Origin: Lineus longissimus
Lineage: Eukaryota; Nemertea; Pilidiophora; Heteronemertea; Lineidae
DNA length: 64,000 nt
Assembly (NCBI RefSeq): GCF_910592395.1
Contig: NC_088316.1
Span: 3,906,001-3,970,000 of the forward strand
Direction: 5' to 3'
In this document: piece by piece, positions 1 through 64,000 of the stretch
Position numbering within the stretch: position 1 is the stretch's first letter
Layout of the letters: each line of letters begins with the position of its first letter
Translations under genes and position numbers: made by a program
Notes under the pieces: model-generated
Seen by the model: only the letters and a program-made list of their open reading frames with translations
Told to the model about the DNA's origin: nothing
Database searches by the model: none

Positions 1-1112
1 CTGCTCTTGCATCCCGTACAAGCCTGGGCTTCACATACTTCAGGAATAACACTGTACTGGCGGGTCTCTGGGCTTAACTCAAACTAAAATGTAGACCCAA
101 ACCCGAGATGCGTTTAGGTTTAAGAATCTCATCTCCCTTCAAAGAGTCTTGATTCTAGTACAGAGACCCATGCCGTGTATATTTCAATTCTTTCACACCT
201 CCTTAATCTTCAAAGGTGAAAGCCATTTGTGTTTATTGTGTTTCTTGGGGAACAGGTAAATAGAAATGAACATTGACATAATGAAGTTATTATTATTCAT
301 ACAAATTCGCAAACACAGCATCTAATATGCTTAAAGTATTTGTATAATATCAATTAAAAGAAAATCGAGACTACTGCAGTCAAAATTAGAAACGACATAT
401 TGACAATCTCATCAATAACAGCTATTTGACCAGGTAGCTCATTTTGTATAGCGTATTCCTCAGACACCAACATGACTAATGAGAACGTGATCGCACCCCA
501 GTCAGGAGCAAACACTTTTTAAAAAACATGTTGTGACTTCAGTGATTTTAAGTCGAAAACGTAAAAAACTTCAAACCCTGCGGCAGTGAAAGGGGTAAAG
601 AATAAACACACAACATTAAACTACATATGAAGGGTACTTAAAATTAAAATTCCTTTTCCTACACCAACCAACTTCAAAGAAAATCCTATCTTGACTAATC
701 TCCATTTTTGAAAGACAACCCATCAACTCAAACTAATATTCCGTTCTGATCTAATCCTTAAGTGGCGCTTTGACAAACATGTTTGATCTCTTAAATTGCC
801 AATGCTGGGCACAGAATCCAACCTCGGTCACAAAGGTGACACATACACAGTGAACCATTTCTTATAAGAAGAGGGAATGGTTTTTATCCGGATAGCCCAA
901 ATGTTTCTGTCATGATGTGTGAAACAGGAAAAAATTGTTGAGAAAATTGGGACCGAAAGAATTGCATAATTCATGAGAAAAAATTTGTTAACAGAAAGAA
1001 TCGCAAAAATATAAAGGCAGGGAAATTTGGTGTTTTACAGTATTTTGTTGCTAGAAACTGAATCACGTAGGAGGGGGAAAAGGGGGTACCTGTCCCAGCA
1101 TCCCATTATAAA
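1..1112. other. No gene seen
   Basis: A/T-rich sequence with no open frame that looks coding and no repeat that I can recognise. Confidence 0.6.
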
Positions 1113-3226
1113 ACAAGAGGCCCAAGGGCCTGGCGCTCAGCTGAGTTAATATCATTAATATCTTCCCGGTGTTTAGTTCATTATGCATGAAAATGGCATG
1201 CTCCATGGTATTTGATATCCTTTTGCGTTCACTACGGTACCAATGTTTTTGGTTGACATAATTATGCCACTGTTGGAACATTCTCATGGTTTATGGTATG
1301 CACCTGTTGATGGGCCATATGAATAAAAACTAGCATAAGCTTTTACTCCAGATTTTGAAGTATTTAGTATGCTTCAAAAATTGGAATAGTTTAGTTCTTG
1401 TGAAAGCAAAGGATTTTTAGAAATCAGTATTTGCTACCAAAACAAGTAAATGCTAGACTACATATGAACGAAAATGTAGGATGAACCTTTTACTTGGTAG
1501 TATAAATGTATTTTCTTGGAACCATGTAGCCTTTAAAAGTCGAAGTGAATGGTTGGTTGTTCCTCTTTGCCGGACTGCATTCACATTTTGTTTGGTGGAC
1601 ATGTCATGCAAGAATTGGTCAAACCATACATCCATTTATGGAGAATCAGAGTGCATGGATTCCGAGTCATTAAAAATGTCTAAAGAATTATTCTTGGGTC
1701 ATGAAGGGAAACCTGCGTTGTTTAGTATGAAAGTGAAAAATATGACAGAGTTAAGAAAATTATGTTTTATTGAACAATAGTAAGTTTTGATTGTCTGCTT
1801 GGCTCCTTGCCAGTTAAATAACATGTGACTATACACAAAATAGAAAACTTTGGTGGAAATTGTAAATCATTTTTTTATCTATCAGGGGAAACAAGCTGAT
1901 GATGATCAAGTAAATCATTCATGAGAAATCGTTTTGTTGCTGAAGCTTGCATGACGAAGTTAATGCTAAACCTTTTCTTGTGCTCTACTGCGCCACCGTA
2001 GTTTTCTATTTAGACCAGCGATGACGTCATTTCTGGTGATTCCCTACGCTATTTGGTATTGTACAGTATGCAATGTATTTTTTCAGCGCTGTCAGTTGCC
2101 GAAGAGAGTGCCGTAGCTCCCTCAATTTCCAATCAATTTTTATGGGAGTGACATTATTGTATTGCTTAGAATGTCTACTTTTTACTCATGAAAGAATCGT
2201 AGAACTAAAACTTAATAGGCGAACAGAATCATGCCGATTCACTGCACATACTGTGGGAATTCTCCACTTCAAAATACATCGGTGATGTCATCGCGAATAA
2301 CAGAGCATGCACTTCCGATATCGTTTTCACAGAAATGTGGCCAAATTTTCAAGAACTAATTTCTGAAAGTAGTCCCTAAAGACCTTACGACTACCACTGA
2401 AACGAACTGGTGATAATATCGCCTACCAGACTACCATCGTCATCGAGCTGAGTGTCATTGAGCTCCAAGATTATTGCACATGGATCGAGTAAACAACATG
2501 CCGCCATTTTGTCTCCGCTTCGGTATTTCGTAGGCCGCTAAAATGCACCTTCTCAATTAAAACCAACATAATAAGGCCTCACATCGTTGATTGAATAGGA
2601 ACACCACACAAAACACAATAAAGTGGGGGTACAATCGATTACGAAGCTGAAGTGAACAGTGATTTATTCCTGGAGCTACTAGTACTGCTGCTTTTTTGTG
2701 TTGCTGCCATGTTTTGAGAACTGGCAAATGGGAGACTTCATTGATGGCTGACGTCATCGGGCGGGAATTTGAATCAGCAGAAATAATTAAAAGGCAGGTA
2801 GCGCCCTCTCCTGTTAAAATTTTGAACTTTTTCTCAATAAAATAGTTTTTCAAGAATTTTATCTTAATATTAAAGCATATTTCGACTAATTCTGCTGCTC
2901 CTAGGCCGATATAGGCCAGTTTCCTTCATGCGCTCTCGCTCGCAGGAAGTAGGTCGAATGGCGACAAATTTTGTTTTGAAAGTAGAGTTTGACCAGAAGT
3001 ATCCAGAAATGCAAAATTGAAGTCTCTAGGTCTTACGGTTACAAAATGTGCACCATGGGTTTAACGGACGGACGGACGGACGGACGGACGGACGGACGGA
3101 CGGACGGACGGACGGACGGACGGACGGACGGACGGACGGACGGACGGACGGACGGACGGACGGACGGACGGACGCCACTGAGCAGCTTGTTTGACAAGCT
3201 CAGCTGACTTTGTCAGCTGAGCTAAA
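1113..3226 (-). mobile_element. Helentron/HINE-like element, full copy of 2.1 kb
   Basis: Read on the minus strand it begins TTTTTAGCTCAGCTGA (3226 downward), passes a GTCC microsatellite and CGTTAAAC, and ends TCAGCTGAGC, hairpin AGGCCCTTGGGCCT (1131-1118), CTTGTT. The two ends match the copy at 61045-61895. The interior between about 1150 and 2880 is unlike that copy, so it is either a longer relative or carries inserted sequence. The open frames inside it do not look like genes. Confidence 0.6.
3064..3174. repeat. (GACG)n microsatellite, about 110 bp
   Basis: An uninterrupted tetranucleotide run inside the element at 1113-3226. It produces Arg-Thr-Asp-Gly and Pro-Ser-Val-Arg type peptides on the two strands that are not genes. 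Confidence 0.98.
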
Positions 3227-3979
3227 AAGGGCACCATTTCAAACCCGGCTTTTTCTAATCTAGGCATCTTTCCCAAAAATACCAGCCATTTTGGTCTATC
3301 ACGGTGTTCCAAAAAAGACCACTCCCCTCGCATAGATCACAAACCAAGTCACCGACCTGACAATAAAACACAAATGGTCATGCAAATATTCCATCGCAGT
3401 CCACTCGAACTCAAGTTAGCTTTGATCACTAAGACCCAGCGCTTTTATTCCTGTCGTTAACCCTGGCAGCAACCACTTGAAGCACCGAGCAAAACATCAC
3501 ACAGAAAATCGATCTCGGCACGAGTCAATTTTCGTGAGACGTTTTTAACAACATGCCTTGAGCCTGATGGGGTCTTCACCGATCTGTAAGCGCCACTTAT
3601 CGCAATTTTAAGAGTTGAGGGTGCTACTTGGGAGGCAGTAGACCCGTAGGAGCGAGCTATAAAAAAATAATGGCAAGTGAGATGGGATCCTTTTACCAAA
3701 GTAATGACACAGGACTGATGGGTGTGAGACAAGGCTAGCATTTCAGAAGATTTGGATTTTGATTTTGGTAATCTCCCTGGGATTGGACCCCGACCCCATT
3801 CCGTGGTGGTCAGCAGTGTTAACCACTAGGCTATGTCACTCCTCATCATTACCACAGAATCGAGAGTTTTTGTGATGGTCTTTATCAATCACAGAAGAAC
3901 ACTACACTCCCTGAGCAGACGCTGGAGTGAACTGACCCTTGAATCATAATGTCAATACCAGAGCACCAGACCATAGAAT
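3227..3979. other. Non-coding stretch with one tRNA-like SINE head
   Basis: Apart from the SINE head at 3770-3842, I see only short chance frames here. Confidence 0.5.
3770..3845 (-). mobile_element. tRNA-like SINE head
   Basis: The minus strand reads GACATAGCCTAGTGGTTAAC, an A box, and after about 40 bases GGGTCCAATCCC, a B-box-like sequence. The cloverleaf is not complete, so I call a SINE head and not a tRNA gene. Confidence 0.6.
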
Positions 3980-6700
3980 GGGATGTGCCCTGCCAGCCAA
4001 AGAACTGATCGGACGGTACACAAATTCTCAATCAGCGTTGCTCCGACGTGAAGATGGATTTCTTGGCTCGGCTGGTTGCTGTTCCTCTACGATATCATCT
4101 GAAGTTGTCCCAAAAGGTTCATCAAACATGGTAAATGGATTTACAGAGGAAAGCCATAATTTGAAATCATTTCCCACATGCTTTATGAGCCATGAAAAAC
4201 AGATTAAGAAATGTAGACCTTTGCCCTGATCTAAAGTCTACGCACAGGGTACTGCCGACGCGGAAAACACACTAACCACAAAGCTCTGTGGCTCTGTGGT
4301 GGAACTCCCTATATTTTTGTCACAGATGCAGCATCCACGCAAAACAAAAAATGACATCCTCATGAGCGCCCAGGAAGACCTAAGGGAGCCTATCAATATG
4401 ATCAACTTGCTTGCACTCTACTTCTCAAGGAAGCTGACCAGACGTAACCGACACAGACTCTCAATCAAGTTTGCTTTCATTGATTTCTTGGCTTGGTTGA
4501 ATGCTGCTTCCCTACAATAACATCAGGGTCATCCCAGAAGGTTCATCAGACAATTCCCCAGCCAGAACATGGATGATTGATTTGCAGCAAAGACCACACT
4601 GTTCTATAGTTCATACTGGATCACATTGTGATGCCAGCCCTGTTGCAAAAAGAGCCACAAAGATTCCTGCCCTCTGCTCCGATATCACGAAATCTTCTCA
4701 TTATTTGTCTGTCATCAATTACAGCACACAACAAGGAATTGCATCTCAAGGAAGGAAGCCCAAGAGATCTAATGAAACTGTTCTTTGTCTGATGTGATGT
4801 CAACATGATGTGCTCCGCTTGCCAAGGAAAACAAAGATTCTCAATCAGAGTCTCTCGGCCATGTTGGATGGATTTCTTGCCTTGGTTGAATGCCATTACA
4901 CTCATGGTTGTCCCGGTAGGTAGATTCCAAATGGCTACAGCAACGATTCTCCTGCATCTAGATGCACCTATACAAGAACTCCAAGGAAGACCAAAAGGAG
5001 CTCATCAACTTGTTGTTTGCTTGATGTGATGTCAACTGGATGGCCTCTGCTTGCTAAGGAAGACCCTGATTGTCAATCAGTGTCTCTTGCCCATGCTGGA
5101 AGGATTTCTTGGCTTGGTTGAATGCCATTGCACTTAGGGTTGTCACGGTTGACAGGTTCCAAATGACTGCAGCAACAATTTTCCTACATCTAGATGCACC
5201 TATACAAGAACTCCAAGGAAGACAAAAAGGAGCTCATCAACTTGTTGTTTGTTTGATGTGATGTCTACCGGATGTCCTCTGCTTGCTAAGGAAGACCATG
5301 ATTGTCAATCAGTGTCTCTTGCCCATGCTGGAAGGATTTCTTGGCTTGGTTGAATGCCATTGCACTTAGGGTTGTCACGGTTGACAGGTTCCAAATGACT
5401 GCAGCAACAATTTTCCTACATCTAGATGCACCTATACAAGAACTCCAAGGAAGACCAAACGAAGCTCATCAACTTATTGTTTGTTTCATGTGATGTCAAC
5501 TGGATGTCCTCTGCTTGCCAAGGAAGACCATGATTGTCAATCAGTGTCTCTTGCCCATGCTGGAAGGATTTCTTGGCTTGGTTGAATACCAATGCACTTA
5601 GGGTTGTCACGGTTGGTAGATTCCAAATGGCTGCAGCAATGATTCTCCTGCATCTAGATGCACCTATACAAGAACTCCAAGGAAGACAAAAAGGAGCTCA
5701 TCAACTTGTTGTTTGTTTGATGTGATGTCTACCGGATGTCCTCTGCTTGTTAAGGAAGACCATGATTGTCAATCAGTGTCTCTTGCCCATGCTGGAAGGA
5801 TTTCTTGGCTTGGTTGAATGCAATTGCACTTAGGGTTGTCACAGTTGACAGGTTCCAAATGACTGCAGCAACAATTTTCCTATATCTAGATGCACCTATA
5901 CAAGAACTCCAAGGAAGACAAAAAGGAGCTCATCAACTTGTTGTTTGTTTGATGTGATGTCAACTGGATGTCCTCTGCTTGCTGAGGGAGACCCTGATTG
6001 TCAATCAGTGTCTCTTGCCCATGCTGGAAGGATTTCTTGGCTTGGTTGAATGCCAATGCACTTAGGGTTGTCACAGTTGACAGGTTCCAAATGACTGCAG
6101 CAACAATTTTCCTACATCTAGATGCACCTATACAAGAAGTCCAAGGAAGACCAAACGAAGCTCATCAACTTGTTTGTGCTTTGCCTGACAAGAAAGCTGA
6201 TCAGATGCAACCGGATCAGATTCTCGATAAGTGTCTCTTTTATCGATTTCTTGACTCGGTTGAATGCTGCTTCTATACAATAACATCAGGGTCATCCCAG
6301 TAGGTTCATCAAACATTTCCCCATTTGGAACATGGATGACGGATTTGCAGATGCACGCCAAACCACACAACCAAGTTCTGCTGGATCTACAGATAATGCC
6401 AGCCCGTTCACAATAATCTGGCACAAGAAATCCAGCCCTCCAGTATCATGCAATCCTCTCGTTACTTTGTCTTAGTCACAATTTACAGCAACACAACAAG
6501 GAACTGCATCTCCAGGAAGGAGGACACAAGAGATCTAATCAAATCGTTGCTTGTTTGATGTGATATCTACAGGATGTTCGCTGCTTGCCAAGGAAGCTGA
6601 TCAAATGCGACCGAAATCTTTGTCTTTGATATATTTGACAGATTTCTTGGCTTGGTTGAAAGCTATTTGTTTGTTATCACATCTGAAACAGCGGAGGGTT
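3980..6700. repeat. 232-bp satellite: six close copies in the centre, decayed copies on both flanks
   Basis: The motif GATTTCTTGGCTTGGTTGAA recurs at a 232-base period across about 4,838-6,185. Older, partly matching copies lie at about 3,980-4,800 and 6,185-6,700. Each unit has a 63-residue open frame, but 232 is not a multiple of three, so the frames cannot join and the repeat is not coding. Confidence 0.9.
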
Positions 6701-6717
6701 AGCTACAAGCGGACTGC

Positions 6718-6960
6718 ATAGGTGTTAGTCTAGTGGTTAACACTGCTTGCTATCGTGCAATTGTGGAGGAATTGTGTTTTGGCCTTGTATGTCCCAATAG
6801 GGATGAAGACCCAAAAAAAAATCATCTGCGGTTAAAACCAGAAACCGCTGCATTTGATATTGATTGAAGGTCACAGCGTTTATTTTCCAATGGGTGATTT
6901 TTGTTGCAGGTTGCAACGACAAACACGGCAGGTCTGTGGGGAGCATTAGCCTTGTACGCA
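6718..6960 (+). mobile_element. tRNA-like SINE head and body
   Basis: TTAGTCTAGTGGTTAACACT at about 6724-6743 is a Pol III A-box type sequence. It is related, in the opposite orientation, to the head at 3770-3845. The B box is not clear. Confidence 0.4.
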
Positions 6961-8590
6961 GTGTTCCTTAACCAACCAAATTAGAATTCAGCCATGGTTT
7001 ACTCATTAGTGTAATCCGAGGAAATGTCACCGCTAATATGAGCTAATTTACTCAATCGAGACTATTGTCATGGAGATGGTGGTTGGTAGAATTCACGAAT
7101 GCTGGCCAAGACTACATGGGTAAGATAGGTTTGAAGACGTCTGCCAATAGTTGTGGTGTGACTATGATTCTCCTTGTTTGTCAATAGAGCTGACTGTAGC
7201 CAACCTGTTAAAACATTTTTAGGATAAATACTGAACTGATGATTCAAGCTGAGAGTTTAATAGCAGATATCATCAACATTTTGACAAATTGGAGAGCTGT
7301 CAAGATGAATGTCAATAATATTTTAAAAGGAACAACTTGGGCAAGGTATATTTTTGCCCAGGAGGATACCTGGCCCCTATGTGTAGTATTACACTAATGC
7401 TCTTCCCCAAAAACGATTTCTGCTACTGTTGTGAGGCAGTTTTGGAAATGGCTTGTGAATTTCATGCGTGATTTGTTTCCTGATATATTAAGATTGTAAT
7501 GAACTGTGCACGGAGGAGGAGGAAATCTCTCTTACCTTCCTTATCTACGCATTAGGACCAAACTTTAGCCAAAGCCCATGGGGCATCAATCGAAGAGATT
7601 GACCAGTGCCAAAGGGAAATACCAAAGCAATCTAATAGCAATAATCATCAATACTTCTCGATCTTGATGAAGCCAATTCGCACCCAGCGCTGCCGGAGGT
7701 ATTTCCGATTACCCCTTGATGATGGCAACAGCCATCGGCCTGTCTGCCAACTGACTAACACACGTTACAAGGCCAAGAACAGTGAGTGCTCACTCAGTGT
7801 GTGATTTGAAGCCTCTTGAAATGTATTTTCCCCTTTTTTAACAGATTTAGAGAAATTTCCCAAGTGCTTCTCAAACGGTGTGGCCAATTCACAACAACAT
7901 GTTACACCCTTTGATGTATTTCTCTTTTTCTCTTCTTCTTTTTTTCATATACTGGGAAGGGGTCTGTTACATCATACTGACCATAATGCCCAGGGCCTTT
8001 CAGCCAGGAGGGGGAATCCATGCAAGCTATTCATGTTAGAATTTAGAAACTCCTGCTTTCTACTGAAAGGTTTCAGGATACGCTGTGGTTAAAGAGTAAA
8101 GTTGGATGATGACCTCTACCACATTTGCAAAAATTGGGAAAATATTAGGCTTGCGGAAATAAAGGGGTCAGTGGTCAAAACCAACTGCTTAATAAATCCA
8201 AATGGCTCAACTCTGGAAGTTAATTAGGCTAGTTTGTGACCCTATCTCAATCTGTAAATCCCCTCCGCCTAGCCCATAATTCAACTCATTTAATCAACAG
8301 CAGTTTCAAGCCAATCGGCTCCCCGAAGAAGAGATAAGATGGTCTGGAATGGCGACATTTGTCTGTAATGAACCTACTGATGATCCGCTTGGGACTTATT
8401 ATACGGATAATCAATTTCGAATCAGCAGTGCGGAATAACAAAGCTCAAACATTAGGACCACGTAAAGCGAAATAGCAAATGACTTCTGAAGTACCCAAGC
8501 AGCCAAAATATCTGGCCATAAACAGAGGCAAAAGTGTCCATGCATGGTTCATATGGATGGATCTATGATGATTATCAATATACCATGCTT
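6961..8590. other. No gene seen
   Basis: Mixed sequence without convincing exons or recognisable repeats. Confidence 0.5.
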
Positions 8591-8597
8591 TACACAC

Positions 8598-9455
8598 GGG
8601 TCCCATCATAGATTCTATGGCCCATGGTAGATCCACCGATGGCCCAATGAGGGTGGGTCCCATCATAGATTCTATGGCCCTGGTAGATCCATTGTTGGCC
8701 CAATGAGGGTGGGTCCCATCATAGATTCTATGGCCCTGGTAGATCCATTGTTGGCCCAATGAGGGTGGGTCCCATCATAGATTCTATGGCCCTGGTAGAT
8801 CCATTGTTGGCCAAATGAGGGTGGGTCCCATCATAGATTCTATGGCCCATGGTAGATTCATTGTTGGCCCAATGAGGGTGGGTCCCATCATAGATTCTAT
8901 GGCCCATGGTAGATCCACCGATGGCCCAATGAGGGTGGGTCCCATCATAGATTCTATGGCCCTGGTAGATCCATTGTTGGCCCAATGAGGGTGGGTCCCA
9001 TCATAGATTCTATGGCCCTGGTAGATCCATTGTTGGCCCAATGAGGGTGGGTCCCATCATAGATTCTATGGCCCTGGTAGATCCATTGTTGGCCAAATGA
9101 GGGTGGGTCCCATCATAGATTCTATGACCCATGGTAGATCCACTGATGGCCCAATGAGGGTGGGTCCCATCATAGATTCTATGGCCCATGGTAGATCCAT
9201 TGTTGGCCCAATGAGGGTGGGTCCCATCATAGATTCTATGGCCCATGGTAGATCCATTGTTGGCCCAATGAGGGTGGGTCCCATCATAGATTCTATGGCC
9301 CATGGTAGATTCATTGTTGGCCCAATGAGGGTGGGTCCCATCATAGATTCTATGGCCCATGGTAGATCCACTGTTGGCCCAATGACGGTTGGTCCCATCA
9401 TAGATTCTATGGCCCATGGTAGATCCACTGATGGCCCAATGGCGGTGGGTCCCAT
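8598..9455. repeat. 56-57-bp tandem array, about 15 units
   Basis: Each unit contains CCCATCATAGATTCTATGG, whose core CATAGA-T-TCTATG is palindromic, and a CCCATGG variant site that is CCCTGG in some units, which sets the 57 or 56 base length. Frames up to 165 residues on both strands are products of the period. Related ATGGATCTATGAT words flank the array on both sides (near 8560 and 9540). Confidence 0.97.
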
Positions 9456-9569
9456 AAACCTATGTAGCAAAGTACAAACCCATTTGAGTGACAGATCAAA
9501 GATGAGTCCATGGTAGATACGACCATGGGTTCCATGCATGGATCTATGATGGGGATTCTCCATTATCTA

Positions 9570-11640
9570 TCCATGAATTGGTCGATGGATTGAACGTTGA
9601 TGATTGAAACACAATCAAACGTCATGTTCTCGTGCCTCTGCACAGTTTGCACCAACAAAAATCATTCGTTAGTGCCAAAGGAGCAGCCAATGAGAATCAA
9701 GAATCCACAATTTGTATTTTTCAACCATGTTTGAATACTTAATGCGGAGAAGAAATCAACAGAGCTCACCAAATTATTCTTGATCCCCAATTGCCCTACA
9801 CGTTACCAAATACAGTGCAACTCCGACAACTTCAATCACAGCCAACCAAATTGTCTAATTCTACTGTTTTATCGCCTGAAGCTTTCGCGCCACTCAATCA
9901 CTATCGCTGCTTTATCTCACAATTGTATCGATTCATCAGCTAGCGAAAAAGCCCGAGGGACTACTCAGAGATCTCTGCAGACATTCCGTCATTTCTTTAG
10001 GACGTCTTGCTGATTGTCGATAGCACTTATTTCGGCTTTATTTACTCAACCAATTCTCCAGGTCTCCTTGAAGCAATTGGATGAGGGGATTCTAGAATTG
10101 GAAACGAGATTCTGTATTCTTAGCAGCATTGTTGGATTCAATGGTAAGGAGCTCTGCTGGGACTGATCGAATTACCATGAAGAAGAAAACCAGCAATGGG
10201 AGTTCGAACTGTAGTGTTAGGTCTAGTCACCTAGATTGTTGGTCTATCAGCTATGAAGCTCCTCCTTGCAGCAATTGGATGAGAGGATTTGGAATTGGAA
10301 AAGAGATGTCTGTATCCTTAGTGCCAACGTTGCTCGGAAAGACGCTCTGAATGACCATGAGGTAAGCCCACAAAGCAAGCAATAGGGGAACTGTTGTCTT
10401 AGGTCACCTGCATTGTCTGCCTTTCCGCTATGGAGCAATGGCACATTTCAGTCTTCAGACTTCAGATATCAGACTGTAAACACCACTTCCTCCCATAATA
10501 CTCCACAAAATAGCTCATAAAGCCTGTCGCGTTTCGTCAAAGACATGGTCGGATCATCCCTAAGGAAACAAAGCAAATAATGAGAGGCATAAAAATAAAC
10601 AAACAGAATAGTTCGCCAAGAGAAACTTCAGCAGACGTCATAAAAAACAATATTCATCGAGATGTTTTTGAAAGCATCAGGACTGCATTGACAATGCTTA
10701 ATGTATTTGGATGGCAGAATCCCCCCCCCCCCCCCCGGCAGTTATGTTTAGGAATCAACTTATTTTATTCGTGCATACGTCATTGGTGAAATCGACTCCC
10801 TATTATTTTCTTTAAATCCTGTCTGAACCATTGATATCGTGATACCTATTCATGACAGCTTAGCATTCTCCTCTTCTCCGTCTGATAAAATCTCCTCATT
10901 AAAACCTCACCTAGCAACCTTAAGCCTTAAAGGGGTATGCTGTTTGTATTTAATCATTTAAGCAGGAAAATAGAAATGCTGTTAACGCCGTACTGCATCA
11001 TGCAGGTTTTTTTGCTGAAAGCATTTGTATACAGTCCAAATCACAATTGACACCCATCCTGCTTTACGTAAGTGACGCCCAACATACGCACAAGTCGCGC
11101 ACCAGTGATGCGCTTATCTCACAATGTTTTGCATCAATTAAATTGACCTACGCGTGACTTATGCACGACCTATGTGCTGGTTAGTGCGTCAATGACAAGA
11201 TTTATGGGATGTCATTTGTGATTTGGACAGTAACTGTCTACTCAACAATAATGTTGAAATTTTAATTCAAAAACGTATTTACACAATTGGAAATTTTCAA
11301 ATTCAATTAAAAATTTCTTATAAACAGTGTAAGGCATTTAAGTGGTGTTGGAATTAGGCGTTTAATTCTAAAACACCTTTATTGCAATGGTACATGTATA
11401 TGTAACCCTGTTCTTCCTCCCTCTCCCCCCTTGCTGGCAAAAACCCTGCAGGTAGGCTATCAACACCTTATATTATTGTCATTAATAAATCCCAGTGAAT
11501 CACTGATAGCGTGACAACTATTCTTGCCATGTCTGATAAATCTTCTCATTTTCCCCTCATTAAGTCTCGTTCGCCAACCTTGAGCCGTGTGGCGTTGGGT
11601 TTAACGACGTGTAATTGACGGTGCTTGACAAAAATCTGTC
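9570..11640. other. No gene seen; contains a C homopolymer
   Basis: Includes a poly(C) run at about 10720-10737 and two related stretches near 10060-10240 and 10250-10440 (GAAGCAATTGGATGA and GCAGCAATTGGATGA) that look like an old tandem duplication. No exon stands out. Confidence 0.5.
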
Positions 11641-11869
11641 GTCAGAATTGCTGGAATGATAATGGAGATTGACATTGAAGTTGAAATCCAGTTTTATCGA
11701 GTTTGTTCTCATATATTGCAAACAAAGGGGGTACATAACACCTTCTTCATGCCAAGGCTGGTACTACATGTACGCATACCTCTAACCCCACCCCCAAGTG
11801 ATAAATTTGTGATTTGGAAATTAACACACAGCCGGATTGCAATCACAACGTCGGCAAAAATCCCATTCA

Positions 11870-12012
11870 CACCTGGTTTGAGAGAAGCAAGCAGAGTTAA
11901 GTGCCTTGCTTGAGGACACAAAGACAAACCAGCATTGATTCTCCCGCGTGTCGAACCTACGACCTCCTGAATATGAGCTTGGCGCACTAACCACTATGCC
12001 ACGGCTCTCTAG
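11870..12012 (-). mobile_element. tRNA-derived SINE
   Basis: The minus strand has GAGAGCCGTGGCATAGTGGT (A box), then GGTCGTAGGTTCGACAC (B box), then AAGGCACTTAACTC in the body. The order and spacing are tRNA-like. Confidence 0.75.
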
Positions 12013-12185
12013 TGCGTGGGCTGTCAGAGTGCCACAGCGAAAACCACAGCACCTCTGAGGTCTCCGGGTCGATTCCCAGTTGGTCCTGGTCTAGTCATGT
12101 GATGGAGAGGACGACTCTCATCGTCAGTGTAGCCCTTGAAATTTCCGCGGGGTTTCCGTTTTCCTCCTACTTTACATTATAAATT
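12011..12185 (+). mobile_element. Second tRNA-derived SINE, head to head with the first
   Basis: The plus strand begins AGTGCGTGGGCTGTCAGAGT, with B box CCGGGTCGATTCCC at about 12065-12078. The body is unlike that of the SINE at 11870, so this is a different family. Confidence 0.6.
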
Positions 12186-13440
12186 GCCAAATATTGCTTT
12201 TATGTTATGGAGCTTATCATGATCTAGTTGATGCTCAGCTCAGAATCCAATATTTTATCTCCAATACATTATCAACACAACATTAAACCAACTCCACACA
12301 GCTCAATGTTGTCAGCCTGTGAGGCTTAATGAGGGAAAAATAAGCAGATTTATCAGGCTATCACGAAGGTGTAGCTGTCAGGTAAAGAATAGAGTTGTCA
12401 GTGGTCCAATCAGTCAGCAAGATTTAAAGCACCTCCTCGACTAACAGCTCTGGATGGTAAGGAAATCATTTTCTCCAATGAAATATTATAGTAAGAAAAC
12501 CAATTTAAGTCGCCCATATTTTTAACGTGACATTTTAAAAACCAACACTACACAGCACAAGGTTGGCGGGCATGACTTACTGACATGACTGAGGGAAAAA
12601 TGAGACAATTTATCAGGCAGGAAGAAACTGGCTGTCATGAAAATAGTGAAGCTGTCACTGTATCAATTAATTATCAAGTAAATATACCTGCATCGTTGAC
12701 TATTTCAGCAATGGCGAATTATGAAAATAGAATATTAGGTTAAAGGGAGACTATAGGCAGGAGGAGAGGGGCTAATTTGGCCATCTTCAGGTGACTAGTA
12801 TACACAGTAAGGGCCCTTGGTCATATCAGACGTAGCACTAAATATATCCCTCGTACAAGCGCGAATCATTTCGACCTATACTGTGAGATGTGAGAGAACC
12901 CTATTGGTGGCTTTGTGTAACTTTATCTTGCCTGCCTAGCTGTTGCCGATAGTGTCCCTTTAACATCAACTGCAAAGAGGATATATCGAGGAACGTAATG
13001 GCGGCAGCATCAGGAAATGCAACGCAGCCACATCACTTGTGAAATCTGGTGCCATATTTTCTGATGCTAAAATAAACGGTACTTGTGATCCAAAGTCGCA
13101 ATTACACGAACCCATAAAATAAAGTGCCTGCAAGTATTTCCTGGTTATGGTATGCCCCCGTGGGATTGCAGAAGATGATGGAGCTGGCCTGCTCACAACA
13201 CTTGACCAGATTCTTTCTTTTGTATTTGGATCCGCCACCCCATGGTAACAAACTCTCTAGACTCGACTCCTAGGTTTCCAAAGAAATTTTATGAAGGAGT
13301 CTTTTGTGGTGAGCACTTGTCAGAAGCCATCTAAATACTGCTATACTGTGTAAATATTCAGGTATAAATATAGTTATCACTACAGCATCAGGACATATCT
13401 ATTTCGATTTGATATATATACATTTTTTTTCAGTTCTGTG
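12186..13440. other. No gene seen
   Basis: Contains a 90-residue open frame on the minus strand (13238-12966) that matches nothing I know. Two loosely similar stretches (about 12290-12420 and 12540-12670: GAGGGAAAAATGAG and TATCAGGC words) suggest an old duplication. Confidence 0.4.
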
Positions 13441-13451
13441 ATTTTTCTGAT

Positions 13452-13540
13452 ACTATGGTGGTAGTATAGTGGCTTATGTGTCTCCTTCAGCGGTCATGAG
13501 GTTCCAGATTCAAATCCTTTACCTCACATCCCTTATTCCA
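13452..13540 (+). mobile_element. tRNA-like SINE head
   Basis: GGTGGTAGTATAGTGGCTTA (A box region) is followed about 40 bases later by GATTCAAATCC (B box). It is partly decayed. Confidence 0.55.
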
Positions 13541-14285
13541 GCCAAGTGTACAAATGGGTAGAGATTGGAAATATCCAAATGAGGAATGAGATTATTCCTG
13601 TCCATTTTGTGAGTTTTTCTCAAAAGATTTTCCCAGAGCAAATCAACAGACATCCTCCACCTCTTGGTCTGTACTCCCTTTAAATATAGCCGGTGTATAT
13701 CTGATAAGACGCAAAAACCTTGGTGGTCAACTGATCATTTATTCGCGGCGATTCTCATGGCTATGGCTAAGCTAATAAGACGAAACCACCCAAACTAATT
13801 ACCAGTAAGCGCCCATATCATGTGTGCACTTGTCAGAGGCCACCTAAAAGCCTTATTAATCCCCCACCACTTAGCCAACACCACCAATCATGGCCTCGCA
13901 CGCTGTATCAGAAATGGATCATTTGTACTTTGATTGTGTGTGGCTAACCTCACGCTCGACAAAAATGACCATGTATCACTAGGAGACGGCCAAAGAATAA
14001 TATTTATTCTGCCGAGAAACATTGTTGTCTCTGTGCTTTGTCAGATGTGCAAACTGCTAAAGCAATTTGCTTCTCATATTTCGTCCGACTGACTGGCAGT
14101 ATTGATCAGTTTTCTACATTTACCTTAGCAGAATAAAACAGACTTTTGACCCAGTGTTGACAAGGCTTCAACCGTCTGAGCATATATTGCTATCATCATG
14201 CCAAGTTTCAGCCAGTGATTACAAACATACTCCTAACGGACGATCGATGACAGTCGATGGACACCAACGTATAGTATTTAGGATC
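13541..14285. other. No gene seen
   Basis: Unique-looking non-coding sequence with no convincing exons. Confidence 0.5.
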
Positions 14286-14289
14286 CCAT

Positions 14290-15348
14290 CCAGGTGAGCT
14301 AATAAGATTAAACATGCAAGTTCCTACATTGATCAAATACAAACACTTTCAATGAATCAACCCACACCAACTATAAACATAAGATCAAACATGTAATCCC
14401 TTTCATTGAATCAACCTATTTAAACCAACATAAGATGAAAACATGTAAACCCATTCACAGAATCGGCCAATTCAAACTAACATAAGATCAAACATATAAA
14501 CCCATTCACTGAATCGGCCCATTCAAACTAACATAAGATCAAACATGTAAACACTTTCATTGAACAAACCTATTCAAAGATAAAAAGAAAAAAACATGTA
14601 AACCCATTCACAGAATCGGCCCATTCGAACTAACATAAGATCAAACATGTAAACTCGTCACTGAATCGGCCCATTCAAACTAACATAACATCAAACATGT
14701 AAACACTTTCACTGAATCGGCCCATTCAAACTGACATAAGATCAAACATGTAAACCTATTTACAGAATCGGCCCATTCAAACTGACATTAGATTAAAACA
14801 TGTAAACCTATTCACAGAATCGGCCCATTCAAACTGATATAAGATCAAACATGTAAACCTATTCACAGAATCGGCCCATTCAAACTAACATAAGATCAAA
14901 CATGTAAATCTATTCACAGAATCGGCCCATTCAAACTAACATAAGATCAAACATGTAACCTATTCACAGAATCGGCCCATTCAAACTAACATAAGATCAA
15001 ACATGTAAACCTATTCACAGAATCAGCCAATTCAAACTAACATAACATCAAACATGTAAACACTTTCACTGAATCGGCCCATTCGAACTAACATAAGATG
15101 AAACATGTAAACCCTTTCATTGAACAAACCTATTCAAACTAACATAAGATTAAAACATGTAAACCTATTCACAGAATCGGCCAATTCAAACGAACATAAC
15201 ATCAAACATGTAAACACTTTCACTGAATCGGCCCATTCAAACTAACATAAGACGAAACATGTAAACACTTTCACTGAATCGGCCCATTCAAACTAACATA
15301 AGATCAAACATGTAAACACTTTCACTGAATCAGCCCATTCAAACTAAT
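14290..15348. repeat. About 50-bp tandem array, around 20 units
   Basis: Units read AACATGTAAACCTATTCAC, then AGAATCGGCCCATTCAAAC, then TAACATAAGATC. Two flavours alternate: CTATTCACAGAATC and CACTTTCACTGAATC. Single-base length changes shift the frame, so it is not coding. Confidence 0.95.
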
Positions 15349-15749
15349 ATTCATAACACGCAAGGCCTTCCAATGAATCGATGCACTGCCATTCACAGAA
15401 AACAAATTGCATTATTTCCAAATCGATTGTATGATTACCCAAGCAAAAGCATTTCACACTATACGTCGAGTAGCCCGTAAAAGCAAAATCTAATTTTCCC
15501 AGACGTAATTTGATACTTATTCCAATATCCAAGCACTTTCTTGATGTTTTTGCTTTACAATTTCTATGGATAAATCTTTTCACATCAGTGAGTCCAGTTA
15601 CTCTTAGCAATATCGTAAACATGAAGGAGCTTTGTTAAACAAGGAGAAGGCAGATTATGTTTGTTAATTCTCTTCTTGTTTCATAACTTGCACTTAACTA
15701 TTCTTCAAGAATAGTTTGACATTTTTCCTACTTTGTTTCAACTCTCAGA

Positions 15750-15918
15750 TACGGTGCTCCAAAAGGGCATCCTGGGACCAGGTTTTCGACTCCTTCGTAT
15801 TTTAGTGCAGTCGGGATAACAACCAATGAAAAGGCGTGCTTGGATGACGATGCTGCAACATATGATTGCGGCGCTATGATTGGGCACTTTTTTTCTACCG
15901 CTACAATCTGTCTGAAGG
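15750..15918 (+). CDS. Weak candidate internal exon, unknown protein
   Basis: A strong pyrimidine tract and CAG precede 15750. The frame then runs open as YGAPKGHPGTRFSTPSYFSA and on through a Cys-containing, Asp-rich part (ACLDDDAATYDCG) to a possible donor GTATGG at 15919. I do not recognise it and find no partner exon, so it may be chance. Confidence 0.15.
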
Positions 15919-16149
15919 GTATGGATTTCACCAGGGGTTTGAAATATCAACAGGCGGAGTATATTGAAAACCACTGGTTATGCCAGGATGCAAAAGGGGG
16001 GCAATGTCATGTTGAGGCAACATAGGAGTACTTTGTGAATTTTTAAAACTACAATATCATAATCTAAGCAGCAGAGAACGTCCATCAACTCAGAAATGCT
16101 TGTAGATCCTTTGGTTCATTTGCTTCAAAAGAAAGTCAGAATTATTCAT

Positions 16150-16600
16150 ACTGTATGAGGACAATGACAGCAGAATGATCAACGAGGTTTATTGCATTCC
16201 TGCGAGAGCAGTATAGCATCTTATGAAATTCTCCATGCAAGGTGTAACCATGCAGAAAACCAAGGCCATCTTTAATACCCTACCCTGCTGCAGTATGAAA
16301 ATCTCCTCTCAAATTGTGATGATCAGGCGTATACCAGACACAGCAAAGGTCATTGCATTCAAAGTAAGACAACACTTCATCTGAGGTATCTTTTGGAAAA
16401 GCAATATTGATGATGTGAAGTTGGAAGGTTTTGCACAAGAAATTCTGGACACTCACTTCAAAAGACTTGAAAACTGTCAATATTTCCTGAAAGCGACGAC
16501 AGCAGAAAGATCAAGGAGGTTTGCTACGTTCCCGGGAAAGCAGTACAGCATTTCATGAAATTCTCCGCGCCAGGTGTAACTGCGCGCAATGTAAGTCCCA
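16150..16600 (+). repeat. Diverged direct duplication, about 330 bases apart
   Basis: Stretches at about 16160-16255 and 16485-16585 share GACAGCAGAA, TGAAATTCTCC and AGGTGTAAC words in order. Both contain stops in all plus frames, so if they were ever exons they are no longer. Confidence 0.5.
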
Positions 16601-19365
16601 TTGCTCCAGAGGAAATTAAGCATCCAAACAAGGACATGTCAGTTGAATGTTCAGTCAGACTGCTTGAAAAGTAGCCCATTCGTGAGTTCCAAATGCAGAA
16701 CTTGACATTATTTCTGATGTACTGTCGATCAAAATTCGACGTCTGCCCCTAATTTGCAATAAGCCAATCAGAAGACTCCATTTTAGAGTTAGTTTTAGCC
16801 CACAAATTCTGCTTATCCGAATTGGCGAATGAAAGCAACATTTGAAAACCATTTATGCAAGAATTGGACACGCTGCGGAAATCCCCTAAAGGAGCACGAC
16901 GTTAGCCCAAAATCTCCATAATTCATGGAGGTAAGCGTTACAGGAATAACTAATTAGGTTTGAGGCTCCATCATCTAGGAAGCCGAGCAGTTTTGGTTGA
17001 CCTGGAAAGACCGGAGCCCCGAACTGGTAATGTAACTTGCCACAGTGCATAAAGAAGAGACTATTTGAAAGAGAATGCTTATCAATGAAACCGCTATCCT
17101 CAGCCCGGAGCATCGCTTGCTTAACTTGTCCAGAATCATGCGTATTCACAAGCCATGCCTTGGACCGACTCAGTGGTCTGCCCTGCACAAAGAGCTGGGA
17201 TATCTAGATATAAGGCAAATCTGGGGGCAAAGCATGCTATTGAAGAATATCATTACCAGATGAACACAGTGTTTATCGAACAACACCAATTTTCCAACTA
17301 CCTTTCAAAGTTCAAGACAGCTGACCACAGTGAGTTGAAAGGGCTGCCTGACTTGTCCAGATTTGCCTGACTTGTCCAGATTTGCTTCTCCAGGGTAATC
17401 CGTTTCAGGCAAAGAATCCCTTCACAGACAGTTTCAGAGGTTCAAACTCGGATAATTCCAGGCAAATCTTAGAAATTTTTGACCAATTTGAGATATGATT
17501 GATGGACAAAACTGACTATCTTGAGAAAAATTATCGATTGGACTCAATGGCCTTTTGACCTCGGCAAATAAGGCTATAACTTGTCACTCCTTAAGGACTA
17601 ATGTGAACTCTAGTACACTTATGAACACTTCATGGAGCAAATGACAGCTTGTTGAATGAGGTATGAGATTTCAGGCCACAGGGGAAAAGCAGCACTCACA
17701 ACCTTGTTCTGACAAGGTACTGGCCAGCAATAGGCGTACACAATAGTGCACACCGATCAATCTCTCTGACAGCACACCAAGTGTCAGTGACAGGTTGACA
17801 CACACAAATTTCTTATTTGTTTCCTCTTGTTCTTTTTCTGCGTTCGCTCTGCACTCGGCGGTGTTATTCTCCACGGAGTGTTCCTCCTCCAAGGTTGGAT
17901 GAGCGTGCGATAAAGCTGATAAAATGACAGCAGGTCCAACACGTTAAAATCAAAACCCAAGGAAAATAGAGCGCATGGTGCGAATGCTCTGGAATCTGCA
18001 AATATGATTCTGTCCACCCGATCTCACATGTTAGTTCTAAAGAAGGACTGAGAAAACATCACACAGGGCTGAAATTTCTTGAACATAAAACACCGATAGA
18101 GTCATCAATCAGTTTGAGCACCACCATGGGAAGGAGTGTCAGCCCAGGCATAACATTGTGCACAAGGGACTTCTACTTATTTGAACTTAGACACTTTTTT
18201 CTGCTTTAATCATGTTAAAAATAAATTTTCTTCCTTTAGAAGTTGTTCTCTATCTGACAGATGGTCTTGAAGGCAAGTACTCTACTAGGAACAACTTGGT
18301 CTCTGTGCACATTTTTAAAAAGTTTTCTATACTGTTAGGGAATTTCGGCCTTACATACTATCAATACTTCGTCCAGTTTGATCGAGGGACTGGCACAATA
18401 TTGCTCAGGACTCCTGCTGAGCTGCAAAGGTCTGACACTGTAGGGCTCCCAAAAAGCCGCAATTGGAAAATGGGTGAAGAACTTGTCTTTGCAAAACATG
18501 GAATTTGTACATGATAAAAATGGAATTCGGTGATTTTAAAGTTTCAAAAATCAGATTAAATTGGGTTTTCAGCATTTATTCATAGAATTTGCAAGCTTGT
18601 CAAGCTTTTCCTCTGAAAAGGTATGATGAGTTATGCTTAGCACTCCGTCCATTTATCTTAGACCTTATGGACTTGGCTGCAACAAAGTCTATATAGCCTC
18701 ATCCCAGTAGGTCCAGGTCTAATCAACTTCCCCCAACAGGAACGTCGAGTTACACTTGGCATGAAGAACGTGAATGACAAATCGCCAATGATAAGCACTT
18801 CGCATGACCCCAAGCAATTATTTGATCGACTGCTGGCTCGGAGGTGATTGTAAATGAAAAACTTATTACACACATCGCTGGCAATAGCGGCAGAGCACGA
18901 TCGATACACAGGAAACAGCATTTGATGAGGCACAGGAGATCAATGAGAGTATTTTGAAAAACACATGTTATGTGGTCATTGATTAGCGCGGTGGCTGAAA
19001 TAGATTAGATTTTATAACTTGAGAGGGCGATGCGATACATCATCCGACAGCGATGGTTATTGTTGGAGCCGCATTTCTGACAGCTTCAATATTCACATCG
19101 ATACACTCATCAGTCACTGTTGACACTGGAATAATTCAGAATATTAACGATTTCGCGTAATCACTTTTTCAAGCTTTCACTGCGGTATCAATCTGTCCAT
19201 CAAATGCTTGTTGACCTAATTATTTTTTAAGCTAAAAACATAAAAAACTTTCATGGTTTAAGAAAATCGATACAACCAATTTGTTATATTGTTTTGTTAA
19301 TCAGCTATTTCCACAAAACGAACAAATCAAAAATAACATGCGCTGGAAATTTGCATTATCCAAAG
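16601..19365. other. No gene seen
   Basis: Several open frames of 60-100 residues on both strands show no family motif and no supporting splice sites. Confidence 0.5.
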
Positions 19366-19370
19366 GCCAG

Positions 19371-20165
19371 ACAATGTTGAGTAGTCACTTTGAAAAGAAA
19401 GCAATGTTGAGTAGTCACTTTGAAAGGAAAGCAATGCTGAGTAGTCACTTTGAAAGGAAAGCAATGTTGAGTAGTCACTTTGAAAGGAAAGCAATGTTGA
19501 GTAGTCACTTTGAAAGGAAAGCAATGCTGAGTAGTCACTTTGAAAGGAAAGCAGCAATGTTGAGTAGTCACTTTGAAAGGAGAGCAATGTTGAGTAGTCA
19601 CTTTGAAAGGAGAGCAATGTTGAGTAGTCACTTTGAAAGGAAAGCAATGCTGAGTAGTCACTTTGAAAGGAAAGCAATATTCAGCAGTCACTTTGAAAGG
19701 AAAGCAATGTTGAGTAGTCACTTTGAAAGGAAAGCAATGCTGAGTAGTCACTTTGAAAGGAAAGCAATGTTGAGTAGTCACTTTGAAAGGAAAGCAATGT
19801 TGAGTAGTCACTTTGAAAGGAAAGCAATGCTGAGTAGTCACTTTGAAAGGAAAGCAGCAATGTTGAGTAGTCACTTTGAAAGGAGAGCAATGTTGAGTAG
19901 TCACTTTGAAAGGAGAGCAATGCTGAGTAGTCACTTTGAAAGGAAAGCAGCAATGTTGAGTAGTCACTTTGAAAGGAGAGCAATGTTGAGTAGTCACTTT
20001 GAAAGGAAAGCAATGTTGAGTAGTCACTTTGAAAGGAAAGCAATACTGAGTAGTCACTTTGAAAGGAAAGCAATGTTGAGTAGTCACTTTGAAAGGAAAG
20101 CAATATTCAGCAGTCACTTTGAAAGCGAAGCAATATTCAGCAGTCACTTTGAAAGCAAAACAATG
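19371..20165. repeat. 30-bp minisatellite, 26 units, with higher-order structure
   Basis: The unit is CAATGTTGAGTAGTCACTTT followed by GAAAGGAAAG. Three units carry an extra GCA triplet. Because every length is a multiple of three, a 305-residue frame (AMLSSHFERK repeated) is open on the plus strand and 263- and 140-residue frames are open on the minus strand. Opening on both strands argues for a satellite and not a gene. Confidence 0.97.
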
Positions 20166-21359
20166 TTGTTAGTTTGTTTAGTGTTATCAGAAGAGTAGCG
20201 GCACTTGATGATACACACTCTTCCCTCCAACATTTCGAGCAAAACATGTTGTCCACTCTTTGTCAAGCTGTCAGTTCTTATCTGGTTGGCGATCAACCAG
20301 CTGTTCCTCACAGGGGCACGTTTGCACTCTCACCTCTGGTAGTCTCCTTCCTTGCATCGTCCAAGTGCTTTCTTCCCCCTCCTCACGCTCATGGATTCCT
20401 CTGCTAATGGCCTCTGCGACATCAGCAGCCATAGTTTCAAGTTGGCAAAAGGGGTGGCTTTCCCCACAATTAACAATCAGCTTTCTCATTGTAACGAATT
20501 CCAGCATGACCTGGGACGTATATCAGTTCCATCTGAGCAGGACTGTGTCTTAGCAAAGGGAACCAGTCCTTCTTAATAAGACCCCTCTGGAGTTTGGCAG
20601 CAAGGCCGACCGAATCTTAGTGAGGATTTGCAAATTTGCCTACTTTTAATCTACCTGAACATTACTCTGACAACCAAAGAGCATCCGATCTCCCCTCACC
20701 CTCCCCCACCCCCACCTTATATTACGTGCAGACAAGTTGCTCATTATCTCCCTGTCACTCATCAGTGGGTATTGATTACCATTGCATGTGCTCCTCGGTA
20801 AACATCATCTCAATCAATTACCCAGTCCACCATAACCTGGTCAAGTCACCAATACATTTGCAAACATTTTTACACAAAATGTACACAAAATTGTATCAAA
20901 CTTCTGGTGGATCTTAACCAAGATTACAATCCACCCTTACTTGACTGATATCAACACAACATTTACTGACATTTGTACACAATATACAGTAAATTCTTTC
21001 TAACTCTGGATGAAACAGAACTTAGCCAGTTCTTATAGCCTATCTGAGCTGATTAATTGTGTCCTTTCCGTGAGATTCCCGATGATATATCGGTTAATGC
21101 ACGCCTGCTTGATTCATAAGTCAGTGAGTCTAATTGGCATAATCGTGTTCATTACACTTATTATACACTCATTTAGTTTGCCCTGGGCCATTGTTTAATG
21201 GCACCAATTAATTGGAGGGCGAGAATGCAATTTATTATTGCAGCAATCCATTCGTCAAATTGTACAATAGATGCAATGTAAGAATGACAGAACAACATTC
21301 AGAAAGATCTGTGTAGGTATTTCAACAGTTACATCAGGTTTTCTGTTAAAACCTGATCG
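20166..21359. other. No gene seen
   Basis: A 78-residue minus-strand frame (20507-20271), rich in Glu and Arg, is the only frame with protein-like composition. I cannot link it to a family or to splice sites. Confidence 0.4.
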
Positions 21360-22275
21360 AGAAGTCTTCATTTTGCCCTGAAGTGGGATCAGACCCACAA
21401 CCTTCGGAGCCACGCCAGAGCGGGAAATTCAAATCAAGTTAAAACTAGGTCAACGCAGATTTTTGCTAAGTTATGCCAACTGGGTAGTATCAATCAAAAA
21501 TATAAAAACTTACCTTCATACAGACTTCCTCAACTTTATTTCAAGTCTCTATTTATTGGAATAAAGCGATAAAAAGCCGTCTTTGTAATTTACGCCGTTG
21601 GCCCCCTGGTGAGAAGAATTTAATTCGAGCTGTGCTAAATTTTCTGTCAGGGGCATTTCCTTTGCTGTTCTTCCTCACGGCCAGATTTGATGGTCGTACG
21701 GTTACAAAACATGCACCCATGTTGACGGATAGAGGGACAGACACCAGATTTGAAGTGCCTAGGTCTTACGGTAACAAAACTTGCAGCCATATTGACGGAT
21801 GGAGGGACAGACACCAGATTTGAAGTGCCTAGGTCTTACGGTTACAAAACGTGCCCCATGTTGACGGATAGAGGGACAGACACCAGATTTGAAGTGCCTA
21901 GGTCTTACGGTAACAAAACTTGCAGCCATGTTGACGGATAGAGGGACAGACACCAGATTTGAAGTGCCTAGGTCTTATGGTAACAAAACGTGCAGCCATA
22001 TTGACGGATGGAGGGACAGACACCAGATTTGAAGTGCCTAGGTCTTACGGTTACAAAACATTCACCCATGTTGACGGATAGAGGGACAGACACCAGATTT
22101 GAAGTGCCTAGGTCTTACGGTTGCAAAATACACCCATGTTGACGGATGGAGGGACAGACACCAGATTAGAAGTGCCTAGGTCTTATGGTTACAAAACGTG
22201 CCCCATGTTGACAGATGGAGGGACAGACGCCATTCTGAATAGTTATTTTACCAGCTCTGCTGACTTTCGTCAAAC
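21360..22275 (-). mobile_element. Third, 3'-truncated relative of the HINE-like element
   Basis: The minus strand shows a decayed stem (near 22240-22275), then an amplified core, then the same sequence seen in the nested copy at 61360-61505: the TTGATTGATACTACC motif, GATTTGAATTTCCCGCTC, and a B-box-like stretch before GGGC. The terminal GGGCCTCTTGTT is not found. Confidence 0.6.
21690..22235. repeat. 77-bp tandem repeat, about seven units, inside the truncated element
   Basis: Units carry GAAGTGCCTAGGTCTTACGG, a TACAAAAC run, then TGTTGACGGATGGAGGGACAG. One unit of the same sequence stands next to the GACG tract at about 3017-3065, so the array is an expansion of that unit. Confidence 0.9.
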
Positions 22276-22429
22276 ACTTGCCTACAAACACCAAACGCAA
22301 AACTATGCATGGTCAGAAAACAACACAGCTTCCAAATATTCAAAGGTTTTGTTGTAGCAAGAAACACTAGTTCAGGATGTAATAAAATATTGGTTCGGAG
22401 GGCAACTTGTATGAAGTATCCTGGGGGAA

Positions 22430-22725
22430 ACTGGCCACCTTAGCCCTGGTGGTGGTAGGCAACCAGTCAAGGAGAGAAAACTCTGATATCAAACCGGGTA
22501 GTCTCGGCTCGTCAGCTGGGAAATGGCAACGAGACTAGGAGACGAAAACTCCAAAATAAACCTGACCGAAGATGGAGTGTACCGGTCATACTGGCATCCA
22601 ACCGGCTGCACATGCAACAACAGTTTAAATACAGGCCACTTTGTTTCGTTGTGGCGTCAGACCTATGGTTTGCTAACAGGATTCCGCAACAGAATTGAAC
22701 GCAGAAGAAGAAGATGAAGAGTTTG
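22430..22725 (+). mobile_element. Possible 3' end of a non-LTR retrotransposon
   Basis: The stretch ends GAACGCAGAAGAAGAAGATGA, a simple tail typical of some LINE 3' ends. It contains a short frame (MATRLGDENS at 22523) without reverse-transcriptase motifs. The call rests on the tail and general look only. Confidence 0.3.
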
Positions 22726-25700
22726 AAATACGTCTATTCCGATGCATGGATAGCATCGTCCATTGGTCGTGCTGATGAACAAATAAAGTAGAGAAATGGT
22801 GACGATATATATTTCTCTTTATTTTTAACTCAGTGATATTTTCACAAACCTGACATCTTTATATGAACTGACATGACTGATAAAAAAACCCAACCAACTG
22901 CAGAATATTGATAAAAGAGAAGCTGCTGGTAGAATTAACTATGTCTACAACCACCAATGCAAAACCATGTTTGGTGAGAAAACATCACTTCCATCCAAGC
23001 TATTAACTCTTTTATTGGCCTTTTGCCACTCTGGTTGAATAGCTGGGGTGCAATATTTTAAAGTGATGCATGTTTTAAAGAAGATAGAGTATGGCGTATT
23101 TACTCTGACTGCTCTGCTCGAACAGAGGCAAGCTTCAGGCTAAAATGACGAACCTGCCATTGCTTCTGACAATGAGCAAACTTGGTGGATGCTGAGGATG
23201 ATACATTCAAGTAGATAACTGTGTAAGACGCTATCTAGCCAGTTGAAGGGGGCCTGTTATAAAGGCCTATTAGTGCAATAGGGCTATGTGAAAGAGCTGC
23301 ACCAAAATAGGCTGAATAGCGTCTCCAAAGTAACTTCGGACTTACGTTGCTGGCTTAGGATGAATATTTAATGCCCTTGTCCGTTAAGGCTGCATATCTA
23401 TAGACATCACTTGTGGCTTTTTTTTACCTGTTCTGTGTTCATGCGTGACCTTGTGATGCGCCTCATACCTTGTTCGGCTTCTTGGACACTCCCAATGGTT
23501 GTACCACTAACCAGGCAACATGCTTTGGAGACAAAGCAAACTGCAACACCACAGGTTCTTAAGGGTACTGCAAAAAAACTAAAACCATGCAATTGAAAGG
23601 GTTGAGTTGACCACTAACCAATTTCAGCTACATACCACTAACCACCCCCTAACAACACAAGATCATCAGCGGCAGAAATAGACATGATATTACAAAGTCA
23701 GAAACCGTTCCCATCCCTAACCAATAACATTGCACCCTAAAAGGATTGAGCAATCTTTGACAGGTCGACCGTTAATGCATGAAGTGACCGTGTGTTGACA
23801 TCCCGTAGTCAATAATCGTGCAGGAATCAGATCAAGTCGAATCAAAGATGGCGGATAATATCATCTGGTGGAGAGCGATGTTCAATCGATGCAGTATCCG
23901 TGCAAAGAAGCATCAAGAATAAATACTCTAGTTTCACCTATCTAAGACCAGTTGGTTTATTAGTAGCGGTTACTATGAAATCGAAACAAAGTCCAAGCTG
24001 GAAAATGACGTCATGAGCATGCGACAATAACTACCTTAAATTCAAGTGCTTATATAAAGACGTCCATTGCATTTCAAAATGTCTGTCTCGTTCAAAAAAA
24101 CTTTCATCCCTCTCAGCACATGGTGGTTGTTGCCGATAAACATGAGCCAATTTGAAATACTGATTCACATCAATGACAGGCCCCTGAGGGACTACACTTA
24201 ATGACTGTATTTAGGGGAAACAAATTGACAGTGAATTGGCCTCTAATCCTGCCAGAAGCAAGAAACCGTCATTCAAATGCATAGTTTAACCTACACTCTT
24301 AAAAACAAAGGCTTTTGAGCTTTTGAAAAAGCCAACACAAATATGCACCCCAAAAGTGTTTTATCCGGCAGGGAAATCAAACACCTTCTGAATTTTTTTC
24401 ACACGTTAAAAAGTATTCAGCGGTTTTCAATTTTCTGAAATTTTGTTTTCCAGATTTAAAAAAAGCTGTCCTGTATTAACCGAGGAATCTTTACTAACAC
24501 CTACAAATGTACCATCTTAACTCTTTGACGTTAATCTACGTTCTGAAAAGTCATCTTTTGACTGCCAGAGACGTAGATTTACATTATACTTTCAGTTGTA
24601 GGTAAGAGGACATTAGATGGCTCCCTAATAGATCAGCCAAGTGATCTTGGCCAATGAGAGTCATGCTGGAGGAACTACAGATAAGGGATGGGTTAGACAT
24701 TAGCAGAGACAACCAGTCAAAAAGTTTCAAATAATGCAAAGCGGTGTCGTCAAGTTTTGTTAAAGTCATATTTTCCGTGTTTCATGGACTTAAAAATGCC
24801 TTTTTAAAACAGGTTTTTGAACCATCTGGGGTAATTAGGTTTTAAATGACAGAAGGAGGTCTTATGGATTCCTGAAGGAAAATATTTTTTTCTTCTTTTG
24901 AACATGGCAGCCCCTAGGTGGCGTGTCACTGTCTTTAAACACGTCTTCCTGACACATTGAAAACAGACAACTAAAGGAAGAAACTGCTGCCTGATGCAAA
25001 GTAGGGCAGTCGGCCTTCACCCATATCAATCCTATTTCTACTTGAGGAATTCCAACAGCAGTGCACAACACCTGCCCTAAAGTGTCGAGTTAACGTTGGT
25101 GAGTTAAAATGATATGGTGAATTTCATTACTGTTTCATCGCTGTACATACATCCATTATCATCTGATAGCGCCAAGTAAAAAATCAATTAGGCAGCCAGA
25201 ATATTGCCAATGAAGTAAAGCACCTGATGAATAAAAGAGTTAAATATTCGAAAATGCACGCGTGAAGCAACGCATTTATCATGTTTATACAATGTAGTAT
25301 GGTTGATGTGTCACGTTAGTCTGTGCTCGGTATGTTCTCAGGATAGCGAGTGGTTGATCATATCAGATTTCAATTTTGATAGACTACGGGTTTTGAATTT
25401 CTATTCTAAACCTAGCCATCATACACACATCAGGGTTGACATGTGAGTGAAAAAACATTAACTTTTTCATTTCATAAAGTCATCATTGCAAATCGTTTTT
25501 GACAAAACATTATTTTGCTTTTTTATCAGCTCAGTTAGAACGAAACTGCCATTTCAAAAAAATGCACTGCAAACCTTCTCAATATTTTAGGTCCGTTTGT
25601 GACAGGAAAGCAGTGTCATACATGGCATAGGCTGAGCTCACAATCAGGAAGTAGCGGGATTGACTCTCGAAAGGATCGGCACCGTTAAATTTGTATCCTT

Positions 25701-26235
25701 GCTTCTCTTCATCCAGGAAAAGCTACACACTGGCAGAAAAATGTGGTAGTCAGTCCTCAGCGCCGCGCAAAGCAGCAGTTTGCAGTTACTCTGAGGGAGT
25801 TTATCGGCCAAAAGCTGTAGATAGGTGACATTGAGAAGCACTTTGGGTAATGTTGGACAAAGTGCTTTTAAAATCATCCTAATTATCATATGTTGCAACA
25901 GTTGGGGCTTAGAAAATTTCTTGATTTTCTTCCGTCATGACCATTGATTGATAGAAAATACTGCGCCATGGGTTCAACTGTACTTAACACACTTTGCCAT
26001 CCTCCTGATACTAAACAATACCCTATAATTAGCGCAGGTGATGTGAATGGCGGGTGGAGTTGATCGATGCATTTTATTTTTTCACCAACAGCCAGTACAG
26101 CTATGACATGTACTTTATTTACAGTAATACCTCTAACCTGATGATATACTGTAAACTGCAAAAATTTTGTAACCGTAACATTTGGCAAATTTGCCCAATT
26201 TCACTTGGAGATAGACTAAATATTGCATTTGTTGG
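22726..26235. other. No gene seen
   Basis: About 3.5 kb of A/T-rich sequence. Minus-strand frames at 25898-25644 and 26188-25886 are the longest, and neither shows a recognisable motif. The second half of the WW domain should lie on this strand if its intron is short, but I did not find it. Confidence 0.4.
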
Positions 26236-26340
26236 CGAAATTTAATCGAAAAATTTAATTTGAAATTTAAATTTGAAATTTAATTCTAAATTTAATTCTA
26301 AATTTAATTTGAAATTTAATTTGAAATTTGATTTAATTTT
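26236..26340. repeat. A/T-rich short tandem repeat (AATTTAATT type)
   Basis: Iterated AAATTTAATTTGAAATTTAA words of about 11-12 bases directly border the palindrome at 26351. Confidence 0.9.
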
Positions 26341-26350
26341 ACACACAAAT

Positions 26351-26554
26351 GTGACTCGCTCTACCAAAACTAGGCGCTTGTCGCATCTGAACTCGACAGG
26401 TTGATATGGACTTGTTGTTCATTTCCCTATTGTAGACCTATCAGTTTGTAATAGATTTTCACAAAAGGTCTACAATAGGGAAATGAACAACAAGTCCGTA
26501 TCAACCTGTCAAGTTCAGATGCAACAAGCGCCTAGTTTTGTTAGAGCGGGTCAC
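26351..26554. repeat. Near-perfect palindrome, two 89-base arms with a 26-base loop
   Basis: Arms 26351-26439 and 26466-26554 are reverse complements with five mismatches, four of them transitions. The ends read GTGACTCGCTCTACC and GGTTAGAGCGGGTCAC in arm orientation. No open frame or transposase is present, so it is a foldback element or a hairpin RNA source. Confidence 0.95.
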
Positions 26555-26637
26555 AAATGGTCTTACGGCCTTCTAAATATGCCTTAACTGAGCCGTTATG
26601 AAAAGCTCTATCAATATGAAAATTAAGAATACAAAAT

Positions 26638-26712
26638 ACAGCAAAATCAAGTTGCTTGGGATTTGAACCACAGACCTTTAGATTGTCGGTCAAATGCTCT
26701 ACTGATAGATAC
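26638..26712 (-). mobile_element. tRNA-like sequence (SINE head or tRNA relic)
   Basis: The minus strand has TATCAGTAGAGCATTTGACC (A box) and 40 bases later GTGGTTCAAATCCCA (B box). The stems are imperfect, so a working tRNA gene is unlikely. Confidence 0.5.
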
Positions 26713-27375
26713 ATCGAGGTTCCTCGATTCTCTGTACAAGTGTGAACTGTAATATGATCGAATCATGTGATGAACATTCAGAGGTAGATTTATGTGTTAG
26801 GCAATCAGGTTCGTCCCTCACATATGAAAGACCGGTTCTTCTGAATATGATTCATGCCATTACTATGCTCGTCTACACCTTGAATAAAGCAGCATGCTCA
26901 GAAGAATTTACAAATCAGCCACCTCTATTAGCGAGATACTGAGTGGAGAGCTTGCTTTACCTGTAGGCAGAGCCCAGCAGAAATCGTGTTTTGTTTTCAA
27001 AGTGGGCACTCTTTTTTTTCAAATATTTAGGATGGGTATCACGAATAGTTTCTGGAAAGGAGACCTGGGAAAGCCTACACCAGCTACACACATGACGTGC
27101 CTTTCAATGTACAATGTAATTTCTTTGCCTATGGTGGGGACATGTTTTTTTCTTGCCATAAATGGCCTAATTCGGTAGGGACATATTGTCAATTGAAGTT
27201 TTAAATCAGAATTTGAAAGATTAAAATATGTGTCTGAAATTGCTATCTTTACCAGGAGGCAACACGTTTTGGGCTTTCAGACACTACTTGATGGGATTTA
27301 GGAGCAGAGATAAGTAGGTACAGTGCTTTTTGGCACTTGACAGTTATGATCAAGAATCTGACAATAAAACCAAAT

Positions 27376-27600
27376 GCAGTGGAACTTCCCATAGCAGACA
27401 CCTCTCTATTAAGGACAACCTCTCACTTGAGGACACTAGCTTTGGTCCCAAATTGGTGGTTTCCATCCTAAACAGGACACCTCTTTATTAAGGACAGCAC
27501 TTGTCAGTCCCGAGGGCGTCCTTAATAGAGAGGTTCTACTGTACCCCACTTTCCAATAATGCACTAAGGGTGTCCTTAATAGAGAGGTTCTACTGTATCC
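27376..27600. mobile_element. Pogo/Tigger-like miniature element, copy 1
   Basis: It runs from CAGTGGAACTTCCC to GAGGTTCTACTGTA, with the internal words GGACACCTC, TTTGGTCCCAAATTGG and TCCTTAATAGAGAGG. A second right end follows at about 27570-27597. The CAGT ends and apparent TA target are of pogo/Tigger type; the class is inference. Confidence 0.75.
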
Positions 27601-27755
27601 CACTTTCCAATAATGCACTAAACTGGCCTTGCCAAGAATGTCAAAATGAACATAAAATGGAAATTTTAAGAAAAAAACTGAGTTCAAATTAGTTATTTTA
27701 GAAATAACTACTCATTAAAAGCAAGAAAATGATGCAAAAATATATTTTAGCTTAC

Positions 27756-27853
27756 TTTATATAAAAGATCCTCCCAGCCGAAGTGACGCGTGCTTCCCAT
27801 CCATCTGGTAGTCCTGTATTCAGACTGGTGACACCGATATCACTTCCTGCCAT
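27756..27853 (-). CDS. First coding exon of a WW-domain protein (gene incomplete)
   Basis: The exon starts at ATG 27853 and ends at a good donor (GTAAGC) after 27756 in phase 2. It encodes 32 residues, with the stretch LPDGWEARVTSAGRIFYI at the end. This is the first half of a WW domain: the first conserved Trp, then the GR-F/Y-aromatic strand. The next codon begins AA, as expected for the Asn of the usual N-H pair. WW domains bind proline-rich peptides and occur in HECT ubiquitin ligases, MAGI, KIBRA and others; I cannot tell which protein this is. I did not find the second half (HNT..T.W..P) on the minus strand to the left, so the next exon is either beyond 1 or too diverged to recognise by eye. 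No convincing acceptor precedes the ATG, which fits a first exon. Confidence 0.6.
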
Positions 27854-27899
27854 GATGTCTATGCGTAATCCACATAATCCGACTCATGTTACAGAAAGT

Positions 27900-29595
27900 A
27901 TAGCATACCGGTAATCATTTCATATCCAAATATGAAGTATCAATTATGACCCAGTCGGTCGAACGCACTCCACTTATTCATAAATGTATTCCTCTGTGAT
28001 TTTCCTGCAAGTACAAAATACAAATTGGGGTAATTTCTTCCCAATTAAAAACCCTAGAAAAAAAGACAGTGTAACCGTGGCATTTCCGTGAGCATTTTCT
28101 TTTCTCAATTTTTATGAATGCACCATCAGACGCAAACTTCAACGCAAACAAAAGCACTCACTTCAAGTCTATCACCGAGTGAAAAATCGAAAAGTCCTGG
28201 GGACATTGTGCTCACCTGGGAATGATTTAGTGGTACCGGTAGATGGAATGAGACATGTTAAACTGACTTTTTAATATGACAAAATGTGGCACCATCAATG
28301 ACACTTTTAGAGTTTGACCTCTGTGGAATTGATAACTAGGTCAAAATTGACCGAAATTAGGTCAACTTGTACAGTTGAGGAGCACACATTTTGGATGTTT
28401 TCCTCGTGAGGCATCCATTCTCCCGGGCCTCAAGAAGCACTATCCAGGGCAGTCTGCTCGGTAAGTTGGAATACCTGAAAAGATTCTCGGCAATCTGGGG
28501 AATTAATTCTACTGTTCATACCAACAGACATGTCAGATCCTTGAAAAAAATCACTTTGGCATTTGATCAATGTTGCTGATACAAACATCATTACTTTTTA
28601 TCAGTGTCACGACTACTATTGGATATTTTTGCGCAAACTCTGGTAAAAGGATAAGGAGAAAAAGTCATTCATCGGCATGAATGACATGACTGAAGAGATC
28701 ACATTGTCACACAGGATCGGAAAATCATCATCAAAGGTAACGGCCGCTTAAAAAACTTTCGTGACCTTTGCAGTGATGGCATTTGGCCATGTTGGATCAT
28801 GCAGATCAGATGGTCGATCGGATGGACATGGAAAGGGAAGGCGTCACCAAAAAGCATGAAGAAATCATTTTGAGTCGAAATGCCATTTGATTAGCAAAAG
28901 TAAACAATATTTTGAGATATACAAAAGGTCTTATGACGTAGGCATTAAGAAGTTGACTTTCACATGTTACAGTCAAACAGCTTAGGCCTTTAAAAGGGTA
29001 CACTGTTCGTAATTACTGGTGGTCCAGTTAAATAGAAATCCACTAAATACACAATGCCGTAGTGCAGTTATTGTGAATACAAATTTGTTTAAACTTGGTA
29101 TTCATAGTATTTGTATATCAGACTTCATATGGCAATGTTGATATTTATATTTAGTACGTATTTCCGCAATTGGACATTTTAAATTCAATTACAAATTCAA
29201 CATTTTTAATGAACGGCGTAGGCCTTTAATGGTGTGGTGACATCAGGTGAACCATGCACGAATGACAACATACGTCTATCCCATCTATCTCGTCAACAAA
29301 GAATAAATTGATCGATGTCAACCCCCGCTTGCACTGACAATGTCGGTTTATGAACGTGAGCCACATGAGAATTACATTTTCCGGTAGTCAATTAATTAAC
29401 TTGATGACATTTATCCCGTTAACCCTGTTGGATCATGAAGATGGATGTAAAAGGGCCTCTTATTTAGTATGTATGCAACGAAAGGGGGGAGCATTTTGTA
29501 AATTTGAGGCCGATTTTGTACTAGAGGTAGAGCATTAAGGGGGGGGGATTAAAAAGGTGATTTGTGTTTTTTATTCGCCATGACATGTCATATCA
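27900..29595. other. No gene seen
   Basis: A short plus frame at 28391-28579 contains FLVRHPFSR but nothing else of a sulfotransferase. The rest is A/T-rich non-coding sequence. Confidence 0.4.
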
Positions 29596-29599
29596 GTAT

Positions 29600-29786
29600 C
29601 CCCATAGAAAAAGTAACTGGGATCCCGCTGGGACCTAATCGGGATCCCAGTCTTGTCCCGTTAGGAATTATGGTCGGGATTATTTTGGGATATGATCCGG
29701 GATCCCACTCACTTATGAACTGGGATCGCAGGTGGGATCCCATTGATATCCCAGTGGGATCCCACCAGGACATTTTTTCTATGGGG
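29600..29786. mobile_element. Small inverted-repeat element (MITE), 187 bp
   Basis: The ends CCCCATAGAAAAA and TTTTTTCTATGGGG are inverted. The interior is filled with GGGATCCCA-type palindromes, repeated about seven times. Confidence 0.75.
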
Positions 29787-30880
29787 TACGTATGAAAAAG
29801 ATGAGTTATTTACGGTTTCGACATTTTTCTCTCAAATCTTGATAAAGGGAGAGGATAAGCAATGACTATCTTGTTATCACGACGATCTTGATGTTTTTTT
29901 TGGGGGGGGGATTCTTGCGCAGTTTTTTGCTTCGTACGACATTTTGTGAGACCTGGGCCATTTCAATCGCACACAGACCTGGCTGCAATAAGCCATTCAA
30001 GATACTCTAAACCACAAAATTTTTGCGAGCGTTTTATTTCTGCAGATTTCACAAATATATTTAAATTTGCAAAACAAAAAAAAACGCAATAAAAAGTATT
30101 TCGATTGGAAAAAGCGACAGAAATTTGTAATCCGCTAAACAAAGAATCCTCAATATTTTAATTTTTTGTTTGTGAACTGCAGAAAAATAAAATGGCGCAA
30201 TACTTAGGTAGTTATCAAAATGTTCATGAGCTAAAAGTTAAATTTGTTAATCCAGTTGACTCGGCACTTGGCAGCCAGGCACTGGCACAGGCCCAGATCT
30301 ACCCTGTGATTAGCATTCGCCGCATACATGTACAACTGACTCATAGCGTCTACGGGCTTTATCGATTAGCTGAAATATTTTAGACAACAGATGGGTAGGG
30401 TACGTCACTCCCCCTGTTCAAGGAGCTCAAGTGATTATGGGTGCACATTTATGCGAGCACTTCAATTGTCTAGTCCTACTTGTGCTACGAACGTAAACTA
30501 CACGTTTGCCTTCTCTACATGTACTGCAGAGAAATCACTCTACAGATCCGCAGAAATTGACTAAGAACCGTATCAAAGGAAACCTATAGCCAACGCTTAT
30601 AATAATGGGGAGTTTTGAATGGTCCAATTAAAACCTAAGGCGGGAATAAGCTTCCATTGATAAATTTTTGCAGTTTCCAGTTCCCCTCAGGTAGTTGATT
30701 ATGTAGCCAATGAGCTGCATAAGAAGTAAACACCAATTTAGTTATTTTACCACATAAAGACTTGTGCCACGCATGGATCTCTTTAAGGTTTAAAGTTAAA
30801 GTTTTGGGTTTATAGTCTGATATCAACTATGATTGGTTATAATATCATCCCACTTTTAACCCCGGCCTGTCCTGAAACCT
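29787..30880. other. No gene seen
   Basis: Non-coding sequence with a short G run at about 29902-29910. A 63-residue minus frame (30826-30635) matches nothing I know. Confidence 0.4.
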
Positions 30881-30884
30881 TTCA

Positions 30885-31078
30885 GTAGACCACAGATGAG
30901 CTGCTCAACCAGCGCTACAACCTGAGCATTTCTGACCGGTACCCATTTATACACCTGGGTGCAGAGAGGCAAGTAAGACCACGAGACCTGCCTACAGTCT
31001 CACGCCGACAGTGGGGATCGAACCCGGAATCTCTTGACTGCCAGTCAAGAGTCCCAGCCACTACACGAGAGCGGCGCC
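30885..31078 (-). mobile_element. tRNA-derived SINE
   Basis: The minus strand begins GGCGCCGCTCTCGTGTAGTG. It carries the A box TAGTGGCTGGGAC, an anticodon-arm-like hairpin CTCTTGACT-GGC-AGTCAAGAG, and the B box GGGTTCGATCCCC (31024-31012), then runs into a body with TATAAATGGGTACCGG. Enough of the cloverleaf remains to show tRNA descent. Confidence 0.85.
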
Positions 31079-31604
31079 TACGTCATGACAAACACATCAC
31101 AATCATTGCGTCCTATTACTGGACCGGCGCTGGGGTGAGCACCGGATCTTGCACCATAAAGCGCATACCCAGTCTCGCGCCAGGCCCCAGTAACAACGGA
31201 GTCAAGTAGTCGCCAAAAAACTTAAAATAGAACATGAATTTGAAGGTTTCCAATTGTTTTTATCTGTTTTTAGATTTCAACAAGACTGTCATGTGGACTG
31301 ATTACTATGATGCCCAGTTCCAAATTTTAACTTGCATGATAACTGCACTAGGGCAAGATCTAAAATTTCTACCTGTCCCACAAAAAATGAATTGACAGGA
31401 ATGAGCATGGATGGCGTAGACCTTAGTTTAAAAGCACAGATGATACAAATTAATGCCAAGAATGATTGGAACAAAAATGTATGACTGTTGTATGACATAG
31501 AGTAGCTTTCTGCCGACTAAATCAGCTATAAAAAGTTTTGTAACCATAACTGTTTGTTGATATTCTGATGACCTAATTTAGGTGTTATTGGTAATCACAA
31601 GAAA

Positions 31605-34600
31605 TTATTCTGATTGATTTCTGAACATATTGATGAGTTTTTGCCAGTTCCACTGTGGGAGAGGCTGATCCAAGATAACATTGCTGCAAAGAGGGCAGGG
31701 ACAACTTTCACATTTGAAAATTGCAGGAGAGCTCTGTTTATCACTGTGAGGGGCTGAATCACTATCCATCATGTCCATATGAGACAATAAATGCCACCAA
31801 TGAATATTCATAGGTTGGAGGTTCCAGGCCTATCAATTAGACGCGAGTATGTTTTTAACTATCAAGTACATATTTGGAGAGATATTGAAGAAAATATTTG
31901 CTGTGGCAAGTCTACAGATATAAAGAAATTATTTGATGAAAAAAATTAATTTTGAATTTTGCTAATTTGGCAAGAGCAGTGTTTTGAGATTTTTCTGCCA
32001 GTTGGCTGAAAAGAGTGGAAATATCAATTTGTCCATTATCAAAAAATTTCCGTGGTCAACTACCAGTTTACTTTTCACCATTTACTTGCCCGACTGTCCG
32101 GAATATCATATCAAAATTTCAGATCCACTACCCCACACAGTATTTGATGCGTCGCGGTCAGACATGGACAATTTAACTGTTAAAAGGCTTAAAAAACAAT
32201 GGTGATCTTGTCTCATACATTACATCTCTTTCCATGAGGAGTGATAACTGCTCCCCAACTTGCCCCAATGAATGATTGTAAATGGGAGTGATGGGGCTTT
32301 AGTGCATGTAATAGGATAAACATGTTTCTTTTATGCTCAGCATAATATTATTAAGTTCAGCATAAACACAAGCCATTTGTCAGCAAAATCTAACCTCATA
32401 ACATCGTAGCCCCGCTATCAAGAACACCCCTAGGACTGACAAATGGTACCCTTAAATCGTGAGAGGTGTCATGATTACTGAGGTCATATTCAATGGAAAT
32501 TACTAATTTGGGACCAAAGTGGTTTCCTTTGGGAAGAGTGTCCTATCAAAATAGGCTTTGCACTCAAACAATATACTGTATAAATCCACTAGGACACCCT
32601 CGGGACTGACAAGTGTTATCCTTCATAGAGAGGTGATTAGAGAGATCAAATTGAATGGAAACAACTACAGTAGAACCTCTCTATTAAGGACACCCTCGGT
32701 ACTGACAAGTGCTGTCCTTAATAGAGGTGTCCTGATTAGAGAGGTCAAATTGAATGGAAACAATCAATTTGGGACCAAAACTAGTGTCCTTAATAGAGAG
32801 GTTGTCCTTAATAGAGAGGTTGTTCTTGATAGAGAGGTATCCGCTGACAGAGGTTCTACAGTAATTTGGGACCAAAACTATTGTCCTGAATTGTCAAAAG
32901 AGGTTGTCCTTGATAGAGAGGTTGTCCTTGATAGAGAGGTATCCGCTGACAGAGGTTCTACAGTAATTTGGGACCAAAACTATTGTCCTGAATTGTCAAT
33001 AGAGGTTGTCCTTAATAGAGAGGTTGTCCTTGATAGAGAGGTGTCTACTTAGGCAGACTCTAAGTGCTGTACTCATGTCAATCAGTTTGACAGCCTTTTA
33101 AAAACCACACTGACATGACTGACAGGGCAGAATCCTAGCAGTCGTGTTGTCTTATAACTTTGTTCAATTAATTTCACCACTCGACTCCATGAAGCACTGT
33201 ACATTCTCTAATTAGATCACCAATAACTGAAGTGATTTGAACTACTATATGTTACAGTTGTAAAAACTGATGCCTGGAGCAATGAGAGCCCAATTTATTC
33301 TATTCCGAGGGTTCTATCAACAATTTCATTGCATGACATTTTACAAGTTACATGCAAGTACAGTAGAACCTCTCTATTAAGGACACCCTCTGGACTGACA
33401 AGTGCTGTCCTTAATAGAGAGGTGTCCTGATTAGAGAGGTCAAATTGCCATGGAAACACCCAATTTGGGACCAAAAAAGTGTCCTTAATAGAGAGGTTGT
33501 TCTTAATATAATAGAGAGGTTGTTCTTAATAGATAGGTTGTCCTTAATAGAGGTGTCCTCTGAGGGAGGTTCCACTGTATGCACTTGGTTTTAGAACACA
33601 TCACGATTTGTGCAAGAAAGGTTTATTGTTCAAACATATGGTGTAGACAGTGATATAAAACACAACATAATAGACTGTTGTGTGCATGTATTTCAGTTCG
33701 CAATAAAACCATGATTTACTGGTGAAAAACACAAATTCTCTGAAATTAGTTTACCTGCCAGAAAATAGAACATGAGGAGGCATTGGAAAATTGTCATCAT
33801 CAGGTTTTGAGCTTCACTTTTAATTGTGTTTTTCTGCTGCTCTGACCCTGTCCACAAGTCTTGATGATAATTAGTGAGAGAAAAAAAATATGTAAAAAAT
33901 ATGTGTTATGTAAAAGAGATCGACTGTTTTGGTGCAGGCTCAAAATTAGGTGAGGGCCGTGACAAGAACCATGACATCATCATTTAGTGGCCTCACTGCC
34001 TCCTGATTTCACTTTATGTACAGTAGAACCTCTGTTTTAAGGACACCCTCGAGACTGACAAATGTACTCAATAGAGAGGTGTCCTGAATAGAGAGGTGAA
34101 ATTGAAGGGAAACAAGCAATTTGGGACCAAAATTAGTAGCCTTATTAGAGGAGTTGTCCTTAATAGAGAGGTGTCCACTAAGGGAGGTTCCACTCTACTA
34201 AAAGTAAAGATGGCTTGGCCAGCCAACATTACTACCGTTTAAAATCATGCTTTTACTTTTAGGTCAAGGATTTTAGAATAGGTATATCATGAGGTTTCCT
34301 AATGAAACCTTTTCCCGTTATATGTGATGTACATAGCCTTTAAAAATACTAGTGTGGTTCAGCTCGAGTAAATTGGTATAGTAAAAGACCAGTAAATAGG
34401 CTAATGGAAACTTATAGTGAAGATGTAAATCAATAAATGCATGAAGAACAATAAAAAAATGTTCTGTCATTGTCAACAGGAAAAGTCAATCAATAAGTAC
34501 AAAGGATCTGTGACTTTGATACAAAAACTTCCTCAAGTCACCTCAATAAAATACAACTGTATGATGGAGAGCAGAAAGGTCAACTTGACTCACGCTCGGA

Positions 34601-35548
34601 CCATTTTTTTAATGTAACTTGCAGTATTTAGTGGAACATCCCTTAGCGAGAACCTCTCTAATAAGGACACCCTCTCTATTAAGGACACTAGTTTTGGTCC
34701 CAAGTTGGTTGTTTCTATTCTTTTGAATCTCTAATCTGGACACCTCTCTAGTTTAAAGGACAGTACTTTCTACTTATGTGACAGTCCCAAGGGTGTCCTT
34801 AGTAGAGAGGTTCTACTCTACATGTACAGTAGAACCTCCCTTAGCAGACACACTCTGTTAAGGACAACCTCTCTACTAAGGACACTAGTTTTGGTTCCAA
34901 ATTGGTTGTTTCCATTTAATTTGACCTCTGTAATCAGGACACCTCCCTGAAAAGGACAGCATATGCCAGTCCAAGGGTGTCCTTTGTAGGGAAGTTCTAC
35001 TGTATACTCTCATCTCTGCATCTGTGTCATAAAAAGTACCTGCACTAGAAAAATTAGAATTGGCTCTCTGCGTATTCTTCTTTCAAAAAACAACACAAGA
35101 CAGCAAGAGTAATTCATAAAGTGATGGAGGCCCTATTCCACAGATTTATCAAGACACTAGTTAAACTCTTTTTTAAACAAATCCAAATCACCATAGGCTA
35201 GGCTACTAAACTATTCACAATATGCAAAACTCCTAATCATTGTTCAACAAAGACAATTAGTATAAGCCACCCCCTGGGCCGCGCCACCCCCATCAAAATC
35301 GAATTTACTTTCCCTAACAGTTCGCTAATCCAATCTTGTTCGAATATGCTCATACCACACCGGATGACTGCACAGCACGTGGCCATATGCAAATAAGTAA
35401 CGGAGTTCACAAATCTTGAGCCGTCAAAATTAATTAAAATGAAACAAACATTACGAAAACATAACGCACAGACAACACGAATCGCAGAAATATGAAACAT
35501 ACCAAGAACTTTTAATCCTCGTAAAGAAAACAAATATCCAATGTTCAT
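31605..35548 (-). CDS. Candidate three-exon small membrane protein gene divergent from SCOC
   Basis: Three minus-strand segments join in frame: 35548-35503 (start MNIGYLFSLRGLKVL, donor GTATGT), 33859-33755 (acceptor with a T-rich tract and a possible CTAAT branch point, donor GTAAAC) and 31753-31605 (ending RNQSE and a stop). The phases agree (1, 1) and the sum is 99 residues. The middle exon ends in a hydrophobic stretch, MMTIFQCLLMFYFLA, that could span a membrane. The last exon has a Cys-rich patch, KCESCPCPLCSN. The first ATG lies about 440 bases from the SCOC ATG in the opposite orientation, so the two could share a promoter. I do not recognise the protein. The first two exons look better than the third, whose acceptor is weak. 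Confidence 0.3.
32427..33055. mobile_element. Cluster of pogo/Tigger-like miniature elements, with expanded internal units
   Basis: Includes a partial copy at about 32578-32655, a left end ACAGTAGAACCTC at 32667, and several GAGGTTCTACAGTA right ends. The internal unit GTTGTCCTTGATAGAGAG is repeated. Two nearly identical 95-base blocks stand side by side at about 32860-33000. Confidence 0.8.
33359..33581. mobile_element. Pogo/Tigger-like miniature element
   Basis: A complete copy from ACAGTAGAACCTCTC to GAGGTTCCACTGTA, with three internal TTAATAGAGAGGTT units. Confidence 0.85.
34019..34198. mobile_element. Pogo/Tigger-like miniature element
   Basis: A copy from TACAGTAGAACCTCTG to GAGGTTCCACTCTA, with the standard interior. 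Confidence 0.85.
34640..35005. mobile_element. Two pogo/Tigger-like miniature elements end to end
   Basis: The first runs to GTTCTACTCTA at about 34817. The second starts at ACAGTAGAACCTCCC, about 34825, and ends GTTCTACTGTA at about 35003. Confidence 0.8.
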
Positions 35549-35630
35549 GTTACGAGAAATAAGACGTATTTGTGAATCTCATATCGCCGCGAAATGCGAC
35601 CAATGCTGGATTTATTGCGGTCTACTTCCC

Positions 35631-35670
35631 ACTTTCGGTGACGTCATCGTGGTGGTCACGTGGTACACAA
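35631..35670. promoter_or_regulatory. Probable SCOC promoter core: CRE plus E-box
   Basis: A full palindromic cAMP-response element TGACGTCA lies at 35639-35646, followed by the E-box CACGTG at 35657-35662. Both lie about 330-350 bases upstream of the SCOC ATG, in the gap between SCOC and the minus-strand ATG at 35548. CREs bind CREB/ATF factors, and CACGTG binds bHLH-Zip factors such as USF or MITF/TFEB. A TFEB-type site would suit an autophagy gene, but that is inference. Confidence 0.45.
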
Positions 35671-35989
35671 GTCTATGGTAGATTTTCATTTCTGATTTCC
35701 TGGTTTTGATAAAATTCGTCGAAATAATAACACTTTAGAAGTAAATTATTTAGAATTTATACGTTATGTCGATAGAGCTGTACTTTGTGCGTATTCGTAC
35801 CAAGTTTTATAGCGATCGGATGAATAGTGATTGAAATATCTACGTTTTACTTCCAGAAAATTTCCCAATCCGGATTTTGGTGTGTGGATTTTTCCTGGGA
35901 CTTGGGTGTTTTTCTGGAGTCTGGCCAAGTGACTTCGTTGAACCATTTTCCTTTGCCCTGCAGCGGAATAATCACGCCCTCCTGGTTCT

Positions 35990-38900
35990 ATGAGGATGTC
36001 TGATCCTTCCCAAATCAACATGTATAGTGTTCCATTGTCGAGTGACAGTGATTCAGGTGAGTTCTCACGATGTGGTTACAGCGGCAGCGTAACCGGTATT
36101 GTCCAATAAATAATACTGTCATAACAACCAGTGTTCCTTTCCATTCACCTTCCACCTGGGTGCAAGATGTGTATTGTTATGGTCAAATCCAAGTATTGTG
36201 ACAAACTTAATCTTTAAGTTTGCTGCTGGCCTCTTCTGCTTGATATAAAAAGAGGTTTGTATGGAAAGGACAAAACTTGGTCATGACAGTGACTCATCAA
36301 CTTGTCTTAATGTTAATTTAGTCACTGCTACACAGGTAATGGCTCCTTGGCAATAACACTATTGCAGTTTGATGTTGATATTACAGATCTCGATGGCCTA
36401 GTGGTTAAGGCGCCCGCCTCGTGAACGGAAGGTCGAAGGTTCGAGGCCTGCTGGTAACCTCTTTCCGATGCGGCCGGTTGGTTAGCCGCCAGCTTGTTAA
36501 ATATAGGGTACAAACTGCCTTCTCGCCAGGCGCCTGGCATTAGAGATAGGAGTTTGGAAGCAAAGAGCGTCTCATAAGCCAATAAGCTGGCTGGCCCTTT
36601 CATTAGGGGTGACACTATAATAAACAAACTTTACTTTTATAATCGTTCTTCCTCTTTCCAGATGCTCTGGCGCATAATGACTTATCACAAACGAATCAGA
36701 ATGACACGAATCTCAACCACACCATAACACATAGTGAGTAGGAATTGTGCAGTGGTCAACGTGAACCTGTACAGTAGATCCTCTGTATTAAGGACACCCT
36801 GGGGACTGACAAGTACCATCTATTGGAGAGGTCAAATTGAATGGAAACTACCACTTTGGGACCAAAACTAGTGTCCTTAGTAGAGAGGTTGTCCTTGATA
36901 AAGAGGTGTCCCTTAGTGAACACCTCTGTTAGAAGGATATCCTCTCCAATAGCGACAATAATAATCTAAGTTAAGGAATCTTCGGGTGGCTTTCTTGAAT
37001 GAGAAATGTTTTGGCCTTTCTGAAGTTCAAGATTCTTAATCATGTTAATGTATGTTTTCTTGGTATGATTCCTCTCTCCAGCTCTTCAAGTTGGGCAAAA
37101 AGTCCACTCGGCGCATTATGCAGGTACATTTTCTGTGGGGACTGATCCATGAGGTTTACTGTAATTCGATTCTGGCTAAAATAAAGGATTGAACCCTACT
37201 GACTATTATCGTTTATTTCAGGTTTAGATCCTGATGCAAACCCAGATGATGAAGAGGAAAAGCAGAGGCTGATTACACAAGTCATGGAGTTGCAAAATAC
37301 TCTGGATGGTGAGTTTGCTGAAAGCTGGAAACAAAAGTTTTTTAAGTCTATAGTAGAACCTCTCTTTTATGGACATCCTTGGTACTGACAAGTGCAGTCC
37401 TTAATAGGGAGGTGTCCTGATTAGAGAGGTCAAATTGAACGGATTCACCCAATTTGGTACCAAAACTAGTGTCCTTATTAGAGAGGGTGTCCTTAATAGA
37501 GAGGGTGTCCCTAGAGAGGGTGTCCCTAGAGAGGGTGTCCTTGATAGAGAGGGTGTCCTTAATAGAGAGGGTGTCCTTAATAGAGAGGTGTCCCCTAAGA
37601 GAGGTTCCACTGTATATGCTAAGCTATTTCAGCCTTGATGTAATCAATTGAGAAATCCTAAACTTTACCTTATTCATTTCTCCAGATTTATCACAACGGG
37701 TGGATTCTGTCAAGGAGGAAAACCTGAAACTCAAGTCAGAAAACCAGGTGCTTGGCCAGTATATTGAGAATTTAATGGCGGCTAGTAGCGTATTCCAGTC
37801 GACCAGTCCAAAGACGAAAAAGAAGTAGGTACTTGAGGTAAAGGGTATCGGTTCTTCTACTATTAAGCATGCTTGGACAGCTTCAGTCTTGATGTACAGC
37901 ATGGATATTATAAATGTTGTATTCACACGGGCAATGTCAACAGAAATGTATCTGTTTCCCAACCAACTTCCTAATTTACTGAGAAACATGTTGTTTCCCA
38001 ACTTACAGAGACAAATGTGTACTGTTTCCCAACTTACTGAGAAACCGGTTGCTTCCCAACTTACTTAGACACATGTGTATCTGTTTCCCAACTTAACGAG
38101 AAATGTGCTTCCAGTTCCCAACTAAGGGACTTTGCATCAGTTTCCCAACTGACTGAGAAAACAGGTGCATATGATGTAGGCCTCCCAACTTCCTAAGCAG
38201 GAAAGCGAGGGACAATTCTTAAGTGTTCTAACAAAAATGGAAATAAGGCAGATCTCTCCAGGATGATCACGGCTGGCCTGCTGCCTCTACTTTAGATATT
38301 TAGCATGCTTTGCACATTGTTTTGTATAACTAGTAGCATAATGTTTTGATATTGTCTGTAGATTTTAGCATGTGTAGCTCTTTATTTAGCATGTTTAGCC
38401 GATTATTTTCAGAGAGTATCGCTCACTAAGTTGGACTCCAGGCTTGGATTCCTACGCGCGTTCAGTATTGGGTGGAAACCTCATGGCAGCCATACCCGAG
38501 AACAAACCTGAGTAATGGTTTATACATGTGGCATAAACATAACAACCTCTGGAAGTGGGCCTCCTCTTTCGGTGTTCTCTACAAGGCCATTTGTCAGGGC
38601 GGCCTACTTGGAAACTTACCACCCTACCTTGCTCTCGAATTTTGTAAAGCCAAGGATCTCTGTATGGCCTGGCTACCCTACCCTACACTGGCAAAACTTC
38701 TTGAATATCAAAAGTACCACCCTACCTCGTTAAAACCCTGTGGAGAACCCTGCTCTCTGTACAAGGCAATACCTTTAGGAAGTGGTAATTGAAATGTCGT
38801 CTGCTTTGAAAACTTGGGTTGGAATCCTACTGATTTCCATGTCGCGTATAATAATGCCTCTACTCGCTCTCGGAAGTGGTTGTTGAAATGAAATTCTTTC

Positions 38901-39717
38901 ATTTCGTTGCTCTGGGCACTCTTACTTCCCTGCAGGCTTGTTATAGTTGCTGTGTTTTCTGGAAAATAATGCTTCTCAGTTATACTGCTGTAGGAGGGAA
39001 ACTTGTTGGATGATTGGAACGGTCAAAATCTGTGCTTTTTTTCTGTGTATGCAATGGTCTAAATATCTTCAGCTTCTTTTTGCTTTGGTGTTGTGTATTT
39101 CAGCTGTTGCATGATGAAATCCTGTGACAATACTTCGAACTAGGGATCATTTTCCAACTTAATTTGAATCCTTGCTGCCCAATGGAGAGACCTTGAAGAT
39201 GACGTCATAAACCCCCCCCCCCCCCCCCACATTTTGGAAGTCAAATGTAGCTCAATGCTCCACTCGTGCACTTTGTTGTCAGCTCAACAGTAGCAGACGT
39301 GACGTGCGGTGACGTCAATTATGACGTTAACTATGACGTCACCACACTTGGTACACTTTGTCGGCAACATCAGGGACATGGATCAACATCAAAATTCTGT
39401 AGATAATGATGGCCATTGGGGGAAGTTAACATGGGATCACTGTTAATATTTGAAAGTGACCAAGATTCCAACAGTTTCTAAACTGACTGAATGTTGTTTA
39501 AAGTTGAACTATCAGCAATACACCATCAGTGGAAGTCAATAAATTATTCATACTTTATTAGTCATTAATACATTTATTTAGAGGAAGGGGTGATATCAAA
39601 TATCCTGACAGTTATTTTTTGGAACTGACCATGAACCTTGCATTCATTTTAAACATCTTGTTTAAAAAATATTTTTATAATTTCAGATCTTCGGGGAAGA
39701 AAAAGACGGATAAATAG
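35990..39717 (+). CDS. SCOC: SCOC, short coiled-coil protein (spliced gene, six coding exons)
   Basis: Coding exons are 35990-36056, 36662-36733, 37082-37123, 37222-37308, 37686-37824 and 39687-39717. All junctions are GT-AG and all phases agree. The 145-residue product has an acidic Ser/Asp-rich, Asn-rich N-terminus, then a Glu-rich lead-in and the coiled coil that is the family hallmark, including [20 protein letters not shown] followed by a Ser-rich stretch and a Lys-rich tail. That heptad block is nearly identical to vertebrate SCOC. An in-frame TAA 18 bases upstream of the first ATG supports the start. SCOC is known as a Golgi-associated ARL1 effector that acts in starvation-induced autophagy with FEZ1 and UVRAG; here the role is by homology. 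If exon 5 is read through, translation stops at 37826-37828 and gives 136 residues with a KKK end. Splicing to exon 6 instead appends SSGKKKTDK. Introns 2 and 4 carry pogo-like miniature elements and intron 1 carries a SINE. The gene identity is secure; the relative use of the two C-termini is unknown. Confidence 0.95.
36388..36642 (+). mobile_element. tRNA-derived SINE, copy 1 (SCOC intron 1)
   Basis: The head is tRNA-like, with a Pol III A box TGGCCTAGTGG at 36394-36404 and a B box GGTTCGAGGCC at 36438-36448. It continues through a body ending in an A/T-rich tail with AATAAACAAAC. The tail ends about 18 bases before the acceptor of SCOC exon 2. It matches the interrupted copy at 60950-60967 and 62650-62890. 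Confidence 0.85.
36771..36955. mobile_element. Pogo/Tigger-like miniature element in SCOC intron 2
   Basis: Starts ACAGTAGATCCTCTG. The right part carries CTTAGTGAACACCTCTG and then GTTAGAAGGATATCC, which recurs in the inverted duplicate at 54540-54590. Confidence 0.8.
37351..37617. mobile_element. Pogo/Tigger-like miniature element in SCOC intron 4, with expanded units
   Basis: From TAGTAGAACCTCTC to GAGGTTCCACTGTA. The unit GAGAGGGTGTCC with TTAATA or CTA spacers is repeated six times in 37480-37590. Confidence 0.85.
37915..38185. repeat. Degenerate short tandem repeat in SCOC intron 5
   Basis: TTTCCCAACTTACTGAGAAA-type units recur about six times with irregular spacing. Confidence 0.7.
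38186..39190. other. SCOC intron 5 interior, nothing else recognised
   Basis: A 106-residue plus frame (38472-38792) sits here without family motifs. CTGTACAAGGC and CTCTACAAGGCC words hint at an old internal duplication. Confidence 0.4.
39198..39345. promoter_or_regulatory. Cluster of CRE sites in SCOC intron 5
   Basis: Three perfect TGACGTCA palindromes occur at 39200-39207, 39310-39317 and 39334-39341, with extra TGACG half sites between them. A homopolymeric C tract (about 39212-39230) separates the first from the others. The cluster is about 350 bases upstream of the alternative last exon. It could be an intronic enhancer or an internal promoter. Confidence 0.4.
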
Positions 39718-40969
39718 TTGAAAGTTTTCAAGGACTCTGAAGATTGCTTCCTGTGACGTTGTAATGGACAATTTATTACCGGTTATGGCATTTAGTTGCA
39801 TTTTATCACGGTCAAGTTCTTAATGTTGAGATGCTTGTGGCTCAGTGTTATGCAGATGAATCAGCTGAACAGATATAGACAGTGTGATGAATCAAATTGA
39901 TATTTCTGGTTACAGGCTGCAATAGACTTGCCGGAATCCTTGGTGACAGGTGAAATTGAGAGTTAAAAGGAAGTGAAAGGAGTATATTGATGGCTTAGTA
40001 AGGATTTTCAGTCTCTCAGTTTTCTCTTGTCAGTTTCTTTCCAACTGCCCTATTCTCAGTTTGTTGTCAAGTGAATAAATGACAGAGTCGATCACATGTA
40101 CAGCACATGAAACATGTCAAGGGAAAGGTGTGCCTAAAATTTGTCAAACAAAGGAATCTGATGATACTGTAGACCATTTTTGGCAACCCTGTAACCTACA
40201 TATTAATTTGATTCCCTCATTGGTTTAGAAAAGTGCACAGTACCATCATGCCAACTTAACTTAAAACAAGCGAGCCAAAAGACTCTGTTGTGGACCTGGT
40301 CCTGCCATTTACGTTGCTTCTACAACATAAATATTGGGCAGCTCCCCTGACATTTTTACGTGTTTTCCTAAAATTTGCGTAGGTCTGTGCCATCCTGTAG
40401 CCTTTCGAGTTTACTGGCATAACAGTTTGTCTGGTGCAAATCAAACTAAATAGTCACAGGTTCAAATCGATTTTGTGCCAAATGAATTGTAAGCAATTAG
40501 TTAATTAATGAGGTTGTTAATTTGTCTGTGTGATGGTACTGTGCATTCGTGACTTAAAACTTTAGAGCAAAATTGCTCCTGGAAAACCAGGAAATTAATC
40601 TTCTGGACATGAAAAGGGATTCACAGACGGAAGGACCATGGAACGATTTGTAAATGTACTACATGTAGCCAGACATTGGACAAGTTCATTGGATTTTTCT
40701 GGAATATTTGCCGTAGTTAAAGGATTTGCCTTAGTTAAAGGCAGACTGGGACCACCATTGGTTTAATACTCTATCTAGTCAATATAAGTTGACGTATCAT
40801 TAGCTTCATTGTGATAATTTTTTTGTGCGGCACAGCTTTTTTTTCAAAGTTTGAAAATGTGCTGGTCGTATGTATCACTGGTGTACAGGCTTACTTGTTG
40901 GCATTTGCTGATTTGTGTAAATGTAGCTTACTTAAAACACACAATTGCTCACACCATATCAAGAATAAA
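39718..40969 (+). other. SCOC 3' untranslated region with two candidate poly(A) signals
   Basis: After the SCOC stop at 39715-39717 there is non-coding sequence with AATAAA at 40074-40079 and again at 40964-40969. The second is followed by a T/G-rich stretch. I see no further open frame. A 15-base inverted pair, TGCACAGTACCATCA, lies near 40234 and 40534 and may bound a small insertion. Confidence 0.4.
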
Positions 40970-42120
40970 CTTTATTGCATGTACATGTAACTCTGGAAAG
41001 TGACCACCAGTAACATGCTAGGCCAAGCGCCGTCAAGAATCGAAGTTGACCACCCTGTCATCTTTTGGTGAGTTGAAAGCAGACCGTTGACTCGGACATT
41101 ATCAAAAGCTCTGTAAACAATAATGGGGGAGTTTGATCTATTGCGGGGAAAATATTGGAGCCCCAGAAATTGCCTATGCTACTGAAAATTTGCCCACTCT
41201 ATCACACACCTTTTCAAAACAATATTGGAGGTCTCTCGCTAGATTGAAGTATTTTATTTGAGCTTTAAAATTGTTTTAATACCGTAACACTTTTAGCCTT
41301 CCTACTTCTCTTTCGCCAGAAGCATTTTCTGTATATCAGCTTTTGTTTTGATAATAGTATTTATGGATATACATATAAGCTATAGTCAAGTTTGAATAAT
41401 GTTTTGTAAATAAGGAATTTTTAAGTTATTTGTAAAATGCGTGATGACTTTAATACTGGTCGTGTACGTAAATCCTAAAATCTTCTCCTTTGAAGGAGGC
41501 AGAGAGGCACAATGTCAGCAGATCACCATGGTAAAAGGTTGCATATTTGACCAATTATTAGCAGTGCTGTGAGCCAATTGCTGCAGGATACATTGGATGA
41601 AAAGATCTGGTTCATAAAAAGGACAATCCCCAACATTACATGTAGCTCACAATGTCTCGAAATGTGTATTCATTACTAGTATCAAGAATTGATTGATGAC
41701 TAGTCTTCATTAATTCTTGCTAGTATTTAGGAGTCAGTGTGCCAGTTTGGTTTATCACAGGATGTGAAAATAATTGAGACCTTATTTTCCCGGTAAACAG
41801 AGAATTGGGGTGTTCATAGCATAATACAATGTCAATCCAACAAAATCGCTTCATGATAGGTTGCTGGAATCTGTGAAATCATGTCTGATTTTAAAATCTA
41901 CACCCCAAATTTCTATTTCTCAATCTATTTGCACTCTCTGTTGTCCTTTTTGGTGCAACTCTATCAGTGAAGTCAGTTTATCACTTGTCTATTCAACTTA
42001 TCAGTGTACATTTCAGCTGCAGTGTCACTTTGATCTATGTAATGCTTTCCATTTACCAATAAATGTCTGTATGTCTACAAAAAAGAATTTTTCATTGTTA
42101 AGTTCATCGTTTATTTCACC
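40970..42120. other. Downstream of SCOC, no gene seen
   Basis: A/T-rich sequence without exons or repeats that I can support. Confidence 0.4.
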
Positions 42121-42123
42121 ATG

Positions 42124-42490
42124 CTGGCCTAAGGTGGCCGTCCAGGAGAGTTGATCCAGTGATCTCCACAGCTTGGTATTCAGTCCTGCCTCATCTCACC
42201 ACACCTTTTGCTGTTTGGCTTAGAAGTTTGGGCAATCCTGCAGTGAGCTGTAGTTGGATGGAGTTACTGCATGTACATGTGCAGTGGCCAAGTGCTGTGT
42301 TCATCACGTCAAGTCCTGGCCTAAGGTGGCTGTCCAGGAGAGTTGATCCAGTGATCTCCACAGCTTGGTCTTCAGTCCTGCCTCATCTCACCACACCTTT
42401 TGCTGTTTGGCTTAGAAGTTTGGGCAATCCTGCAGTGAGCAGTAATTGGATGGAGTTATGGCTCAGTGCTGTGTTCATCACGTCAAGTCT
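42124..42490 (+). repeat. Tandem duplication, two units of about 192 bp
   Basis: CTGGCCTAAGGTGGCCGTCC begins at 42124 and recurs at 42316, with about 170 matching bases following. The second unit lacks a short ATGTACATGTG segment. Confidence 0.9.
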
Positions 42491-42539
42491 CTTTAAGTGG
42501 ACTCCTAGATGACATATCCGTTATAAGGTGATAAATGAT

Positions 42540-42865
42540 CATTGCCTCCCTCACCTCTGGGGGGGTCGGATGTGATCCAGCTGAGAGTCGTAAATGCCTT
42601 GTGCCTGTTAAAGTCATTGCGATCTCTTCAATAGTGACCTTCCTTCTCTGTGGAAAAGGGAGACATCTGATGCTCCCTTTGTTTTTGAGGGTGTCGCCTC
42701 CCTCTTGGTGTCCATGAACATCCAACTTGGGATTGTATCTACCTTGTGCTTGTTGAAGTCCTTGTAATCCTTCCTCTTCAGTAGTGCCTTTTTGCTTCTC
42801 GGTAGGAAATGGGGAGACATTTCGTGCTCTCTTTGTTTGCAAGGGAGTCACCTCTCTAATTTTGT
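42540..42865. repeat. Diverged tandem duplication, two units of about 150 bp
   Basis: The words CCTTGTGCCTGTTAAAGTC and CCTTGTGCTTGTTGAAGTC, and GGGAGACAT with CTTTGTTT, recur in the same order. The open frames on both strands are by-products. Confidence 0.7.
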
Positions 42866-43719
42866 GGAATTCAACAGTGCCCTTGAATCCACTAAAATAC
42901 GAATTCATCATCATCATCATAATCGGCGTCAAACCGGATTTGGATTTTTGCCAGATAGTCCACTATAGGCTACTGTCTACCAGTGTTTACCTGCCCTGGT
43001 ATCAACACCCAGATACAAGGGCCCACAGCTTTTAGTCTCATCCAACAGAACCTCATTGGGTGATATGGATATGAATAGACTAGCAAATGCTTTTATCTAA
43101 AACTCCATGTACAATTACACTAGGCCTTTCTGTACAACATTGAAGTAAAAGCATTTGCTAGACTTTATGCATATGAGCCATTAATTCATCTCATATTGAG
43201 CCTCAAACTTGTGAAGAGCCAGAAATTTTAGTTCCAGACACGTCAGTTCGTCCTGGAATACAATCCTGGGTTCTCCCCGGGCCCTATGGTGTGGCAGCTC
43301 GCATGTGCAGTATTTCCCCATAGGCTGTGAGTCTCTCATGCTGTGACAGTTTGCTCAGGCAGTGTTTCAGAGTCCTGTCCTGGTGTTGCTTAATGTGAGG
43401 GCTTTGATGGTGGACACATCAGGGAAAAAAGCACAAAACAGGTGATGAAATTCAAGACAATATTCTCTTTTGTAAAATACAGTTTAATGGTGGTGAATTT
43501 GATTATACATCATTTTGTAATATTCCATACAAAACATGCGACAAAGATGATGGCAGACTAATATCTGAACAAATTAAGATACTTCTGAGAAATGCTAAAA
43601 ATGTTTGATTTCTTGGAGACCAAAGAAAACTCCAGTATTCTTGAAACAAAAATTGCCTTTACTCCAAAAGGTCCATTGTCAAGTGAGTGACAGTAACCAT
43701 GATTGTAATTAAGAGGATT
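42866..43719. other. No gene seen; one short hairpin
   Basis: A 16-base inverted pair, CTAGCAAATGCTTTTA, at about 43080 and 43146 forms an approximately 86-base hairpin. Otherwise featureless. Confidence 0.4.
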
Positions 43720-44569
43720 CAATGGGTGATTTCAAAGTTGGTTTTGGTTTTAGTGTTGGGTGTTAGTGTCAGTTTTATTCTTAATTTCTACCCCTAAAAA
43801 CTTATGTCTGGATAAGACCAATTCGAGGTTTTAGTTTAACACCAACACCTGGTTTTATCTAAACACCTAAAACCTGGGCTGAAACTAAGAAGAAGTTTTA
43901 TTCTGCAGGTAAAACTAACACCAAGATGGACAGAGATAAAACCTTGGAAAAACCAAACATGCTGTTGTTGTCGTTGTTACTGTTGTTTCCCTATTGTAAC
44001 CGCTTCCGATCTATATAAATTTGGTCATCTTCTTTCACGCCCATCATCATTCCCATCAGCGTTCAAAATACCAGCAAATACTTCTTGAAATGGTACGAAC
44101 AACATGATTTTTTTTCCCTAACACCAACACCAACTTTGAAATCCACTTGGTGTTAATGCCTAAGGTGTTAGTTTTATTGGTAATACAAATGCACTACAAA
44201 TCTTCCAAATATAACACCGAGCTGGGATTAAGATCAGACCTTGGTGTTCCAATTGGTTTCAGTGTGAAACTAAAACCTAATTTGAAATAGGATAATGCTA
44301 AATCTGAGTGTCAAAACTAACACCAGAACTGATTTCATTTCTGGTGTTGTGGAGAGTTTTAGTTTTAGTCCCGGTGTTAGTTTTTGACACTAAAACCATC
44401 CCTTAGTTTTAAGCTAAAACCGGACATAATGCTAAAACCAACAAACACCGACTTTGAAATAGGATGAAACTAAAACCCGCTTCATTTCAATGTTGGCTTA
44501 ATCAAGGGTTTTAGTGTTCCATTTAGTTTTAAAACTAAATCTAAAAACTGACTTTGAAATCACCCATTG
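43720..44569. mobile_element. 850-bp inverted-repeat element with GGTGTTAGTTTTA words in both orientations
   Basis: Perfect 19-base ends CAATGGGTGATTTCAAAGT bound it. The interior repeats AAACTAACACC and its complement a dozen or so times, so it can fold on itself at many places. No clear target duplication is seen and the superfamily is unknown. Confidence 0.85.
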
Positions 44570-46077
44570 TCAGACCCTGAAAAACTTTGTCACATTGTAC
44601 CAAAACCAATCTTAAACATAGGCAGACCCCAAGCCAACACATATTTGATAAATCATGCTGGTCTTACTATTCTAGTTAACCATGTTGACTCACTTGTACA
44701 AAACATTCCTTGGACTCGTCGAAGACAAAACCCAGAGATAAGCAACTGATGAGATACAGATATCGGAAAGCTGGTTTGGTACAATTGTTTCCCACTGACT
44801 TCCCTCCACCACGGGCACTTTGCCTTTACCAACAACTCAAGATTACAAATTCAAGGGATTCCAGTCATGCCATCCAAGTGTTTGCAAAACTAACTACATG
44901 TGTGTGTCCAAAGATGGTCAATACATTCTACATGATTTACATATGTAGAAAGATCAATTTGGATCTTGCAAAAGATAGAAATATGCCTTTTACACAAGTA
45001 CCCCTCAACTGCCTCAACTGTGTTGACACAGTATGGATAACCAAGCCACTTGCCTGTATGTTTTTTGAGTCGTACATACAATGTTTTTTAGAATTTACAA
45101 ATATACATTTGAATAAATAGAAATAATGTCCTAAAGTTTACTATGGGCACATACTGAACAAGTCATCCTATAGATAAAGCTTTTGTGTTTACAATCACCA
45201 AAGTATTTATTGGCATAGGTGCATCAATAGCACACACAACATGTACAACAACGTTTCATCTTCAGACGCAAAGGAACACAACGTGTAGATTATGTTATGA
45301 CAAAACTATTATTTTCCAGTAAAAGTTGCATTTCCTTTTAGATTAATGTGCCAGAAAAACATAAAGAAAAGAAAACGTCACCCGGATATTTCGATGGTAC
45401 GGTTTGAGAAGTTGAGTGCATAACGGATTTGACCTATGAAGACGATCTCCTTCAAAGAAAACACTGCGTTGCGCTCAACTGCCTTCTTTGAAGGAGATGG
45501 GCATTATAGGCATATATACGCGTTAGATTTCTCAAACCGTACTAGCGTCATATCCAGGACCGAAGGGACGTATGTTGCCGGAGGGACACAACCTGTTGGG
45601 TTTACTTTCCAAAGGGAGATGCAGAAAAGATCGAATTCCACATTGTTGGCCGGACTCTTTCGACCACTCAAAGAATACTGTGAACCCTTTATATCTGTAG
45701 CCCTAAACGTTCATGAAAACATCGTTTTCAGATTTTAGCCTCATTTATTTCTGTGAATGGATATATCTTCCAAATGATAAAACCATTAAGGTAAAACATT
45801 TTTGCACTCCGAAAGTTTGCGATTGCACCTTGTCATGCAAAAATGGTAAAAACATTATGCTTGTAAAAATAAAGGGTTTACAGTAGCAATGACTTCAAAA
45901 GCTCCTTCTCCCCCTGTTGCAATTTGAAACGAGTCTTGAAAACTCTCTTCACCTCCACTGCTCTCCCTAACAGCTTCCATTTTCAGACAATTCGGCACTT
46001 CTGAGCCTCACACAAGCTTTACCAATAAGATGACTAAGATGATTATCAATTTGTAAGTCCTAATTCTCCACGATTCT
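44570..46077. other. UFM1 3' side, no other gene seen
   Basis: A 136-residue plus frame (44710-45120) overlaps minus frames of similar length and has no family motif. UFM1's transcript probably ends after 45744. Confidence 0.4.
45397..45542. repeat. Foldback, two arms of about 60 bases with a 24-base loop
   Basis: Arm ends GTACGGTTTGAGAA and TTCTCAAACCGTAC (with a small change) and inner ends TCTCCTTCAAAGAA and TTCTTTGAAGGAGA pair exactly. The middle of the arms is diverged. Confidence 0.8.
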
Positions 46078-48124
<2,047 letters not shown>

Positions 48125-48139
48125 CTTTTCAGAAATTTT

Positions 48140-48330
48140 GCCACACGGAAACCGGAAGCACTTGACTGCCACCAGCGGCGAAGAGCGTAACCGTCTGAGA
48201 AAATAAACCAGCTGGAAGAGTAGGTCGCGAAATTAACCAGCTCGAAGAGTCGAATGGCAAGAGATCGTCTCAAAATTAACCAGCTCGAAGAGTCGAATGG
48301 AAAGATAACCAGCCTGAAAAAGTAAAACCG
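48140..48330. promoter_or_regulatory. Probable UFM1 promoter region with tandem motif
   Basis: An ETS-type ACCGGAAG lies at about 48149-48156, 25 bases upstream of the UFM1 ATG. Above it AACCAGCTCGAAGAGT occurs three times with about 45-base spacing, plus a decayed fourth. The promoter role is inferred from position. Confidence 0.4.
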
Positions 48331-50400
48331 TGCGACAGTTTCAATTGATCACTTAGCTCATCATGTGCTGCTATGATACACATTTACTGATTTAGCTGTT
48401 TGCTGCAGCTGTACTCTAGTTAGTCAGGGATTTGAGAGAAAAAGTTAATTAGGGCAACAAATAATCCTCTTTTTGGCAAGAAGAACTAGGGCCTACCAAT
48501 GCATGATTTTATTGTGGTACATGTGTTGGTATTTCTTCTCATTCTGGCAATGTTTTTAAAAGCTCTCTTGCCTACTAAACACTAAGTGCCTCAAATCCCT
48601 GTGAACATGAAGTCAGTGCCATACCGCAGCCGCAATCAGTCCTTGCAGCTCCCAATGCTAGTATCCTTATATTACACTGCTAGACCCATAAAGCATGCAT
48701 AGTTACCCTTTATCTTTATATATCATACACTTTATGTCTCCAAAGCCACTTCCCCTTTAAATCGTCTAAATATCACAAATTTCAGTTCCATATATCACCA
48801 CCAGGCGGCCTGTCACCAATTGTTCTCTTTATTTCTGATAACGTTGCATTCATTGATTGATAAGCGGACAAAGGTATTACAAAGTGAGTGTTCCTATATT
48901 TGATGTGTACAGAAAGTATGTGTTGTTTATAAAGGTATGTCTATTTAAGAGAAATAGGTTGTAGGCCTATTAATTGATGAAGTTTCATTTACTGAGCCGG
49001 TTTTGAATTTGATGCGGGCCATCTATATCATCAGTGTGTATTGTATGTGAATACATTGTATAGCGTAATGCACAATGTCCAATGTGCACAGCTTTCGCTA
49101 TCGCATGCTGCTGCATAAGAAATGCGTGTGTAAAATTGGCTATGGTTTCAAGTTCATAATTGATGATGGATCAATGGATTCTTCATGCATTGATACAGGA
49201 GGTGGGAGAATGTATTGTAAATTCCCTGGACAGCCAGCGCAGTTCAGTCACAGCGGTTTTGCCGGGGACGCCACAACCACGTAGCAAATTTTTAAGAGGA
49301 AAGTTATTCCAATATGACCCCGCCCTGCACCATCTCCAGATCCCATAGCTTGGGGCAGGGGGAGTGTCCCCTCTGTGGTCATCAAAAAACTTGTTTTTTA
49401 CTCTGAATTTGGCAAATTTGACCCCTGGATTTGCCAACAAAATTTTGACCTCCTTCTATCTTGGGGATAGTGTATCGTGAATGCCTCCTAGAAGCCCCCC
49501 TCCCCCCCCCCGACAATTCCCCCCAGTTAATTGTCCCCCAGTAAAATTGCTTGACTTGTGATAAATACCCTAAGGTCAGCCTCATTACCTACCATCATGA
49601 CCAGGTTGAACATTCCCGCGATCCGGCTGGTAATCATTTCCGGCCTGTATTCTGTCGTTGTTTTTTATTGCAGACTAAAAGTCCCAAATCGTTCCAGCCC
49701 AGTCTGTTCCGTCAATTCGATAAGGCCCAATGCGGTTCATATTGCTTGGGATGAGATTTATTGAATGCGGAGGATGCAATTCAATGATGCAAAACTGAGC
49801 GTCCATCAGCGTCCAAAATCTGCGTTAAGGTTTTACCAACTAGCTATGACTATGTATGATGGATTCTGTGAAACTCAAGAGTCAAAGATTCTTTGAATCA
49901 ATGTGGAGAACTGATCATTCACCACCATGAAATGTATAATTCATAAAAGGAAGATCTCATGAAATTTTTCTTAGGGCAATTTGACTGGGGGCAATTTTAC
50001 AGGGGGGGGGACAATTGTCCATGCAGAAATTGTCCTAGAACCATTAAGGACAGCCTTGGGTCTAGCTTGGGAGGTGTCCTGACTAAAGAGGTCAATTTGT
50101 ATAGGAATTACCAATTTAGAATTTTAGGACTAAACTCACTGTCCCTAAACAAGAGGCTGACCTGCTAACAGAAGTTCCACTATCGCTGAATCAAACACAA
50201 CCTAGGTACTTTTTCAAATGTGCATATCAGTCAAATCCTGCCTCCTCCATCAGACTCGTCAATGGACACTGCTAGCCTACCTGATCTCTCCAAGCAGAAC
50301 TCCCAACGACCTTCAAATATGCTATTAAGCACCAAATCACCTTGCTAGCCTGTCATTGCGCTATTATCCCTTATTATAGTAATGCTTTGATTGCCAATAC
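48331..50400. other. No gene seen
   Basis: Short frames only. A C run at about 49495-49510 and a G run at about 50001-50008 occur. A decayed pogo-like miniature element (GTGTCCTGACTAAAGAGGTC) lies at about 50034-50185. Confidence 0.4.
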
Positions 50401-50410
50401 TACACTTTAA

Positions 50411-52230
50411 AGCTGTGTTCACACTTGCGTTTTAATACGAATTGAATACGAATTAAAACCTGAATTCGTATTAACTGTTCAGACTGAAATCGTTTTGGAA
50501 TGATGCCAAATCGGTTTATCGAAAACGGTTCCAGCACCGTATTGAATTCGCATCAGAATTCGGATCGCCCGATACGCATTTGGTGTGAACAACTCAATGC
50601 GCATTAACAAGGCTGCCCTCCTGTGCGCATGCGCATTATTATGGGCCCCAGACCACACAGTCTGGGGACCATATTGATATTGCTGGAATTCTGCATTCTA
50701 TCTGTTACCAAACTTTAGTGTGAGTGTTCTCTGAAACAGCTGAACAAACCAAAAATCTTTCACCCCAAACCCACCAAGCATACCCCCATCCAAGGGACGT
50801 CACTAAAGACTTTTCAAAATTTCGGCTCATTTTGATGTTATTGACGCTTTTATGCTGAGATTCGTCTGATCGTCTTCTCCCAACATGCCGAAGTCGCAAT
50901 TCAATCTGACATGCGCTGTGACATGCGCAGAGGCGAGACGCTGATACATTAGCATAAGCTCCGCCCCGTCATAATGACGTCATTATTCTCAGGAGTTGGT
51001 CGAGCGATGGGACGATGGAGGTATTATAAAGAAACCCAATTCGATTCATGGACTATCGCAAAACGATTTTTCAAAACTCAGAATATTTCGATGCTTTAGA
51101 TGCGTTTTTATGACTCCAGCTCCTCCCTCTCTGGGAGCTGGAGTTAGTATTGTTTTCGCTCAGGTTTCTCGTCCAATCACGTGACCTCTCCAACACTCGA
51201 TAATGCACTCTTTTCGTCCACGTTTTAGGCCAATCTTCGGCATGAACATGAAATCTAATAAGCGCAGTACTTAAATCAGATGTTTCTCTCGCCTTGAAAA
51301 CATTCCTGGGTAAAATCCATTGAGATTAGCCGAGTTAATCTACTTTTTCCATGATTAAAATCTCTGCCGCTGAATTCTATAAATAGAAACTATTAACATC
51401 GCGGCAGTGTGGTTCCCATTGTGCGCCCTCCCACTTCACACCATGTCTGCAAGTTTTACGGAGAGGGAGGGCGTGCGGTAAGAAGAATGGCCAAAATGAC
51501 GTCACGTTTTCCTGGCAATGCCTCTTGCCGGACCAGTCAAGCATTGGGAAAGCATCTTTAATTCTCAATGCTATTTCAATTTCATCTCAAACATGTCTTT
51601 TTACAGACCCACCCCTTACACAGACAATGGGTAACATCAAGTCTTCTGTTTTCAAAGTGTTGGAGAAAGTGTTTTAGGCCTACCTCAGTAGCTGAACTGA
51701 TAAAACACTGTCCAAGATCAGCAAAGCAGCAACTGAGAATGGTGTCAACAATGTTTTTAACAGAAACAAGCCTCAAACACTTTCCCCAACACTTTCAAAC
51801 CCAAGACTTTACCTCACCCAGTGAGTGATGCACTCTGAACTATACTTACCAAGAACTGTCTCCACCCTCATTCTCTGGCTAGGATAATGTAATCCATACA
51901 ACAGTTTACTATCGCTAGGATAACCCAATGCTCCCTCCATCCAATACTCGGGGGCCCATTTAATTTGCTGTTAAGCAGATTTCTCAATCTAGTGTTATTT
52001 CCGTTCTAGCACATGGAGAACACATGATCTGTCATTTCGTTGTCAATAGTGCATGTAGTGTCAGATTTCTTCCGTTCGTTCTCCTAATGGCCAATAGGCG
52101 GCGATACCGGTTAATGCGCATTGGCATGTTGTGTGTGAACACCCCAATTAATGCGAATTAACATTGATTCGTATTCCGGGGCATGTATTCCGGAATGCGC
52201 ATTCAATACGTATTCAGTGTGAACGCAGCT
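50411..52230. mobile_element. 1.8-kb inverted-repeat DNA element
   Basis: The left end AGCTGTGTTCACACTTGCG and the right end, read inverted, AGCTGCGTTCACACTGAATA match. Both continue with ATACG and GAATGCGCATT words. The interior has a CRE-like TGACGTCATT near 50980 and frames of 60-85 residues but no transposase motif that I recognise. Confidence 0.75.
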
Positions 52231-52340
52231 TAAGAGAGATGTCCATAAACTGGGTCGTTCATCAGCACTTATGAGAGTTTCCCTTCAAGAAATTTGTCAA
52301 GACTTGATACGATTACAATTATTTTATTTGCACAACTATC

Positions 52341-52842
52341 ACCAGTACAGACACCTTATATATTACACAATATGATAGAAACATTACCAGTACAGACACC
52401 TTATATATTACACAATATGATAGAAACATTACCAGTACAGACACATTATATATTACACAATATGATAGAAACATTACCAGTACAGACACATTATATATTA
52501 CACAATATGATAGAAACATTACCAGTACAGACACCTTATATATTACCCAAATATGATAGAAACATTACCAGTACAGACACCTTAGATATTACCCAAATAT
52601 GATAGAAACATTACCAGTACAGACACCTTATATATTACCCAAATATGATAGAAACATTACCAGTACAGACACCTTATATATTACCCAAATATGATAGAAA
52701 CATTACCAGTACAGACACCTTATATATTACCCAAATATGATAGAAACATTACCAGTACAGACACCTTATATATTACCCAAATATGATAGAAACATTACCA
52801 GTACAGACACCTTATATATTACCCAAATATGATAGAAACATT
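52341..52842. repeat. 45/46-bp tandem array, 11 units in two blocks
   Basis: The unit is ACCAGTACAGACACCTTATA followed by TATTACACAATATGATAGAA and ACATT. The first four units are 45 bases (TTACACAATATG); the last seven are 46 bases (TTACCCAAATATG). Units 3 and 4 share CACATTATA. Confidence 0.97.
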
Positions 52843-54010
52843 ACCTAAAAAACATTTACTGAGTGATAAAATCACGTTGGTTTGTAAAAGATTATATTGC
52901 CATTGCCCCTAAAGATCTGTTCGGCTTTCACCAAAGGCCCTGGAGATCAAAATATCAGTCCTAAAATAAAATCTCGAAATATTAAAATAATATGTGGCTG
53001 TTTACCCAAAATATTGCCTGTCTGGCATCCATCAGTCATGTTGTCAGTCAGAATCTGCCTCTGTCATTTCTGGCCTACTCAATCAGCCTATCTGATCCTA
53101 CTCTGACCAGATTCCAACATCCTTTTAATATTCTATAGATGACAAAATCTCGTGGCTGGCCTATCATTCCCCTATTATCCCTTGTAGTAGTGGCATTTAG
53201 GGGTCTTGTTTTTGAGTGGCAATACTTGTATGCACTTAGAAACTCTTCCGTGACCAGGTTGTTAGAAGCTTATAGTGGTATAAATGTAAATTGGTTGAGG
53301 AAATTGCTGTTTAGAATTACCGAATGTTACAGGAGGGGAGCAATGTACACTTTCAGGGAGGGAAGAGTGCAGGGGAGATTGGTTATACAGTGTGGCCCAA
53401 ATCATCAGAACCTTGTCCAAAAGAGAACCAAAGCATCGGAACCCAGTCTAAAAGATGCCCAAAGCTTCAGAACCCTGTCGAAAAGAGGCCTCAAGGTTCA
53501 TAACCCCATCCAAAAGATGTGGCAGTTGTTGCAGAGGTTGACAGATTGTTGCTTTTTCAGTTTTCCAGTCAAATCTGAAATAAATAGAAGACCTGCATGC
53601 TATTGTTTGTCAGTTTATGTTTGAGTATCCATGACTTGGGATCTGGACATTGTAAAACCACAATTTGCAATTCACTACGCGCTAAAGAACGCGTGGCGTT
53701 GACTCACTTTCGTTCAACCACGGGAAGTAAACTCGCAAAAAATCCTGCCAACTTCTGAGCCGTCAAGTCCTAGGGGAATAAGATGATCTTCTTTGAAGTC
53801 AGAGGCCACTAAAGTGGTATCTAAAAACTGTTCAAAGTTGCCTAAGGTCTACAGGGATGCTTGATGAAGCATGGTAAGCTTTGGGATGGCATTTCTGATG
53901 GAGTTGCATTTGTATTACAAAAACAGTGTACTATTAGGCTGGGGTTCTTCATCATTGGTGTTTTTTCTCTCAAACATGTGAGGGCAATGCTGTTTGGACA
54001 GGAGTGACAT
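52843..54010. other. No recognised gene; one open frame with a short diverged tandem
   Basis: A 161-residue plus frame (53139-53624) is open. Its middle is four diverged 31-bp repeats (GAACCCTGTCCAAAAGAG type, about 53403-53527), and I see no domain. I treat it as non-coding. Confidence 0.4.
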
Positions 54011-54018
54011 TTGGGTAA

Positions 54019-54895
54019 GAAAATGTACCTGCATAATGCGCCGAGTGTACTTTTTGCCCAACTTGAAGAGCTAGAGAGAGGAATCATACCAAGAAAACAT
54101 ACATTAACATGATTATTATTTAAGAATCTTGAACTTCAGAAAGGCCAAAACATTTCTCACTCAAGAAAGCCACCCCAAGATTCCTTAACTTAGATTATTA
54201 TTGTCGCTATTATACACTCGCAAAGCCTCGTCCGCCATGACATTTCTGAGTCCAGCAAAATTCCATATTGGACGACCTTAAACATCCACTATTTGCTATA
54301 TTATGCAACCAAATGTCTTGGCAAAGAAATCAATCCAAAGGAAAATAATGAAACAATTTGTTTTTAATGAAATATACTATAAACTTCATTTTTATTGGAT
54401 TAAAACCTTTTAGGATCCGTTACGACATTTTTTTGGATCCGTTATTGCTTTTTTGGATCCGATACGATGTGATGACTTGAAATCACATGATGTGAATCGA
54501 GTTTACGCTATTGGCCAAGAATATTTGGTAGCATAATATTGGAGAGGGTATCCTTCTAACAGAGGTGTTCACTAAGGGACACCTCTTTATTAATGACAAC
54601 CTCTCTACTACGGACACTAGTTTTGGTCCCTAAATGGTGTTTTCCATTCAATTTGACCTTTCTAATCAGGACACCTCTATTAAGGACAGCACTTGTCAGT
54701 ACCGAGGGTGTCCTTAATAGAGAGGTTCTACTGTAGTTGTTTCCATTCAATTTGATCTCTCCAATCACCTCGCTATAAAGGATAACACTAGTCAGTCCCG
54801 AGGGTGTCCTAGTGAGGTTTATACAGTATATTGTTTGAGTGCAAAGCCTATTTTGATAGGACACTCTTCCCAAAGGAAACCACTTTGGTACCAAG
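54019..54895 (-). repeat. Inverted, internally deleted duplicate of SCOC-region sequence
   Basis: Read on the minus strand, 54895-54670 matches about 32512-32755, and the rest down to 54019 matches about 36835-37135. The junction falls within the shared pogo-like miniature element. About 320 extra bases (about 54214-54540) interrupt the copy next to TCCAATA. Confidence 0.85.
54029..54070 (-). pseudogene. Duplicated copy of SCOC exon 3
   Basis: The 42-base exon is preserved with acceptor TAG and donor GTACAT. It differs from 37082-37123 at one base, a Val codon change from GTC to GTA that is silent. No other SCOC exon is nearby, so it is an orphan exon, but it could still be spliced into a passing transcript. 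Confidence 0.85.
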
Positions 54896-54945
54896 GACAG
54901 CACTAGTCAGTCCGGAGGGTGTCCTTAATAGAGAGGTTCTACTGT
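54550..54945. mobile_element. Pogo/Tigger-like miniature elements (part of the duplicate and the 3' flank of the EctC-like gene)
   Basis: Right ends TAGAGAGGTTCTACTGTA occur at about 54736 and 54944; the second ends just before the stop codon of the EctC-like gene. A TTTATT at 54586-54591 inside the element would give that gene an AATAAA poly(A) signal. Confidence 0.75.
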
Positions 54946-54946
54946 A

Positions 54947-57900
54947 CTAATAACTAGAATAGCCTGAGCCATCTAGTGTGTGCACCTCGTCTCCAACGAT
55001 CGGCGGCGAGAACGTGCACAAACAAATACTGGTCTCTTCTTCTATAGTCATAACATGAGGGTCATGCTTATCCATCACCATCATAGTCCCTTTAACATCT
55101 TCATCTCTCCCGTACGTGTGCTCCGCCCGGTCGTCATCCCAGACGTATTTACCCACGCCCCCAATGTAGTATGCACTTTCCAGTAGGTTCTTGTACTCCA
55201 AATAAGACTGTTTATTGGGATATCCAAGGGTGTTGGAAATAGCCACAGAATAGCCATCTTTCTTTACTAGAAATCGCCTGCTTTCTCCGTTTCCCCACGC
55301 CACGTTCAGGTCAGAGGCAATGACTTCTTTCAAAGATTTGTGGACGTATCTCGGCCTTGAGGTGTTCCCTGTGGCTGGGCAGTACACGACCATCAACCTC
55401 ACTGGCTCTAACACAGTAATGGAACAAGTGGTATATCCTGAATAAAGAACGATTACAAAATAAAGAATAAAGGATAAAGAAAGAATGAAGAGTATTGAAA
55501 GAATAATGAAAATCAAGGATACTGGAAGATTTACGAATAAAGGAGTAATCGTCTCTGTCGCCAACACCGCAATGGAAGAAAAAGAAAAAAGAATGAAGAA
55601 AGTACAGTAGAACCTCCCTTAGCGGACATCTCTCTATTAAGGGCACTAGTTTGGGTCCCAAATTGGTCATTTGTATTCAATTTGACCTCCCTAATCAGGA
55701 CACCTCTCTATTAAGGACAGCACTTGCCAGTCCCGAGGGTGTCCTTTATAGATTGGTTCTGTAAGTAATAAAGAATAAAGAAAGAATATGTAATCAGGAA
55801 TCAGGAATAAGATGACCCATTACATAAAGACTATAGTTGCTTTTAATACACGAGGACGGTTCTAGCCCTCCTCACCTCGAGCCACTTGAAGCCGGATCAC
55901 CTGTAACTGACTTTGCGCTGTCTACACGGAGACGGATCAAATCGCCGGCCCCAGGTCAGTTCAGGCCACTTAAACCACTAACCTGTCGCATGGTGGCGCG
56001 TGTTTTCATGAACTGCTATATACCGCACTACTCGATTTTAGTACCGTGCGCAAAGTGACTCGAAGCCAGATCGGTTCTACACGAGAGATTAAGCGTCTTG
56101 AAGTGGCTCCAACCCGCCTCAAGTGACTCGAGACTGCAGTGCTAACGCGCCTCGGGTCAGGTCACTTGGAGACGGTTCTGATTTTGTTCTACACGGTAAA
56201 AATTATCCTGACCCGCCTCGAGCTGGCTCAAAGCCGGTTCCAACTGTCCTCGTGTAGAAAGGCCTTATGTCTGTTGACTGTGCTTTAAGAGAGACTGGCA
56301 TCATGCCTAGTCTCTGGCATCATGCCTAGTCTCTCTTAAAGCACAGTCAACAGACACCACTATACCCCCTCGCCGAAAGGTAGTGCACTGAAAATGACTG
56401 CATCACACTGCTTTTGACTGAAACCCCCACTGCATATGACTGTCTTAGGCATATCATTTTTTCTTAATGTTTTAAAACCACTGATTTTGACTGAAAGACC
56501 ACTGCAAAGCACTGCCACTTGCATATCATTATGAACGACGTATTTCAAAAACACTGCCTATAGGGCCGTTTAGACGACAGAAAAAAGGCCCGATGAGATC
56601 CGATCGAATCCGAATGCGGTCTAAATTTCCCTGGTGTAAACGCAAACCGATCGGGTCTCATGTGGTCCCATCGGGTCTTCAAGTGGTCCACCTCTTTTGC
56701 TTGTTCCATCGGGGCTAATCCGGATCAAATTTGGTCGTCTCTACGCGATCGGGCCTAATGCGGTCTCATCTGGACTAATTTTTTTACCTACACGCATGAG
56801 TATTGGATATGGTACTTCGGCAATACTTCCTTTCATTATAAACACGTGTATTTTCGTGGGAATTAATGTCCTTTTGATTGTCAGTTTTATAGTATTTTCT
56901 CTTGGCTTATTTTCATTATTCCAGTATGGTGAAGGATAAGTTCACGGACACGGTTGTTTTCGATCTCATACATATTTGGAGTGATCAATCCATTCAGCGG
57001 AAGCTAGACAGCAGCTACCATAAGAATGAGCTTGCCTAGTACCATTATAACCCGCATTGTGGCGCTAAATCGGTGATGCCACCGCGACATCCTGCGGATT
57101 ATTGGTGGAGCCAAAAGAAATTAGTCCACATCAGTCCTCATTGCTGTTAGCGTCTAAATGGGTACATTAAAATGAGACCACATCCGGTCTGGAATGGGGT
57201 TCGATTGGATCGGATCGGAATGCGGTCTTATGCGGTCTTTTTGGAAAGTGTCTAAACGGCCCTTACGACTGAAAGACCACTGATTTCCACTTCTCCAACT
57301 CTGATCGAAACCCGTGGCATTTTCAACATGACTGAAAACCACTGCTTTATGACTGTTGAGATTAAGACTTGATGGCAGTGTAAAGCAGTGGAAATTGCAG
57401 TCAAATTCAGTGTTAAATATCACCCATAATGCAACCTGAGACAGGAAGCTAGTAAGGCTGAAAGGGTGGATGTCGTCCTGGGTGCCGACAAATGGTACCC
57501 AGGTTCGAGATCGACTGGACAATAAGCACCCTGGGTGCCATTACACTAGACAAACAGCACCCAGCTTCTTTTTGCCTGGCTTACGGATCTTAGGGACGAG
57601 GACGTTTCTTGCAATCTCGTTTTATTTCGCGCCGTGGTAATTGCGGCATTAGCAGTGCGCGAAATAAAAAGAACAGATAAACAGAAAAAAATGCGTTTAG
57701 GCCTATGGGTTCTTTATCTCTCTAATGAGATGGAATTGATGAAAGAAAGGTTTTTAGAGCGCGGTATCATGACACGTGACCTCCGTGATCGTGGGGCCAA
57801 CCTCGTTGTAGGTATAGAAAAGTGTAGAAGAAGAAGCTGGGTGCTGTTTGTCTTGTGTAATGGCACCCAGGGTGCTTATTGTCCAGTCGATCTCGAACCT

Positions 57901-60900
57901 GGATACCATTTGTCGGCACCCAGGACGACATCCACCCTTTCAGCGCTAGTAAGTTTGAATTTGATAGTCAAACATGGTAACCGGAAAAACGCCGACCGAC
58001 CGACCGAGCGACTGACGGACTGACCTGCGAACCTACCGTCATATACAGTATCCCTTTCGCTTTCTATAGCACATGTATCTGTGTAGTGCCCAGCGCAATG
58101 GACGTGATGGAGTCCGACGTGTCTGACAGCAGCATCTCCAGTCAATTATACCGGGAAAACGAGCCCACGCGGTAATGAACTGATAACGATACTCTAAAGA
58201 TATGCTTTGTCTACATGGTCAGTGGATATAAAAACATGATTTGGGCCTAATCTATGCACTGTAGTTTTTCTACTCGAGTGTCTCGACCGATGCAATGCAT
58301 GAACTGCAACGCGCAATATGCATTTGTTGTCATTTGAACAGCGCACGTGCGCTTGTTTACAATTTTATTTCACATGACCTGCTGCTGTCCGACACGTCGG
58401 ACTCCATCATGTCCATTGCGCTGGGCACTACACAGATACATGTGCTATAGAGAAGCGAAAGGGATACTGCATATGACGGTAGGTTGGCAGGTCAGTCAGT
58501 CGGTCGGTCGGTCGGTCGGTCGGCGTTTTTCCGGTTACCGTCAAACATTCAAGAAATCATGGTAGCTCTTCATATTTCTCGATATTTACCCGAATTTCAA
58601 TATGAGAAGAGGGGAGTTTTAGTCAGTTTGAATTGGAACACATAAGGAGCCAAATAAATGCAAAAAGGGTAATTTAGACAGACACTGAAGTTGTATTTTC
58701 AGCAAATCAAGAAGGCTGTAGGCCCTATAGGTGTTGTAATGTATGCATACACCGGCAGGCAGAAAATGCATGCTGCATACCGTCTGCAGACTGGGGGTTT
58801 TCTCATGAGTCAATAGAATCTAAGGTTTGGAATTAGGGGACCATATCAGTAGTTGCTTTGCGCCAACTTTTTTTCAAAGTTTGTTTTCTTATACATGTAT
58901 TTGAATTACCTGTGAATCATCTTGCAGGAAGATTATTTTTGGGTGTGCATGACAGATGACGTACTTAATACAGAACATGTATATTGTATCCGCCTGTTGT
59001 GCCTCGTGCGCCTGGTTGATTGACCGGCAAGGTTGGGTTCGTTTCAAAGGGAGAATTTCATGATAAAAAGTGCTGAATGACATGGGTAAATATAATTAAA
59101 GATAACAGAATGAAGAAACCCAGGGAACAGAAAACCATTGTATATCAAACACCCACCTTGACAGTTCTCCTCTGTCTCTTGATGTTAAGTGAAAATACCG
59201 GCCTCTTTGACATTCTAAACAGGTGTTGTTAGGCCAAATAAAAAATGTTTTCAGGCAAATGTTTATTACTACAGTCCTGGTCACAAGATACATCCTAGCT
59301 GATTAGCATCATGTAGGCCCTACGTGCTAAATCCGTGCGAGTCACACATACATGTAGCGTGCCAGTGGATGCACTTGGTTCACAGTTAAAGGAATTTAGG
59401 CCTACACCCCAACTCGTGGTGTATCGCAAAGCCTGTTTGCACAACGGCCTAGATAATCTTTGTTCTTCCGTTTGGCATATACCTGAAATGGCCTCTTATT
59501 TTTTAGTGTGAAAATCACATGGCAACTGTTGAGATGGTCCCCTAATTCCAGATCTTAATTTTAATACAGAAGTTGGCTGAAAGCGACTGCTGATATGGTC
59601 CCCTAATTCCAGACCTTAGATTCTATTGACTCATGAGAAAACCCCCAGTCTGCAGCCGGTATGCAGCATGCATTTTCTGCCCACCGATGCATACACTGCA
59701 AGATATCTGCATGTATCTGCATGCATCTGCTGTAGGCCCTATAGGTGTTGTAATGTATGCATACACTGCAAGATATCTGCATGGGAGCTGCAGTCAACAG
59801 CTGATGTTGTGGGCAACAATACACTCACACTCAGAAACCACAAACTCCCACCCCTTCCTGCTACCTTAATACTTCTGGGGGCTAAACTTTAGAATTACCG
59901 ATCGGATGTTCTTCCGCACTATATAAGTTGTGAATCGGTTTAAAAGAGATGGTTGCGCGTAGCATGTTGCATGTTGACTTACTTATTCATTATTCCGTAT
60001 TCATTCGCGCCTTGGACCTATACTTCCGATCGGGAATTCTAAAGTCGTTCCCTTCTGGGTACTAAATGGGGGCTTACTGGACTTTGCGCAACGAAACGAA
60101 ACGAGCGAAATGGGGGAGCGACTATTATGTTTTACCCCGGTACTCTAGCCTGAAAATTTGTTCGGACCTCGATCGAAGATGGTACGACAAACAATTAATT
60201 AATCAAACCCTTATGAGGTTCATTCATTTGAAGTAGAGAGGGTAACGTACATTGTGCTTGCATGCATTGCAGAGAACGACTTTTGAGTGATGACCCACAC
60301 CCACCCAGGCAGCTGAGACACATGTCTTGTTGGACATGCCTACCGATTTTTACTAAATAAAAGCATAACTTCATCACACTTTTCGGGGTTGAAAATGTAC
60401 TCAAGTAAATTACCAAAATTACATGCCAAATTCGCACATGACCTGTTATTTCTCAAAGCTTGGAAGCTCAAATGTCTGAATGTAATGTATGCGCGTAATG
60501 TATACTCTCAGCAAGCGAATAGTTGTGATCGTCAGTTTTTGATACGAATCGTTTCCTGTATGGCCGTTACAAGCCATTGTCTGAATATGGTGTGAACCTG
60601 TTTACCGTTCAATGCTGCTCCTTGTGACGCTGTACCCGCAAATGTTCAATGAAAAAAATGCTGGATAATGACTTACACGGCTTGTTCGCATCGTAAACAT
60701 AGTGGTATTCGGGTAAACTGAATTGGGTTTGGCCTAATTTTACAACGATTACTCCCCATGTAACCATGATCTAGGATGGACAGGCTGTGTATGATGAATA
60801 GGAAAAGTCACCTAGGGACCGTTGCGTAGAATACGTTTTTGGCGAAATATTGCGCAAAGTCCAGTAAGCCCTAAATGGGGACCTGTTAGCAAAAAAAAAA

Positions 60901-61103
60901 AGGCTTCGGTTTGATAAATCACTCCCATGAGCCGATTTTGGACAATTCTGGATGGACTAGTGGTTAACCCTTTAGCTCCTAGAGATTTTATTTTTAAATA
61001 CCGTGGTTCCTTAGAGCATTTTCACAAAAAATGACATGTATTCGTTTTTAGCTCAGCTGACAAGCTGAGCTATTCATATGAGTAAATGGTAGAATGAATG
61101 TCC

Positions 61104-61134
<31 letters not shown>

Positions 61135-63157
61135 CGTTAAACAGGCACGTTTCAAAACTATGGCGGATAGGCGATAGATTTTCCCTATAAGCCATTTAGA
61201 CCCTTCAGGACTCCTGAATAGACCAAGTGTGGGTCCGGCAGGATTAACAGTTTGGCCACCAGGGGGCAAAAAGCCTAAATCACAAAACAATTTTTTGGCG
61301 CTTTATTCAAGCAGATAGAAGCTTGAAATAAAGTTGAAAAGGACCGCATGCATGTAGGTCTTGAAACTACTAAGAGTAGTTTTGATTGATACTACCAGTT
61401 GGCGTTACTGAGCCAAAATCTGTGTTGACCTAGTTTAAGCTTGATTTGAATTTCCCGCTCTTGTATGACTCTGAAGGTTGTGGGTTCCAATCCCACTTCG
61501 GGTCAATTTTTTTTTTTTTTTAATTTTTACTTTTTTCACTTGTAAATACATTTTCTTTACTTTTTTGAATAATTTGGTGGGCGGCCATCTTGGTTTTTTT
61601 TTTCTATTTTAAAGCCTTTGCTGTATCCAGAGTGACATGAATTTTATGGTTGGTGTACAATAAGCCTCCTTTACATGATATCACATGGGCTTTCTATTTG
61701 ACCTACTTTTCAAGGTCAGCCTGGCTCAGGCACTTAGATTTGACTAATAAGTGGCATATTTGTCACCATTTAAAAGTCTTTTTACTTTGGTATGTTTGCC
61801 TGATATATTGACAAAACTGAGGTTGAAAGAGATCTATCGGGTACTTTCCATGTTCATATATTTCAGCTGAGCGCCAGGCCCTTGGGCCTCTTGTTTGGAA
61901 AAAGAGATAGAAAAACTAAAAGATAATGTATACTACAAGTTGTGTTTATTTTGTTCTATGGAAGGTCCTCTACACATCTGAGGGTTTTTTTCACAAAAAT
62001 GGTCATAGAAGTCGGTCAAATAATATTTCAAATCATGTCTCCTGGACGCCCAGATCCGCCCGACCACGTGTACCCCCACGCAGACGACAAAAAGACGCTA
62101 AAATAATCACAGCATGGACCATGTACATCATAGCAGTGTTTCAACACATAAACCAATGATCAATGCACGTAGCAGTGCTGCAATACATCTACTATGTAGT
62201 GCTTAGTGGTTTTGCAAGTGACCCTTATAGGCCCTTTTCCAGACCCCCTCCTTCCTCAATTCCTCCTCCAATATCTAAGTCTGGACCTCCAAAGTCATCA
62301 ACACAACTATCTGAATTGTCGCTGTCTAAATCCAGCTGCTGTAACACATCGTCGACTCCAAAATAAGCCATTGTCCTGCCACACAATAGCTCCACAATGG
62401 CGTGATTTGCAAAATGTCAACAAACCTTGGTCCCAAACTTCAACTGAAAATTACACACTATCGATACACAGCAACATGATAAAAACTTGCATGCATTCAA
62501 TGCAGTATACTTCCTGGTACCTGAAAATGAGGTTGGTCTCACTCCACAGTTCCCATGTATTTTTCCATTTATGATTTATGGGGTCGGGTGGTTGTGGGCA
62601 TCCAGTGAGAAACGGGCAGGGCGGTTCCGGGGGTCTAGGAGCTAAAGGGTTAAGGCGCCCACCTTGTAACTGGAAGGTCGAAGGTTCGAGGCCTGCTGGT
62701 CACCTCCTTCCAATGCAGCCGGTTGGTTAGCCGCCAGCTAGTTAAATATAGGGTACAAACGGCCTTCTCGCCAGGCATTAGAGATAGGAGTTTGTAAGTA
62801 TAAAGAGTGTCTCATAACCCGAAAGCTGGCTGGCCCTTTCATTAGGGGTGACACTAATTAATTATATTATTATAATAAACAAAAACTTCACGTACCAGGC
62901 ATTGCCAAGAAGTCATCGGCTTCAAGCTTTCTGGCAGATTCACCTTCGAACTCGACGGATATTTTCCCAGCTATACAGTAGTAGATGTGATCCGTGTTTT
63001 CGAATGCAGGTGCGAGTTTCCCCTTGTAGTGTTCAGGCAGCCTGATCTCGTAGATGATGTGGCCCATCCCATCTTCTAAAGGCACCAGGCAGTACCCTTC
63101 CATCCCCGATGACCCCACGGGAGACGGCTGGAGCGTGGAAATCGTTCGAACCTTCAT
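54947..63157 (-). CDS. Tandem ectoine-synthase-like (EctC) double-cupin protein, two exons
   Basis: Exon 1 is 63157-62896 and exon 2 is 55437-54947 on the minus strand. The donor GTACGTGA and the acceptor TTCTTTATTCAG join in phase 1 and give 250 residues. The join restores a continuous cupin strand pattern (DDFLAMPG to YTTCSITVLEP), so no exon seems to be missing. Residues 1-109 form a first EctC-type cupin starting MKVRTI. Residues 117-250 form a second one containing SRRFLVKKDG, YKNLLESAYYI, DKHDPH, LCTFSPP and GDEVH, in the order found in bacterial L-ectoine synthase. EctC cyclises N-gamma-acetyl-diaminobutyrate to the osmolyte ectoine using an iron bound by Glu, Tyr and His (E57, Y85, H93 in the Paenibacillus enzyme). 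Domain 2 keeps Glu174 and His215 but has Met207 at the Tyr position; it also keeps Cys228, Phe230, Glu238 and His240. Domain 1 lacks all three ligands. Another in-frame ATG at 63217 would add 20 residues. Homology is clear; activity is uncertain. Confidence 0.85.
55603..55760. mobile_element. Pogo/Tigger-like miniature element in the EctC-like gene intron
   Basis: From ACAGTAGAACCTCCC to GATTGGTTCTGTAA. The right end is decayed. Confidence 0.7.
55839..56264. mobile_element. Inverted-repeat element, about 426 bp
   Basis: Left GCTTTTAATACACGAGGAC and inverted right GGCCTTTCTACACGAGGAC match. The interior is full of CTCGAG and GCCACTTGAAGCCGG words. Confidence 0.7.
56268..56356. repeat. Perfect 29-base inverted repeat with a 31-base loop
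   Basis: Arms TGTCTGTTGACTGTGCTTTA plus AGAGAGACT are exact reverse complements. The loop holds GGCATCATGCC twice. It begins 3 bases after the element at 55839-56264 ends. Confidence 0.97.
56562..57263. mobile_element. Inverted-repeat element, about 702 bp
   Basis: The ends AGGGCCGTTTAGAC and GTCTAAACGGCCCT are inverted, followed inward by GATCCGAT and GAATGCGGTCT words on both sides. The host sequence around it is a CACTG/GACTGAAA-rich repeat. Confidence 0.8.
57451..57950. repeat. Foldback with about 120-base arms
   Basis: Arms 57451-57570 and 57830-57950 match closely, for example GGTTCGAGATCGACTGGACA inverted in the right arm. The loop of about 260 bases is unrelated. Confidence 0.9.
57974..58540. 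repeat. Foldback with about 160-base arms containing a GACC/GGTC microsatellite
   Basis: Arms 57974-58133 and 58381-58540 pair, including GTGTAGTGCCCAGCGCAATG and its complement. The right arm has a longer (GGTC)n run than the left. Confidence 0.9.
58741..59696. repeat. Foldback with about 125-base arms
   Basis: Arms 58741-58869 and 59571-59696 pair, including TTGACTCATGAGAAAACCCC in the right arm. CTGTAGGCCCTATAGGTGTT also occurs in direct orientation at about 58717 and 59730, outside the pairing. Confidence 0.85.
59770..60949. other. Intron sequence, nothing recognised
   Basis: Unique-looking non-coding sequence within the EctC-like gene intron. Confidence 0.4.
60968..62649. mobile_element. 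PiggyBac-like non-autonomous DNA transposon, 1,682 bp
   Basis: Perfect 16-base terminal inverted repeats CCCTTTAGCTCCTAGA sit at both ends and are flanked by TTAA (60964-60967 and 62650-62653). A TTAA duplication with ends beginning CCC is the piggyBac signature. The SINE copy at 36388 has a single TTAA at this place and so serves as the empty site. I see no transposase frame. Confidence 0.85.
61045..61895 (+). mobile_element. Helentron/HINE-like element nested in the piggyBac-like element
   Basis: The left end is TTTTTAGCTCAGCTGA and the right end is TCAGCTGAGC (61863-61872), so the subterminal repeats are inverted. The right end is followed by a hairpin, AGGCCCTTGGGCCT (61876-61889), and the end CTTGTTT. 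A (GTCT)n microsatellite at about 61101-61132 follows the left end. Near 61475-61505 there is a Pol III B-box-like GGTTCCAATCC followed by a T run. The layout matches the pearl/HINE (Helentron-associated) plan; the class is inference. Confidence 0.6.
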
Positions 63158-63307
63158 GATAACTATATTTGGCAGAATGGTGTTAAAAATTAATGTGTTT
63201 GCGACTGACCACTGCAAAATTGCAAACAGGTATTTTCACAGCCCCTAGCTGTACCCTATCAAGTTGCCTAAGTTTTTCATAATAATCTGGCATTTCATTT
63301 GCAACAG

Positions 63308-63330
63308 CCTGCTATATATTATAGGGGACA
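63308..63330 (-). promoter_or_regulatory. Possible TATA-type promoter of the EctC-like gene
   Basis: On the minus strand CCTATAATATATAGCAGG lies about 155 bases before the ATG at 63157 and about 95 before the alternative ATG at 63217. The call is from sequence and position only. Confidence 0.25.
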
Positions 63331-63369
63331 GTCATTTGGTAATATCACTATTAACAACACTTGTTTTGT

Positions 63370-63465
63370 TTCCATTCATTTGGACCTGTATAATCAGGAC
63401 ACCTCTCTTTAAGGACAGCACTTATCAGGTCCAAGGGTATCCTTAATAGGGAGGTTCTACTGTAT
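63370..63465. mobile_element. Pogo/Tigger-like miniature element, right part
   Basis: Only the right portion is clear, ending AGGGAGGTTCTACTGTA. It lies upstream of the EctC-like gene. Confidence 0.65.
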
Positions 63466-63885
63466 GATCACCTGAGAGTTTGTGTGCTAGTGGGTAGAGT
63501 AACCATTTAGGAATTTGCATTTTTGTGACACCACTTAATTCTGCATTCGAGCAGGTCCAATTGGGTGTTGTTGGTCATTGATCAAACTCTAACCAGACCA
63601 CTGCACCCACAGAACTTCAAACAATACGGGATGCATTATTATTGTGGTCTCTGAGTTTTATTGGTGAATTAACTCTTTACATGCGCTAGCCACCGCTGGT
63701 CGGCGCAAAAAACTGTCGTAAGAATAGCCACTTTGAAAAACTTACGCTGTTCTCCCAGGAAAGCGACTACAAGCTACTCCAAATTTAATGTATCGTAATT
63801 TCTTATTGGCTGGCTCCATGGTGACCCTATTTGAATGGCCAATAAGAGATAAGCGTCTATTTTCTATTCAGGTCACTCCGTTCTA

Positions 63886-63957
63886 ACTTAGTATTCATGA
63901 GGCATGAATAATAACAATGTAATTTAGTATTCATGAGGCATGAATAATAACAATGTA
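63886..63957. repeat. Short tandem duplication, two units of about 36 bp
   Basis: TTAGTATTCATGAGGCATGA followed by ATAATAACAATGTA occurs twice in a row near the right edge. Confidence 0.95.
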
Positions 63958-64000
63958 TTGGTGGGGTTCCCGGAACCTGGAAGTTGACCTCGTCGGCCAT

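Follow-up and report, generated by a model that had tools for sequence, protein, structure and literature searches.

How does an animal come to carry a gene for two fused cupins of the ectoine-synthase (EctC) family, and what could such a protein do there? A locus of the bootlace worm Lineus longissimus raises this question. The window that we analyzed, a stretch of 64,000 nucleotides, corresponds to positions 3906001-3970000 of contig C9 in a 391,118,348-base assembly; the published bootlace worm genome is given as 391 Mb in passages of its description (PMC8593623). A first-pass annotation of the window had proposed that an ancestral ectC gene, possibly of bacterial origin, was duplicated and fused, that its first domain became structural, and that the product may make or modify an osmolyte or have taken a new substrate. 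The gene lies on the minus strand, with the following parts in window coordinates:

62896..63157, minus strand: coding exon 1, which starts at Met1, ends after one base of codon 88 and covers most of domain 1
55438..62895, minus strand: intron of 7,458 bases, GT...AG, with repeats also present elsewhere in the window
54947..55437, minus strand: coding exon 2, with the rest of domain 1, the linker, domain 2 and the stop
54965..55339, minus strand: domain 2, the match to PF06339, residues 121-245

When a small range of exon ends was scanned, a single GT-AG combination stayed in frame, giving a coding sequence of 753 nt and a protein of 250 aa. The NCBI entry LOC135493972 [Lineus longissimus], a gene model independent of the first-pass annotation, is identical to this double-cupin product at 100% over 100% of the 250 residues. 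The claim that two exons join in phase to encode two EctC-like cupins in 250 residues was thus borne out, and the two-exon double-cupin gene with its intron is established as a gene model. That it is a contaminant or an assembly artefact has a negligible chance, given a 7.46-kb repeat-rich intron within contig C9 of an assembly scaffolded by Hi-C and a length of 20.5 Mb for the NCBI sequence bearing LOC135493972. Since the repeats of the intron recur elsewhere in the window, the double cupin is a gene of the worm rather than part of a stray bacterial contig, and we rejected contamination on account of these repeats shared with the flanks. A 131-base repeat unit is common to the intron and the left flank of the window, where it has several copies. 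The GC contents of the exons are 0.52 and 0.48, slightly above the window mean of 0.41.

The intron does not stand alone in its repeat content. An 18-base unit close to TGTCCTTAATAGAGAGGT occurs in the window and in the intron (27400-37604, 54601-54940 and 55630-55760), in tandem arrays and also within longer repeats. By eye, the intron holds an apparent inverted repeat at 57480-57930, with two ~90-base arms around ~250 bases, which resembles a foldback or MITE-like element. Long tandem arrays lie at 4779-6174 (period 232), 8598-9455 (57), 14341-15347 (51), 19372-20168 (30) and 52341-52845 (46).

By profile comparison, domain 2 (residues 121-245) is clearly a member of the ectoine-synthase family, scoring 81.9 bits against PF06339 for a cut-off of 27. 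Domain 1 of the worm, searched alone, has no PF06339 match at E<=1, and its Pfam matches are to generic cupins only, the best being Cupin_3 at 24.2 bits. The first domains of five bacterial double cupins, described below, all score 25.0-29.0 bits against PF06339, three of them above the cut-off; for L016, which is one of these five, the generic Cupin_2 profile gives a marginally higher score. Against a profile built from the first domains of the other doubles, the worm domain 1 reaches 47.3 bits, with 4.5 as the best of 200 shuffles; against a single-domain profile it reaches 8.5 bits, and on the domain-2 profile it is outside the five best rows. Because the first domains of the bacterial orthologues match PF06339 and the worm domain 1 matches their profile, the worm domain 1 is assigned to the ectoine-synthase family, though only via these bacterial intermediates. 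The proposal of two fused EctC-family cupins therefore holds directly for domain 2 and only through bacterial orthologues for domain 1.

The whole protein scores 86.2 bits against the NCBIfam ectoine synthase model NF009806, below its cut-off of 128. Against TIGR03214, the model for (S)-ureidoglycine aminohydrolase (ura-cupin), it scores 13.5 bits, far below the cut-off of 200, and we rejected membership in that family, with which the fold alone is common. An AlphaFold2 model of the 250 residues has a mean pLDDT of 89.5 and a pTM of 0.89. No EctC chain is present among the 50 fold matches listed; the listing favours two-domain chains, so this is no argument against EctC.

The tandem form is not an animal invention, as the same ~245-residue double cupin occurs in bacteria. 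A profile scan of genome contigs matched 474 stretches, 437 of which encode relatives, and among the best 80 of the 437, ten loci (L007-L016) hold double cupins whose match spans both domains. Seven come from Stappia, and the others from the Rhodobacteraceae MAG SP118, Mesorhizobium sp. Root554 and a Salinarimonadaceae MAG; the SP118 double (L012) shares 238 of 245 residues with a Stappia copy. With GC3-aware gene calling for these high-GC loci and start codons of our choosing, the ten bacterial doubles are 241-247 aa long, and the seven that we aligned with the worm protein match it over the full length, at 30-34% identity. Earlier protein searches had returned two matches for the 250-aa query and one for domain 2 alone, and a search of plasmids with the worm domain 1 returned none. 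A protein profile search returned 302 proteins. Of the best 120, we inspected rows P0001-P0032 and a few more, and rows P0003-P0032 proved to be double-length proteins or pieces of them; among the 120, the doubles that carry an organism name are from Stappia, and Lineus is the sole named animal, most rows being without names. Several doubles share one genus, and the counts of sequences given here are not counts of independent lineages. We dropped L038 and L061 from the single-domain set on account of their reading frame, P0025 from the doubles, its domain 1 being out of frame, and the truncated P0029 from the domain-1 sets.

The closest relative among the matches listed, P0002, is a protein of 149 aa from a 1,325-base contig that is 76% identical to the worm over domain 2. 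It starts at a Met just inside the part encoded by exon 2, which is what would be expected of genomic exon 2 from another nemertean. Lineus and, as a candidate, P0002 are the only animal carriers found by these searches, whose sensitivity is limited. No tandem ectoine-synthase bicupin appeared in the titles and abstract openings of the open-licence literature searched.

Two trees place the halves of the worm protein. The domain-2 tree has 88 rows, retained from 115 after removal of rows more than 88% identical, and in it a single clade (100/100) unites the second domains of the worms with those of 26 non-worm doubles. This clade nests within single-domain bacterial proteins with a WGNG block (98/80), and the five canonical EctCs from ectABC loci split from the side of the doubles and WGNG proteins (100/98). 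Nearest to the worm domain 2s, which sit on a long branch, is P0030 (95/71). In a second tree of 66 rows, which leaves out the truncated P0032, the 29 first domains used, that of the worm included, form one clade (100/99), as do all 14 second domains used (100/99); the worm domain 1 has a very long branch (5.03), and its placement within the domain-1 clade is unsure. The duplication and fusion in an animal that had been proposed did not survive these results, since the fused form already exists in bacteria and each worm half groups with the matching halves of the other doubles, and an animal-specific duplication was rejected. A fusion within the animal lineage, by duplication of a single transferred ectC, would draw on nothing except the presence of the tandem in the worm and is opposed at full support by both groupings, which makes it very improbable.

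The separate clustering of first and second domains would be explained most simply by one fusion that predates the worm gene. In hhalign comparisons, domain 1 matches single-domain EctC-like proteins at 99.3%, canonical EctC at 98.9% and domain 2 at 74.8%, and in the 66-row tree domain 2 clusters with some single-domain proteins rather than with domain 1 (92/77). Because both results set domain 1 apart from domain 2, the fusion may have joined two EctC-like genes that were already different, or domain 1 may have diverged fast.

A bacterial origin, which the first-pass annotation had raised as a possibility, is likely in view of the nesting of the double clade within bacterial single-domain proteins, and we regard it as highly probable that the worm gene came from bacteria ready-fused. 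The direction, number, donor and date of the transfer are points that we infer rather than observe. Direction is unproven because the worm branch is long and because an AU test that held the non-worm doubles together without the worms, leaving the worms as their sister, gave no rejection (p 0.43); holding the worms with single-domain proteins gave p 0.032, in a constraint that at the same time moved the doubles over to the canonical side and hence is no clean test of the worms. An old eukaryotic or animal gene, passed from eukaryotes to bacteria or widely lost among animals, would suit the position of the worms as sister of all other doubles, and PF06339 is listed for two corals, Seriatopora and Favites, in passages of PMC11639872. 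We nevertheless hold this history to be improbable, as the double clade lies within bacterial single-domain proteins, its named members are bacterial except for Lineus, and no other named animal occurs among the best 120 of the 302 protein matches, most of them without names.

The residues at the active site bear on what the protein could still do. Passages of PMC6344544 on the P. lautus EctC give Glu57, Tyr84 and His92 as iron ligands and Trp21, Arg25, Asn38, Thr40, Tyr52 and Glu57 as substrate contacts, with 15.1% of activity left in Tyr84Ala. In a common alignment, the ligand positions of the worm domain 2 are as follows:

55178..55180, minus strand: codon of Glu174, equivalent of Glu57, kept
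55079..55081, minus strand: codon of Met207, equivalent of Tyr84, lost
55055..55057, minus strand: codon of His215, equivalent of His92, kept

In the same alignment, the three ligands are complete in all five canonical EctCs and in 78/78 orphan single-domain proteins. The second domains of the non-worm doubles have Glu, Phe at the Tyr84 position, and His (each 30/30), and both worm sequences have Glu, Met and His, so that the Glu/Tyr/His iron site expected for domain 2 is there in Glu174 and His215 and is broken by the change of Tyr to Met207. At the position of His55 the worm sequences have Leu or Gln, while Tyr84 and His55 are both intact in 5/5 canonical and 78/78 orphan proteins. The equivalents of Ser23, Arg25, Thr40, Tyr52 and Phe106 are retained in domain 2 of both worm sequences; the Asn38 column is uninformative, with His in 5/5 canonical proteins. 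The Trp of the WGNG block is shifted compared with EctC, and a displaced Trp is described for some orphan EctCs in passages of PMC6344544. In the first domains of the non-worm doubles, Glu57, Tyr84 and His92 are each absent (0/29), and the worm domain 1, a single sequence, has His, Leu and Cys. With all three iron ligands replaced, domain 1 is probably no longer catalytic, as had been supposed. For domain 2, the lost Tyr ligand may mean lost catalysis, and the change at the metal site suggests that its substrate differs from the precursor of ectoine.

In 8/10 bacterial loci (L009-L016), three same-strand genes, clustered by BLAST, lie downstream of the double cupin. Profiles for two of these eight (L011 and L009) identify a Lys/Orn N-monooxygenase, an IucA/IucC + FhuF protein, that is, an NIS siderophore synthetase, and a WelO5-like Fe/2OG oxygenase; for the L011 N-monooxygenase the nearest NCBIfam model is histamine N-monooxygenase, with a score below the cut-off. 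Past the trio and on the opposite strand, L011 has an MFS exporter gene by profile, and BLAST clustering finds one in six more loci. We label these clusters siderophore-type from their IucA/IucC and N-monooxygenase families. L008 retains, of the trio, the oxygenase alone beside its double cupin, and L007 (Salinarimonadaceae) adjoins an rsmB-like gene, the siderophore-type partners being absent from its contig. The siderophore-type gene order represents only two lineages, as seven of the ten loci are titled Stappia and L012 is near-identical to Stappia.

A plasmid tblastn with domain 2 gave 116 records, and the 15 that we opened comprise five ectABC and ten orphan loci. In the ectABC loci, ectA and ectB adjoin EctC in 5/5, and these EctCs are 26.6-32.5% identical to domain 2. 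Natural-product genes neighbour the cupin in seven of the eight annotated orphan loci, two further orphan loci being unannotated; they include adenylation enzymes, carrier proteins, NRPS, PKS, acyl-CoA dehydrogenase, transglutaminase, Trp-pathway-like and halogenase genes. The eighth has a carboxylase-like gene, transposase pieces and a lysine aminomutase. The orphan WGNG loci at issue are L001-L006, L092 and L094. Such surroundings suggest that orphan WGNG EctC-like proteins would act in natural-product tailoring rather than in osmolyte synthesis. Five phage records match, and for four of them the annotation is that of a ParB-like protein or an EctC/ParB fusion; MN313256.1, KJ567043.1, NC_026590.1 and MK016501.1 are ~31% identical to domain 2 and carry the annotation ectoine synthase/ParB multidomain or ParB-like. 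Fusions of EctC-like cupins with ParB-like domains may thus exist in phages as well.

Could the worm protein make ectoine? This is unlikely, because domain 2 falls with the orphan WGNG proteins and outside the five ectABC EctCs (100/98), siderophore-type genes neighbour 8/10 bacterial doubles, and the iron-ligand Tyr is Met in domain 2; the suggestion of an EctC making an osmolyte therefore found little to sustain it. Its residues and profile scores set the protein apart from canonical EctC. A true animal ectoine synthase, making an osmolyte, would agree with the 81.9-bit PF06339 match, with the Pseudomonas syringae orphan EctC that yielded ectoine in a Halomonas elongata ectC mutant, in a dataset termed 'not yet conclusive' in passages of PMC5924519, and with EctC-related genes in Branchiostoma and Saccoglossus, which passages of two reviews credit to Harding et al. 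(PMC5924519, PMC5796728). Set against these are the NCBIfam score of 86.2 under a cut-off of 128, the position in the tree outside the ectABC EctCs, and the replacement of residues at Tyr84 and His55 that every canonical and orphan protein compared keeps intact, so that we give this reading little credence. A bicupin without enzymatic activity, whose fold merely binds a metabolite or serves in regulation, would fit the loss of three ligands from domain 1 and of the Tyr ligand and His55 (Leu or Gln) from domain 2. It is less easily squared with Glu174, His215 and the equivalents of Ser23, Arg25, Thr40, Tyr52 and Phe106 kept in both worm sequences, or with the biosynthetic enzymes around the bacterial copies in 8/10 loci, and we regard it as unlikely, though less so than an ectoine synthase.

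The explanation that we favour, with a probability of about 0.62 for the whole, is that of a nemertean EctC-like bicupin obtained by transfer of a ready-fused gene and repurposed for a small-molecule role. A bacterial gene in which the two halves were already joined, like those now found in Stappia and Mesorhizobium siderophore-type clusters, would have entered a nemertean by horizontal transfer, and the spliceosomal intron would have been gained thereafter. EctC is a homodimer of identical cupins. In the fused protein, domain 1 would be a dead scaffold that shapes the pocket or a lid, leaving domain 2 as the sole working cupin. Because the equivalents of Ser23, Arg25, Thr40, Tyr52, Glu57, His92 and Phe106 are kept, domain 2 would still bind an acylated diamine or amino-acid amide and drive an intramolecular ring closure by water loss, as an amidine- or imine-forming cyclase. 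We lean towards domain 2 still being enzymatic; that its chemistry is ring closure is a more tentative proposal, at somewhat less than even odds. We infer that the protein, instead of making ectoine, was repurposed as a cyclase of small molecules or, failing that, as a protein that binds them.

In the worm, the cupin would act outside the bacterial pathway. In the 391-Mb assembly, PF06339 has one match, this locus, and 0/14 control genomes match it. PF04183 (IucA/IucC) and PF13434 (N-monooxygenase) have no match in the worm genome, searched exon by exon so that split genes could escape, with matches in 2/14 controls (E. coli and Haloferax) and in 12/14 controls, respectively; PF22814 matched neither the worm genome nor any control. 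It seems, then, that the worm has the cupin but lacks the siderophore-type genes that accompany it in bacteria. A bolder and doubtful extension is that the ribbon-worm lineage domesticated a bacterial siderophore or natural-product tailoring enzyme with a pre-fused dead domain, which would close a ring in an animal-made molecule for defence, metal handling or stress by means of a Glu/Met/His metal site. The literature passages that we compared describe no such site for ectoine synthases.

The analysis delimits a tandem EctC-like family that an animal carries and whose signature is consistent: a first cupin without iron ligands, a second without the Tyr, and siderophore-type neighbours in 8/10 loci. 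Databases call its members plain 'ectoine synthase', where they name them at all. In passages of PMC5924519, EctC is regarded as diagnostic for ectoine producers, orphan EctCs are said to need a check of their neighbourhood, and the function of orphan EctCs is acknowledged as unresolved. The double cupin is a case in which an EctC-like match, particularly one from an animal, is not to be equated with ectoine production, and the set of N-hydroxylase, NIS synthetase and Fe/2OG oxygenase genes offers a concrete handle on the role of orphan EctCs.

Among known systems, (S)-ureidoglycine aminohydrolase and other bicupins (4e2q, 1sfn) resemble the worm protein in fold only, at 15-16% identity, and the EctC-like genes of Branchiostoma, Saccoglossus and corals, known here by report only, resemble it in having animal hosts and a relation to EctC. 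Canonical EctC (PF06339; PDB 5onm/5ono) shares the cupin fold, the Pfam family, Glu57 and His92 with the worm protein, and differs in its single domain, its identity of 26.6-32.5% to domain 2 and its complete set of ligands. The orphan EctC-type proteins (groups 2/3 in passages of Czech et al. 2018; PMC5924519) are about 32-44% identical to domain 2, with a WGNGxSRR block and a Trp shifted relative to EctC as in the worm; unlike it, they have a single domain and keep Glu/Tyr/His complete in 78/78. The doubles of Stappia stellulata (P0004/L008), Mesorhizobium sp. Root554 (L009) and the Salinarimonadaceae MAG (L007) match the worm protein in having two EctC-family cupins in ~245 aa, a domain 1 without iron ligands, a domain 2 without the Tyr ligand, a YVW motif and an SSY C-terminus. 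The bacterial doubles differ from the worm protein, to which they are 30-34% identical, in having Phe where the worm has Met at the Tyr84 position, in retaining His55, and in the siderophore-type genes that accompany them in 8/10 loci.
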